From Diadema setosum (lineage: Eukaryota > Echinodermata > Echinoidea > Diadematoida > Diadematidae): a DNA stretch of 64,000 nucleotides. The notes below the pieces were generated by a model. The model searched no databases, had not been told where the DNA came from, and saw only the letters and a program-made list of their open reading frames with translations. The stretch lies in contig NC_092701.1 of assembly GCF_964275005.1 (NCBI RefSeq), positions 6,926,715-6,990,714 on the forward strand, read 5' to 3'. The position numbers and the translations under genes were made by a program. Shown here piece by piece: positions 1 to 64,000 of the stretch. Numbering within the stretch: the first letter of the stretch is position 1; every line of letters begins with the position of its first letter.

Positions 1-3000
1 GTCACAGCTGGTTGATAATGTGGCAGTAGTGGCAGCAAACTTGTGTCAGTTCTCTGATGATGTCCTTCAGAAGTTGGAAGGTGAGTGAAAACTTTAGGTC
101 CCGAGAAGTCCAAACTGAGTGATAATAATAATGATACCGGTAATAATAATAGAGAAATTGAGAGTTAGATATTGTCAATCTACTGAGTTAACCTATGATA
201 AGATTTTAGAACTGCCATTGCAGTGTATTATGCACCAAGTTTGTTACAACTGTCTATTTATTAGTGGAAAATTGAGCAAAGAAAATGGGATTCCATCGGG
301 ATTCGAACCCGAGACCTCCGGATTGCTAGCCTGGTGCTCTACCGACTGAGCTATAGAAAGCCCTAGTTCAGTGTTCGTCCCAGAAACCCTAAATTCTCAA
401 CGCTCGAAACCCTAAAAAACCCTATCTCGAAACCCTAAATTCTCAATAGTAGGAAGACATGGGAATTACGCCTTTTTAACCAGATTTCAATCCATCTGTA
501 GAGGTTTCTCAGTATTACACGATTAGAATGCAATGTTCAATAGGCAAAAAGATGTTTGAAATGCAGCTTGATCATCATGTACACATACTCTAATGACTAA
601 TGTCTGAAGAATATGATGCTGCAATCGCAAATGTCAGAGCTGTGTAGAGTTGTACAGTATCTCTCACTTTTTATTCATTTCAATTTTCCTCATCCAGATG
701 CGGCTCCCGTGGATAAGCTGATGTTGGTGGCGGAGTGTCTGTATGAGTCTAAGCAGTACATTGTGTGCATCCATGTACAGCAGACCATCCAGGACTTGAA
801 GCAGACCAGTGTGGAGGTCCGGCTTAAGTCCCAGTACCTCCTGGCTATGTGCTACCAGAAGCACCAAGAGCTGGACCGAGCACTGGACCACTTCCACGCC
901 CTCCTGGTCCAAGCCTTGAGCCACAAGAACAACATCTACGAGGCCTCGGCCTACCACAACTTGGCCCAGCTCAACCTTCGTGTGGGACAGATTCAACAGG
1001 GGATACTGTTCTACGAAAAGCTTCTCTCCATATGCGAGGACTTGAAGACAGAGGATGGTGGGGAAGATGAGTCAGGGGAAGCTGAACACGTTAAGGACAA
1101 CCTTGTTGGAGACAAACTGCAGAGGCATGTCCACGAGATTCTAACGAGTGCATACAGAGCAGCCTCAGATCTCTCACAGGCCCTCTTCCATGCGGACCAA
1201 TACCTGCACACGACCGTGAGCGGGGAAGTCAAGAATGACCAAGAGGTTGTTGGTAAGGCTTACCTCCTGGTGGGATTCCTCAGAGAAGGTGTTGGAGACT
1301 ATTCAACAGCCCTCAAGCACTACCAGGAGTACTTTGCCATCAGCAAGGCCAAAAATGACCGTGTGGGCATGGCCAGGGCGTATGGGTGTCTTGGCCGAGT
1401 CTACCACCAGCTCCACAATCTCACCCTGGCCCAGTCATACTATGAGCAGGAGCTAGCCATTGCTGAAAAGTGGAAATATTTTGAGATGGTCGCTGCCGTG
1501 CTCAAGAGCCTGAGTAAATTGTTCGACGAAAGAGGTGAGCACGATGAGACGTTCAAATACTTGGAGAGGTACCTGAGGGTGAGTCGAAAGTTGGATGAGT
1601 TTCACACAGAGTGCGAAGCTCTGATGGACATTGGGGATTTCTATCTCCATCAAGATAGGCTGCTGCAGTCAGAGCACTACTTTGAGCAGGCCTATGGCTT
1701 GGCAGAGAGGACAAAACTCTCTGAGCACAAGCACAAGGCTGCCTCAAAGCTGGCAGGGATCCTCGTTCAGTCTAATGAGGAGAAGAGCTTGGAGAGAGCA
1801 CGATTTCTCTGCCAGGAGAGCATCAGATTTTGCGAAGGACTTGCCACCATTCACGAGGAGGAAGGCAGCGTATTCCCCCAAGAAATGAAGGAATGTCTGA
1901 GGCAGAGTAGCGCCATTTTGAAGGTCAGTCTCTGCAAGCTGAAAAGAACTATCGAAGCACTTGAGCATGCAGAGGCCTTGAATAGCATTGAATTCCAGGA
2001 TATACTTGCCAAGCAAGCCAGGAACGGCGTCGTTGAAAGGTATGCTTCACTGGATTTCCAGGACATGTGCAAGCTCGTTAACTCTCAGTCAAGTTCTGTC
2101 CTGTATTATGATGTCACAGACTGTGGTGTCCTCACATGGGTCCTAAAACCAAATGAAGGATGTGTTCACTTTGCCCTTGAGCTTCCGACCAAAGGAAAGA
2201 AATGCATGCAGCACCTCCACAATCTCATTCATGCCATTTATTCAGAGGAGGGCGGTCTTCAGAATATGTATGATTGTGAGTACAGAGCGCTCCCCATGTT
2301 GGACTCTGAGACGCACCAAATGCAGATGTACTTCAAGTCCCTATCTAAACAATTCAGAGCTTCTCTGAAACGCCCAGCGAAGAAGACCAGCAATGCGACA
2401 AGCCCGGCCACATCTGAAGCCAGTGAGAATCCCCTGAGAGTGCTGCACAAAATCCTCTGGTCGCCCATCGTGGAGTACGTTTCGGAAGGTGAGGTCATCG
2501 TCGTCTCAGACAGCATTCTGACCGAACTGCCCTTCGACTCGCTGATTGACCAGAGTGGTCGCCAACTGGGTGAGACTCATCGGGTAACAGCCGTTCCTTC
2601 TCTGAAGGTGCTGCAGACTCTCATCTCAAACCAAACTAGCGTCAATGACATCTACTTGACAGATTCTGTGGATGACCAGGCATCTCTTTCTGGTAAGTTA
2701 TATTTTTCATCTCAGAGGGCATGCGATATGTCAGTCAAGTATGATATATTTTTTAAATCCTCATGATAGGAAACAATATATTTTAAAGTCAGTAAAAGTT
2801 TGAAAGTGATATCTTGGACAGAATGACTTCTCGTGATACTATGATGTGCCAATATTGACATCAAAATTCTGTGTCTTTTGTAAAGACATAAAGCTAGTTG
2901 AAAAGATATCAATTGTGTAATGTTCAATTAGCTGTTAGTACTTCAGTAATGATTATATTATCAGGTGGGTGCATGAACAGTTTGGGTTTCGTTTTTCCAC

Positions 3001-6000
3001 ATTTGGTTTCTGAACGCATGTTGAAAGTGAGGAAAGCTAAAGGAACAAGATTTTTTTGATCAAATGCAGTTGCACTCTTTATACTCTCTCTCTCTCTTTT
3101 ACTTCATACAGGATTTTCTCAGACAAAGTCTGACCCTACCAAGATCTATCTAGACCACATGAATCGGGTGGTCATACCTCAGTCAAGTCGGCCTCACCAG
3201 CCTGTCCAGGACTCTATCCGGGTGGCACCGGAGATGGCCGCTACCGGGATGACCAACCCAACGGTCGTGGCCTTTGACACAAACTTCTGTGACAAGATTC
3301 CGGATGAAAGGGACCCCGTCGCAGTGATGGAAGAGCGGCGAATCGCGGGGGCGTGCGCCCGGGGGAGCACACTAATCAGTGAGACGTGGAGTGGGGTGGA
3401 GGTGCCCTCCGTCAAGGACGGAAGATTGGATACCTTCCGGCAGAGGGAGGGCAAGGCAGGGGTAATCGTCATGGGCAACCCAACTCTTCCAGAAAAGATG
3501 AGGCTTCATGGCAAGGTAAGGATCGATGATGGCATATGTTCTGTCCTTCCCATGTCCCATTTATAACTAAATTTGCTATGAAGTATGTAAAATATATCAA
3601 AATGGACATTGAGAAGTGGCAACAGTTACCATAGAATAGATCATTGTACATCTGATATGTAATACTGTCAATCTTGTGCCTTGAAGCACCACAAAATGAT
3701 GATATTTTTGAAAATACCAAACAGTGTAAACACACAGAACTCTAAGTTACTGAAACGCTGAAACTGGGAGAACAATTTGATTGATCAGACAAAAAATGCC
3801 GGGGGTCGTGAATGAAGGGGTAACATGGATATTACTAGTAGCAATTTTGAAGTCATAGTAACAAAGCAAGGTGTGGTGGTGTGAACCACAAGTAAAACAG
3901 AAGAACCAAGTTGGAAGAAAGGATTTGTATGTATAAATAATCCATCTTTAATATTTCTCCTCTATTATGACTTTCTGCAATTTCTGAACATTGATAAGAA
4001 AGAAAAGAGAATATCTGAAAGACTACCTGGCCATCTGTTCTGTAGAGGAAAACCAGTTATTGCAGTACAATTCAAAGTTTTAACGACATAATACATAACA
4101 GAAGAAGTCTGAGAGTCAAGAGTATCAATGTTACCCCGCTGAAGACAGGCTGATTTTGCTCAACATGCAATTCCCACAGACACTTGCCTGAGTATACTTG
4201 TGACTTGTCTTCAACAGGTTAAGGAAAATTGTTTTGCATTTCTTTTATCCCAGATTTGGAACTCTCCTCCAGAGCTTGCTGTGGCCCAGATGGAAGTCCA
4301 CAAGATAGCAGACTACCTCAACACCGATCCATGGCTGGGGGCCAGTGTCACCAGAGATGCAGTCCTGTCCAAGTTGCCCCGGGCAACCATCATCCACCTG
4401 GCCCTGTATGGCTCATGGGAGGAGGGGGCTTTGGTCTGTGCTCCTAACCCCACCACCCAGCCCCTGAAGGGTGGGGAATATCAGGAAGAGGCCTACCAGC
4501 TGGGGTTGCAAGATGTGCTCGGGATGCGGCTCTGCAGCCAGCTGGTGGTTCTCAGCTGTTGCTATGGTAACAGGCATCGGCCATTCTGCCTCAGTCTTCC
4601 TCTGGCCTTCATCGCAGCTGGTAAGTTTGTTCACCATATTGAGTAGATGTGGTCCATTTTGACATGAAATCCTTTACCTGTAGTACCTCATAGCCGTGGT
4701 ATCAGATTTGAATCTATTCTTAAAGCATTAAAAAAAAATGCCTTTATATTTTATAATACTGTAGAAGATGTTATTTTTGCATGCAGATATTTTTGCAAAT
4801 AAGGGGGTCACAGACATTTTTTGCAAAATGCTTTTTTTTTTTTTTGCGTGCGATTTTGAATTTAGGGCTGATATAAGTGCCTAAATGCCTGTCCATTCAC
4901 AATATTTTCATGTGTTGTTATATTCGCGGCCCAGTCATTATTTACAAAATGTGAAAAAATAACAGCTCTTACAGTAGTTAGAAAGGAGTAAGTAGCAATG
5001 GTTCCCTAAAATCGTAGACCCAACGTTGATTACTCAACTATATCAATGTTGAAAGAAAGATATTATTCAGAGGGATGAAGGTTCAGGTGTAAGTTTCTTC
5101 AATTTTTCTTCCTCTACAAATTTGTTAAATTGCAACTGCTGATCTGTAAATTAACAAACATGTCGGAAAAAAAGGAACCAGTGGGACTCGAACCTGTCAT
5201 CTGCTGCTTTCCAGGCAGCGACACTATCACCAGCTGTCCCTGGTTGCCGGCAGTGACACGATGAATATGGAACAAATACCCAAGCTCCGAAATTCCGACA
5301 TTGTTATGTTAAGTAGTCCAAGGCGGAAAAAGGCATATTAAATGAAAGAAAGATATTATTCACAGGGTTGAAGGTTCATGTGTAAGTTTCAATTTGTCTC
5401 CCTCTACAGATTAAATTAAATTTGTAGAGGGAGACAAATCAAAGAAACATACACCTGTATATCTATGTTATTTCCCGTACGTGACAATATGTCATTTTTA
5501 TTACAGGACATTGTTCTACACACACAAATTTGATGTGTCAAATTTGTGTCAAAGGCTCAAAATGCACATCATGTGACACCCAGCTGTATTTGAGCATTTA
5601 TAAAGCATACAGCACTAATCATCAGAAATATACATCACTTATAAGCCTAATTTTCATCATCTTCTGTAAGTTATGGCCACAACCTTTCCATTAACTTCAT
5701 CCACCAGGTGCCCAGTGTGTACTGGTGATGCTGTGGGCCGTAAGCGACCTGGTGAGGGACAAGTTCTGGCACCACTTCTACATGGCCCTTCAGGAGGGCA
5801 CCATGGTGTCCCATGCGGTGTACACTGCCAAGCAGGCCCTTCGGCAGGACAACAGGTAACAAGATGGGGTACATGTGGGGGGGGGGGGGGGGGAGGGGGG
5901 AGTGGAAGAAATGGATTAAGAAACAGCTGGATGCACTTTATTAAAACCTAGCTAAAAACCTAACTAAACTAAAACCTAGCCTCACTAAAATCTTTTCTTG

Positions 6001-9000
6001 TTGTTGCTACATTTATTAAAACCTTAATACTAATTAAGCTCTGAACTAACACATATTATGTATACAAATGGAATATGTAGCAAGAAAAGGGAAGGGAGTG
6101 AACAAAATGGGATACGCACTGGATTGATTTAGAAGTTTAATTGTAAGCTTTAAACCTTGATGTGCCCAGGTGCTTAGCCCAAACTGCCAAGCTTTTTCAT
6201 CAGTGTTCAGTATTTCAAGCTTTGGTTGCAGATTTGCAAGCCCACTCAGGTGTAGTGATGTGCCTCAGTATAGCACGGAGGCCACTAGGAGTTAGGAATA
6301 AAGTTTGGAACAAAGTACAGTAGGGGTTAAAGAAACTATTTTCAGTATTTGTAGGTGTTTTAAGGATTATGTTTCTGTCACATGATGTAGTATTATGAAA
6401 GATTTTTAAGTAAGATTTTGTACTATTGACTATCTACTATTTACTTTTTACTTTTTTTCTTCTCTCTTTCCACAAAGATTTCAAGATGCCCGCCACTGGG
6501 CAGCATTCCACCTGATCGGCTTTGACCAGTACATCAACCTGATGACCATCAAGCACGCCCTCATTGACCACCAGCTGAATGAGACCGAGGGACACATCCT
6601 CAATGCCATGAAGGAGAACGCCCTCAATGTTCGGGAAGACGATCCTGAGGGTGAGGGCTGGGGAAATTCTGCTTGATGTCTGTTTGTTGGGCCTGAAGTC
6701 AATTCTTTGTTGTTGTTCATTTTCTATCTGTGAAGATGGCTGTATAGCCCATATTCAGCTACACTCAGCTGGTCTTCCATGGGGTCCAGTTGGATGTGAG
6801 GTGGGACCACTTCACTGGGTTAAACACCCTGCTCTTTGCGATGAATGAATGAAGCGGGATCTTTTACGTGCATGAGTTGTGACTCTCTCATTCACGGGAC
6901 CTCCATTTTATGTCCTATCCGAGGGACAGAGTGTTTTGCCTCTTGTTAGAGGGGGCGGTATGATTACACACAACATTGCTCAGTCCAGACTCGGTTTCAA
7001 ACCCGGGCCCTTGGGATCATGAGGCAGATGCGCTACTGACTGAGCCAACTCACCGCCCACTCACCACTTTACTAACAAAGATTAATGTGACGAGACAGAG
7101 TGGTTTATAAATGGGCTTGAATGTGATATTCATGATTTCTGTAGTAAACTGCTTCTTGCTTCTTTTTTGCACATAATTGTGATGCTTTTTTTTAATTTTC
7201 AATTTTTTTTACAGCAAACTTATGAAACATAACAAAGCTAGCTGCCACATTAATGCATGCATATTATGTACAAATATATTTCTGGAGCCAAAGATATCCT
7301 GTGGTGTAAGAATCATTTTGTTTCTTACCTCTCTCTTTGCAATGTGACTCGCACATTCATAGTCCATTATGAATTATAGAAATAAGGGAGAAAAAAAAGC
7401 TCGTTATATACATGATGCATCCTTTCCTTATAGTCTCATTTCCAGTATACATGTACCTTTTGCACTAATAGTATCATAATGATGAAGTCTAGAAATAAGT
7501 TTAAAAATTATATGTCTAATAAGTAATGTTTCCATACACTTTCTTTTCTCATTTTCCAGAGGAGACAGAGTTTGCTCTAATCAGGAAGTTATGTGGCCAT
7601 CTGTCTGCTGCCCTCACTCATCATGTCCAGCATCCATCCGTCCTGCCCTGCATCCTCAAACTGGTTCGTATCATTGTGATTAACCTGTTAAAGACTATAG
7701 TCCCGAGTATTCTCGGGCAGGTGTGTGTAGGAAATAGGTGTTGTAGCAAAATCTCTCCATCCTCAACAGGTTAAGGTTAGGTTTAGGGTTAGGGTTAAGG
7801 CTGGGGTTGGGTTTGGGGTAGGGTATGGGTCAGGGTGTGGTGTAGGACTAGGGCTGGGGCTTAGGTGAGGATTTAGGATGGGGTAGTGCTAGCATTAGGG
7901 GAAAGGTCAGCGTTAGGTTTGGGATTGGCATTAACCCGTTGAGGACGGACTGATTTTGCTACAACACATATTTTCCATAAACACCTGCATGAGTATACTC
8001 AGGACTCATCCTCAACAAGTTAAAGTTAAGGCTAGGGTTGGGTTAGGGTTAGAGTTTGTCTTAAGGCTGGAGTCATGGGATACCAAAGTGAGGGGTAGGA
8101 TAAGCGTTTAATTTTGGGTTGGGATTAGGAGTAGGATGGGGCTAGAGTTAGGGGTGGGGTAGTGTTATGGTTAGGATAGGGTCAGTTTTGGGTCTGGATT
8201 GCAATTAGCACTGACTCTGAGGGAAACAGACCATTGATGCTGGCTATTGCTCCAAATACCAGAGTCAAACATTGAATTATTGAACCCTTACTCCCCTCTC
8301 CACCCAACACAGGAGTAAGCAAGCAAACAAAGTTTCTATGGTACAGGTCTGATTAAAGGATGACAGCCAATTTTTGTGTGTATTTGTTGGGTTTTGTTTG
8401 TTTGTTAATTTGTTTGTTCTTTTTGGGGGTGGTCACTTCTGTCCTTCATTGTCTGCAAATCACAACCTGACACAAATGTGCACAGTTTACAGATCTGTGT
8501 TTTGTGATTGGTACCAATTGCAAATTATGCCAAATCTCCATGCCAAGAGGTGTCCTCCATTGTTCCCCTTTCTCATAGCTCCAGCAAGGCAAGGTGATCC
8601 TCGGCGACCGCGCCCAAGATCCGCCTCCCTCTTGCATCCTTCCACCGGAAGTCTTAGCCTCCCCAGCTGCTATCCCTCTCCTCACCTTGCTGGGCTTCCA
8701 CTTCCAGCCCAAGGGTCCCACCAACAGTGAGCCCTACGTTGTCTTCCCCACCTGGGACCCTGACGGCCTCTTCCCTCCCGCCCTTCAGGCAGTAGAAGCC
8801 ATGACTGGTGAGTTTAACCCATTGATGACGGGCTGGTTTTGCTACAACATGCATTTCCCATAGACACCTGCCCAACTATACTTGGTACTCGTCCTCAACG
8901 GGTTAACAGCCCGTTGCACACTATACGACTTTGCCACGATTTACTGGTCGTATGACCTTAAGACAGGAAGTGTGACATCACCAGCCTTATTGTCACTTTC

Positions 9001-12000
9001 CAGTCATGCGGCTGGGTCCTAGTGCCAGTCATAGAGATCGGACATGTCAAATTTTCATGACCAGTCTTGAACTTTCAGCCAATCACAATACAGTATAATG
9101 CAAGCACATGCAATGCACATTGCATGCACTTCTTATGCTCTTTAGTATCATTACTGAAGCCAGTACGGTCGTAAGCCTACCTGTGTAGTCTGGTTATAAA
9201 GTGTGTGGTGTCGGGTCGTGCAACTGGTTGTATTATTATTTGGCCTGCCTCTTTAGCCCTGTGACCGGTCTGATTGTGTAATGTTAGGCAAGCTTAAATT
9301 GATGAGTTTAGACAATTTTCTTTTTGGGGAGTATTGAGTATCTATAGTGGCAGTTCAATTCTCGCTATCGCCAATGACGTAAAAAGTACCTGGATGTTGA
9401 TTTAAGCGTCATTTACGGTGCATTATGGGATAGTCCGGTAGCAAAGTCATTTCCGTTTGTACGCGCGTGATACGTGACTAATGCTATTTACACACACAAC
9501 CGACCGTATTCTACGTGTACTTCCTGTTTTCTCGACTTGAATTACAACTTTAATATGATTTGAAATTTCTCCATTCTTAAGAAATTGCTGTTAATACGAC
9601 TATTAGTTGTTGCTACGAAGCTGCCGTGTGTTGTTCGCACGACAATAAATGAAAAAAATCTACAGAAATAGGACCCTTACTGGCATGCGAGACGTGACGT
9701 GGCCGTGTGGGTGAAGTTTGCGGGTGACTCCACAGCGCAGTACGTGCACGCGCGATGTACTAGTAGTGGTATGCACTAGGTAGTAGGCCTGTGTAGTGCC
9801 TATGTACATTGTACATACTGTACTTACTTGGAAGAAGTTGCTTCGGAGACAGGATAAGTTCGAGATCACTGTTCGTTCCGGATTGTGTTCGCGACATTTC
9901 GACAGAGAACAAATAAAAAAAAAAGATGGGCATTCTATGACGATATCCAGGTGGGTGAATATTTTCCAGCATATTTTCAGTGTATGCAGAGATGACTGAT
10001 CTGTGATGTGCACATCGATCGCATGATCAAGCAGTACACTGTACCGGTATGTGTTAGCTTATGCGCTGCGTGCAGAGTGGTGCATGCTAATACAAGGCCG
10101 GCCGCCGGCGGGGACTCGACTACAGTGTACGAGTATGACATGCCTGGCCACTCGCTGGCTCGGGAGGTACAGCCGCCTACTGTACTAGTATCCGTGGTCG
10201 GCGCGGCGCTATAGGTAAGGTACACGTACGCGCATGCTAGTGTTGTGCAAATTATGCTCCGAGCCGGAAGTGCCCTTGCTACCAAGTGCACTAAATCTTG
10301 ACGAAAAAGCCACATCCGGGTACTTTTTACGTCATTGGCGATAGCGAGAATTGTAATCAGATATTGCTCTGAGTATTTCAATATGTGTACTCGGTGAATA
10401 ATAGTACTTTTCATCAAAGCTGGAATGTTAAAGTAGTTTACAGGATAGATTTACATTACTGTGTATTACTAGAGTTGTGAGACTGTTATATCAACTGAAG
10501 TTATGTCAAATTCACTTGCATGTTTTTGTCTTTGTTTTTGTTTTGTTTCCTCCAGATATTGTTGTCAACACAGAATGCAGCCACACTCTAGCCAAGGTCT
10601 TAGAAGTTCATGACAAGCTCACATCTGGCCTCATTGATTTGGTAAGTCAGGAAGTTCTAATTCATTAATTATTCAAAGAACCTTCTTTCGGAGAGTTCTA
10701 GTATGATCATGTGAGAAGAAGCAGAAAGTTTGTAGACCCTGAAACAAGTATTACACCCTCACTCTCTCAACTAATGTGTTGCAGTTTTTCTAGCTGCCAA
10801 GCTGCAGTTAGAGGTATCTGGAGATAACTCTATAACAAAACAAGCATGAGTCTCTATTTTGCAGCTCTCCGTGAAAATGCCATCAAATAGATTTAGAAGG
10901 AGAAGGTCATTATCCCTTAAGCAACTGAAGATCCTACACAATACAAAGTGGCCTATGGCTCCCTAGAAAGTATGGCAATATTGACACTCTCATTTCGACA
11001 ACTTTCTAAATTATCTAAAACAGCTCACTGCATGTTGTTGTTGTTGTTTGTTTTGTTTTTTTGCTATTATAAGTTATTTTTATATGAAAGCCTACTAAGA
11101 CTTTACCGAGAAAATGGTGTGTTACAGAAGTAATTCCAACATTCTTTTGTTGACCTCTGACCTCTTTGAAATTACAGAATTATATATTCTATGTGAAAAC
11201 AAAAAAATGATAAAGCATAAGATAATTTTTTAAAGATGGACAAACAGTTTTGGGCATTTTAGGGAGTAATTAGAATTAAGGGTGGTTTCAGGTGTTTCAG
11301 TTGCTTATGGGTGACGTCCAGTCGAGAAGCCATAATCCATTTACTCTAAAATCTGTGAGCATCCCAGTCCCGTAAGAATGTGAGTAGATTTTGGGGAATT
11401 TCTTTTTTAGACATACAACCAAATGAGCATGAATATTTCTCTCGTAGCTCTCCATCACAAAGCACATGCCGGAGGTACAGCTGAGGGCAACAGACTCGGG
11501 CATTCAGAGCATGTGGGTGCAGAACAAGGCGAGGGCGCTGTTACATGCCATGGGTTTCCGACAGATCGGCAAGCTAATCATGTTTGATGGCAACAAGGCC
11601 AATAGGTGAGTTGAACAGATTGTTTGATCAATAAAAAGTTTCAAAAGAAAAAAGTTGAACAATTTTAGGTTTACTTTTTGATAAGCCTTTTTGTCCTTTT
11701 TTTTAATCTCCTTGTTTTTCGTCACAGATTTCTTCACTCAGTCTAAACATATTGAATCAGTTTCTTTCGCAATACCCATTCCATTTCAAAACTAAGTGCA
11801 TATCGACAGCTTTACTATGAATAGAGTAGTCATCTGCTTTTTGTGCCTTTGGTTTCCAAGGAAACAATTGTTTGCCGTGCTCCAAGTCCTCTGTGCCATG
11901 TCTGGTGAGAAAGGCAAGAATATGTTGGAGCGGTTGGACATGCGCTACCTGGGCATCGCAGCCAGCCGACTGGCCACTAAGTCCCCCAGGCAGTCACCGG

Positions 12001-14697
12001 TCAAGTCGGCCCGAATCATGTCCGGCAGCACCATCCGGATGACCACCCCGCCGGTGACCAAGGTCAACAGGCTCCGAACCCTGAACCCAGTCGTACTTCC
12101 TGGAAACAAGGTAGAGATAGATTTGTTCTTGATAGGAGTGGTCAAACTGTGGTCACCCATATTATTCAATCAGGGCAAGAGTTGTACAATTGTAATAGTA
12201 AGAGTGCATTCCTTCACAAGATCTGATGTTTAAATTAATTCAGGTTTTAATACTTTTATCTTTGGAACCTTTATCATGTGTAAGCTGAATAGTAGAATTG
12301 GAAAGCACATTCTATATACAGTCTCTCATTTGTAGTGTTGTGCTGTAATTTTGCTGTTGTTGTTTGTGATATGAAAAAAAAAGTAATGAATATGAGTCAA
12401 AAGGATACAAAGATACACGTTGGATTTTGCTTGAATGAAATAGATGTGTATTAAAATGTGTTCGTGATGGAGCTTGGTTGAGCAAGTCATTAATGTAATA
12501 TTATAGGTTCTTTAAGGAGTATGGTCACACCGATAATCTTGAGCGTATTGATATTATTGTTATAAATGTATTCTGTGTGGAATAGTTGAGCCAAAAATAT
12601 GATTAAATAAGTGTAGATTCTTGACAGAGTTTGGTTAAGCTGAAGAGCATGAAAATATAGTGGGTATGCATATTATATGATACGTTTCCCTACCACTTGT
12701 CGTTGTTGTTGTTGTTTCTCACTCCTTTTTTGGATGTGATGACAAATACTGATAGCATTCTTATTGTTCTTTGATTTCTCTCCAGATGGAAATGTCCACT
12801 CCGTGGTTGATGGAGGAGGCTCATCCCCTGGAAGTCAGAGAGAAAATGAAGCTGGCAAACAGGTAAGAATCAGAGAAAACATTAGATAGGTGGAGCAGAT
12901 GACAGGTTTGAATCCTTTTGGCTCCTTTTTCTCACACATTTGTTCAAAATCAGGGGCGGATTCAGGACTTCCGTAAAGGAAGGGGGGAGCACAAAACAGT
13001 TTATATTTCTGGTGCTATTTAGGGAGTTAATCAACTGACAAGCCCCCCCCCCCCCCCCCCAAAAAAAAAAACAACAACAACAACAAACAAACAAACAAAA
13101 TTAGGCTTAAGCGCAATTTTCTGGTGCCACTACAATCAGCTGACAAGGATCATCGTGCAATTTCATGCATATTTTCTTTACAAAAAATACAAAGAGGGCA
13201 CACACACTCAGTGTGCCCCCTTTCATCATTTCCTCATCATTTCTTTTATTTTAAAGAATAAAAGCAAAATTAGATGGGGCATGCGCTCCTGGATCAGCCA
13301 CTAAAAATTGTAGATCAGTGGTTTGATTTTATTCGCTAGAAATGCAGAAGGTGACACTTGATGAAAATTTAATTGTTATAATACATCTTCTGCCATCTGC
13401 AATATTTTTCTCCCGTTTAATAAAAACATTGTTTTGTGTGTTGGCAATGTACAGCTAAAACTCTCAAGGGAAAGTGTCCCATTCTTCTAATCTGAGAGCA
13501 GGTTATTGAGAGGGAAGGTAAACACAAAAAATTTTACAGATATTGCTGCTGGATATTTCTGTTTACATTACATTGTACTACTCTGTCTATTAGTATACTG
13601 AAGGCCAACATATACAATGTAAATATACACCACAGTATATCCTCCTCAGCTTCACACCCTCATGAATGCCTGTAAACACACACTGACACTGGTGTTTGAA
13701 AAAAAAAAAGAGAGAGGGAAATTACTGTATTGTGGTTTGTGTCATTACCAGAAGTTCAATCTACTACTGATGTATTACTTGTCCGTTATGTACGGAACCA
13801 GAATACAACTCGGTATGCAATAAATTTGACATCGGTCAGGTATTAGACCTAATCTAGATTTTATTCTTCTTGGTGTTCTTTTTTTTTCAGTTGGAAACAA
13901 ACAAACAAACACAAAAAACAGGAAAGACTGAGAAAAATATACAGGGAAGGGTTTCTATTTTTTTTTCTCAAGACTGACATTAATATTTACAAATGTGGAA
14001 TAAAACATGCAGTTATGTGTGAAGAAACACCAAAACACTCACTGAGGAAATTGTCAAGAAAGACGGCAAAATTAATATCTTTTTCAAAAATGAATATATA
14101 CAGTATATCTTTTTAATTTCTCTTTGTTGAGAGTAGATAAATAGTGTATTTTTGTGGGGGGGGGGGGGTTGAGGGGGAGGGGAGAGTGGGGAAGGAGATC
14201 ACAAATGAAGTTTCTGTCAGATGGAAAGAGTTGGAGAATTGTTTTGTGTGTGTGTGTTTGTGTGTGTGTGCAAACCACCATAGAAATACCACATGACTAT
14301 GCTGCATGGCAACATTTTCTCTATCACTCTGCACAACAGTCTGCGGGAAAATCACATCAAGTTTGCCAACAGACTGAAGAGCAACAAGACGTGGCATCTG
14401 GACGGTGTCGAGCCGCAGGCCGACGAGGAGAGGCAGAAATTTGGCCTTCCCCCTGACCGGCCCAAGAAGGTCAAGATGAAGCCCAACGCCACTCCGTCCA
14501 TGCCTCGAGTCCCCGTTGACTACGTCCAGCCGCTCAGCGCGGAGGCGCTGGAGCAGCGTCGGGACTACGCGCATTTCATCGCGAGGGTCAGGTCGATGGA
14601 TCTTGAAAAGCGGCACCAGAAGTCCGTCCAGGCGCTGTTTCTGCCCTATGTTGGCAGGGGCAGGGGTGGTGGTGTACAGAGGACTGAGGCCAAATGA
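1..14697 (+). CDS. TTC28: TPR and CHAT-domain protein, TTC28-like, 3' part (13 exons, 5' end outside window)
   Basis: Exons by GT-AG sites and phase: 1-80, 698-2692, 3112-3515, 4254-4620, 5708-5855, 6478-6650, 7560-7663, 8585-8807, 10556-10641, 11448-11605, 11861-12110, 12786-12862, 14340-14697. They give 1,473 codons with every junction in phase and a TGA stop. Residues ~30-460 are TPR-type helical repeats in one 2-kb exon. A CHAT (caspase-like) domain runs from ~490 to ~1000, with the strand-turn IVVSDSILTELPF, then IIHLALYG (874-879), LSCCYG (926-931) and the closing HWAAFHLIG. The C-terminus is basic and ends in a Gly/Arg-rich stretch. In animals a TPR + CHAT protein of this size is normally TTC28, linked to the mitotic midzone and cytokinesis; that role is family knowledge. 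Odd points: the usual CHAT HG motif reads YG, and the donor at 7664 (GTTCGT) is weak. More TPRs are expected upstream of the window. The TTC28 name rests on architecture only. Confidence 0.8.
288..360 (-). repeat. tRNA-like sequence (tRNA-Ala-like, decayed or SINE head)
   Basis: Read on the minus strand this has an A box (TAGCTCAGTCGGTAGAGC), an anticodon-like loop CTAGCAA (AGC, Ala) and a B box (GGTTCGAATCC) at tRNA spacing. The acceptor stem pairs at only about five of seven positions and the anticodon stem has a mismatch, so a working tRNA gene is unlikely. It lies in intron 1 of the TTC28-like gene. Confidence 0.55.
386..448. repeat. Short AAACCCTAA-type tandem repeat
   Basis: Three or four copies of GAAACCCTAAATTCTCAA-like units sit beside the tRNA-like sequence, possibly as the tail of the same element. 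The rest of this intron (449-697) shows nothing I recognise. Confidence 0.4.
4131..4222 (+). mobile_element. 92-bp TTAA-ended MITE, copy 1 (diverged)
   Basis: Related to the copies at 7680, 7931 and 8814: inverted ends near CCCGTTGAGGAC / GTCCTCAACGGG, with GATTTTGCT(A)CAACATGCA inside. The TTAA is kept on the right and mutated on the left. It lies in intron 3 of the TTC28-like gene. Confidence 0.6.
5041..5450. repeat. Direct repeat pair around a tRNA-like unit, ending in a hairpin
   Basis: GAAAGAAAGATATTATTCA with ~70 bp of following sequence occurs near 5050 and again near 5345, on either side of the tRNA-like unit. At ~5395-5440 ATTTGTCTCCCTCTAC pairs with GTAGAGGGAGACAAAT to form a strong hairpin. 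This fills much of intron 4. Confidence 0.5.
5174..5248 (-). repeat. tRNA-like sequence (anticodon GGA) with a T7 run
   Basis: The minus strand reads as a ~75-nt tRNA shape. Its acceptor ends GGCAACCAG / CTGGTTCC almost pair, the anticodon stem GCTGC/GCAGC is perfect with loop CTGGAAA (GGA), and the B box is GGTTCGAGTCC. Seven Ts follow directly, a Pol III terminator. It lacks the long variable arm of tRNA-Ser and its T stem is poor, so a tRNA-derived SINE or pseudogene is more likely than a functional tRNA. Confidence 0.5.
6730..7058 (-). mobile_element. tRNA-derived SINE
   Basis: On the minus strand the head (7058 to ~6985) has A-box (TTGGCTCAGTCAGTAGCGC) and B-box-like (GGGTTTGAAACC) sequence. 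A body follows with GTCCCTCGGATAGGACAT and GATCCCGCTTCATTC, then a tail with ATGGCTGTATAGCCCATA. It lies in intron 6 of the TTC28-like gene. A fragment of the same tail recurs inside the palindrome arms at ~47568-47625 and in mirror image. Confidence 0.65.
7680..7774 (-). mobile_element. TTAA-ended MITE, copy 2 (inverted)
   Basis: TTAA at 7680-7683 and 7771-7774 enclose inverted ends and the family core in reverse orientation (GAAATAGGTGTTGTAGCAAA). It starts 17 bp after the exon that ends at 7663. Confidence 0.7.
7775..8215 (+). repeat. Degenerate telomere-like G-rich tract
   Basis: Dozens of degenerate GGGTTA/GGGGTT units, including exact TTAGGGTTAGGG, lie in two blocks either side of MITE copy 3. 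The G-rich strand is the coding strand of the host intron. The rest of this intron (8216-8584) has no feature I recognise. Confidence 0.7.
7931..8023 (+). mobile_element. TTAA-ended MITE, copy 3
   Basis: TTAA at 7931-7934 and 8020-8023. The left end is CCCGTTGAGGACGGACTGA and the right end CTCATCCTCAAC. It splits the G-rich tract, so it inserted after that tract formed. Confidence 0.75.
8814..8906 (+). mobile_element. TTAA-ended MITE, copy 4
   Basis: TTAA at 8814-8817 and 8903-8906 enclose CCCATTGATGACGGGCTG ... CTCGTCCTCAACGGG. The TTAA target and CCC-type ends fit a piggyBac-like non-autonomous element. It begins 7 bp after a splice donor. Confidence 0.75.
9356..10353 (+). mobile_element. 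~1-kb TIR element with a THAP-like fragment
   Basis: A ~40-bp terminal inverted repeat (CAATTCTCGCTATCGCC at left, GGCGATAGCGAGAATTG at right, each extending through ACGTAAAAAGTACC) bounds ~1 kb in intron 8 of the TTC28-like gene. On the plus strand, 9826-9936 reads KKLLRRQDKFEITVRSGLCS followed by RHF, the second half of a THAP zinc finger (LCSxHF). A short C-x-C stretch near 9609-9650 may be its first half. THAP fingers head P-element transposases, so a P-like non-autonomous derivative is my inference. I see no transposase core and no clear target duplication. Confidence 0.55.
12951..13303 (+). mobile_element. hAT-like MITE with G/C homopolymer
   Basis: Imperfect inverted ends, CAGGGGCGGATTCAGGA at left and TCCTGGATCAGCCACTA at right, enclose a C18 run at ~13043-13060 and an A-rich stretch. 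CAGTGGCGGATCC-type ends recur at 28759, 32514 and 34955. The rest of the intron (13304-14339) is AT-rich with a TG/TTTG tract near 14245 and nothing else I can name. Confidence 0.5.
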
Positions 14698-14744
14698 GGT
14701 TTTGACAAAGTGTGAAAGTATTACAAACATGATTTTGGTTATAT

Positions 14745-15275
14745 CATTTCATGATGGGTGGGGTCAAATTGGGGACCAATTTTCGCACTTGTCTTCTTAT
14801 CAAAAATGCATGGCCAGATTTTCACCAAACTTGGCAGATATTATCGCTAGGGTGATAGAGTATGTATCGGTACGAACAGGTACCATTGTCTCATGCAGGG
14901 GCCCTTAGGGAGCCCAGAACTCCCAAAGTAGAGAATTTCAAAAAACAAATAAACAAACCCTTCTGTGAAACCAGAAAGGCTCTGAGTAAACACAGTGTAC
15001 ATTGGTTGAGTGTACTCTCAAGTCTGTGTGTGGCAGATGCAGGGATGGTCCCCACTGGGGCTGGCACTAAATTGGGAGCCAGTTTTAACATTTTGATCTT
15101 CTCTTTGAAAATGCATGGCCAAATTTTCTACAAACTTCACAAGCATTACTACTAGCATGGCAAAGTTTGCTATCTTCTTCTTGGGTAATAGTCTGCAAGA
15201 ATGCATTGAAGGTGATTTTGCATTACTCGGGTGAGCGCTAGATCCAGAGACCCACCGGGTCTCTTGTTTTTTGTC
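14745..15275 (+). repeat. Two diverged repeat units downstream of the TTC28-like gene
   Basis: Two units share AAAATGCATGGCCA(G/A)ATTTT. The second ends ATTACTCGGGTGAGCGCTAG followed by the hairpin AGAGACCCACCGGGTCTCTT and a T run. This looks like the 3' end of a dispersed invertebrate repeat. The likely poly(A) signal AATAAA of the upstream gene is near 14949. Confidence 0.45.
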
Positions 15276-15351
15276 CAATGCAATGCGGGTTTTATTTGTA
15301 TATGTGTCATACAGGAAATCCAAGAGAATGAAGTCGTTGGGTCATTGTTAA

Positions 15352-15730
15352 AAGGATTGTATAGTTTTGGTTGAGACCTAACTTTAGGTTTCTAACATTT
15401 TTTAATGAGATAATGAGAAATCTCATATGAAATATGAACAAGCATATAATTCTAAGAGAAATTCAAGGTTTGACTGGTGAAGATTGGTTTTCAATAATTA
15501 GCAGACATATCCAAAACAAACCGATCATAATAAAAGGTGGGACCCACCTGTTATTAGGATTGCTTTGTTTTACTTTGTTTTCTGATATCTCAGCCATTCC
15601 AAATCCGATTTTCATCAAATAAACTTCGAATTCCTCTTAGAATTGGATGCTCTCTAATATTTCATAAAGTGGTTTCGTATCTCATATAAAGTGAAAAGCC
15701 TAATCCTCACCTCCACCAAAACTTTCATCC
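15352..15730. mobile_element. MITE, older copy
   Basis: Inverted ends TATAGTTTTGGTTGAGA / CACCAAAACTTTC. The interior matches the better preserved copy at 19438 (ATGAGATAATGAGAAA, ATCTC(A/G)GCCATT, TTTTCATCAAATAAACTT). Confidence 0.55.
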
Positions 15731-16019
15731 TGAACACCTCCCATGTCCTTTACATACCTGTAATCATGCAAAATGTCACAATTTATTTTGAAATCCTGCA
15801 CAGATGTGTAAAACAAGACACAGACAGAAACAAGGGATTACGGACAGAGGCGATGTCAGTGATGGAAGTATCAGAAGGAAGTTAAAAGTGCAATTCCAAA
15901 GTATATTCAAGTTTGATGAGCAGAGTAAACTCTATAAATAGAGAAACACAGAATGATACAAATTTTGTTATTAAAAGGAGAATGAAAACCAAATATATGT
16001 ACAGTGCATGTATATTTAT

Positions 16020-17440
16020 ACCTCCGCCACACATAGTGTGAAGGGGGTATATAGGAATCACCGTGATGTTGGTCGGGCGGGCGGTCGATCGGTCGGTCGG
16101 TCTGTTGCAAAATCTTGCGTCGCGAACTCCTCCTGCAGTTTTGAAGCAATTTAAATGAAACTTAGGGTAAATGATGATATTGAAGTATAGATGTGCAAGA
16201 CATATTTTTTGTGTTTGTCGGACAATGCGTTGCCATGGTAACCATAATTTAACCAAAACCTTGTGGATTGAATAACTTTCATAGTATTTAAGCAATCAAT
16301 TTCAAAATTGGTATCTATGATGATCTATAAGTGTAGTAATGCAAGACACTCTTTGTGTTTGTATTTGACAAAGCGTTGCCATGGTAACCGCATGTTTTCT
16401 TCGAAATCTTGTGGAGTGAACAACTTCCACAGTTTTGAAGCAATTGAAATCAAATTTGGTAGGCATTATGGCCTTGAGGCATAGATGTGGAACACATAAT
16501 TTTTGTGTTTGTCGGACAATGCGTTGCCATGGTAACCATAATTTAACCAAAACCTTGTGGATTGAATAACTTTCATAGTATTTAAGCAATCAATTTCAAA
16601 ATTGGTATCTATGATGATCTATAAGTGTAGTAATGCAAGACACTCTTTGTGTTTGTACTTGACAAAGCGTTGCCATGGTAACGGCAGGTTTTCTTCGAAA
16701 TCTTGTGGAGTGAACAACTTCCACAGTTTTGAAGCAATTGAAATCAAATTTGGTAGGCATTATGGCCTTGAGGCATAGATGTGGAACACATAATTTTTGT
16801 GTTTGTCGGACAAAGCGTTGCCATGGTAACCATAATTTTACCAAAACCTTGTGGATTGAATAACTTCCACATCATTCAAGCAATTAAGGACAAATTTAGT
16901 ATGTATGATGGTCGGGAGGTTTAGTTATGTAAGACACCAATGTGTTAATATAAGAAAAATGTGTTGCCAAGGTAACCACTCATTTTTGTATCAAATTGAA
17001 CCATTTAATCTATGAAGGTGAAATTTGGTGTGTATGATGCTCTTTAAGTGTAGTTTTGCAAAATGTCCTTTGTTTTGGATCGGACAGTGCGTTGCCATGG
17101 CAACCGCATGGAGTGAACTTCTTCCACAGTTTTCAAGCAATTGAAACCAAATTTGGTAGGCATTATGGCCCTGAGGTATAGATGTGGAACACATAATTTT
17201 TGTGTTAGTCACACAAACTGTTGCCATGGTAACCACAATTTTACCAAAACCTTGCAGATCGAATAACTTTTCCATCATTCAAGCAATTAAAGTCAAATTT
17301 AGTATGTATCATAATCTAGAAGTGTAGTTTTGCAAGACACCAATGTGTTAGTTTAAGGAAAATGTGTTGCCATGGTAACCACTCATTTTTGTATCAAAAT
17401 AAACCATTCAAGCTATGAAGTCAAATTTGGTGTGTACATG
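16020..17440. repeat. Tandem array with nine X-box/RFX-like palindromes
   Basis: Units of ~148 bp sit in a higher-order period of ~295 bp (best seen 16223-16815, where a ~295-bp segment is repeated nearly exactly). Each half-unit carries GTTGCCATGGTAAC or a one-base variant, at 16229, 16374, 16523, 16669, 16817, 16963, 17091, 17220 and 17366. The array starts with a CGGTCGGTCGGT tract. There is no gene in it. Confidence 0.85.
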
Positions 17441-18881
17441 TATGTGAGTGTAGTGATGCTGGGGGAAAGCATGTTTCCATTTGCTGTAAGTTTTATACTC
17501 AGTGTCAATTCTGTAATTGTACAGTAAACTGAAATTATTCTGTTTCCAATTCGACAAATGCACAAACTTGGTACACATGTATTAACGTCATTGCCCTCAT
17601 GACATCACACACTATAAAGCAACACTAGATAACAACACTAGATAACAACAGTGATAATTCTAGTTGGGTTGAGTAAATGGAGCAATGAAAGTAGAACAAA
17701 TCAGTGAAGTTTGAGGAAAATCAGACAATTGATTCAGAAGTTCTGAATTTTTACATTTTTGGTGCCACCATTGGGAGATGAGAAAACCACCACATTTCAT
17801 GACATCACTCATGGACAATACTGTACAAGTTGTACATATACTAAGTAGGTGATTATAAAGAAAACATACACCTGGATATAGGATTCAACATATTTTCATT
17901 TTTCTGTCATAATGAGATAGCACTTGACGTACCTCTTTCAGAAAATAAGGGGAATTATGTCACCCTAGTCATTGCCAGTATGAAGAGGACAGAATGTGTA
18001 CTTTCACTTTAAAAAAAAATAATAATAATTTTGTGGAATTCTCCTTATATTTTCATTGTCCGATGTGTGCTGTCATGAACTGTTGTAGTCTTCTTATCCA
18101 GCAGGGGCAGCACCACAACTGTTGAATGGATCGTCAAATGGAAATTTTTCGCGGTGTTGAAATTTTTGCGCATTTCGCACAACCAGAAAATAGCGCGAAA
18201 ATAAAAGCACGCAAATATTTTTGCTTGCCATACGTTCCAGTAGTTGACGTCTTGATTCCATGGAATTAAAATCACGCATAATTCTTACCCTGCCAAGCGC
18301 AATTAGTTGTGCAAAAATATCCACTTTTACAGTAATATTTCTGCATTTACTCAATCCATGTACCATTTGGTTTATATTTGGATTCCCCTTTAGTACTGTA
18401 CAATACATTAACCATAAGTGGATATTGTGACTTATTTTTTTTTTATTTATTTTCTTTTTTCTTACAATGGTATACCACTAAGGAGGAATTTGAGAGGGTA
18501 ATTTTTGAAAATTATTTTGACACAGAATTGTGGTAAAATGTTGTGTTGGCCACTTGGCATATCATGATCATGCAAGAAGAGAGCTTTTGTGCTGTATGTG
18601 AAGGATGTATCGTGTCCTAAATTTTAAACTGCATCATTAAAAGAAGAGGTAAACTGATGCAATACTTTGTGTAAATCAAGTTGTATTTGATACTATAAAA
18701 AACTGCTGTATATATTTTTTCGAATTGAATGAATGTTCAATTTCCAGTGTCTTTCTCTGCAATTACAAATTAAAGATGTGACTTCATTCATAAAATGTCA
18801 GTGGGTTACTGAGTATTATGTGAAGTTGTCATCAGAAAATTTCAGAGTTCCCAAGCAGTTCCTATTCTTCTTTGCGATTTA

Positions 18882-18935
<54 letters not shown>

Positions 18936-19437
18936 GTAAGCAAGTTTAAAAGTTCACTCACTTTCATCTTTGCCTTTTATGCAGCTTCAGAAAATCCAAG
19001 ATTCAAGACTAACAGAGGATACGGCACATGGAGTAGAAATTCAGTCTTATTCAGGCAAGTGCCTACACAGTGTCTGTCCACACACAGTACAATGTACAAA
19101 TATTTATGTTGAGGCATATTTTCTGACATAAATAATGAGTACGCCAACCTCATTCATCAAATAGTTTTGCAGGGAAAAGCTAATTTCTTGCTGTTACCAT
19201 CTTAACTCAAATGGTTGCAACTGAATGGTTGCTGCCTAGCTGATGCAGAGGTGACTGCAAATAGAGCAAGGTTGATATTGAAAGGATTTATGAAAAGAGA
19301 CCCTGCAACACTTCTCTTCATCGGATACGGGTTCCAAAATCAGTGGCATCTGGAATACACCTTTCATTCAAGAAGCACCCTGCACATCTACATTGTTGCA
19401 CTAGGTTGGAATTTTGATGGAATATGTAGCAAGTTTA
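17441..19437. other. Gene-free stretch
   Basis: AT-rich. It holds a dispersed-repeat-like segment at ~18110-18330 (GCGAAAATAAAAGCACGC) and a (CA)n microsatellite at 18882-18933. No exon chain is supported. Confidence 0.5.
18882..18933. repeat. (CA)n microsatellite
   Basis: About 26 uninterrupted CA units. Confidence 0.95.
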
Positions 19438-19826
19438 GAGGGACTGTACAGTACTGGTTGAGGTGAGTATTTAGGTTTATAACATTTTTTGGTGAGATAA
19501 TGAGAAACCTCTCATGGAAAATGAAAGAGCATGTAATTTCAAGAAGGATTCAATGTTTATTTAATGAAAATTTGCCTTGAAATGGTTGAGATATCCAAAA
19601 AAGCGATTATAATAAAATTGACATGCCACAACTTTTATAAGGATCTTTGTTTTATGTTGTTTTTTGGTATCTCGGCCATTTCAAAACCAATTTTCATCAA
19701 ATAAACTTTTGATTCCCCTTACAATTGTAAGCTTTTAACATTTCATGTAGTGGTTTCTAAATACAGTGTATCTCACAAAATGTTGAAAGCTGAATTCTCA
19801 CCTTAACCAGTACTGTACAGTCCCTT
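19438..19826. mobile_element. 389-bp MITE flanked by TA
   Basis: TIR GAGGGACTGTACAGTACTGG at left, mirrored at right by CCAGTACTGTACAGTCCCTT, with TA on both sides (19436-19437, 19827-19828). The TA target and length fit a Tc1/mariner-type MITE. A second copy lies at 15352. Confidence 0.75.
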
Positions 19827-20727
19827 TAACAGTCACCTCCAATGAAGCATAAATACAACTGTACAAGGGAGTGGGGACTTTAAAATAAGGATAGAGGGGA
19901 GATTTGTTTACAGAGTGAGTTGTCCCAAACCCTTATATCAAAGATCTGGTAATCTTTGATTTGCATCCAAAAGTACATAAAACAAATGGTGAATATGCCA
20001 TTTCATACAAGCAGGTTTGCAGACACAGAAAATCTTCTCGGGAACCAGAGATGATGTGCACTTGCACAACAAAATTAATCACCTGGAGTAAAGTGCAAAG
20101 CCAAGAAAAAAGATGATTTCTTACATTTTTCTGCCACTCACAAAAATGCATCTGGGCCTTGTCTCTTTCCTTCAGGTTTTCTCTTTTACTTCTTTATGTT
20201 TCATACGACAACATGCAACTTTCTCAAAGAAGTGGTTCAAGATTTCATGATAGACAACAGAAGGACTGCATCTTTCAGGTTATGGGCTGGGACAATTGTA
20301 AGTCTATTTTTAATAAAAGAGAAGATTTAAGCTGTCAAACATTTGTCATAGTGCTTTGAAAAAAAAAAATGCTTATAATACATTAAAGTATTGAGTGCCT
20401 CATCTTTAGAGTGGCAAAATGTGCTGTGATGGATGGCTAGTTGAGTTTTGGTTTGTTTGTTTGTTTATTCTGTTTCTGCCTTAGACAATGACAACAACAT
20501 AATGAAAGGCTTTTCATGTTGAGAAGCAACCATTGGATGTTGCACACAAGAGAGGAGGAATCCATACGTTAGTCTCGATAGTTGCTCCACACAACTCTGG
20601 ATTGTCCATCTCTTTTGACAGTTTGTCACTTTTCCACAGTTCTCAAGCACACTCTTAAACAGATTTAGTTCACAACTCTTTTGCCTTTAAAGTCATGTGC
20701 ATCAGTCTTTGAAGACAGGAGGGACCA

Positions 20728-23605
20728 TCATACTGGGGATGACTCCTGCTCTTTCCTTTTTTGCTTGCCCAGTAAGACAGCTTCCTTGAACAACCTGATG
20801 TAGAGCTCCATGGCACTAGGTGTGTCATCATTCCCTGGGACAGGGTACGTGATCAGGTTTGGGTTGCAGTTGGAGTCCACGATGGCCACAGTGGGGATGT
20901 TCATTTTGGCTGCGTCCACCACAGCCTGGTGCTGGGCGAGGACGTCATTGAGGGTGTTGAAAAACACCAAGAGGTCTGGGAGACGTGTCCCCGGCCCCAT
21001 CTGGATTTGAGCGTTGGTGAAGCACCCTTTCTGCCAGCGGCGCGTATGGGCGTACTCGCCGCACTGCCGAGCCATCTCCTCCACATCGTGCGCGAACTGC
21101 GGTGTGCGGCTTACAAAGAGAATGATGCCGCTGCGGTGAGCCATGTGCGCAGTGAAGTTGAGGGCGCTGCGCAGGAGGGGCACCGTCTGGTCAAGGTCAA
21201 TGATGCACTGCTCACGCCGCGTCCCCACCAGGTACTTCTTCATGCGGGGGTCCAGCAGGCCTTCCTTGTGCCCGAGGTGGACCCGGGCCTCAAACAGGTC
21301 CCTCCTGGTGAAGAGACTCTGGAGTCCAAAGAAGTCTTCATGCTGCAGGGATTCATCACTTGTGTCAGACTTTGTCTCAACTGCAACTGCAAAAGTCAAT
21401 AAACATAATATCTATATTCAAAGTCACATGCACCTATAATTGTATTTTCTTTCACTACATTTGATATGCAGCACTGTTAACCAAATACATGCACACCAAA
21501 GTGATTACTATGTGTCATTACACCAATGACTCACAATTTCTTTGTCCATTAAGACAAGTGATGTCCGAGGGACTTAAAGAATTTACCTGATTTTTTTATG
21601 ATTGGAAGTTGATTCACTCAACATATCTGGGCCCTGTTTTATCAAAAAATATAATCGATTTTAAATTTCCTTAACGCACAGGCTGCCATAAGGCATCTAT
21701 AGACTAATGATTGAAATCAACTTTATAATCAATTTTAACTCTTCATAAAACAGGGCCCCATTCTTTAAAAGCAGTCCTTTAAAAGCAGTCTAAAAACTCA
21801 CTTGTTTAAAGCCTCAATTTGACTACTCATTACATGTACTTGATATTTGTATGTCCTTTATCTCCTTCACTTTCTCTTCCTTCTGCGCCTAGAGCACTCT
21901 GCAGAGTGGATTTGGCGCTATATAAATCACATCAATTATTATTATTATTATTATCATTCTAACTTTAATTCAAATGATAGCAATCATATGCTGTTTTCTT
22001 ATTTGGCTGTAACATGGTAAAAATGAACACCACTTTGGTATCAGAAAAACACAGAGCTTGAAATGTAGTCTGCAAGACACCATCTACAGTGAAAGCAGGA
22101 GGTCTCAAACACAGATAGACTCCTAAAAATGTGGTGAACATATCAAGCTTGTACACAAGTCATTTAAAGTTACAATTATCCCTTCATCTTGAGGTGACTT
22201 GAAGCCAATTTCATAGCGTATTGATCATTAAAAAAAAAATCAGAAACCATCAAAGGTGCTTTAGTAATACTTTGACCAACAAAATAATAGCTTCTTCATG
22301 ACTTTTGCCTGTGAACACAAGATATCTAGTTAAAAAAAAAAAAAAAAAAAAAAAAACTCATGGCACAAAAATACTGATCACACAATTTTCTTTCACTCTA
22401 AAGTGCAGGTACACATGTAAAACCACTTCACTTTACAATCCAGAATCTTCTTTTTGTTCACAGAATCTTCTTTTCTTCAAGGAAAACTACAGGAGCCACA
22501 TGCATAAAATGTTTGCTCACCCTATGATACATGAGAGATTCTAATGAAATAAAAAAGAGCCACAAAGACTGTCAGTTATTATTCTAAAATTAATTTTCTA
22601 TGATTTTACACATGTTACTGCTTCTATTTCATATTGCCATACACAACATTTCACTGAGTAGCGAGTACAAGCAAAAAATTTACGTGCAAGTAATTTGACA
22701 ACTAGCTTTACAATAGCCCCAACAAGTTTAGCCAGAATTTGTATCCCTTTCGAAACAAATACATGTAGGCCTAGCATCAAGAAGTACACAAAACAACAGT
22801 TCCCATCTACATGTCAATCAAAGTTTCCATGAGGTAACTGAAGGAATTCCACAATTAACACTCTTATCTAGGTATGCTCAACTGAACCGATGGTCTTCCA
22901 TCGTGTAGTTTTAAGCTTCTTTACACTCATACCATTTTATACCAACCTTCTGCATCAATTCCATGGTTGAACTCCCTTGGCTGTGCCTGAGAACAGAGAC
23001 CAGCTCTCATGAAGGTACCCAGCAGATCATTCTTTTTCAAGCTTTGGTGACAAAGGACACCTGAAATAAAGAAATTACATATTTTATAAGATAACACTTG
23101 GTATAAGTATTATAACATCAATCATTATCGGTCAATTTAATGTCACTCTGTAAGTAACTGTTTACAACTAAAAATACAAGTTTCTTAAAGAGAGAAAGAC
23201 TAAAAGCTAAAAGCTAATTTTAGCTCGCATTCTGTTGCAACAAATATCACTGCTTTGTGAGTCTATACTGGAAGCTTCAAAATATCATGACTATCCTGTT
23301 CTAATTCTGACTTGAATGAAATTTCTGTCTTTCTACAGCTAGGGGTCTACATTAGAAATGATACGTAAATGATGTGTAGTATTTGCCAGCAAAATTATAA
23401 GTTACTGGGACTACAGCTACACTTGCACAATTGAGGATAACGTGTGTGACAGTGTCGGAAATCGATGTACCATTGTAGTTTCCTCTGTTTATCCCATTAT
23501 ACAATTATCAGCAGTCAAAGCATGCACTGTGTTCCTACCTGCATTACGAGTTAAAAAGTGCTTGAAAACTGACAGCAGGCTTGGTATCGCCATCGCCATT
23601 TGCAT
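20728..23605 (-). CDS. MRPS2: Mitochondrial small ribosomal subunit protein uS2m
   Basis: Three exons on the minus strand, 23605-23539, 23060-22947 and 21386-20728, join in phase to give 279 residues, close to the usual animal length (~290-300). Residues 1-25 (MQMAMAIPSLL... with Lys/His/Arg and no acidic residue) look like a mitochondrial presequence. The uS2 fold runs from ~75 to the end: FEARVHLGHKEG near its start, then CIIDLDQTVP, ILFVSRTPQF, LPDLLVFFNT and PTVAIVDSNCNPNLITYPVP, the family's most conserved block. The protein sits in the body/head region of the mitoribosomal 28S subunit. ATG at 23605 was chosen as the most 5' in-frame start; ATGs at 23599 and 23593 would lose only two or four residues. 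It is divergent from the nucleoside hydrolase gene. A minus-strand AATAAA lies at 20464-20469. Confidence 0.93.
21387..22946. other. MRPS2 intron 2 (gene-free)
   Basis: Contains the foldback element at 21628, a LINE/SINE-type tail (GGCGCTATATAAATCAC followed by ATT repeats, ~21880-21960) and an A26 run near 22331. Nothing else is recognised. Confidence 0.6.
21628..21759. mobile_element. Small foldback MITE
   Basis: TGGGCCCTGTTTTAT at left and ATAAAACAGGGCCCA at right are exact inverted ends of a 132-bp element. AATCGATTTTAAATT pairs with AATCAATTTTAA inside. Confidence 0.7.
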
Positions 23606-24218
23606 TTCCACAGTGTCTTCGGTCTTTTTCCGTGTGAGATCTTGATGCTATGATTATGCAATCGCTTGTGACCACGCGCGCCGGCGGCGGCGCCACCACA
23701 AACAGGTAAACTGCGCCCGCGCCCCCGCTAAAGATCGTACACACTCGTAAAACGCTGGCTTGGTTGCGGGGAGGAGCTGTCATCCGGAGGTTGGACGGAC
23801 CAACGCCTCAAACGCGCGGAAGCCAACGATAAAAGAAAGCATCACCGATCCGCTCTTCAGATCTTGACTTTGATCTTTACAATATTCTATCCATCCATCC
23901 ATCATTGTTGATGGGAAACTCCACTCTGTCGTGTGTCGCTCACCTGTTGTTCGTTCCAGTTCGAATTCAGTCATCATTGGAATCCGTGATATTCTTATCA
24001 CACATGCACTTTCTTCGAGTGTTGGTCCTCTTAAAGTAGGCTAAAGGTCTATAATTTATAGAAGGAGCAGGAGCAGGAGCAGGAAGGCCGTAAAGGAGTG
24101 GATTCTCAAATAGACTCTAAAATAGTCTCTATAGAGACTCTAGCGTAGACTCCACAGCTGCAGTAACACTACCCGGGTGTAACAGAGAGCATAGTCTTAG
24201 ATTGAAGTAATTTGACAA
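23606..24218. promoter_or_regulatory. Divergent promoter region of MRPS2 and the nucleoside hydrolase
   Basis: About 610 bp separates the two start codons. The MRPS2-proximal part (~23675-23790) is GC- and CpG-rich in an AT-rich window. Nearer the hydrolase start there is a perfect palindrome AGTCTCTATAGAGACT (24124-24139) and a short GGAGCA tandem (24063-24085). I see no TATA box at a convincing position. Confidence 0.6.
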
Positions 24219-27200
24219 ATGTTCAGCTCCAGGCTTCTCCTCCCTTCATCATCAGCTTCCACCGTGTACCGGATTCTTCGAAGTGTGTCTTCAGCTGTTT
24301 GTACAGCCCCAGGGGAGATTTTGCAACCACTAACATCTCAGAGTCGGAGAAGTTTCCCATTTCGAGGTGCAGTACATGTACCACAATTTAATACACAAAC
24401 CTTATCCAGTATAAGTTTGGGGGGGGGGGGGATCGACCGGGAGTGCAGGCGTGTGAGTAGTACATAGTCGCCCTGTATATGTCGTTTCTACACATCATGA
24501 TAATTGATACAATCACCACAATACAATGTACCAGAGAGTTAGTTGATAGATCTGTGATATGCTATGTTAAATGCAATTGTGTTGTTTGATGACTTTTTAG
24601 CATCTGATTTTATAGTGAGATAGTGTAAAACTAAAAGTAGTATGATGCTTAAATTCTTGAATTTCTCTACATTTTTTTCTATCTGAACCAACATATGTAG
24701 ATCACTTTATAATATCATTACCATCATTTGCCATCAAATAACCTGTGACATCATTTATTAAGTTGTAGTATTGTGAACATTTTAGCAGCAACACATGGTT
24801 GGTAATACAGCAAACTAGTGGTTTAGAATATATTATGAGTCTATCATTGGAGAAAACATTCTGTCTCCATCCATGTAACATTACAGATGCAGCACATAAT
24901 CTGCAGCCATTATCTGCTTAAAATGCTAACGAATTTTCATCTACACTGCATTGTATGATAGGAATTTTAAACCTTGTGTGTTTGGGTAGAGTATGATCTT
25001 GGCTTGTTTTCATTGCAGAGAGGCCTTCAATCTCTGGGCAAATCCTCAAGAAGTATACCCACCAGCGGAGCTCGATCATGTCGGAGAAAGTTACCATGGT
25101 GATAGACTGCGACCCTGGCATAGATGATGCGGTAGCCATCATGATGGCCCTGGGTCAACCCAACGTCGATCTGATCGGGATCACTTGTGTCACTGGGAAT
25201 GTCGAAGTCGACAAAGTCACCATCAATGCCCTACGCGTGCTGGAGAAATTCAATAAACTAGATGTGAGTATGAACAACAAATTATATGGATGATGATGGT
25301 GATGATTGATCATTTTTACTATAAATAATTATGAAGGATGATGATAATGAGCTCGCGCAATGATGAGAATGATTATGGTCAATTTTAACTCCAAACACTG
25401 TAATTCTATAAGCAGTGACACTATAATGTTAACCATAATAGGGCCTGTACAAAAAGAAATAGCCTCACATCATGGCTGTTGCTTTAACTTTCCAATTTAT
25501 ATGAAATGAATGAAAGTACAATGTAGGGCCTACTGTAATTCAAATGACCATACCTTACTATGAGACAAGGGTATGTGTAGATGCAATAGAAATTGAATTG
25601 GAATGCAGCAAAATATAATGTATGGTTCTACAGAATTTGAACTTGATTTCCCAAATTCTTTGAATCAATGTCCAACCCCTAGATTCCTGTGTTCAGTGGT
25701 GCTTCCCAGTACATCGTCACTGACCCCAAGGAAGCCAAGCATGTCCATGGAACGGACGGATTGGGTGACATTCCCAACCCAGGCCCCATGCCCAGCCGAG
25801 ACCTTGTCCAGTCAGAGCACGCTGTGCAGGCCTTGATTCGGATGGCCAATGAGAAGCCCGGACAGATCACACTAGTGGCCATTGGACCGCTAACCAACTT
25901 GGCCCTGGCCATTAGACTCGACCCTACCTTCACAAGCAAGCTGAAGGAGTTAGTCATTATGGGTGGAAATATACAGGGTATGTTGCTCACTTTTCATCGT
26001 CTTGCAAATACTGACTTGTGAGCAGATTAAAAGTAATACGAATTTAAGTTAGTTGATCAGAAGTCAGTTTCATTAAAAATTTAGATTGGCAAGTTGAATT
26101 GTAATATATTGTAATTACCAACTGCATTGGGAACACATGAGATCATAACTCTGTAGAACAATAAGAAACAGGAAAAGTGGTTGCAGACTATTTACAAGTC
26201 TTCCCGCATTTGTTTCCCCACACTCCAGGGTGCTACATAACTTTATTTTGCCACTTGCTCGGTCGGGCAAGCAGATTTTCAAATTTGCTGCAAAACACTT
26301 GCCCGAACATTAATTTTACTTGCCCAAAAAGAAAGTCCAAAATGTAAGGAAATAATATAGCAAATCATGTGTTAGTCAAGGGCTTAATAAAGCATACCTG
26401 GTAATCATTTGAATAAACCGCACACAGTGATTTGCACGCTCACAATGGAGTAACAAATTTGGTCCGATCAAGTGTTGCCATTGCATTGCATTGGGGCTTC
26501 TTCATATTATACATTGTAAGTGTTGGAAAGTTGCTGAAATGATGTTGAATCACCAAACAGCCATTGTCTTTGGGATTTGTATGGTTGACTTTGTGGGTTC
26601 GTTTGGGGAATATTAGTGAAAAAGAGGTGGCTTCAAAACGTTTTGCTTGCCCAATTGCTTTACTATAATGAGATTCATTATACTCTTAAATTGTTTACTT
26701 ATTCTGTTTGTTGAGCAAGTTAACATAGGAAGTAGATAGGCTTCATGAATTCAATATCTGTTTTAATTTATTAGTACAGTGCAGCAGATTGGCATTGAAC
26801 TCAAGAGGTCTTGTAGCACAGTAGAGTATGCATAGTTTCTAGCTGTATCAACAAATGAACATTAATACAGTATTATTATAAAGTATAATGAAGATGCTTT
26901 GATGATTGAATGCTGATAGCACTCTTGCAGTTAAAAAAAAATGTCAAAATGTAATTCTCATGAAGAGTGTAACAGTGATAATGATGTTTGTTGAATGATG
27001 ATAGTAGTGATGATAATGATGCAGATGACATCATGATCATGATTACTCAATTTACTATAATTCACAGAACTACAAAATCAATTGATTTTATGATATTGAT
27101 AGCATTTATTAGAAATATTGACTACTGTGATATAATGAGATTTAATTACGATAGTAATGGTGATGCACTGATATTATCGTAATTGTTCAGTTTATCATCA

Positions 27201-29514
27201 TTCACAGTTACAAAATCATCATGATTTTTATGATATTGATATAATTTAAGAGAAAATAGAAATTTTGACAAACAGATATGATGAGATTAGATATGACAAT
27301 AATAATCATCATCATCACTGTCACTTTAGCCAGAGGAACAGGTTTCTGGACTGCTGAGTTCAACTTTGGGACTGACCCCGAAGCGGCACACATTGTCCTC
27401 ACGGATACCCAGTGTCCTACGCTCGTTGTTCCCCTGGAAACCTGCATATCTCATAGCATTGACTTTGTAAGTACAGGCCAGGATTAACGATTAATCTTTA
27501 CATTATTCTGGCTGTGATATTATGAAAAATATGCTTTCATCTTGAGATGATATAAGCAGGGGCCGTATTCTGAGAGCTTATTAAGTGTCTGATTAGCACT
27601 TAATTACCGAATTGGTATTCTGAGAGCATGATTAAGTAGGGGGTATATTAACTACCATAGCAACAAGCGTTTTGGCGGGAAGGACCTACGCGTTTGCGCG
27701 TATCAATGCGCGTGGACCTCTGAGAGGACTTAATCACAGAGTTAATTACGAATCGGTATTCTGAGGGTGTAATTAAGTATGAAAGTTAATGGAAAACTTA
27801 ATGATACCAAAGAGTGTCATTAACTTCTCCGATATCACGCAATACATCGTGTTTTCTCTGCCACAACGATGCTTACCGTCTTCGGTAACCGAGGAGCGGT
27901 TGAATGTTGTTATCATGGTATCCGTAGAATTCAGAGAAAAAAAGAAATATAGCCGATCTTCGAGGAATTTTGTCATTTTATGTGAGCAAAGAGGTTGAGA
28001 TCTTCGCGTGCGTAGGTGAGGGGTTGTAATCAAATACCGGAGTGTGCGCACGGAGCTCTTGGGTTGTAATTACAGGGGGCGTGGAGGAGCGCGCATTGAG
28101 GGCATATTTGCGCGTGTAATCATCATTTTGGCTTCTAACAACGCGTCTGATTGGATGGAATAACAATTAGATGGGAGGGACCTAAGATAATTACAGGGGA
28201 CTTAATCATACCTTAATTACGTCCTCAGAATACCGATTTTGCCCATGATTAAGGGCCTATTAACTTCACGACTTAATCACGAAGTTAATTACAGACTTAA
28301 TTACGACCTCAGAATACCACCCCAGGGCCCCAAGCAATTTGTTTTGTTGAGGTTCCTTGTGCCTAGATAAGGTCAGGTTGATATTCCCTGGAAGAGCTAG
28401 GTCAATTGCTTTTTCGTTGTCCCAGAAATTGATTTTAGTTGATTTTTGTCAATGCATTGCTGTTCTTTATGTAGTTTTTCTAGTTTGGCATTACAATTTC
28501 TTGTTGAGTTCTCACCAAGAGATGGTGGCAAATGGAATTTTAACTTGAAGTTATATCTTTGAAAGACATTGTCAGATTTGCCTCATGCTTTCACTGAGTT
28601 TTCTCAATGCTTTTTAAGTAGGGAGATTTTTTTTAATATTTATGTTGGTCATTGTGCGATTTCATGAATACTTTTGGTATACTTTTTTATGATTTTATAA
28701 CTCTTCGTAATTCTGGAAATATTAAAAAAGAAAATTAAGTGGGTGCACCCCCCCCCCCCCTTGGATCCGCCACTGTACCTCATTAAATATTTGCTAGAGT
28801 TCACTAGTCTTGGAACAGACACATTGCACACTGCAGGTGACCATGTTTGAAGTCATGCTGTGAGAGGAAATTACCTTCACTAAATGTTTGCCTGTTTTAC
28901 ATGCTAACAAATGGACAGTCATCCCCACAAATGTGGAAAATCGGCAAGGCTGAAGAACGTAACAATTTCCACCATTTATATTCATAGCAGGACGTGTTAA
29001 ATTCTCCGTACATGCTGAAGTCGAATATCGCCTAACTTGATGCACTTTTTTTTCTTTAATAGTCCTGTCAAGATGGGCTTATGTGGAGTTGACTGTAAAT
29101 ATCAATTCATTATTACTGTTTCAACTGTTTTTTTAATGATTTTTTTTTTTTTCCTTCTACCCTTTATTCAAGCAATGGTTCTACGATCTCGGTTCCAATA
29201 AGTCCTCTCGGGGCCAATTCATGCATGCCATCACCAAGACCCATGTGAAGAATTCAAAAGAATGCTACAAGCGGCCCGCCTTCATGGTGGCTGACGCTTG
29301 TGCCATGTTGGCGGCAGTTTGCCGCGGCTCCGTGCAGGAGTCCATCCATTCGGTCTGTAAAGTGGAGCTAGTAGGCAAGTACACCCGCGGACAGATGATC
29401 ACCAACAGAGTCAACACCCCGTGGATCCCCGACCTGGAAGGCGCGGAGAGGGAGGTCGTGACCAAATTGAACATGGATTTAATGTACAAGCTGCTCAATG
29501 ATGCTGTTGCGTGA
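24219..29514 (+). CDS. Inosine-uridine preferring nucleoside hydrolase (five exons)
   Basis: Exons 24219-24366, 25019-25263, 25683-25977, 27330-27466 and 29173-29514 join in phase to 388 residues. The enzyme family hydrolyses the N-glycosidic bond of ribonucleosides, using a Ca2+ held by Asp residues. Residues 79-86 are the metal/ribose motif DCDPGIDD; ELVIMGGN (220-227), EFNF (239-242) and TDPEAA follow. The late family motif HDP reads VADACAM (314-320): the Asp is kept but the usual His is Ala. Residues 1-69 are Ser/Arg-rich and almost free of acid, presequence-like; Met70 (25078) starts a protein of ordinary family length, so a second, shorter product is possible. Exon 1 is supported by the in-phase junction and by a homologous copy at 35.7 kb whose similarity stops at the same donor. 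AATAAA is at 29713-29718. Confidence 0.9.
25978..27329. other. Nucleoside hydrolase intron 3
   Basis: 1.35 kb without a gene. It has a diverged repeat at ~26220-26660 built around CTTGCCCGA/TTGCCCAA motifs, and ATGATGATAATGAT-rich simple sequence toward the 3' splice site. Confidence 0.5.
27559..28331. mobile_element. 773-bp MITE in nucleoside hydrolase intron 4
   Basis: Left GGGGCCGTATTCTGAGAG and right CTCAGAATACCACCCCAGGG are inverted ends. Sub-terminal AATTAAGT / ACTTAATT blocks repeat several times in both orientations, so each end can fold over ~150 bp. The centre is more GC-rich than its surroundings. No transposase is seen. Confidence 0.7.
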
Positions 29515-30115
29515 CATCACCTTTGAGAAGTAATATTCGTAGGTCGTATTCTATATTTTGAAAGTCCTTGCAGTCGATAGAAATGTCAAAGCCTTCCTGG
29601 GCAAAGCATTGTTGCTAGCACATGGCTACTATAAAAGTGGAAACTTTCATGGAAGTTTTCAGGCTTGACTGGGTAAGATGCATTTTGTGTGTTTTCGATA
29701 TTAAAGAATCAAAATAAAAAGTAACTAGTATTACTTATAATATAAGCAAACAAATTGAATGCTTTCATTTTCCGCTAGATTCATGTTGAGCCAAATGCAG
29801 GAAAATTTCCACTCCACAAAAATTCCCACGTTTCCAGTGTTAGGTGGACAAGGAATTCTTTCCATAGTCGAATGTGTGATTTTAACGCTTAGTATGACTT
29901 AATTCTTCTCAGGGAGATGAAATTGTATCTTACGGTGATAAAAAATCAAATGCAGATTCATTTTATGTCATGTCATCGTGTGTTGCCTAACATGGGGTTA
30001 TTTGATTGTGCCTGAGATGTTATTTTACTTAATGGACATTTGAAGAAAAACCAAAACATCATTATGAAGTGGGGAGGTAGCTCTGACAAGTTTTATTTAA
30101 GGGTTACTCCTTTAA

Positions 30116-30613
30116 CTCTTTATGTGCCATGTTCGCACATCCAACTCAGTCGACGGCGTGCCAACTTCGCATATTCTGCTCAACAAACAAAGCCGCCGAA
30201 ACCGATCAATAAATCGCTAATCCCCCGGTACAATGAAAGCGTATCTCGTGCTTTTGTTCCTCTCACTTACAGCTCGCAGTCTATGTGGTGGTTAAGATCA
30301 AGCGGTGTTCCTAACTAGATTTGCGTTTGCATTCTAAGTTTCTGTCATGGTTTTATGTGCAAAAGTCATGCCTTTATAGTAATGTAGCAACTGGTCATTT
30401 AAAAGAAATATTGAAAATAGATTTGTCATGTAATGTATATCGAAGCAAAGTTTGGCATTCCTCTAACACTTTGCTCACTAGAATGTCCAGCTTAACAGAA
30501 ATTTGAAAAAGTTATACAAATTGGAAAAACAGATTTATTTCTCAAAGCATGACTACCTTTGTGTCTCAGAATAACGTGGCACACAGGGGGTTGCCATCAT
30601 GGCACATAAAGAG
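30116..30613. mobile_element. 498-bp TTAA-flanked MITE
   Basis: Ends CTCTTTATGTGCCATG and CATGGCACATAAAGAG lie between TTAA copies at 30112-30115 and 30614-30617. The TTAA target fits a piggyBac-like (or Kolobok-like) non-autonomous element. It is unrelated in sequence to the 92-bp TTAA family. Confidence 0.8.
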
Positions 30614-31008
30614 TTAAAGATATTCATTAAGATCTTTCTTTTAATTTAATGTAGAGTCTTTCATGTTCTTTCTCTTTTTTAAAAGCATTCAACGTTTGAC
30701 TTTTTTTTTTGGCATCATTTTGTCAATTTGCTTTTGTGTATATTATATTTTGTTAATATACTAGATCCTTGTTATTAAGAGGTAGGTCTGATATAACAAA
30801 ACCCTCTTATACAGAGTAAATTTTGCAGGGCCCAACAATTTATATTTCTTTGTTTTTGTACTACAGTGTAGGGAGAATGCTGATACAGGTACCAAGGTAC
30901 TTGTCATGGCTTTAAAGGTCCTTATTATAACAAGTTGTTTTTTTTGCACTGTATATTTCATCCCCTCCCCCCCCCCCCTTCTTCCCATTATTAATATCAG
31001 TGTTAGTG

Positions 31009-31137
31009 TTCAAATTCATGAAATTCTTCCGTCAAGATTTTTTCATTGCAACTGATTGACAAATTGCCCTACATCGACGTCAATTGTCAATCAGTTGCAA
31101 TGAAAACATCTTGATGGAAGAATTTTATGAATTTGAA
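31009..31137. repeat. Long hairpin repeat
   Basis: TTCAAATTCATGAAATTCTT ... CATTGCAACTGATTGACA is mirrored by TGTCAATCAGTTGCAATG ... AAGAATTTTATGAATTTGAA, giving a ~55-bp stem around a short loop. Confidence 0.75.
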
Positions 31138-31196
31138 TAATTATGCAGTACCCGCTGCATGCTACAACTGTATAAGGACAAACAACACTTGCTGTT

Positions 31197-31290
31197 GGGC
31201 GGAGGCTTGATGGTCTTATGGTGATGACGCCTGTCCAGAGATCATGAGGTTGTAGGTTCGAATCCTGCTCGAGTGTAATGTATGCCCATG
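31197..31290 (+). mobile_element. tRNA-derived SINE head
   Basis: GATGGTCTTATGGTGATGAC (A-box region) and GGTTCGAATCC (B box) at tRNA spacing. Confidence 0.55.
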
Positions 31291-32317
31291 ATTTCTTTTA
31301 TCATGGCTACTACTTAAACACTGATCAATTCAGTGTTAGTGTTGTGATGATAAACTTCAAGATGACATAAGTTTGAAATGTAAAGCTAAGAGAGAGCAAA
31401 GGCTACATTCTTTCTTTCTTTTTTCTAGAGCAGTACCTGTACATGTATGTCTTTGCTTGCTATTGGAGTCACATACACAATGACCATTGGTATTGTCATT
31501 GATAAAGTGCTACGTTTTTGCTAGTAAAGTTTTTTATCTTCACACGGTGAAGACATAATTTGCTGTAAAAGTAAACACATTAGTTATAATTTGCTGGCAT
31601 TTATGAAATTTTTGCTCATGAAATCGAAGTCTATAATTATGTACAGAGTGTGTCTGTACATAATCTGATAAGAGAAAACCAGAACACAAATATAAATGTA
31701 GATCAAGTGAAAGCAGCAATAGTGTTTAGTGTAAGTTTGACAAAAACTAAGTAGTCGATTCAAAAGTTGTTTGGTTTGGTTTTTTGTTTTGTTTTGTTTG
31801 TTTTTTTTTCATTTTGTTGCCGTCAACACTGGATGAAGACTACACTGTACTTTAATTCATGATACAGTATCATTGTTGACAACAATGTAAAGAAAATATA
31901 AGGAATATCCCACTTTTTTTCATGTTCAGTATACATTTCATTGATTAGTTACTGACATGTTATGGGTAATACCTGCTTTCTGAAAGAGGTTAGTCAAGTG
32001 CTCTGTCATTATGCTAGAAAAGTGACAATATGTTTAATTTTCTTTATATTTTCTTTATATTGTTCTCCACAATGGCAATATGACATTAGTCTCCTTATCC
32101 AGCGATGATGGCCCCAAAACTTTAAAACTTTATATATGAAGGAGGTTATCCCTGTAAAAGTTTATCATTCAGTTGCAATAGGGTGCACCTTACCTGACAA
32201 GCGTTTGCCTCTTATAGGTGTCACCCAAATGAATCCTTGTAATATTTACCTTGTTTTATATCCGAAATAAATGTGAATTGAATTGAATTGAATTGAAGTT
32301 GTATTAGAAATTGATCA

Positions 32318-32400
32318 TCTTGGCATAGTGGATAGGGCTCGGTGCTTACAATCGGAAGAACCTTAGATCGAATCCTGCTGGGTTTGAGCATCTATGAGCA
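32318..32400 (+). mobile_element. tRNA-derived SINE head
   Basis: TGGCATAGTGGATAGGGCTC (A-box-like) and AGATCGAATCCTG (degenerate B box). It follows a (GAATT)n tail, the usual end of a non-LTR element. Confidence 0.5.
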
Positions 32401-32513
32401 AGGTTTCAATGTGTCTCTTCATTCAAGAAGAAGGAGGTGTTATTATCATCTTCTTCAATCTTCTTCAAATCTTTGACATATGTCATGACCCCCGCAGTAT
32501 AAATGTGTACACA

Positions 32514-32826
32514 GTGGCAGATCCAAGAATTCCATAAAGGGGGGGGGGGGGGGAGAGAAAACATTTCTGGTTCTACTTCTGGGTTAAATGTGCTGACGTG
32601 CAAAAAAAAAAAAATAGAAATGGCTCCCGTGCAATTTTTGGGCCACTTTCGTGTTTCCTCAGCTGCCAAGCAAAAAAAAAGTTTTCAGCACAATTTTCTG
32701 GTGCAAAAATGAAAAGGGGGCATGTGCCTCCTTTCAATTTTGTCTTTTTCTTTTTCTTTCATTTTTCAAAAATTAAAGGAGGGGGTACGTGCCCTGCCCC
32801 CCCCCCCCCTTTGATCCGGAACTGGT
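32514..32826 (+). mobile_element. hAT-like MITE with G and C runs
   Basis: CAGTGGCAGATCCAAGAATT at left and CCTTTGATCCGGAACTG at right are inverted, with a G-run just inside the left end and a C-run just inside the right end. Same family type as at 12951. Confidence 0.55.
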
Positions 32827-33680
32827 ACATGTATTACGTTTTCATCATTGTATGGAGTAAGAAATGTAAAACCAATTACTGAAACATCATTTGTACTCAG
32901 TGAAATTTCACAGAAGATGTATTCTTCAACCTTTCTTTACATGCATGTTTGTATAGGTGGTTAATTGTCTCCTGTAAAGTTATTACATGTAGGCCTACTA
33001 TATTTAAAAGCAATAAACTTTATTGCTACTGAAGAACGTGTACAATATTTGTACCATGTCTCATACTTTTAATACGAGCTGTGTGTCTATGTGTGTGTAT
33101 GTTCATTTCTACTTATTTAGGCCCCCCCCCCCCATTTTTCCTATACTTTAAAACGAAAAAAAAAAAAAAAATCGCCGAAATTTTGTTACTTTTTTCTTTC
33201 ACATCTTGCGCACATATTGAGACCCTAAGTTGGATTTAGCATGTTTTCATGACCTCTGTCACCGAAAATGTTTTGCAAAAATTAATGATTCAATCTTGGA
33301 GATTACATGATGGGCAATATGTGTGTGCCAATTTTCACCATGGTCACGCGATTGATGGCTGAGATCTTGGGGGGGGGGGGGGGGCGAAGTAACTCCCCCA
33401 CACCCTTTCGGTCTATACAATTTAAAAATAGCCTGGGCTATGTGCTATGTAGGGTTTAGGTAGACATCATTGAAACTTCTGCATGAATTGTCCTGTTCAT
33501 CCGATTTTACTCCATTTGTTACAGTGTACTTTGGGACTCGATGACATTTTGATAATGCATGCAATAAAAAAAAGAGATACTAGTACAGAGGCCCTACTGT
33601 ATATACATATTACATGATATGTACAGCTACTCGCGTACTCACAAGATATATATTCGTGTGTGTTATATCATGTATATAAA

Positions 33681-33928
33681 TGAAGAGTTTGTTTGCAAAA
33701 ACCGATAAGTCCATATTTGCCAAATGGAGATATTTGCGATTAAAGGTCAAGAAAAATAAAGAGAATAATAAGAATTTTTTTGCTTCTTTAGACCATAACT
33801 TCAAAAATGTACCTTTATATGTAGTGACCAACATATCATTTAAAAGGTATTATTTTGTACTTTATGACAGAGATCTTACTTCAAAATCTTCAAAAATGGA
33901 CTTAACGGTTTTTGCAAACAAACTCTTC
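33681..33928. mobile_element. ~250-bp MITE
   Basis: TGAAGAGTTTGTTTGCAAAA at left and TTTTGCAAACAAACTCTTCA at right form exact TIRs in AT-rich flanks. No coding sequence. Confidence 0.75.
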
Positions 33929-34408
33929 AAATATATATACATTTATATAAAAAAAAATGTCAGTTCTGCTTCTGTTTGTAAAAAATATTGAAGAAATCAG
34001 AGTCAATTAAAAAAAGACACCGCAGGGACTGAGAATTTTCCCTTTTTCCAAATTTTTGGCTTCTGCCATATACATGTATTTCATATATGATACCAAACAA
34101 AACATATTTAGTATAATCATCAAATATGTTTTGAAACCGTTGTTATAAAATCCCATTCAATCCAGAAAGTTCATTCTATTTTATTCCATAAGTTATTACG
34201 GTATTTCATGTTATCCTCAATATCTATCCCATGCATGCACCTCAGCTTAAAGGCCTAGTCATTTTTTTTTTTTTTTTGTCCCGTCATGTTTTTATACAGA
34301 CAATAAAGCTGAAGAGGATCAGGTACTATAGTATCAAAAGCTTCAACAACTTAAAGCTGGTCAACATCCCTTATGTCATGATTGTGTGTATTTGTGTGTG
34401 TGTACATG

Positions 34409-34469
<61 letters not shown>

Positions 34470-34559
34470 TATGTATATGTATAGATATATATAATTATAT
34501 GTATATATATATATATAATTATATGTATATGTATAGATATATATAATTATATGTATATG

Positions 34560-34603
<44 letters not shown>

Positions 34604-34700
34604 CATACACATATACGTATACATATAATTATATACAAACATACATAATTATCTACATAATACACAGAACACACACATACATATATATCAATGTACTCAC
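34409..34700. repeat. AT/ATGT microsatellite
   Basis: Long (AT)n runs broken by ATTATATGTATATGTATAG units. Confidence 0.95.
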
Positions 34701-34714
34701 TATAATGCCGCAAT

Positions 34715-35215
34715 ACTCCAGCACTTCTGGTTCCAGAGAAGAAAACTTGAACAAATTTCATTCAGTTTGGAGCTTTTGGGCCCCCACCGACAGCACGGGA
34801 ATGCCATCCATTTGAACAAGTGAAACTTATATACCGTACCCTAGAGATGCTACCTGCCAAGTTTACAGAAAATCCGTCACAAGGTTTTCAAGAACAAGCT
34901 GAAAATAAGAACAGAATCGGTCCCTATTTCTTCCCCTCCCTCCCCCCCCCCCCCCCGCCTCCCACCCTTGGATCCACCATAAACAGACTTGAAACTACAG
35001 TCATCAATGTATTTCTTTATAGCACTAACTTATAGCTCTATTCTGGTTCTAGAAAAGAAGATTTTTTAAGTTTCAATATCATAACCTTGGTAGTTCCTGC
35101 CCCCCCCCAACCCTCATATAAGCAAATTAAAATCCTACCACCCTGAATAGGGATTCTATGATACCTGCCAAGCTTAGTAAAAATTAGTCATGGGGTTTCC
35201 AAGGAGCTAATAAGG
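34715..35215 (+). repeat. Diverged tandem repeat with poly-C segments
   Basis: Two units share CTACCTGCCAAGTTTA / ATACCTGCCAAGCTTA and a TCTGGTTC(C/T)AGA(G/A)AAGAA start, each with a C-run. Confidence 0.45.
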
Positions 35216-35683
35216 TTTACGCGCAGTTTTGACAGAATCTAACTTCCATTTACATACGTAATATTGACATAACAAACTGATTCCTGATGACAACAATGAT
35301 TTGCACATTTTATAGGATATGTTTGCACATTTCACACTGAAATTGAACGCTTGCGCAGTTTACTTCGTATATGATAATTTGCTCATTAACGCGGTCGATG
35401 CAATTTTAGAGATTTTCACTTTTGAGAGTATGATGTTTTGCACACGTACAGAGTGTGCACATTAAACTTTTTAACCGCTCCAGATACCCCAGCCTGTCGA
35501 GTGGCGCTCTCACATTCCACGATTCCTATAGAGTAAAATAACAGGCCTATATATATTGTTATTCCTATCTCACTTGAACTTCCTGTAAGTGTTGGTGTTA
35601 GGAAGGGGCGGATTCCTAATTCTTTGTACACCGCTATCTATACTGCTCATTAGGAGCACCAATAAGATATAGACCTATATAGA

Positions 35684-35846
35684 GATTTAAGTAACTTGAC
35701 AAAATGTTCAGTTCAAAGGTTTTTCCCTTCATCAGCAGTTACCATCGTGTATCGGATACTTTGAAGTGTGTCTTCAGCTGCTTGAAAAGGGGAGATTTGG
35801 CGTCTCGTGTGTAGTCGGACACGTCCTCCATTTCGAGGTGCAGTAT
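35684..35846 (+). pseudogene. Decayed copy of nucleoside hydrolase exon 1
   Basis: Aligns base by base with 24199-24375: ATGTTCAG at 35704, then CTTTGAAGTGTGTCTTCAGC, then CCATTTCGAGGTGCAGTA, where similarity stops at the exon-1 donor. Small length changes put the reading frame out of register with the intact gene and TAG ends it, so it could not supply the same N-terminus. It probably belongs to a duplicated hydrolase locus whose exons 2-3 lie at 61 kb. Confidence 0.75.
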
Positions 35847-35864
35847 ACCCACAGAAAACTGCAG

Positions 35865-35867
<3 letters not shown>

Positions 35868-35928
<61 letters not shown>

Positions 35929-36005
35929 CATATACATATACTATATATATATGTATATTATATATACATATATATATATATACTATATTATATATATATG
36001 TATAT

Positions 36006-36037
<32 letters not shown>

Positions 36038-36038
36038 C

Positions 36039-36069
<31 letters not shown>

Positions 36070-36085
36070 TATATATATATATACT
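35868..36085. repeat. (AT)n microsatellite
   Basis: About 220 bp of AT with rare TATACATATAC interruptions, directly after the decayed hydrolase exon. The following stretch 36086-37718 holds nothing I recognise. Confidence 0.95.
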
Positions 36086-37718
36086 GCAGAACTAATAGGC
36101 CTATATTATACTATATTGGAAATAATATTCTGTATAAGGTCATTTTTATTTTGGGAAGGGGGAGCAAAAATGTTGCTTTTAGAATGATTGCCTAAAAGTA
36201 CCGCATACCAACAATGCAAGGTTCTTGCAGATGGTTTACTTGCAGTTTGCTAGTGAATACTTATTACTCCTGTATAATTCTAATAAGAATATCTAGAAAC
36301 GCACTATACGAGAAGCCTCTACATTAGTATTATGAATTTTCTACATCATGCACCGCTCCTGTCGTACAATAATAAGCAGGTGCAAGTATATGTCATATAA
36401 GTGGAATGTTGTCAACAGTTTTCATGGTTCTGATAATGATCAAAAGTATAGAAGGACTATAATTATGATTCCTAAATTCTCGACTTTTATCATACTCTTT
36501 TTCTGGACCGTTAATCATTGCCATCCAGTTATTAGCACTGTTTATTAGCATGATACATACATTTTAGTTTCAGTTTTGTTTAATAGTGTCATATGAGGAG
36601 TTTTTTGACAACACGGTCTCTGTCCACCTATATATTGATCTGTGGAGGGGTTTGTGGTCAACCTGAAGTTAATGCGAGCGTCAACCTGTCCCGAAATTGC
36701 GCATAGATGGACGGTTGGTATATAAGAATAAATTAATGTCCAAATTCTGCTCTGATCGTAAGCATATCACTATTCGTGAGGGCATCTTATTCTTACGCCA
36801 TCGCATGATCACTAACAATATCGCACGCGCATAATTGATTGTATGTACAGTATTTACAATAAGATTATTTGTCATTTATTCTTCTCCAACATTATTTTCT
36901 TGGGTACACACAACCCGGCGAATAGTGCCCGCGTCAGGTTGTAATATTAATGGTGTAAGATTAGTCTGAACTTGTTTTCGTTTTTTTGTTTATGATAATG
37001 TTGTTTAGTGATACTTGTGTTACGTTCTGGGTGATCCACGTGGTGTTATAAGTCTTGCTTTTTAGTGGACCATTCTTTTTCCATACTTTCTTTTCCGTCA
37101 ACCTTTTAAAGTATGCAGTGATGTTCTTAATTATTCTGAATAGTTAATTGAACATGATTATTACAGTATATCTCATTATACTTTAGGATTCACATTGCGT
37201 TATGCGTTAGGTACTTTTTTTTTCAAACTGATCAAACCATGTGATGGTGTAATGCATGCTTTGTATTTTCTTTTTCTCTAGTGTAGCCATCGTAATGCTG
37301 GCATGCATGATTGTATCCCGTAGAATCGTATCGCAGTATCATAGCATCGAGTTGGGACCATGGCGTCGGCAAAGACAGCCGAATTGAATTAGTACATTGG
37401 CCGAAATAAAATAGGGCAAAAGAACGGAAACCGAAATCGTATCACTTTTTACGAAGATAATTTGTCTTTAAAAATGCAGTCGTTTTCAGAATGAAAGACC
37501 CAAAACTCAAATGTTAACAATGTTAGAGACAGAGGGACATATCTTGAACATTTTTCTTTTTACAACTTCGTAATTTCTAGCTCGGCAAAACGGCGTATCT
37601 TGAGATGTGCATAAAGATTATCTTGAGATGCGCATAAAGATTAAAAAACAAAACATTTACGATGGTAGGGTAAGTGAAAGTATCTTCACATAAACACCGG
37701 TTTACGCTATTCAAATAT

Positions 37719-38100
37719 TTAAAGGGACATTCCAGACGATATGATTTCACATCGTGTAGTACCTAAATCGACAACTCCATGTACAGATTTGTGGAATTTA
37801 TTGTGGTTTTTGATCAGGGAAACAATACTTTGAAAAACCTTAAACAAATTGCACTGAACAAGGATGATGACAGAGGAGGTTCACATATTTCAGAAATGTA
37901 GCAGTGTAATTCTATTACAATACCGCTTGCTTGCGAGTTCACCTGTGTATAATCTATGCATGCCTTCAGGTTCTGCTTCCTTGAGCCCCAACTCATGCAT
38001 ACTTATGGTAACTCTGCCATGTCATCATCCTTGTTCATTGCAATTTGTTCTAAATTTTGAAAATATTCTTATTCTTCATCCCAGCCATCATAAAATCTGA
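37719..38100 (+). repeat. Dispersed repeat also present inside the palindrome arms
   Basis: TCACATATTTCAGAAATGTA, GTTCTGCTTCCTTGAGCCC and AAATTTTGAAAATATTCTTA here match diverged sequence at 55570-55760 in the right arm and its mirror in the left arm. It begins AAAGGGACATTCCAGACGA. Confidence 0.65.
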
Positions 38101-38533
38101 AACTCTGTACTCACTATAACTAATCTATAGTTATTCAAAATAAATGCAAAAATCTGAAAATCATCCGGAGGTCTCCTTTAAAGTGAAAACTAAGTTTCGG
38201 TTAGTGCTTGAGAACCCGTCTAGCACCATTTCATTTTTGCTTCTTCTTCTTCTTCTTCTGGTTAAGTCTGCCTCCTTCAATAGCCTGAAGATTCTTGCAG
38301 ACTGGTGCTATTTACATTATAATACAATTTATTTACAGATATTTACAAGCACATAGAAAATTTGACGAATGATAATGATAATGATAATGAATAACATTTA
38401 TATAGCGCTTAATACTGATGTTTCTAAGCGCATTGATTCGGAAAAAAAAAGAAGAAGTACGACATTAAAATAAAATACAGCATTATGTAAATATACAAAT
38501 TATGGTATAACATGCAACAGCAAAACAACATAA

Positions 38534-40745
38534 TTAAAGTTGAGTAAACAGATAAGTTTTCAACGATGACTTGAACTTATCAACGTTATCAGCATTACGA
38601 ATATGGAGAGGAAGTTTATTCCAGAGAGACGGGGAAATAACAGAAAAAGCCCTATCACCATAGCGGGTGCAGGTGCGGGGACCATGTGATAGTTGGAGAG
38701 TGGAGGAAGAACGAAGAGAACGGGTTGAAGTGGAGGAGCGGAAAGAAATTAAGTCTTTGAGGTAAGATGGAGCAAGATTATTACATATCTTGTAAACGAT
38801 AAGGAGGATTTTGAAGGTGATACGTTGATGTATGGGGAGCCAGTGGAGGGATTGGAGAACAGGAGTAATGTGGTCAGATCTTTTTGTAAGGGTTACAAGC
38901 CTAGCAGCTGTGTTTTGAATTCTTTGAAGTGGTGCAATATACTAGAAGCAGGGAGACCAACAAGAAGGGAATTGCAGTAGTCAAGGTGGGAAGAAACAAA
39001 TGCGTGGATGAGACGTTCAGTGGAAGACTGATCCAATAACTTACGGATTTTACCAATTTTACAGATACCCCAAGCAGCAGAACGACATGAGTTCTTAATG
39101 TGTTGTTGAAAATTCAGGTGCTTATCTACAATAACTCCGAGATCTCTGACGGACTGAGAGGTGGGTATAGTACTGTCTTCGAGGGAAAATTCTGTGAGAG
39201 AACCACCTCGCCTAAACTGAGAATGAACATATAAAAATTCTGATTTAACACAATTCAATTTCAAATAATTATCACATGACCATTGCTTAATATCCTCAAC
39301 ACATCTACTGAGTTTGCAGAGTGCTTCGACTTGAGTATTTGGTTGTATGATTATATAAATTTGAGTATCGTCGGCATACATAACATGTAGAATATCTTCA
39401 TGAGAGTTGATTACAGAAGACAGAGGGGCTGTGTATAGAATAAATAGTAAAGGACCAACCACAGACCCCTGGGGGACACGATGTCTGTGAGGGAATGACT
39501 GAGAAAGTGCACCGTTAACGTTTACCATCTGGTGGCGGTCATGTAAGTAAGATGAAATCCATCTCAAGACTGTTCCCGTAAGACCAAAGTTGGACTCTAA
39601 TCTGTTCAGAAGAATCACATGATTGATAGTGTCAAACGCAGCAGAATAATCTAAAAGCAGGAGAGCAGCTTCGTGGCCTTTGTCTACTGCTAAGAGGAGG
39701 TCATTGAGTACCTTCAATAAGGCGGTTTCTGTGGAATGAAAGTGCCTATAGGCAGACTGACTAGTAGGAAACAACTGGTGTTCATCGAGGTGATCTCTGA
39801 GTTGGCGAGCCACCACTTTCTCGAGAACTTTACCAACAAAAGACAAATTAGCAATGGGGCGGAAATTGTTCAAATCATTATGGTCTAAACTTGGTTTCTT
39901 CAAAAGGGGCAATATGTGAGACCTTTTGAAGTGCTCAGGAACTACGCCAGATGACAATGAGAGGTTCAGAATATGAGTTATTGCAGGAAGAAATTCATCT
40001 AGACACTCTTTTAGTAGCCATGTGGGAAGAGGATCTAGAGAACATGACTTGGACGGAAGAGAATTAATGAGACGTTTCACTTGTGACTCAGTGATTAAAG
40101 CAAACTCTGAAAATACACACTCGGTGTTTACATCTATGTGAGAGGAATTTGAGAAAGAGATTTCAGGAGACACTGGGAATGAAGAAGCAATGGTGCTAAT
40201 CTTGTTGTCGAAAAACTCAGCGAACCGATTGGCCAGTACAAGATTTGAAGTATGGTCAGGAAGAACAGAATCCGGATGTGCAATTGTGAGTTTTTTGATG
40301 ATGTTGAAAAGTTGTTTGGTGTCTGCGGCAGCAATCTCCTGTCTTAGGTGCCTTGACTTAGCGTCGGCAAGGCGGTTGTAGTAGGACTCACACTCTTGCC
40401 GATACAGCTCTCTGTCAATGCAAAGACCAGACTTGATCATACGGCGCTCTGCGCGGCGTCTGCGCCTCTTAGCCTCCTTCACTTCTGCCGTGTACCAAGG
40501 ATTATTCGGCCGCACTGTTACTGATCTAGTCTTGAGTGGAGCGTACTTGTCAAGCAGTCTTGTTACATGAGAGTTGAGCTGCAGGACAGCCTCGGAGGGA
40601 CACGCTGGCTCTCTGACCTGGGAAAGTGATGCTGCAATGTCGTATTTAAAGGAGCAGAGGTCCATAGACCGTAGATTTCTGGAGGTGATCTGCTTCCTAG
40701 GGTTCGCCGGGCCTTTGAGGTTGAGGGTGGTGATGACGGCGGAGT
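38534..40745 (-). pseudogene. LINE reverse transcriptase and C-terminal domain
   Basis: The RT frame is open from ~40745 to 38893. It contains all core RT blocks, including AFDTINH and YADD with both catalytic aspartates. A frame break near 38925 moves the conserved C-terminal domain into another frame, which stays open to a TAA at 38534-38536. The product would act in target-primed reverse transcription. Confidence 0.85.
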
Positions 40746-41906
40746 GGTCAGAGGGCAGAGAACAAGATTCACATTCGATACAATATTGTCGACTTTTCTG
40801 CTAAGAACTAGGTCAAGCGTATGTCCGGCTTTATGAGTTGCCCCTGTAACATGCTGTTGAAATCCTAAAGAGTCGATGGTGCTTAAAAAAGACACAGCCA
40901 AATTATCCGAGCAATCATCAACATGTATGTTGAAATCCCCGAGCAGAATGGAACGATGGTCATCGATTGCCACTGATTCCAGAAGTGTAGGGAATTCTGA
41001 CAAAAATAAGTTATTCGTTAAGTTGTTCTTAGCAGAAGGAGGTGGTCTGTAGATGCCATATACTCTGAGAGCAGATGAATGAGAAAGGTTGATTGTGACA
41101 TCAAGGAGCTCAAATGATGAGAACATGAAAGTGTCATTTTTGGAAATACGTGCAGTTGAACGGACAAGCAAGCAGATGCCACCACCTCTGGAATTTGTTC
41201 GAGGGCAGTGTACAAAATCAAAGTTTGGAAGAGAGGCCTTCAGATCTGCAATTATCAGGTCGTCTTTTTGTGTGCCAGTTAACCAAGTCTCAGTTATAAC
41301 GAGAATATCGAGCTTGGCATCTACCACTAGGTCACATATGTATGCAGACTTGTTGTTCAGGGAGCGAGCATTCCAAATACCAATACGAGTTACAGAGGAT
41401 ATGTCACTTACTGTAGGCCTAGATCTTGTCCGACGGTCTGTAACGACACGAGATGATAGATGTGGTTTGTGAGCTCTGCGACCACGATGTGTACGACGAC
41501 GTCGTCTGATGCCGAGCTCACAGATCCTTTGCCAGACATCTTGATGAAGAAATTGGTCGGCACCTTTATTAAGGTCATGTAATGCGTGAACATCATAACT
41601 TACACGGTGGGGTGGATCGGAGTCATGATGCATACGTAGGCTTACATTGTCGCATTGGTGATGGTCCGACTGAGTCGGGCCAGGATTCAGCTGTATGTCC
41701 CCACATAACAAGATAGAAAGCTGGAAACATGCATGGTGGTTACTATAGTAAGCAATTGGATGACCATGGTATTTCCACGAGTCCGGTTTGGTGGTATTCA
41801 CGCACTTAAAGAGGTCCAGGGGTTGAATGAACTGATCCTCTGCGGATGAAATGAATGGTGACAGGACTGCACAAAAGATGAGAAGCCACCTGCAAAACCC
41901 CTCCAT
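40745..41906 (-). pseudogene. LINE N-terminal, 2A-like and AP-endonuclease part
   Basis: Residues 1-22 resemble a signal peptide. GDIQLNPGP at 69-77 (41702-41676) matches the 2A ribosome-skipping motif D-V/I-E-x-N-P-G-P with Gln for Glu. The endonuclease starts at ~residue 170 (GIWNARSLNN). A frame break at its C-terminal edge separates it from SDHSAV and the RT. Confidence 0.85.
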
Positions 41907-42203
41907 TGATGATGATTGCTCAAGTACAAGAGTCAGTATACACTGAATACAAGAGTCTGTTTACACAGGAATTTGTGTCGGCTCACAAGAATGGATGAAA
42001 AGCTGCTTGGTAATCTCCTCCATTGATGGTTGCTCGATCAAGTACAAGAGTCAGTACACACTGAATACAAGAGTCTGTCTACACAGGAATTTGTGTCCGC
42101 TCACAAGAATGGATGACAAGCTGCTTGGTAATCTCCTCCATTGATGGTTGCTCAAGAACAAGAGTCAGTACACACTGAATACAAGAGTCTGTCTACACAG
42201 GGA
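41901..42203 (-). repeat. LINE 5' monomers, ~118-bp tandem repeat (2.6 copies)
   Basis: CTCCATTGATG starts units at 41901, 42018 and 42136 (periods 117 and 118). The first unit contains the LINE start codon, so the array is its 5' UTR/promoter region. Each of the two upstream ATGs opens a 20-codon frame starting MEEITKQL. Confidence 0.85.
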
Positions 42204-42205
42204 TC

Positions 42206-42512
42206 AGTCTCCACTGAAGCAAAGTATGCAGAATGGGTACCTGCACCCATGTACAAAATGGTGGCACAGGGTAGTAGAACGGCATAGGAATAAAATACAA
42301 GAGAATATAACAAATCGTACACCAAGGATGCACCAAAATTGTCTAGGAAAGCCCCAAGAACAACAAAAATATTATGTTACAAATTAGATACAAAACACTC
42401 AACATAAAACACTTTACAGGAGGAAATATTACAGAGCCCGATATGAGTGGGGCTACCTAGACCAGGCGCACACCAAAAAAAAAAAAAAAAAAAAAAAAAA
42501 AAACGAAAACAA
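42206..42512 (-). other. Junction between the two LINEs, probable 3' UTR of the interrupted LINE
   Basis: No gene. An A-run (~42475-42503) and GGTGTGCGCCTGGTCTAGG (minus strand) follow the stop codon of the second LINE. Confidence 0.45.
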
Positions 42513-42983
42513 CTAGCCACTGTGATCAACCGTTAGACGGTTTCGAAATGATCCCACAGATGGCGCAGAAACAATGTCTGACGACAGGGAATTCCAGTTC
42601 CTTACAGTTCTTGGGAAGAACAAATGGCGATGCGATTCAGTTCTCGAATATGGTACCTGATAAGAGTGTGGTTGCGAGGCTCTCGTTAACTGAGTAGCCT
42701 GTTTGATAATATAGTCCTGTGCTGAAAGAGGAGTAAGATTATTGTGTATTTTGTACATCATAATTAGCCTGTCATTTTCTCTGCGCTGTTCCAGAGTGGT
42801 CCAATCAAGCTCTTGTAGCATTTTGGTGACACTTGAGGTGTTATGGTAGCGATTTAAAGTGAATCGCGCAGCTCTTCTCTGGACCATTTCCACTTGGTGG
42901 ATTAGGTTCTTGGTGAATGGGTCCCAAACTGTAGAAGCATACTCAACAATTGGTCGAACCAACGTTTTGTAAGCTGTGGCTTT
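42513..42983 (-). mobile_element. Interrupted CR1/jockey-group LINE, C-terminal part
   Basis: Minus-strand frame ...DVKATAYKTLVRPIVEYAS, then VQRRAARF, LDWTTLEQRR and FFPRTVRNWNSLS, the C-terminal region of CR1/jockey-group RTs, ending at 42513. Its upstream half lies at 56356-56745, on the other side of the palindrome, and the frame is continuous if one copy of the 6-bp duplication is removed. Confidence 0.85.
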
Positions 42984-42989
42984 AACATC
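42984..42989. repeat. Target site duplication AACATC (left)
   Basis: Identical to 56350-56355. It encodes Asp-Val (GATGTT, minus strand) in the interrupted LINE on both sides. Confidence 0.9.
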
Positions 42990-43084
42990 AGTAGTTAAGT
43001 ATAGGTATAAAGATAGAGAGTGATAGAGTGGCCTATAGATAGAGTTGGGGCTTAATCCCTTGCTCTGGGGGAAGTCGTAAAAAA

Positions 43085-43500
43085 GATGAGGGTATGAATG
43101 GGGGTGCGATATGAAAATATGATGGTAGAGAAAGGGGGGAAAAATATAAGGGTAATGGAGTAACGTGTCAGGTGTATGAGAAAGAGTTGATGGTAGTGAA
43201 TGTTGGTAAATAGTGAAATTATGGTGGTATTTTATTGGTCAAGTTGAAGTTTGACAGACTTGTTCACATGCTTTATAACGTGTTGTGTGAAAGGTGGGAG
43301 AGCATCGACTGGTGTGATTTTTTTGGAGCAAGGAAATACGTGAAGAATGATGGTAGTTACGTTCAAAGATAGAATTGATTATGATGGAAGGGGGAAGCTG
43401 TGGTTGTAAAGTGTATGAATAACTTGGGTGATGTGGAGGGAGAAAACATCAGAACTATAAGTGTAATGTATTGCATTTGTAGAGACGATAATTTTGACAG
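43085..43500. repeat. Sub-terminal direct repeat R1 (left arm)
   Basis: About 400 bp similar at perhaps 75-80% to 45583-45985 in the same orientation (GAGAGCATCGACTGGTGTGA and AAATACGTGAAGAATGATG are shared exactly). The right arm has the mirror pair. Confidence 0.7.
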
Positions 43501-44079
43501 TTATTATCTTTGATTAAGGAATTTTCAGTTGGTGATAGCAGACAGGGATAAAAAATATTTGCTGTCCATGGTGTGTGGGATCAGTGCTTTGGATGAGGAA
43601 TAAGAGTATTTTCCAAAATTTAAGACAAATTACACGGAAAAAACATGACAGCTTCGCCATATGAGAGCATGAGTGCGGGCTCAAGGAAGCAGAACAAAAG
43701 AAAAAAGCATGCATAAAATTTACAGAGGCGTTGTAATGGAATTTACATTGGTACATTTCTGAAATATGTGAGCTTCTTTGTCAGTATCCTTGTTGAGTGA
43801 TATATATATATTTTCAGAGTAGCGGTATTTCGGCTCAAGCACGACAATAGATTTACAAATCTAGACATGTAGCTGTCGATTTATATACTACATGTTATGA
43901 CATTATGAAAATTGTATGGACTTTTTCTTTAAACACAGTCTAAGCTGGCCCAGAAGATCGTGAGCACGCGATATTTGAGAGAGTCATGAAGAGCACTTTG
44001 ATTTGACTTTAAGAAATAAACGCTTTGATGTTTAGGTTTGTTTTTTGTGCATTGTGAATGGTCTGGTACGACAAAAAAT

Positions 44080-44550
44080 ATTGCTGAAGTGTAAATTTAC
44101 ATGCCGTTTATGCAAGCAAGACTGAAGAATGTCCATCGAACTGACGAAATGATTGCACAACAGTAACAGAAACGCACACAAATAACACGTCTGTGGCGAG
44201 TTTTTTTGTTTTTTTGTTTTTTTTTTGTTTTTTTTTGTTTTTTGGTTTTTGTTTGTTTGTTTGTTTTGTTTTGTTATTGTTGTTTTTGTAGACGTAACAA
44301 ATTCGACTGGCACGAATATCAATGTAAATATTGCTGAAGTGTAAATTTTTATGCCGTTTATATGCAAGACTGAAGAATGTCCATCGAAATGATTGCACAG
44401 CAGTAACAGAAACGCACACAACACGTCTGTGGCGATTTTTTTTTTTTTGTTTATTTGTTTTTTTTTTGTTTCGTTTTGATTTTTGTTTTGTTTTGTTGTT
44501 GTTGTTTTTTGTAGACGTAACAAATTCGACTGGCACGATTATAAATGCTA
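44080..44550. repeat. Tandem duplication of ~220-250 bp (left arm)
   Basis: Two units start ATTGCTGAAGTGTAAATTT at 44080 and 44330. Each contains AACAGAAACGCACACAA, a T-rich tract and GTAGACGTAACAAATTCGAC. Mirrored in the right arm at ~54840-55260. Confidence 0.8.
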
Positions 44551-45582
44551 CATAAAAAAGTCTGATATAGTCGCAGTGTACGATAAAGACGGTAAATTGC
44601 AAGACGCAGTTGGTCCGAGCAAGTTTATATTTTGACTTCGAGTGTATTTAAAGCACTGGCCAACAGGAACCAAATTATTGTATCGCACAAAAGTCATACA
44701 GCGAACGTTGCGACTGTGATTTGGAGAGGGAGTGTCAAATATTACGCGGTGATGAAAGAAAAAAAAAATATTTTCAGAAGACAACGGTGACGAGTTTTGC
44801 AAGGGGCTGTTTGGTGATGAATCGAAAGTCGATTTTAGCGCACAGTTTAAACGCTACGGCGGGTTATTTGTTTAAAAGTATGAGGAATCTGTATAGCACC
44901 AAATCTTATTTCTATCGGTAAAAAGATCGTGCCAATGTTTGTGTCTTTTTTTTTTAATTAAACGCGCTTCGTCGACTCTATCATATTTTTGCCTTTGCCT
45001 CTGGCTGACATACCAAACACATTTGTGCTGTTAGAGCTGAAACAAAAGATATTCTTGTATATGTGCATTGTTTTTGTTGTTTTTGTTGTTGTTGTTGTTG
45101 TTTTGACACGAAAGGAAAAAGGGAATACAAAGATCCAATGTCTACCATAACAGATATATACAATTTAAAAGTTTTGAGTATCAGAACCCAGGCATATCCG
45201 TCCATTTTTTTAAATCGGTATAGGCCCTAGCAGAGAGGTTGCTTTCGGCAAGCAAAGTTGTTATGGGAGGTGGATTTAGGTTATCAGTGACTTAGATATT
45301 TTGTGTCACTGCTGCTTGCGATTTAGATCTCTCGTTATTGACATTACTACGAGATTCCGACGATATTGCCATACATACCCTTACAAAATGCTTCACTATA
45401 GCTGCAGCGTGTTATTTGGTGTAAACACGCAATCCAAAAAAGAATATGGGTTTGCTCCTACCTGTGGGTAACGCCTTCGAGATATTCAGACGGGAAGCCA
45501 GTCATGGAGTGGTTTCAATACATCAAGAAAATGGAGAACATGCACACAGGGTATGCGCAAAACCAAGATGAGATGGAAAAAA

Positions 45583-45985
45583 GGTGAGGGTATGAGAAAA
45601 CAGAGAGATAAAAGTGTGGTGGTAGTGAATGTGGGAAAGATATAGGTAAACGTCAGGTGTACGAGATAGATATGATGGTAGTGATTGTTGGTGAATGGTG
45701 AAAATGTGACGGTATTTCATAGGTAAAATTGAAATTTGACAATCTTGTTCACATCGTTTATAATGCGTCGGGTGAAGGGGAGAGAGCATCGACTGGTGTG
45801 ATTGTTGCTGAGTTAGGAAATACGTGAAGAATGATGATAGTCACGTTGAAAGATATCGTTGATTACGATGTTAGGGTAAAACATGTGTGTGGAAGGGTAT
45901 AAAATAACTTGATAGTGAGTAGGAGAATTGTTCAGAACTACATGCAATTGCTGTAGAGGCTCCTACAATTCGACATTATCACTTC
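45583..45985. repeat. Sub-terminal direct repeat R2 (left arm)
   Basis: Second copy of R1, ~2.5 kb further in. Mirrored in the right arm near 53360-53760. Confidence 0.7.
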
Positions 45986-47855
45986 GTCACCGATGAACAT
46001 GGCGGTTTCTTCAACTTCGTCATACACAGGTACTCATCGTGTAGCAGGTTTTTTTTAGAAAATCGTGCGTGTCAGTTGGCAGAAAATGTTTTTAAGGTAA
46101 GATGCTGAAAGCAATTTTGCTGTTTGTATTGTGGATATCATGTCGTAATGATCGAGTGTTGGCAATATTTTTGATGATGTCCGTATAACGTTAAAGTTGA
46201 TATTGAAAGCATAATCATGATGTTGAGTTGAGTAATGATGATTGTGACACATGATAATGCAGTTTAGGTAAAATACGTAGTATCTGAATATGTCCATACT
46301 GTGGCAATGTTTTGAAGTTCAGAAAAAAAAATTGCCAATGCCTGAATTTATTTTTGTAGATATTGTTTTTAATGTATTTTAGTGGTAGCAAGTCGAAATA
46401 AGTTTGATCTTACAAAATGAATAAAAAAGCAGACACACAAGGAACAAGAACATTGACTTTAGAACTAGAATGTAAAGTCCAAAAATAGTGGATGAATTGT
46501 GGGAGAGGGGTAGATTTGAAGCGTTTTGAGAAAAACCCCAGCATAACTGAAGGTAGTGTGGAATTAGTGTACTTACGGTTGCTTTCTTCGCCATGCATTA
46601 TCACGAACTGCTTTATAACAGGATTCTCACACAAAAGTGAAAGCGAAAAATCATCGTCAAGAAAGACCAACCTGGGCTATTGAGATGGGGAAGACGATGA
46701 AGGTACTTGTTTGACAGATATAGGCTGAGCGGAGGCAAGCACGACAGCAAAATCGCAAGTCATGTTTTCGATGTGGAATGGAGGAAGACTGGAAGAGGGA
46801 ATGCCCAGTTAGACTGAGAAACAAGAACACGCAGGTACGAAATTTGATAAACAGTGTCTCTGTCAGACCAGTTAGGTTTCACAAAATCGTGTGCAACAAG
46901 AGAATCATAACGCGCGATTTCAAAACTGTACCGTATTGTCAAACCTGGAAATCAATCGAGTTTCTTGCATTACATTTTTTGGATTACATACTTTCGGTGA
47001 ATTTCAATTTGCATATTGCGATGATGGAGACTTTAATGTAAAGTTTAGATATCTTACAAGGGACAGAAGAGTATATCGTAGTGAAATCATTTTCTGTGAA
47101 TATCGTTAGTTTTATTACAATAAGCCTGTCACATTAAGGCAGGCAGTGGCGTATCTTTGACAAGATTTTGCGATGATTGTTTTTTTTGTCGGTTTTCGTA
47201 AACTTATTTTATGCAAACTAAGAGAAATATGCTAGTTACGTTACCTTCGTGTATTCTTTGCAACTGTACAGTTTAACTCTGCCTGTCTCCATTTCAGTTT
47301 AAGAGTTACTGTAAGGCTCTTTTGTGCAACGACCCCTTTTTTTTAAACAAATGTGATGTAATGGAAACGAATTTGATGAATTGCACATTTATAAATGGTG
47401 TAGAGAATGCTTTCGTGTTGATATCGAATCTGTGATTGTTTTGAACACCAAATTTTTTGTCCAATATGACAACAATCAGTTGTAACTGATGGATGAGATG
47501 TCGGTACATTTTGTTGAAGTTTGGCAAAACTCTGCTTGATGTAGTCTTATTTTTTTGTTTGTTTGATTTTCAATCTGTCAGGATGGCTGGATAGCCTATA
47601 TTTAGCTGTACTAGAACTAGCAATTCGCCTAATTTTTCTATGACAAGATTGATTAGGCTTATTATACGGGTATTTTGTAGAAAAAAAAAAAAAAAAAACC
47701 CAAAACTAAATGTGTCCAAAGTTGACTTAAATCTCTCTAATGTTAGTATGATGAAAAGCCGAAATACAGGAGAAATAGTAATGTCCTATGATAACATTCT
47801 CGTCTATGGTGTGTGACGATTTTTTTTTAAACACTGTATTGGTTTACAGTTGTAC

Positions 47856-47888
47856 GGTTGTTTGTCACGAGTATCACGTTCACTAACG
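47856..47888 (-). repeat. 33-bp motif, copy i
   Basis: Core GTTTGTCACGAGTATCACGT then TCACTAACG. Same motif as at 48955, 49625, 49721, 50390 and 51492, here inverted relative to copies ii and iii. Confidence 0.7.
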
Positions 47889-48379
47889 TTTCTTAACGAT
47901 AAAGATATTTAATAAGTCATCAGAATGCGTTGGTACTTGGAGAATCAATTTGATAGTTGTATTGTGTGTCACAGCATACCTCTGTGTTGTGAATGTTTGA
48001 ATAATATATGCATTCATTAAAGCGTGCAATGTGTATAATTATGAAGTGACTACAGAAAATGAACCACCTTAAGAAAAAATAACATTCAAACGTGATTCAT
48101 TCATCGTTCATTAAACATAATTATTGTATACATAAGAATTACGATCTGAAAAAAAAAATGTCTTCTCCTTCTGACTGATATGATAAGCTCATGGTGCATG
48201 TACAGTGTATGTGTGTGTGTGTGTGTGTGTGTTTGTGTGGTGCGTGACTTATCTTACACAAGGTGTTTGTGTGCGAGAGGTGTTTGCAGCATTCTATCAT
48301 GATTGTTATACTGACGTAAATTACGATATAAACTGAACGTTTGCAGTAACGTTTAGACACGTTACAAATTTCTCGTCAC

Positions 48380-49662
48380 ATATTTTCTACGTACGTACAT
48401 AAAAGATTTAGATGCAATCGATACAGGCTTAAAATAATTTACAATCATAAACAAACACAGATGCGCATAAATACATGTTGCGGTAATTTTGCAGTTAGAA
48501 GTGAGCTGTGAATGTTGCCTGAAAGAAATCGGAATTGATATATGAATGCGCTCTGTGCCTGACTCTGTGCGAATATTGTGTGTACGACTAGCATGGTTGG
48601 AAAAAAAAACAGTTATTACTCATCCTTTAGACTTAACTTTGTACCCGTCAATACTTTTCAAAAATTGCGAGTGAAAGAGACATGTATGTGGAGAAGAAGT
48701 GCGTTGTGTTTCCGATTAAACCAATCGTTGACTTTTTGTTGTTGTTTTGTCGATGAAATGAATCGTTGATCTTTTTTTTTTTTTGGTCGTCACTCTTAAA
48801 ACAAACCCGTTCCAAAAAAAACAACAACAATTCATTCTTCGTGCTATTTCGTGAAGAAAGTTTGACAAGATTAAACGACATATCAAATAAAAACTTCAAA
48901 TATCAAACACACTGTAACAACGTACGAAATATTTTGATCGTTAAAAAAAAAAAATGTTAGTGAACGCGATGGTCGCGACAAACAACCATACAGACTGTTA
49001 ATTAAGCTAGGCCTATGAATATTCGTCCTTTGATGTTTTCTATGGACGTACATCAAAGATTGAGATGCAATCGATACAAGCATTAAATAATTTACAATTA
49101 TAAACAAACACATGTGCGCATAAATACATGCTGCCATAATTTTGCAGATAGAAGCGTGCTGTAAATTTTGCCTGAATGAAATCGGAGTAAGATAAACGAA
49201 TGCGCTCTGTGCCTGACTCTGTACAAATATTGTTTGAACAACTAGCGTAGTTGCAAAAAAAAAAAAGAACAAAAACACAAAACAAAACAGTTATTACTGA
49301 TCCCTTGGACTTACTTCGTATATACTCGTCAATACATTTCGAAAATTGTCTGAGAGTGAAAGAGACATGTGTATGTCGAGTAGAAATGCATTGTGTTTCC
49401 ATTTCAACCATGACAATCGTTGACTTTTCGTTGTTGTTTTGCCGATTAAATCAATGGTTGAATTTTTTTGTTGTCACTCTTGAAGCCCGTTCCAAACAAA
49501 ACCAATTCATATTTCATGCTATTGCCTAAAGAACGTTTGACAAGATTAAACGTAATATCAAATAAAATCTTCAAATATCTAACAAATTGTAATAACTGAC
49601 AATTTTTTTTGATCGTTAAAAAAGTGTTAGTGAACGTGATGTTCGCGACAAACAACCATGCA
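48380..49662. repeat. Two diverged ~640-bp tandem units beside the palindrome centre (left arm)
   Basis: Unit A (48380-48995) and unit B (49035-49662) share GATGCAATCGATACA, TGCGCATAAATACATG and GCGCTCTGTGCCTGACTCTG. Each ends in the 33-bp motif (48955-48987; 49625-49657). The mirror images lie at ~49716-51000. Confidence 0.8.
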
Positions 49663-49664
49663 AA

Positions 49665-49713
49665 CTATTATAAGAATATTCGTCTTTTCATGGTTGACGA
49701 TTATTCTTAATAT
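49665..49713. other. Palindrome spacer
   Basis: The sequence between the arms is not a perfect mirror. AAGAATATTCGTC and GACGATTATTCTT pair with small gaps, so the stem nearly continues to the centre. Confidence 0.75.
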
Positions 49714-52700
49714 TTTGCATGGTTGTTTGTCGCGAACATCACGTTCACTAACACTTTTTTAACGATAAAAAAAATTGTCAGTTATTACAATTTGTTAGAT
49801 ATTTGAAGATTTTATTTGATATTACGTTTAATCTTGTCAAACGTTCTTTAGGCAATAGCATGAAATATGAATTGGTTTTGTTTGGAACGGGCTTCAAGAG
49901 TGACAACAAAAAAATTCAACCATTGATTTAATCGGCAAAACAACAACGAAAAGTCAACGATTGTCATGGTTGAAATGGAAACACAATGCATTTCTACTCG
50001 ACATACACATGTCTCTTTCACTCTCAGACAATTTTCGAAATGTATTGACGAGTATATACGAAGTAAGTCCAAGGGATCAGTAATAACTGTTTTGTTTTGT
50101 GTTTTTGTTCTTTTTTTTTTTTGCAACTACGCTAGTTGTTCAAACAATATTTGTACAGAGTCAGGCACAGAGCGCATTCGTTTATCTTACTCCGATTTCA
50201 TTCAGGCAAAATTTACAGCACGCTTCTATCTGCAAAATTATGGCAGCATGTATTTATGCGCACATGTGTTTGTTTATAATTGTAAATTATTTAATGCTTG
50301 TATCGATTGCATCTCAATCTTTGATGTACGTCCATAGAAAACATCAAAGGACGAATATTCATAGGCCTAGCTTAATTAACAGTCTGTATGGTTGTTTGTC
50401 GCGACCATCGCGTTCACTAACATTTTTTTTTTTTTAACGATCAAAATATTTCGTACGTTGTTACAGTGTGTTTGATATTTGAAGTTTTTATTTGATATGT
50501 CGTTTAATCTTGTCAAACTTTCTTCACGAAATAGCACGAAGAATGAATTGTTGTTGTTTTTTTTGGAACGGGTTTGTTTTAAGAGTGACGACCAAAAAAA
50601 AAAAAAGATCAACGATTCATTTCATCGACAAAACAACAACAAAAAGTCAACGATTGGTTTAATCGGAAACACAACGCACTTCTTCTCCACATACATGTCT
50701 CTTTCACTCGCAATTTTTGAAAAGTATTGACGGGTACAAAGTTAAGTCTAAAGGATGAGTAATAACTGTTTTTTTTTCCAACCATGCTAGTCGTACACAC
50801 AATATTCGCACAGAGTCAGGCACAGAGCGCATTCATATATCAATTCCGATTTCTTTCAGGCAACATTCACAGCTCACTTCTAACTGCAAAATTACCGCAA
50901 CATGTATTTATGCGCATCTGTGTTTGTTTATGATTGTAAATTATTTTAAGCCTGTATCGATTGCATCTAAATCTTTTATGTACGTACGTAGAAAATATGT
51001 GACGAGAAATTTGTAACGTGTCTAAACGTTACTGCAAACGTTCAGTTTATATCGTAATTTACGTCAGTATAACAATCATGATAGAATGCTGCAAACACCT
51101 CTCGCACACAAACACCTTGTGTAAGATAAGTCACGCACCACACAAACACACACACACACACACACACACATACACTGTACATGCACCATGAGCTTATCAT
51201 ATCAGTCAGAAGGAGAAGACATTTTTTTTTTCAGATCGTAATTCTTATGTATACAATAATTATGTTTAATGAACGATGAATGAATCACGTTTGAATGTTA
51301 TTTTTTCTTAAAGTGGTTCATTTTCTGTAGTCACTTCATAATTATACACATTGCACGCTTTAATGAATGCATATATTATTCAAACATTCACAACACAGAG
51401 GTATGCTGTGACACACAATACAACTATCAAATTGATTCTCCAAGTACCAACGCATTCTGATGACTTATTAAATATCTTTATCGTTAAGAAACGTTAGTGA
51501 ACGTGATACTCGTGACAAACAACCGTACAACTGTAAACCAATACAGTGTTTAAAAAAAAATCGTCACACACCATAGACGAGAATGTTATCATAGGACATT
51601 ACTATTTCTCCTGTATTTCGGCTTTTCATCATAACATTAGAGAGATTTAAGTCAACTTTGGACACATTTAGTTTTGGGTTTTTTTTTTTTTTTTTCTACA
51701 AAATACCCGTATAATAAGCCTAATCAATCTTGTCATAGAAAAATTAGGCGAATTGCTAGTTCTAGTACAGCTAAATATAGGCTATCCAGCCATCCTGACA
51801 GATTGAAAATCAAACAAACAAAAAAATAAGACTACATCAAGCAGAGTTTTGCCAAACTTCAACAAAATGTACCGACATCTCATCCATCAGTTACAACTGA
51901 TTGTTGTCATATTGGACAAAAAATTTGGTGTTCAAAACAATCACAGATTCGATATCAACACGAAAGCATTCTCTACACCATTTATAAATGTGCAATTCAT
52001 CAAATTCGTTTCCATTACATCACATTTGTTTAAAAAAAAGGGGTCGTTGCACAAAAGAGCCTTACAGTAACTCTTAAACTGAAATGGAGACAGGCAGAGT
52101 TAAACTGTACAGTTGCAAAGAATACACGAAGGTAACGTAACTAGCATATTTCTCTTAGTTTGCATAAAATAAGTTTACGAAAACCGACAAAAAAACAATC
52201 ATCGCAAAATCTTGTCAAAGATACGCCACTGCCTGCCTTAATGTGACAGGCTTATTGTAATAAAACTAACGATATTCACAGAAAATGATTTCACTACGAT
52301 ATACTCTTCTGTCCCTTGTAAGATATCTAAACTTTACATTAAAGTCTCCATCATCGCAATATGCAAATTGAAATTCACCGAAAGTATGTAATCCAAAAAA
52401 TGTAATGCAAGAAACTCGATTGATTTCCAGGTTTGACAATACGGTACAGTTTTGAAATCGCGCGTTATGATTCTCTTGTTGCACACGATTTTGTGAAACC
52501 TAACTGGTCTGACAGAGACACTGTTTATCAAATTTCGTACCTGCGTGTTCTTGTTTCTCAGTCTAACTGGGCATTCCCTCTTCCAGTCTTCCTCCATTCC
52601 ACATCGAAAACATGACTTGCGATTTTGCTGTCGTGCTTGCCTCCGCTCAGCCTATATCTGTCAAACAAGTACCTTCATCGTCTTCCCCATCTCAATAGCC

Positions 52701-55097
52701 CAGGTTGGTCTTTCTTGACGATGATTTTTCGCTTTCACTTTTGTGTGAGAATCCTGTTATAAAGCAGTTCGTGATAATGCATGGCGAAGAAAGCAACCGT
52801 AAGTACACTAATTCCACACTACCTTCAGTTATGCTGGGGTTTTTCTCAGAACGCTTCAAATCTACCCCTCTCCCACAATTCATCCACTATTTTTGGACTT
52901 TACATTCTAGTTCTAAAGTCAATGTTCTTGTTCCTTGTGTGTCTGCTTTTTTATTCATTTTGTAAGATCAAACTTATTTCGACTTGCTACCACTAAAATA
53001 CATTAAAAACAATATCTACAAAAATAAATTCAGGCATTGGCAATTTTTTTTTCTGAACTTCAAAACATTGCCACAGTATGGACATATTCAGATACTACGT
53101 ATTTTACCTAAACTGCATTATCATGTGTCACAATCATCATTACTCAACTCAACATCATGATTATGCTTTCAATATCAACTTTAACGTTATACGGACATCA
53201 TCAAAAATATTGCCAACACTCGATCATTACGACATGATATCCACAATACAAACAGCAAAATTGCTTTCAGCATCTTACCTTAAAAACATTTTCTGCCAAC
53301 TGACACGCACGATTTTCTAAAAAAAACCTGCTACACGATGAGTACCTGTGTATGACGAAGTTGAAGAAACCGCCATGTTCATCGGTGACGAAGTGATAAT
53401 GTCGAATTGTAGGAGCCTCTACAGCAATTGCATGTAGTTCTGAACAATTCTCCTACTCACTATCAAGTTATTTTATACCCTTCCACACACATGTTTTACC
53501 CTAACATCGTAATCAACGATATCTTTCAACGTGACTATCATCATTCTTCACGTATTTCCTAACTCAGCAACAATCACACCAGTCGATGCTCTCTCCCCTT
53601 CACCCGACGCATTATAAACGATGTGAACAAGATTGTCAAATTTCAATTTTACCTATGAAATACCGTCACATTTTCACCATTCACCAACAATCACTACCAT
53701 CATATCTATCTCGTACACCTGACGTTTACCTATATCTTTCCCACATTCACTACCACCACACTTTTATCTCTCTGTTTTCTCATACCCTCACCTTTTTTCC
53801 ATCTCATCTTGGTTTTGCGCATACCCTGTGTGCATGTTCTCCATTTTCTTGATGTATTGAAACCACTCCATGACTGGCTTCCCGTCTGAATATCTCGAAG
53901 GCGTTACCCACAGGTAGGAGCAAACCCATATTCTTTTTTGGATTGCGTGTTTACACCAAATAACACGCTGCAGCTATAGTGAAGCATTTTGTAAGGGTAT
54001 GTATGGCAATATCGTCGGAATCTCGTAGTAATGTCAATAACGAGAGATCTAAATCGCAAGCAGCAGTGACACAAAATATCTAAGTCACTGATAACCTAAA
54101 TCCACCTCCCATAACAACTTTGCTTGCCGAAAGCAACCTCTCTGCTAGGGCCTATACCGATTTAAAAAAATGGACGGATATGCCTGGGTTCTGATACTCA
54201 AAACTTTTAAATTGTATATATCTGTTATGGTAGACATTGGATCTTTGTATTCCCTTTTTCCTTTCGTGTCAAAACAACAACAACAACAACAAAAACAACA
54301 AAAACAATGCACATATACAAGAATATCTTTTGTTTCAGCTCTAACAGCACAAATGTGTTTGGTATGTCAGCCAGAGGCAAAGGCAAAAATATGATAGAGT
54401 CGACGAAGCGCGTTTAATTAAAAAAAAAAGACACGAACATTGGCACGATCTTTTTACCGATAGAAATAAGATTTGGTGCTATACAGATTCCTCATACTTT
54501 TAAACAAATAACCCGCCGTAGCGTTTAAACTGTGCGCTAAAATCGACTTTCGATTCATCACCAAACAGCCCCTTGCAAAACTCGTCACCGTTGTCTTCTG
54601 AAAATATTTTTTTTTTCTTTCATCACCGCGTAATATTTGACACTCCCTCTCCAAATCACAGTCGCAACGTTCGCTGTATGACTTTTGTGCGATACAATAA
54701 TTTGGTTCCTGTTGGCCAGTGCTTTAAATACACTCGAAGTCAAAATATAAACTTGCTCGGACCAACTGCGTCTTGCAATTTACCGTCTTTATCGTACACT
54801 GCGACTATATCAGACTTTTTTATGTAGCATTTATAATCGTGCCAGTCGAATTTGTTACGTCTACAAAAAACAACAACAACAAAACAAAACAAAAATCAAA
54901 ACGAAACAAAAAAAAAACAAATAAACAAAAAAAAAAATCGCCACAGACGTGTTGTGTGCGTTTCTGTTACTGCTGTGCAATCATTTCGATGGACATTCTT
55001 CAGTCTTGCATATAAACGGCATAAAAATTTACACTTCAGCAATATTTACATTGATATTCGTGCCAGTCGAATTTGTTACGTCTACAAAAACAACAAT

Positions 55098-55132
<35 letters not shown>

Positions 55133-56349
55133 AAAAAACTCGCCACAGACGTGTTATTTGTGTGCGTTTCTGTTACTGTTGTGCAATCATTTCGTCAGTT
55201 CGATGGACATTCTTCAGTCTTGCTTGCATAAACGGCATGTAAATTTACACTTCAGCAATATTTTTTGTCGTACCAGACCATTCACAATGCACAAAAAACA
55301 AACCTAAACATCAAAGCGTTTATTTCTTAAAGTCAAATCAAAGTGCTCTTCATGACTCTCTCAAATATCGCGTGCTCACGATCTTCTGGGCCAGCTTAGA
55401 CTGTGTTTAAAGAAAAAGTCCATACAATTTTCATAATGTCATAACATGTAGTATATAAATCGACAGCTACATGTCTAGATTTGTAAATCTATTGTCGTGC
55501 TTGAGCCGAAATACCGCTACTCTGAAAATATATATATATCACTCAACAAGGATACTGACAAAGAAGCTCACATATTTCAGAAATGTACCAATGTAAATTC
55601 CATTACAACGCCTCTGTAAATTTTATGCATGCTTTTTTCTTTTGTTCTGCTTCCTTGAGCCCGCACTCATGCTCTCATATGGCGAAGCTGTCATGTTTTT
55701 TCCGTGTAATTTGTCTTAAATTTTGGAAAATACTCTTATTCCTCATCCAAAGCACTGATCCCACACACCATGGACAGCAAATATTTTTTATCCCTGTCTG
55801 CTATCACCAACTGAAAATTCCTTAATCAAAGATAATAACTGTCAAAATTATCGTCTCTACAAATGCAATACATTACACTTATAGTTCTGATGTTTTCTCC
55901 CTCCACATCACCCAAGTTATTCATACACTTTACAACCACAGCTTCCCCCTTCCATCATAATCAATTCTATCTTTGAACGTAACTACCATCATTCTTCACG
56001 TATTTCCTTGCTCCAAAAAAATCACACCAGTCGATGCTCTCCCACCTTTCACACAACACGTTATAAAGCATGTGAACAAGTCTGTCAAACTTCAACTTGA
56101 CCAATAAAATACCACCATAATTTCACTATTTACCAACATTCACTACCATCAACTCTTTCTCATACACCTGACACGTTACTCCATTACCCTTATATTTTTC
56201 CCCCCTTTCACTACCATCATATTTTCATATCGCACCCCCATTCATACCCTCATCTTTTTTACGACTTCCCCCAGAGCAAGGGATTAAGCCCCAACTCTAT
56301 CTATAGGCCACTCTATCACTCTCTGTCTTTATACCTATACTTAACTACT

Positions 56350-56355
56350 AACATC
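56350..56355. repeat. Target site duplication AACATC (right)
   Basis: Matches 42984-42989. Confidence 0.9.
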
Positions 56356-56745
56356 AGAAGATTTTATGCGAAGATTGCGTTTTAGAAAAGCAAGCACGTT
56401 ATTGGCTTTATTGACAGTATTATTGATGTGTTGGGTCCACTTCAAATCAGAAGTAATGGTTACACCTAAGTACTTCACGGATTCAACAGATTCAAGAGGG
56501 GCGTTATTTAGATGATACACGTGTTGCACCTTACTTCTTTTCCTGGATATTGTCAAAACCTTGCACTTATCTGTGTTCAAATCCATCATCCATTTTTTCG
56601 CCCAGTCACCAATTTTGTTTAGGTCCTCTTGAAGATTTTGCGTATGATGTTGATTGTCGATGGTCATGTAAGAAATTGCATCATCGGCAAAAAGGCGAAC
56701 CTTTGACGCGAGACCATCAGGTAAGTCAATATATCGAAAGAGTCC
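56356..56745 (-). mobile_element. Interrupted LINE, RT catalytic part
   Basis: The minus-strand frame reads YIDLPDGLASKVRLFADD, the catalytic FADD box, then KWMMDLNTDKCKVLTISRKR, VKYLGVTITSDLKWTQH and NLRIKSSDV at the insertion point. RT sequence upstream of the catalytic box is not recognisable beyond ~56745, so the LINE was 5' truncated or deleted there. Confidence 0.85.
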
Positions 56746-59538
56746 ACTAAGAAACTTACCTGGCTGACGCGGTTTGCCTGAATGATGAGTCGGTTTGGAG
56801 TATTTTGAGAAAAATAATAATAGTAGGAAAACCGACTTTTATTCCAGAAGGCTCCAGACTAACTCGGTCTCGGGAAAAATTCGACCCTACTTCAAACAAT
56901 TCAAACGCAGTAAGTGATCGCCACATTCTACTGGCCACTGCATAATACCAAATGAATGAGGCCTAACTGAATGGACAGGAAAGTGCGTGCTAACGTAATC
57001 CTGTACAAAACAAAACAAAAATGACAGCGCGCGGTCCTCAGTTGCTGAGACGCGCGGTCTTTGGAGTTTTTGTTGTTTATCAAGCGCCTTTGATTGTTTT
57101 AGAGGTGCTTGATAGGCGCACACCATTTTGCATGCGCGCAAAAGAGGTTTTTGATGCGCGCGTTGTAACAACTCGGACCATTACTGCGAGTAGCCAGAAC
57201 ACGAAGCGCTAGTTTATACAGGCCGCTCCCATGGACAACACTGTACAATCAGAGGGACAACCATTACAACTCATCCCGCCGTCAAAAAGCGAAGCCGAGT
57301 TATCCCCGAGTCCGAGTTTAGCCTGATCCCGTTCGGGTAAGTATGAGACTGAACCTTTTTGGTTAATATTTTACATTTTCGTCGTTACCCATCGAATATC
57401 TTGTAATAACATCGTTATCCTGCACATTTCATAAGCATACGTTCACATTTGGGAGCGAAATTTGACAACTTTTGCAGGCGTACCAGAACTTTGTTTGGGC
57501 TTTAAGTGCTGTGGTTTCATTTGGAAGAAAGAAAGTGAAATCGCGACGCACAGACAAATTATACGACCGACACACATAATTATTATGCTACCATACTAGA
57601 AGTGACAAATAACGATATGAAATAATACCGCAGAAGAACATTAAAAAGATTGTCATCATGAAGAGCTGCAGAGCTGATTATACCTGTAAGTCGAGTGTCT
57701 ATTACGTTCTTTTGGCTTACTGCGGTGTGTCCCCGGAGGAGGGTGACGATTTCGCGATGTAAGTTTAGAAGTAACGTTACGTGTACGCTCTTCTAGCAGA
57801 GTGGAATTACCGCGATGCAAAGTGATCTTAAATTTGCCCTCATCCTCCGCCGTCTTATTGTCAGAAATTTGCAAGAAGTTCCAAGTCTCCTGCCCTTTGG
57901 CGTCAGTGTCATTGGTTTTAGCAAGGCTTGTGATAGCATACATTGCCCGTCTCTGGAAAGTGCTTATCTCATAATGGTCTACCTGACATAGTGGTCCAAG
58001 CCATAAAGAAGATGTATGCCGGCTCAAGATGCTGTATAAGAGCTGACGATGGTCAAGCGACAGGTTCGAGATGCTAACAGATGTACGTCCAAGGATGTAT
58101 TTATAGGCCTATAGCCAAACCTTTGTGCCATTAAATTGGGTCACGGTATTAGAAGATTCTACGTTTCTACGGTCCATTCCTTGTTTATCTGTGATATATT
58201 GGATTACTGCACTCAATTACATTTTAATTTCAAAGCTTCATTTACTCATCAGTTTAGTCTATTAATTGTATTGTCTGCATAATCTTGTCTTATCCACCTT
58301 CAAAATCACCCCTTACAGTATCGATGTAACATTAAGAGAATTGCTATATCTGAAAAATTTTCTACATTCAAATTTACATTTTGATTCAATTCCTACCTTG
58401 CCCGTGTCCATATCATAAGTTGCCACAATCGGCTCAGCTGAAGACCTGTTCACCCAATTAAAGGTCTCGCCAGTGATATATCCTTGCTATACCGGTATAG
58501 TTGTCAAAAGCTTCGCCACAAATTCTATCCGTATTCGAGATATTCATGTATACTATTCTCTAGCAGCGTTAAAGTCGTGTACGAATATAGTGATTGTACA
58601 TCATGCAGTGTTTCAGTCTAGAGGAGTTATACGAGCTTTCATAGGCCATACATTATGCCCCCCCCAAAAAAAAAAAAAAAAATGTATATATATATATATA
58701 CAATCGGATCTTCGCATTGATAACACCCAATATGATTAAACCGTCTAAATGCTACTTCAGGGTCTTAAAATATAACATCTTAGCTCTATTTTGCAGAAAA
58801 CCCATTCAATTTGGTTAAGCGGTCACAGAGAAATGTGGATTGTTGCAAAGCATGCCATGAGTCTGATTCTTCCAAGTTTAGCACTTGGATGCTCTTGGAA
58901 CTGCATATTAATGTGTGAACACAATAGACAGAACTTGGAGGGAAGAGATTCCTGACATGCTCTACAAAATTCCCCATTTCTCTTTGATCACTGAAGCAAA
59001 TCAAATTGGGTTTTCTATAAGATGTGGGAAATGAGTTATAGTTTCATACACTGAAATTGTATTTGGATTGATTCGCTATTTTTCAAGTTATCGTTGCGGA
59101 GGGTACCGTTGTATTTTCTTTTCTTTTTTTTTTTGACATAATATCATACGGTATATTAGCTGTTATAAGGCAAAAATCGTATTTCAAGATGCATTTGCGT
59201 ATTCTAATAAATTAGTAACTACAAAGAATATAACAACGAAAAAATTGCTCATAATTATGTTGTAAATGTTGGCCTTATCGTGAATTTTAACTCCTTAACC
59301 TTCTTTTCACGACGATACTGATTCGAATTTGAATGCGTTGCACGTAAATGTTTAATTTGAACGCCTTTTTTTACGTTTATTTGAGAAACTCATGAAGTCG
59401 CATGCTGATGGAATTGAATTGAATGAACTATCTAGTTACTTTTTTGAATGTTGATCTCGGTGATCATTCAGTTCACTCGAACTTGAATGACCGCACTGTT
59501 AAATTGAATGCAAATCTGATGAAATTGGGAGGGAAAAC
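56746..59538. other. Gene-poor stretch
   Basis: Contains a GCGC-rich patch with CTTGATAGGCGCAC / GCGCGCGTTGTAAC (~57030-57170), a 123-codon minus-strand frame (58027-57656) that I do not recognise and that lacks splice support, and an A-run followed by (TA)n at 58662-58700. Confidence 0.45.
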
Positions 59539-59722
59539 CTATATAACAGCAATTGCAACAAGCTCCTGACTTACAAGAGCTGCTGGTTAATGTCATCGAT
59601 GGCAATGACCATCCCTCCCCCGTGATGTTTTCGTTGGTCATCAGGAAACGGCAGTTTCCGATACTTCACATAGCCTTGGCAGTTCAATAACAAGGGGACC
59701 GCATCGTAAGGTCATTTGCAGG

Positions 59723-60095
59723 ATGGCTTCAGCTGCATTCAGGCAGCTAAACAGAATTTTGGTCAAGCAGGACATTCCTTCAAAGATTAAAGAGACATGT
59801 TACAGAAAAAATATTATTGGTGTTCTCGATGCGAAGTGTCTCGGAAGAATTCTACCGATCAAGTACAGTGACTTTATAACCGAGAAAGAAGTCAGAGAAA
59901 TGGTAAAGCAACTTCCAGTATCCGGTGCAATCTGCAATAGGGTTCTTTAATGGTTTGGTAATGCTGCAAGACCCCAACTCTGTGGTGGAACTCGCAAGGG
60001 TGAAAACGCAGAGGCAGACCCAGGATGAACTGGCAAAAGATTACATTCATCGTGATCTTATGGCAGCCTTGGAAACTATAGCATTGAAGACATAA
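59723..60095 (+). pseudogene. Possible CARD-like small gene with a frame break
   Basis: Intronless frame from ATG 59723 with a helical profile and ITEKEVREMVKQLP, which resembles the helix-turn of CARD domains (ITEEEYE). After ~59930 the similarity continues in another frame as FFNGLVMLQDPNSVVELARV, like the last CARD helices, to TAA at 60093-60095, ~124 residues in all. A TATA-like CTATATAA lies at 59539-59546. It could be a decayed gene, a frameshifted assembly base, or a chance resemblance. The CARD call is inference from pattern only. Confidence 0.35.
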
Positions 60096-61033
60096 AATAT
60101 CTGACCGCCAGTAGATCCAAACAAAGAAAGCTGCAATATGGTGCCTCATGCGCCAGTCGGCGTGGGAGTTACTAAGTCTAAGTAGGGCCTAAGTGAAGTT
60201 CTCTGATATGGTAACGCCATTGGATCTATTTGAAAAACAGGTACTCACTCTAAAACGACAAATCTTTTTGTTTTCTTTGCTGAAATTTGACGAACTTGTT
60301 CTGTATAGCATTGGTAAGAAAAATGAAAAAGTCTATCGCGTTTACATGTCACAATCAAAGGACGGAAAATCATTTAAAGATTGAAATTTCAAAGTCAAAC
60401 TTGTTTTTTTTTTTTTTCAAAGCATATGAGTTTCTCTTCTCAGCCTTATAACTTTCGTCCGAGCTGAGTTAAGCGTTTCATATGTGTCATGGTAACGTGG
60501 ACCATATCAAAGGTCAGCCTCGAAGCATCTTCCCTAATGTAGTCAGTTCTGAGGGACTCTACAGAGCAGAGACGTGTGAAACTCCCAAAGCTAAAATCGC
60601 AGTCAGTCACTGTTCTGTTCCAGCGGAAAGGCAATAAAATTTGATGATGAAACTAGGAAAAAGAAGGCAGCATTCACTGCATTTTTTGGAAGCACCTCAG
60701 ACAGCATGATAAGCAGTTCTTGTATCACCTAGGTTTTATACCATCGGCAGGTCACTTCTTCGCATTGTAATGTCGATACGACGTCGTCCATTGTGTGGTC
60801 TTCGAGCGTCAGTTCGGGTAAACTTCGCAATAAAACTTCACATTTTCAGTTTAGCCTATCTATTCGGGTGTCATCGTAGGACCATCATCTGTAAACATCG
60901 TAATTGCTTCGTCTGTTGATTGGTTGTTGGCCACGTTCGGAGCCAACTTCGAACAAAATTGAAAATTTTATACTGGTACTCGTACTTTCATCTCTCCTGC
61001 GTATGATAGGTATCTCACAAACTGTCATTTCAG

Positions 61034-61829
61034 AGAGGTCTTCATCGTCTGGGCAAAGGTAAATATTCAGGAAGCATTCCATCCCCCGGACTCCAGTCAT
61101 GGCAGAGAAAGTTGTCATGGTGATAGACTGCGACCCTGGCATCGATGATGCGGTAGCCATCATGATGGCCCTGGGTCAACCCAACGTCGATCTGATTGGG
61201 ATCACATGTGTCACTGGCAATGTCGAAGTCGACAAAGTCACTATCAACGCCCTACGCGTGCTGGAGAAATTCAACAAACTAGATGTGAGTATGAACAACA
61301 AATTTTATGATGATTTTGACAATCAGTGATTGTCATAATATAAACAATGATTATGAAAGTCTTTGATAAAGATAATGTAAATGAACACAGTGATAAAGAT
61401 GATGATGGTCGATTTTTTTTTTATTTCACAAACATTTTGAAATTTCATAAACAGCGACATTGCATATATGTCAACCATTACGGCCTATATACGCTATAAT
61501 GTAATAGAAATAGACGCATATCAAAGTTTGTGCTTTTTACACTAAACTATAGGAAATGTCTAAAAGCACTGCAAATGGCCAATGCGCATGCTGAGACATT
61601 GTGTATGTGTAAATGCAATGGAAATGAAAATAAACTGCAACAAAAATTGTATGGTTTCTACAGTATTTTAACTAGATAATCCAAATTCTTCGAATTAATC
61701 TTCAAACACTAGATTCCTGTGTTCAGGGGAGCTACACAGTACATTGTCACTGACCCCAAGGAAGCCAAACATGTACATGGAACGGACGGACTGGGTGACA
61801 TTCCCAACCCAGGCCCTATGCCCAGCCGG
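61034..61829 (+). pseudogene. Second nucleoside hydrolase copy: exon 2 and truncated exon 3
   Basis: Exon 2 (61034-61284) and the start of exon 3 (61713-61829) match 25019-25263 and 25683-25799, and the intron between is also recognisably homologous, so this is a DNA-level duplicate. Coding from MAEK (61099) through DCDPGIDDAVAIMMALGQPN is almost unchanged. The N-terminal extension contains an in-frame TAA upstream of that Met, and similarity ends abruptly inside exon 3 at CCCAGCCGG. No exons 4-5 are seen in the remaining 2 kb, so no complete enzyme is encoded within the window. Confidence 0.85.
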
Positions 61830-62335
61830 CGTATTTTTTATTTACACGCTAGCCTGTGGCTTTTCGCAATCTAATTCAATGAAACCGCTCGTGATGCGTC
61901 TATGCTTACTCCACTAGGGTTGTTGGTTGCGAAGAGTTCTGTGAGCTGCACTGAACCCTCCGCTCGCGACAATTCGATTCGTACACGTTCATCAGTGAGT
62001 GTGTGATGTACGCGCTGTGAAAGTTTTGCTCGCCGTGGTAGACCTACATCCAAGCAGTACATGTACGTATGTAAACGAGTGAGAGTGCGAAAAAGAAAAC
62101 AATACGAAACAAAAAAAAATCTGACCAGGAGGAGAGGGGGAGAGAGAGAATCATAAGGAAAGAGATAAAAAAAAAAGCAATGAATATTCTGTGATATCTC
62201 ATCAAACCTGCACAAAAGTGATCATCATATTCAGGGTACATTCCATGGAAGACCAATTATTGGTGTATGATGGGGGTGTATATAATGGGCTACACTGACC
62301 GAATATTATACATACATATATATATATATATATTA

Positions 62336-62378
<43 letters not shown>

Positions 62379-63807
62379 GTTGGAGTGATTTTTAAAGGGA
62401 TGGTAGGGGCGCTGAGCATACTCCCAAAGAATTACATTTAGATGATCATTTTTCGCCTTTGTAAATTGTAGGCCTACACGTTTGCGTTTACTGATATGTG
62501 GGGGGGGGGGGGGACTGAAGGTGAAGCCAATCCTCCCCCCCCCCCCCCACCATATTGAAACGCATAACGACACAATAGGCCTACACATGACGAGTAATCC
62601 AACAGAATGTAAGTATGTAATGTAACACTTTTTCCATCTCCGTTGATTGATAATTCAGATATTGACAGGAAAGATTGAAGGGAAAAGGAGTGGAGAAGAA
62701 GAAGAGCATGGATGGAAAGCTTGAAGGGAGAGTAGTTGAAAGTTATGGAATAGGCTATAGCTGGTACATATGCATGTACACACCTGTACATGTATCAGAG
62801 AGTTGTGAAATAACATGATCGCTTAAATCTAATGACACCTGAATGGAACAAACATCATATATACATTGGAAAATGTTTGCCTTTTTTTTTCTCATTTTAA
62901 AATTAATACATTGTATCAAAAGTAATGTATTTGTCTTTCAGACCCTCCTCACTCTCTTCTTTCCAAAACGTCTCTCTTCTCCCGTCTCTCCATACATCAT
63001 AGTATTTGTTCCAAATACAAGCTCTCTCCATCTCTCTTGACTCCCTCTCATATCACATGATTTCTGTTTCTAAGACCCCCTCTATTGTATGTGCATGTAT
63101 TAACTTTATTTCTCAGACCCCAACCCCCTGTTATATCTGTTGCTATTAAAGGCCCCCAAATCTATCTTCATACTGATGGTATATTATTTTGTTTCTCAAA
63201 CCTGTCCCTCTTTTCTTCATACTAGTTTGAAAGACTCACTCTGCCGATATTCATTTCCCGACCTCTCTCGGACCCCCTCCTTTTTCAAATGCATGACTCG
63301 TACATTCCTTCCTCGATCACTGCTTGAATTAGCCTATATATATATCATACAATTTATTTGTTTCTCATACTCTCTCTGTCTCTCCCATTCTCTCTTTCTG
63401 ATTCTTAAACTTTACAATGTTTGTTTACAAGACCACTTACTTTCTATATACATTGATCAGTTTGTCTAGAAACATGTACAGTCACATGTTATCTAGGAAA
63501 ATTACACCACTGTTGCATGAAGTCATTATGCACTTTATTCACTTCTTTATGTTCAAGCACTTTTTTTCATGAAGGTATACTACAGATGTAATCGGATCCT
63601 CCAATATCCAAGAAGTATTGTGATACAAACTAGAACTATCACTCAATGTGATTAATATCCCCAAAACTAAACACTGAGGCAGTTAGCTCAGTAGGCAATG
63701 ATCACTTTATATATATGCTTTTCTTTAAAAAAAAAAATACTATGACAATGTATTGTTCAACATTGAATAAAATTAACAATAATGTGTTATTTTGCTCACT
63801 GATAGTC
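61830..63807. other. Gene-free stretch
   Basis: Contains an AT microsatellite (62309-62376), a G-run/C-run inverted pair at 62502-62549, and CT-rich simple sequence at ~62940-63415. No exon is supported. Confidence 0.6.
62309..62376. repeat. (AT)n microsatellite
   Basis: About 65 bp of AT with one ATGT interruption. Confidence 0.95.
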
Positions 63808-64000
63808 ACATGTTCCATATCTCAAGTCAAGTGCTCAAAACTTGAGTGAGTAAAGTCAGTAAATCAGCAATTTCTATGATTTTCATTAAGAATACTGTTA
63901 CCATGTCAACACAATGTTTGACATTAAGAAAAAATGAAGTTTGCACAACTAAATGTCATAGCTGTCACATGTGCCAAATTTCAAGTCAAATGCTCAAAAT
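63808..64000. repeat. Start of a ~158-bp tandem repeat
   Basis: CACATGTTCCATATCTCAAG (63808) recurs as CACATGTGCCAAATTTCAAG (63966), each followed by a TCAA(G/A)TGCTCAAAA segment. The array may run past the window edge. Confidence 0.6.

What the first reader, a model, noticed from the sequence alone, without database searches (positions are those of the whole stretch)
42990..56349. A 13.36-kb near-perfect palindrome that inserted as a unit, with Polinton-like ends
Both arms (~6.65 kb) mirror each other at >99% identity by eye. The outer ends are AGTAGTTAAG...CTTAACTACT and are bounded by an exact 6-bp duplication, AACATC. The interrupted LINE frame resumes correctly across the element (…SSDV | DVKATAY…) with one duplication copy, so the boundaries are certain to the base. 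No known gene was found. One explanation is an end-derived, symmetrical non-autonomous Polinton: protein-primed replicons such as adenovirus are known to give defective genomes that are inverted duplications of one end. That mechanism is inference.
Basis: partly seen in the sequence, partly recalled or inferred. Interest (0 to 1): 0.88.

Follow-up and report, generated by a model that had tools for sequence, protein, structure and literature searches.

The report
Giant mirror-image passenger of Polinton transposons
This 13-kb stretch is a gene-less jumping element whose two halves are near-perfect mirror images, one of about ten such elements in an animal genome, apparently carried by virus-like Polinton transposons and with both halves made identical again each time it spreads.

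Summary
Window 42990-56349 is a 13,360-bp palindrome (7 mismatches in 5,793 compared columns outside the centre) with AGTAGT...ACTACT ends and an exact AACATC duplication. It sits in a LINE whose uninterrupted site matches 40 other places. It is not unique: the core is an inverted pair at 10 loci. All nine that I read whole are palindromes of 8.5-14.8 kb, and eight have exact, different 6-bp duplications. A palindrome of the sister subfamily shares its first ~395 bp (98%) with the 520-bp TIRs of a gene-bearing Polinton in the same genome (integrase, polymerase B, packaging ATPase, likely protease). These are best read as non-autonomous Polintons that are all terminal repeat. Over the outer 4 kb the two arms of each copy are each other's closest relatives (9 of 9), although the subfamilies differ by about a quarter. 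Asymmetry shared by all compared copies is confined to the centre. The palindrome is thus inherited as such and its arms are made alike again in each cycle, best explained by a hairpin intermediate of protein-primed replication.

The parts
42984..42989 (.). left copy of the 6-bp target duplication AACATC
42990..49684 (+). left arm of the palindrome; begins AGTAGTTAAG
49685..49695 (.). central loop (11 nt in the predicted fold) of the near-perfect hairpin; the stem beside it keeps two arm-arm mismatches shared with the C19 copy, 12 and 26 alignment columns from the cut at the centre
49696..56349 (-). right arm, mirror image of the left; ends CTTAACTACT
56350..56355 (.). right copy of the target duplication AACATC
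42990..43532 (+). subfamily-specific end region (arm 1-543): no match to the six sister palindromes; searches with W 1-200 and with the C7 end found it only in window-type palindromes (with their internal partial copies) and in a truncated copy on C15
43533..49684 (+). core of the arm; blocks of 250 bp or more match the sister arms C12, C4 and C6 at 73-82%, with no codon periodicity
46724..46909 (+). relict of a CCHC zinc-knuckle reading frame (motif intact in several sister copies, degenerate here); mirror copy at about 52466-52651 on the - strand, placed by symmetry
42516..42989 (-). part of the interrupted LINE reading frame left of the element (...DVKATAYKTLVRP...)
56344..56838 (-). part of the interrupted LINE reading frame right of the element (RVT_1, E 3.9e-8; the listed frame runs a few bases into the element)

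Best explanation
The element is a non-autonomous Polinton (Maverick) in which the terminal inverted repeats have grown until they meet, so the whole element is TIR. It has no recognisable genes. It most likely spreads by borrowing a Polinton's protein-primed polymerase and integrase, which act on its AGTAGT ends and leave 6-bp duplications. During replication the displaced single strand can fold along its whole length into a ~6.7-kb hairpin, a panhandle with no single-stranded body. In that form one arm serves as template or repair partner for the other, by heteroduplex repair or by snap-back copying from the loop. Each new insertion therefore starts with matching arms, while the loop or spacer, which has no partner, is inherited unchanged. 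SHOWN: palindrome, duplications, ends, empty sites, family, end sharing between the sister subfamily and a gene-bearing Polinton, concerted arms, inherited centre. INFERRED: trans-mobilisation, the hairpin intermediate, and that snap-back made the first palindrome.
For: (1) Family: the core lies as an inverted pair at 10 loci (30 of 30 candidates scored). Nine were read whole and all nine are palindromes, 8,456-14,822 bp. (2) 8 of 9 have exact, mutually different 6-bp duplications; C10:19.82 Mb does not. (3) Polinton link: with the first 1,051 bp of the C12 palindrome as query, C13 and C10:27.95 Mb match over the whole query at 97-98%. The C12 arm matches both TIRs of a 16,094-bp element on C11 at 98% over 394-398 bp, and its left subterminal region at 78% over 551 alignment columns. 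That element has 520-bp TIRs (99.4%), duplication TCTGCA, an rve+chromo integrase, an adenoviral-type protease match (E 5.6e-4, just under the curated cut-off), a Pox_A32-like ATPase and DNA_pol_B_2. (4) Concerted arms: in a tree of the first 4 kb of 18 arms, L and R of one insertion are sisters in 9 of 9 copies, ultrafast bootstrap 99-100; 18 of 18 arms are nearest their own partner over the first 4,000 alignment columns of each subfamily. (5) Symmetric history, last 900 columns left out: in the sister subfamily 297 of 3,894 gap-free columns differ between copies yet have L=R in every copy, and only 2 columns have L different from R in more than one copy; in the window subfamily the figures are 172 of 5,233 and 2. 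(6) Inherited centre: columns where every compared copy is asymmetric lie only within the last 26 of 709 columns in W/C19 and the last 64 of 719 in C12/C13/C10b.
Against: No gene-bearing element with the window's own first 200 bp, or with the C7 copy's first 543 bp, was found (8 of 8 and 17 of 17 candidates scored). C4, C6 and C10:19.82 Mb match the C12 end only over 361 bp at 91-93%, and C17, C19 and C7 gave no match to it; W's arm has no real match to the C11 Polinton. Most of the C12 arm is not C11 Polinton sequence. Some L/R differences are not private: both alleles also occur in other copies at 9 columns in the sister subfamily and 10 in C7, and two further columns show an asymmetry in 2 of the 3 copies C12/C13/C10b, 87 and 160 columns from the centre. 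Longest identical tract between arms exceeded all 2,000 random placements in C7 (415 bp, mean longest 178), C6 (715) and C4 (1,253); in C6 and C4 I put this down to mismatches crowded near the centre, but conversion in the chromosome is possible. When the inner arms are included, 3 of 18 arms (C7_L, C6_L, C6_R) are not nearest their own partner. Indels of 10 bp or more are symmetric in every copy in only 14 of 27 (sister subfamily) and 10 of 23 (window subfamily) events. The polymerase frame of the C11 element is split in two, so that copy may be inactive.
Confidence: 0.72

Rival explanations
1. Ordinary chromosomal gene conversion: the palindrome is a static foldback-type element, and its arms are kept alike after insertion by conversion in the chromosome, as in large chromosomal palindromes.
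For: C7, C6 and C4 have an identical tract longer than any of 2,000 random placements gave. Large chromosomal palindromes are known to convert (recalled).
Against: Arm-arm divergence ranges from 0.03% (C19) to about 3% in the outer part of C7 (6.4% over its whole aligned arm) with no common floor; in C12 and C10:19.82 Mb the longest tract is as random placement predicts. Substitutions shared by C12, C13 and C10b are already symmetric in all three independent insertions, so symmetry existed before they dispersed.
Confidence: 0.2
2. One-off defective genome: a single end of a Polinton was duplicated by snap-back and inserted, with no further life as a palindrome.
For: Polinton ends and duplication. 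Snap-back by protein-primed polymerases is plausible: more than 85% of the rearrangements in a phi29-type amplification were inverted sequences (PMC1855051, abstract).
Against: Ten loci carry the inverted core. W and C19 share the same centre and loop though their arms differ by about 2%. Most of the C12 arm is not C11 Polinton sequence.
Confidence: 0.06
3. Assembly artefact: a hairpin read or library chimera produced a false second arm, or the assembler merged two arms.
For: Palindromes are hard to assemble; the C9:22.90 Mb copy has 200 N and an incomplete arm.
Against: Distinct flanks with matching duplications on both sides at eight loci, arms with private differences, and empty sites elsewhere for the window's insertion.
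Confidence: 0.02

Closest known systems
Polinton/Maverick self-synthesising transposons
   Same: (AGT)2//(ACT)2 ends and 6-bp duplications (PMC8097293, passages read); a sister palindrome shares ~395 bp of TIR at 98% with a gene-bearing Polinton in the same genome.
   Different: No recognisable genes. TIR occupies the whole element, ~6.7 kb per arm, against 46-1,447 bp in the intact vertebrate elements of that paper. C20 in this genome, with 6.1-kb TIRs and a single-copy centre, is intermediate in form.
Foldback elements (Drosophila FB, Tetris, Galileo)
   Same: Non-autonomous elements that are mostly long inverted repeat (Tetris: PMC4079207, passages read).
   Different: [quoted passage not shown] here the ends and duplication are Polinton-type, and tandem units are a small part of the arm.
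Hairpin linear plasmid of Kluyveromyces pGKL origin (Kikuchi et al. 1985)
   Same: From recall: a deletion derivative of a protein-primed linear replicon that exists as a perfect hairpin and as its palindromic dimer.
   Different: Yeast cytoplasm and extrachromosomal. Only the title was seen, in a reference list; the paper is not held.
Adenovirus defective genomes and ITR panhandle
   Same: From recall: inverted duplications of one end, and panhandle pairing that keeps the two ends identical. A panhandle model for elements with protein-primed polymerases is stated in PMC4046053 (passages).
   Different: From recall, products of infection; this is a family of insertions in an animal genome.

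Membership tests
Polinton/Maverick (as non-autonomous member) | 6-bp target site duplication | tested here: met
   AACATC exact; 8 of 9 palindromes
Polinton/Maverick (as non-autonomous member) | (AGT)2//(ACT)2 or (AG)3//(CT)3 end motif (PMC8097293) | tested here: met
   AGTAGT...ACTACT in the window element; relatives C7 and C19 read AGAAGA instead, and C4 has one changed base at one end
Polinton/Maverick (as non-autonomous member) | TIR shared with a gene-bearing element | tested here: inconclusive
   Met for the sister palindrome C12 (394-398 bp at 98%); not found for the window's own end
Polinton/Maverick (autonomous) | protein-primed PolB, integrase, capsid genes | tested here: not met
   No Pfam family at or above its cut-off in any of six frames of the left arm; the element is not autonomous
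Polinton/Maverick (as non-autonomous member) | movement by Polinton proteins | not testable with these tools
   needs an experiment
Foldback element | long inverted repeats making up most of the element | tested here: met
Foldback element | Mutator-type or P-type (Galileo) duplication length (recalled: 8-9 or 7 bp) | tested here: not met
   6-bp duplications at all eight loci that have one
MITE of a cut-and-paste superfamily | short element with ends of a cut-and-paste transposase (recalled) | tested here: not met
   8.5-14.8 kb, Polinton-type ends

The most novel reading that the evidence does not exclude
These are hairpin satellites of a virus-like transposon: replicons reduced to a pair of origins and a giant stem that multiply as hairpins beside Polintons. 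They may be packaged by them (6 of 9 fall within the 12.7-24.6 kb of intact vertebrate Mavericks and two more are 11.5-11.8 kb), and any read-through transcript would be double-stranded RNA, in the sister subfamily carrying helper end sequence. Arm identity at insertion would then work as a molecular birth stamp, as LTRs do for retroelements.
Probability: 0.3. Interest if true: 0.87.

Novelty: new variant of a known kind. Interest (0 to 1): 0.74.

Why it matters
As far as I know, how Polintons replicate has been inferred mostly from their genes. A family of all-TIR elements whose arms evolve together while only the centre keeps a shared asymmetry is a natural record of the replication intermediate: it points to a full-length foldback stage and makes the panhandle model testable from sequence alone. 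It also gives an age for each insertion, shows that 13-kb palindromes can persist and spread in an animal genome, and offers a test of whether Polintons support satellite elements as viruses do. I saw no description of palindromic Polintons in six searches of the held open-access library (listings only, 25 of 44 and 12 of 15 papers listed); the library lacks most subscription journals.

Tried and rejected
Phage records at DNA level: no match to the arm. IMG/VR scan for an exact sister-type end pattern: 0. Rfam on the window: two tRNAs only, neither in the element. Hidden genes: no Pfam family at or above cut-off in six frames of the left arm (the only hits were ATG5_HBR and ORC_WH_C at E 0.28 and 0.18, below cut-off), and no codon periodicity between the window arm and three sister arms (C12, C4, C6). 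The ORFs listed in the arms are therefore treated as chance or relict. The region upstream of one other PolB, on C6 (L054), shares no match with the arms or the C11 element. Whether the new outer ends of C20 belong to a gene-bearing Polinton was asked six times and never answered. Most PolB hits (54 matches) were not examined for their ends. The host species was not identified. The nearest-partner test fails for 3 of 18 arms when the inner arms are included; I rely on the outer 4 kb because the inner arms of C6 and C7 hold most of their mismatches and probably align poorly. Papers read in passages but not used: PMC2836005, PMC11071308.
Full report
WHAT IS THERE. The window element (W) spans 42990-56349 and is a palindrome of 13,360 bp. 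Aligned half to half, it has 8 mismatches and 9 gaps in 6,722 columns; leaving out the last 900 columns next to the centre, 7 mismatches in 5,793. The centre folds as a continuous hairpin stem with an 11-nt loop at 49685-49695. The ends are AGTAGTTAAG/CTTAACTACT and the duplication AACATC is exact. With one copy of the duplication the flanks read through in a LINE frame, and the joined site matches uninterrupted at 40 places at 97-100%, six of them at 100% over 360 bp; 40 of 290 candidates were scored.

IT IS A FAMILY. The genome held for this window has 912.7 Mb in 102 contigs. A 1,341-bp piece of the arm core finds inverted pairs at 10 loci (C17 = the window, C19, C9, C7, C12, C6, C13, C4 and two on C10), single copies or parts at C20, C16, C7:32.20 Mb, C9:12.76 Mb and C4:39.37 Mb, and a few short fragments on C11 and C16 (30 of 30 candidates scored, 41 matches). 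Nine of the ten were read whole, and all nine are palindromes: W 13,360, C7 11,541, C19 14,822, C10:19.82 Mb 12,795, C12 13,404, C6 11,783, C13 13,384, C10:27.95 Mb 13,376 and C4 8,456 bp. The tenth (C9) has an assembly gap. Eight of nine have exact 6-bp duplications, all different; C10:19.82 Mb has none. W, C19 and C7 form one subfamily and the other six another; W and the sister arms C12, C4 and C6 are 73-82% identical in blocks of 250 bp or more.

THE POLINTON LINK. Searching with the end of the C12 palindrome led to an element at C11:22905253-22921346. It is 16,094 bp long, with 520-bp TIRs at 99.4%, duplication TCTGCA, an integrase with rve and chromo domains, an adenoviral-type protease match (E 5.6e-4, just under its curated cut-off), a Pox_A32-like ATPase and DNA_pol_B_2 in two frames. 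That is a Polinton by content; no capsid frame was recognised by Pfam. The C12 arm matches both of its TIRs over 394-398 bp at 98%, and its left subterminal region over 551 alignment columns at 78%; beyond that only overlapping 25-29-bp matches remain, which look like a simple repeat. C4, C6 and C10:19.82 Mb match the C12 end over 361 bp at 91-93%. The window subfamily has other end sequences: W's first 200 bp finds 8 places and C7's first 543 bp finds 17, all within palindromes of this subfamily (the unfinished C9 copy included) or the truncated C15 copy. So W's own helper is not identified. Its assignment rests on (AGT)2//(ACT)2 ends with a 6-bp duplication, a combination given for vertebrate Mavericks in PMC8097293 (passages), and on kinship with the sister subfamily.

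WHAT THE ARMS CARRY. No Pfam family reaches its cut-off in any of six frames of the left arm, and substitutions between W and three sister arms show no codon periodicity. One relict is clear: a CCHC zinc knuckle, intact in the C12 copy (zf-CCHC, E 4.8e-8) and degenerate in W, so part of the core was probably captured from a retroelement. C20 shows the same core as a single copy between 6.1-kb TIRs, so the core exists in both unduplicated and duplicated form; which is ancestral was not tested.

ARMS EVOLVE TOGETHER. In a tree of the first 4 kb of 18 arms, both arms of every insertion are sisters, 9 of 9, ultrafast bootstrap 99-100. By distance, 18 of 18 arms are nearest their own partner over the first 4,000 alignment columns of each subfamily, and 15 of 18 when the inner arms are included, the exceptions being C7_L, C6_L and C6_R. 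With the last 900 columns left out, in the sister subfamily 297 of 3,894 gap-free columns separate copies with L=R in every copy, against 2 columns where two copies are asymmetric; in the window subfamily the figures are 172 of 5,233 and 2. Of those four columns, two involve different bases in the two copies, so at most two could be inherited asymmetry there. Against this, both alleles of an L/R difference also occur in other copies at 9 columns in the sister subfamily and 10 in C7. Indels of 10 bp or more are less tidy: 14 of 27 and 10 of 23 events are symmetric in every copy, and most of the exceptions involve C7, C4, C6 or the inner arm.

THE CENTRE IS INHERITED. Columns in which every compared copy is asymmetric are confined to the last 26 of 709 columns before the centre in W and C19, and to the last 64 of 719 in C12, C13 and C10b; two further columns, 87 and 160 from the centre, are asymmetric in two of those three. 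W and C19 thus share a loop and two stem mismatches although their arms differ by about 2%. The palindrome is not remade from scratch at each insertion: it is passed on, with arms corrected and the centre left alone.

MECHANISM. A single-stranded intermediate whose TIRs pair as a panhandle is proposed for casposons, on the model given earlier for Polintons, in PMC4046053 (passages). For an all-TIR element that panhandle is the whole molecule. Correction of one arm by the other, by mismatch repair in the hairpin or by copying from a snapped-back 3' end, gives matching arms and an untouched loop. Polymerases of the protein-primed kind readily make inverted joints: in a multiple displacement amplification more than 85% of rearrangements were inverted (PMC1855051, abstract; that the enzyme is of this kind is recalled). 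A hairpin plasmid is known in a protein-primed yeast system (title only seen; content recalled). This step is inference. The main rival is conversion after insertion. It is disfavoured by the spread of arm divergences (0.03% in C19 to about 3% in the outer part of C7), by random-looking mismatch placement in C12 and C10:19.82 Mb, and by symmetric substitutions shared among three separate insertions. It is not excluded: in C7, C6 and C4 the longest identical tract exceeds all 2,000 random placements, which in C6 and C4 may only reflect mismatches crowded near the centre.

VERDICT. The finding is real and understated. The best filing is a new variant of a known kind: a family of all-TIR, non-autonomous Polintons. 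The one-end-duplication origin is plausible for the founder but not shown.

Noticed in passing
G000:C20:23947002-23964669 (L050, L046, L044, L047, L051): Relative with 6.1-kb TIRs (98.3%), a single-copy core of about 5.4 kb, ends AGTAGTTATA and duplication GGTGTC. A sister-type end lies about 5.4 kb inside each TIR with no duplication there, as if new outer ends had been added symmetrically.
   Followed up: partly
G000:C16:32588570-32599760 (L053, L048, L045, L049, L052): A relative of the C20 element with the core in single copy and TIRs of at least about 4 kb (96.4%); its outer ends were not reached.
   Followed up: partly
G000:C11:22901561-22902561 and 22924172-22924405: Fragments of the palindrome core flank the gene-bearing C11 Polinton on both sides, suggesting nesting.
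   Followed up: no
G000:C9:22898959-22918958 (L015, L016): A tenth palindrome, with 200 N in the fetched stretch and part of an arm missing.
   Followed up: partly
window 43167-43426 and 45652-45911: The window's end region has an internal 80% copy about 2.5 kb inside the arm, possibly the relict of an older end.
   Followed up: no
window 48380-49670: Two tandem ~650-bp units next to the centre; in the sister palindrome C12 the corresponding units lie in the opposite orientation within the arm.
   Followed up: partly
window 601-4643: TPR plus CHAT domain gene pieces.
   Followed up: no
window 20731-21411: Uninterrupted ribosomal protein S2-family frame (E 3.2e-44), perhaps a processed copy.
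   Followed up: no
window 38896-41960: A second LINE with endonuclease and reverse transcriptase; its N-terminal part reads GDIQLNPGP, a 2A-like motif (motif name recalled).
   Followed up: no
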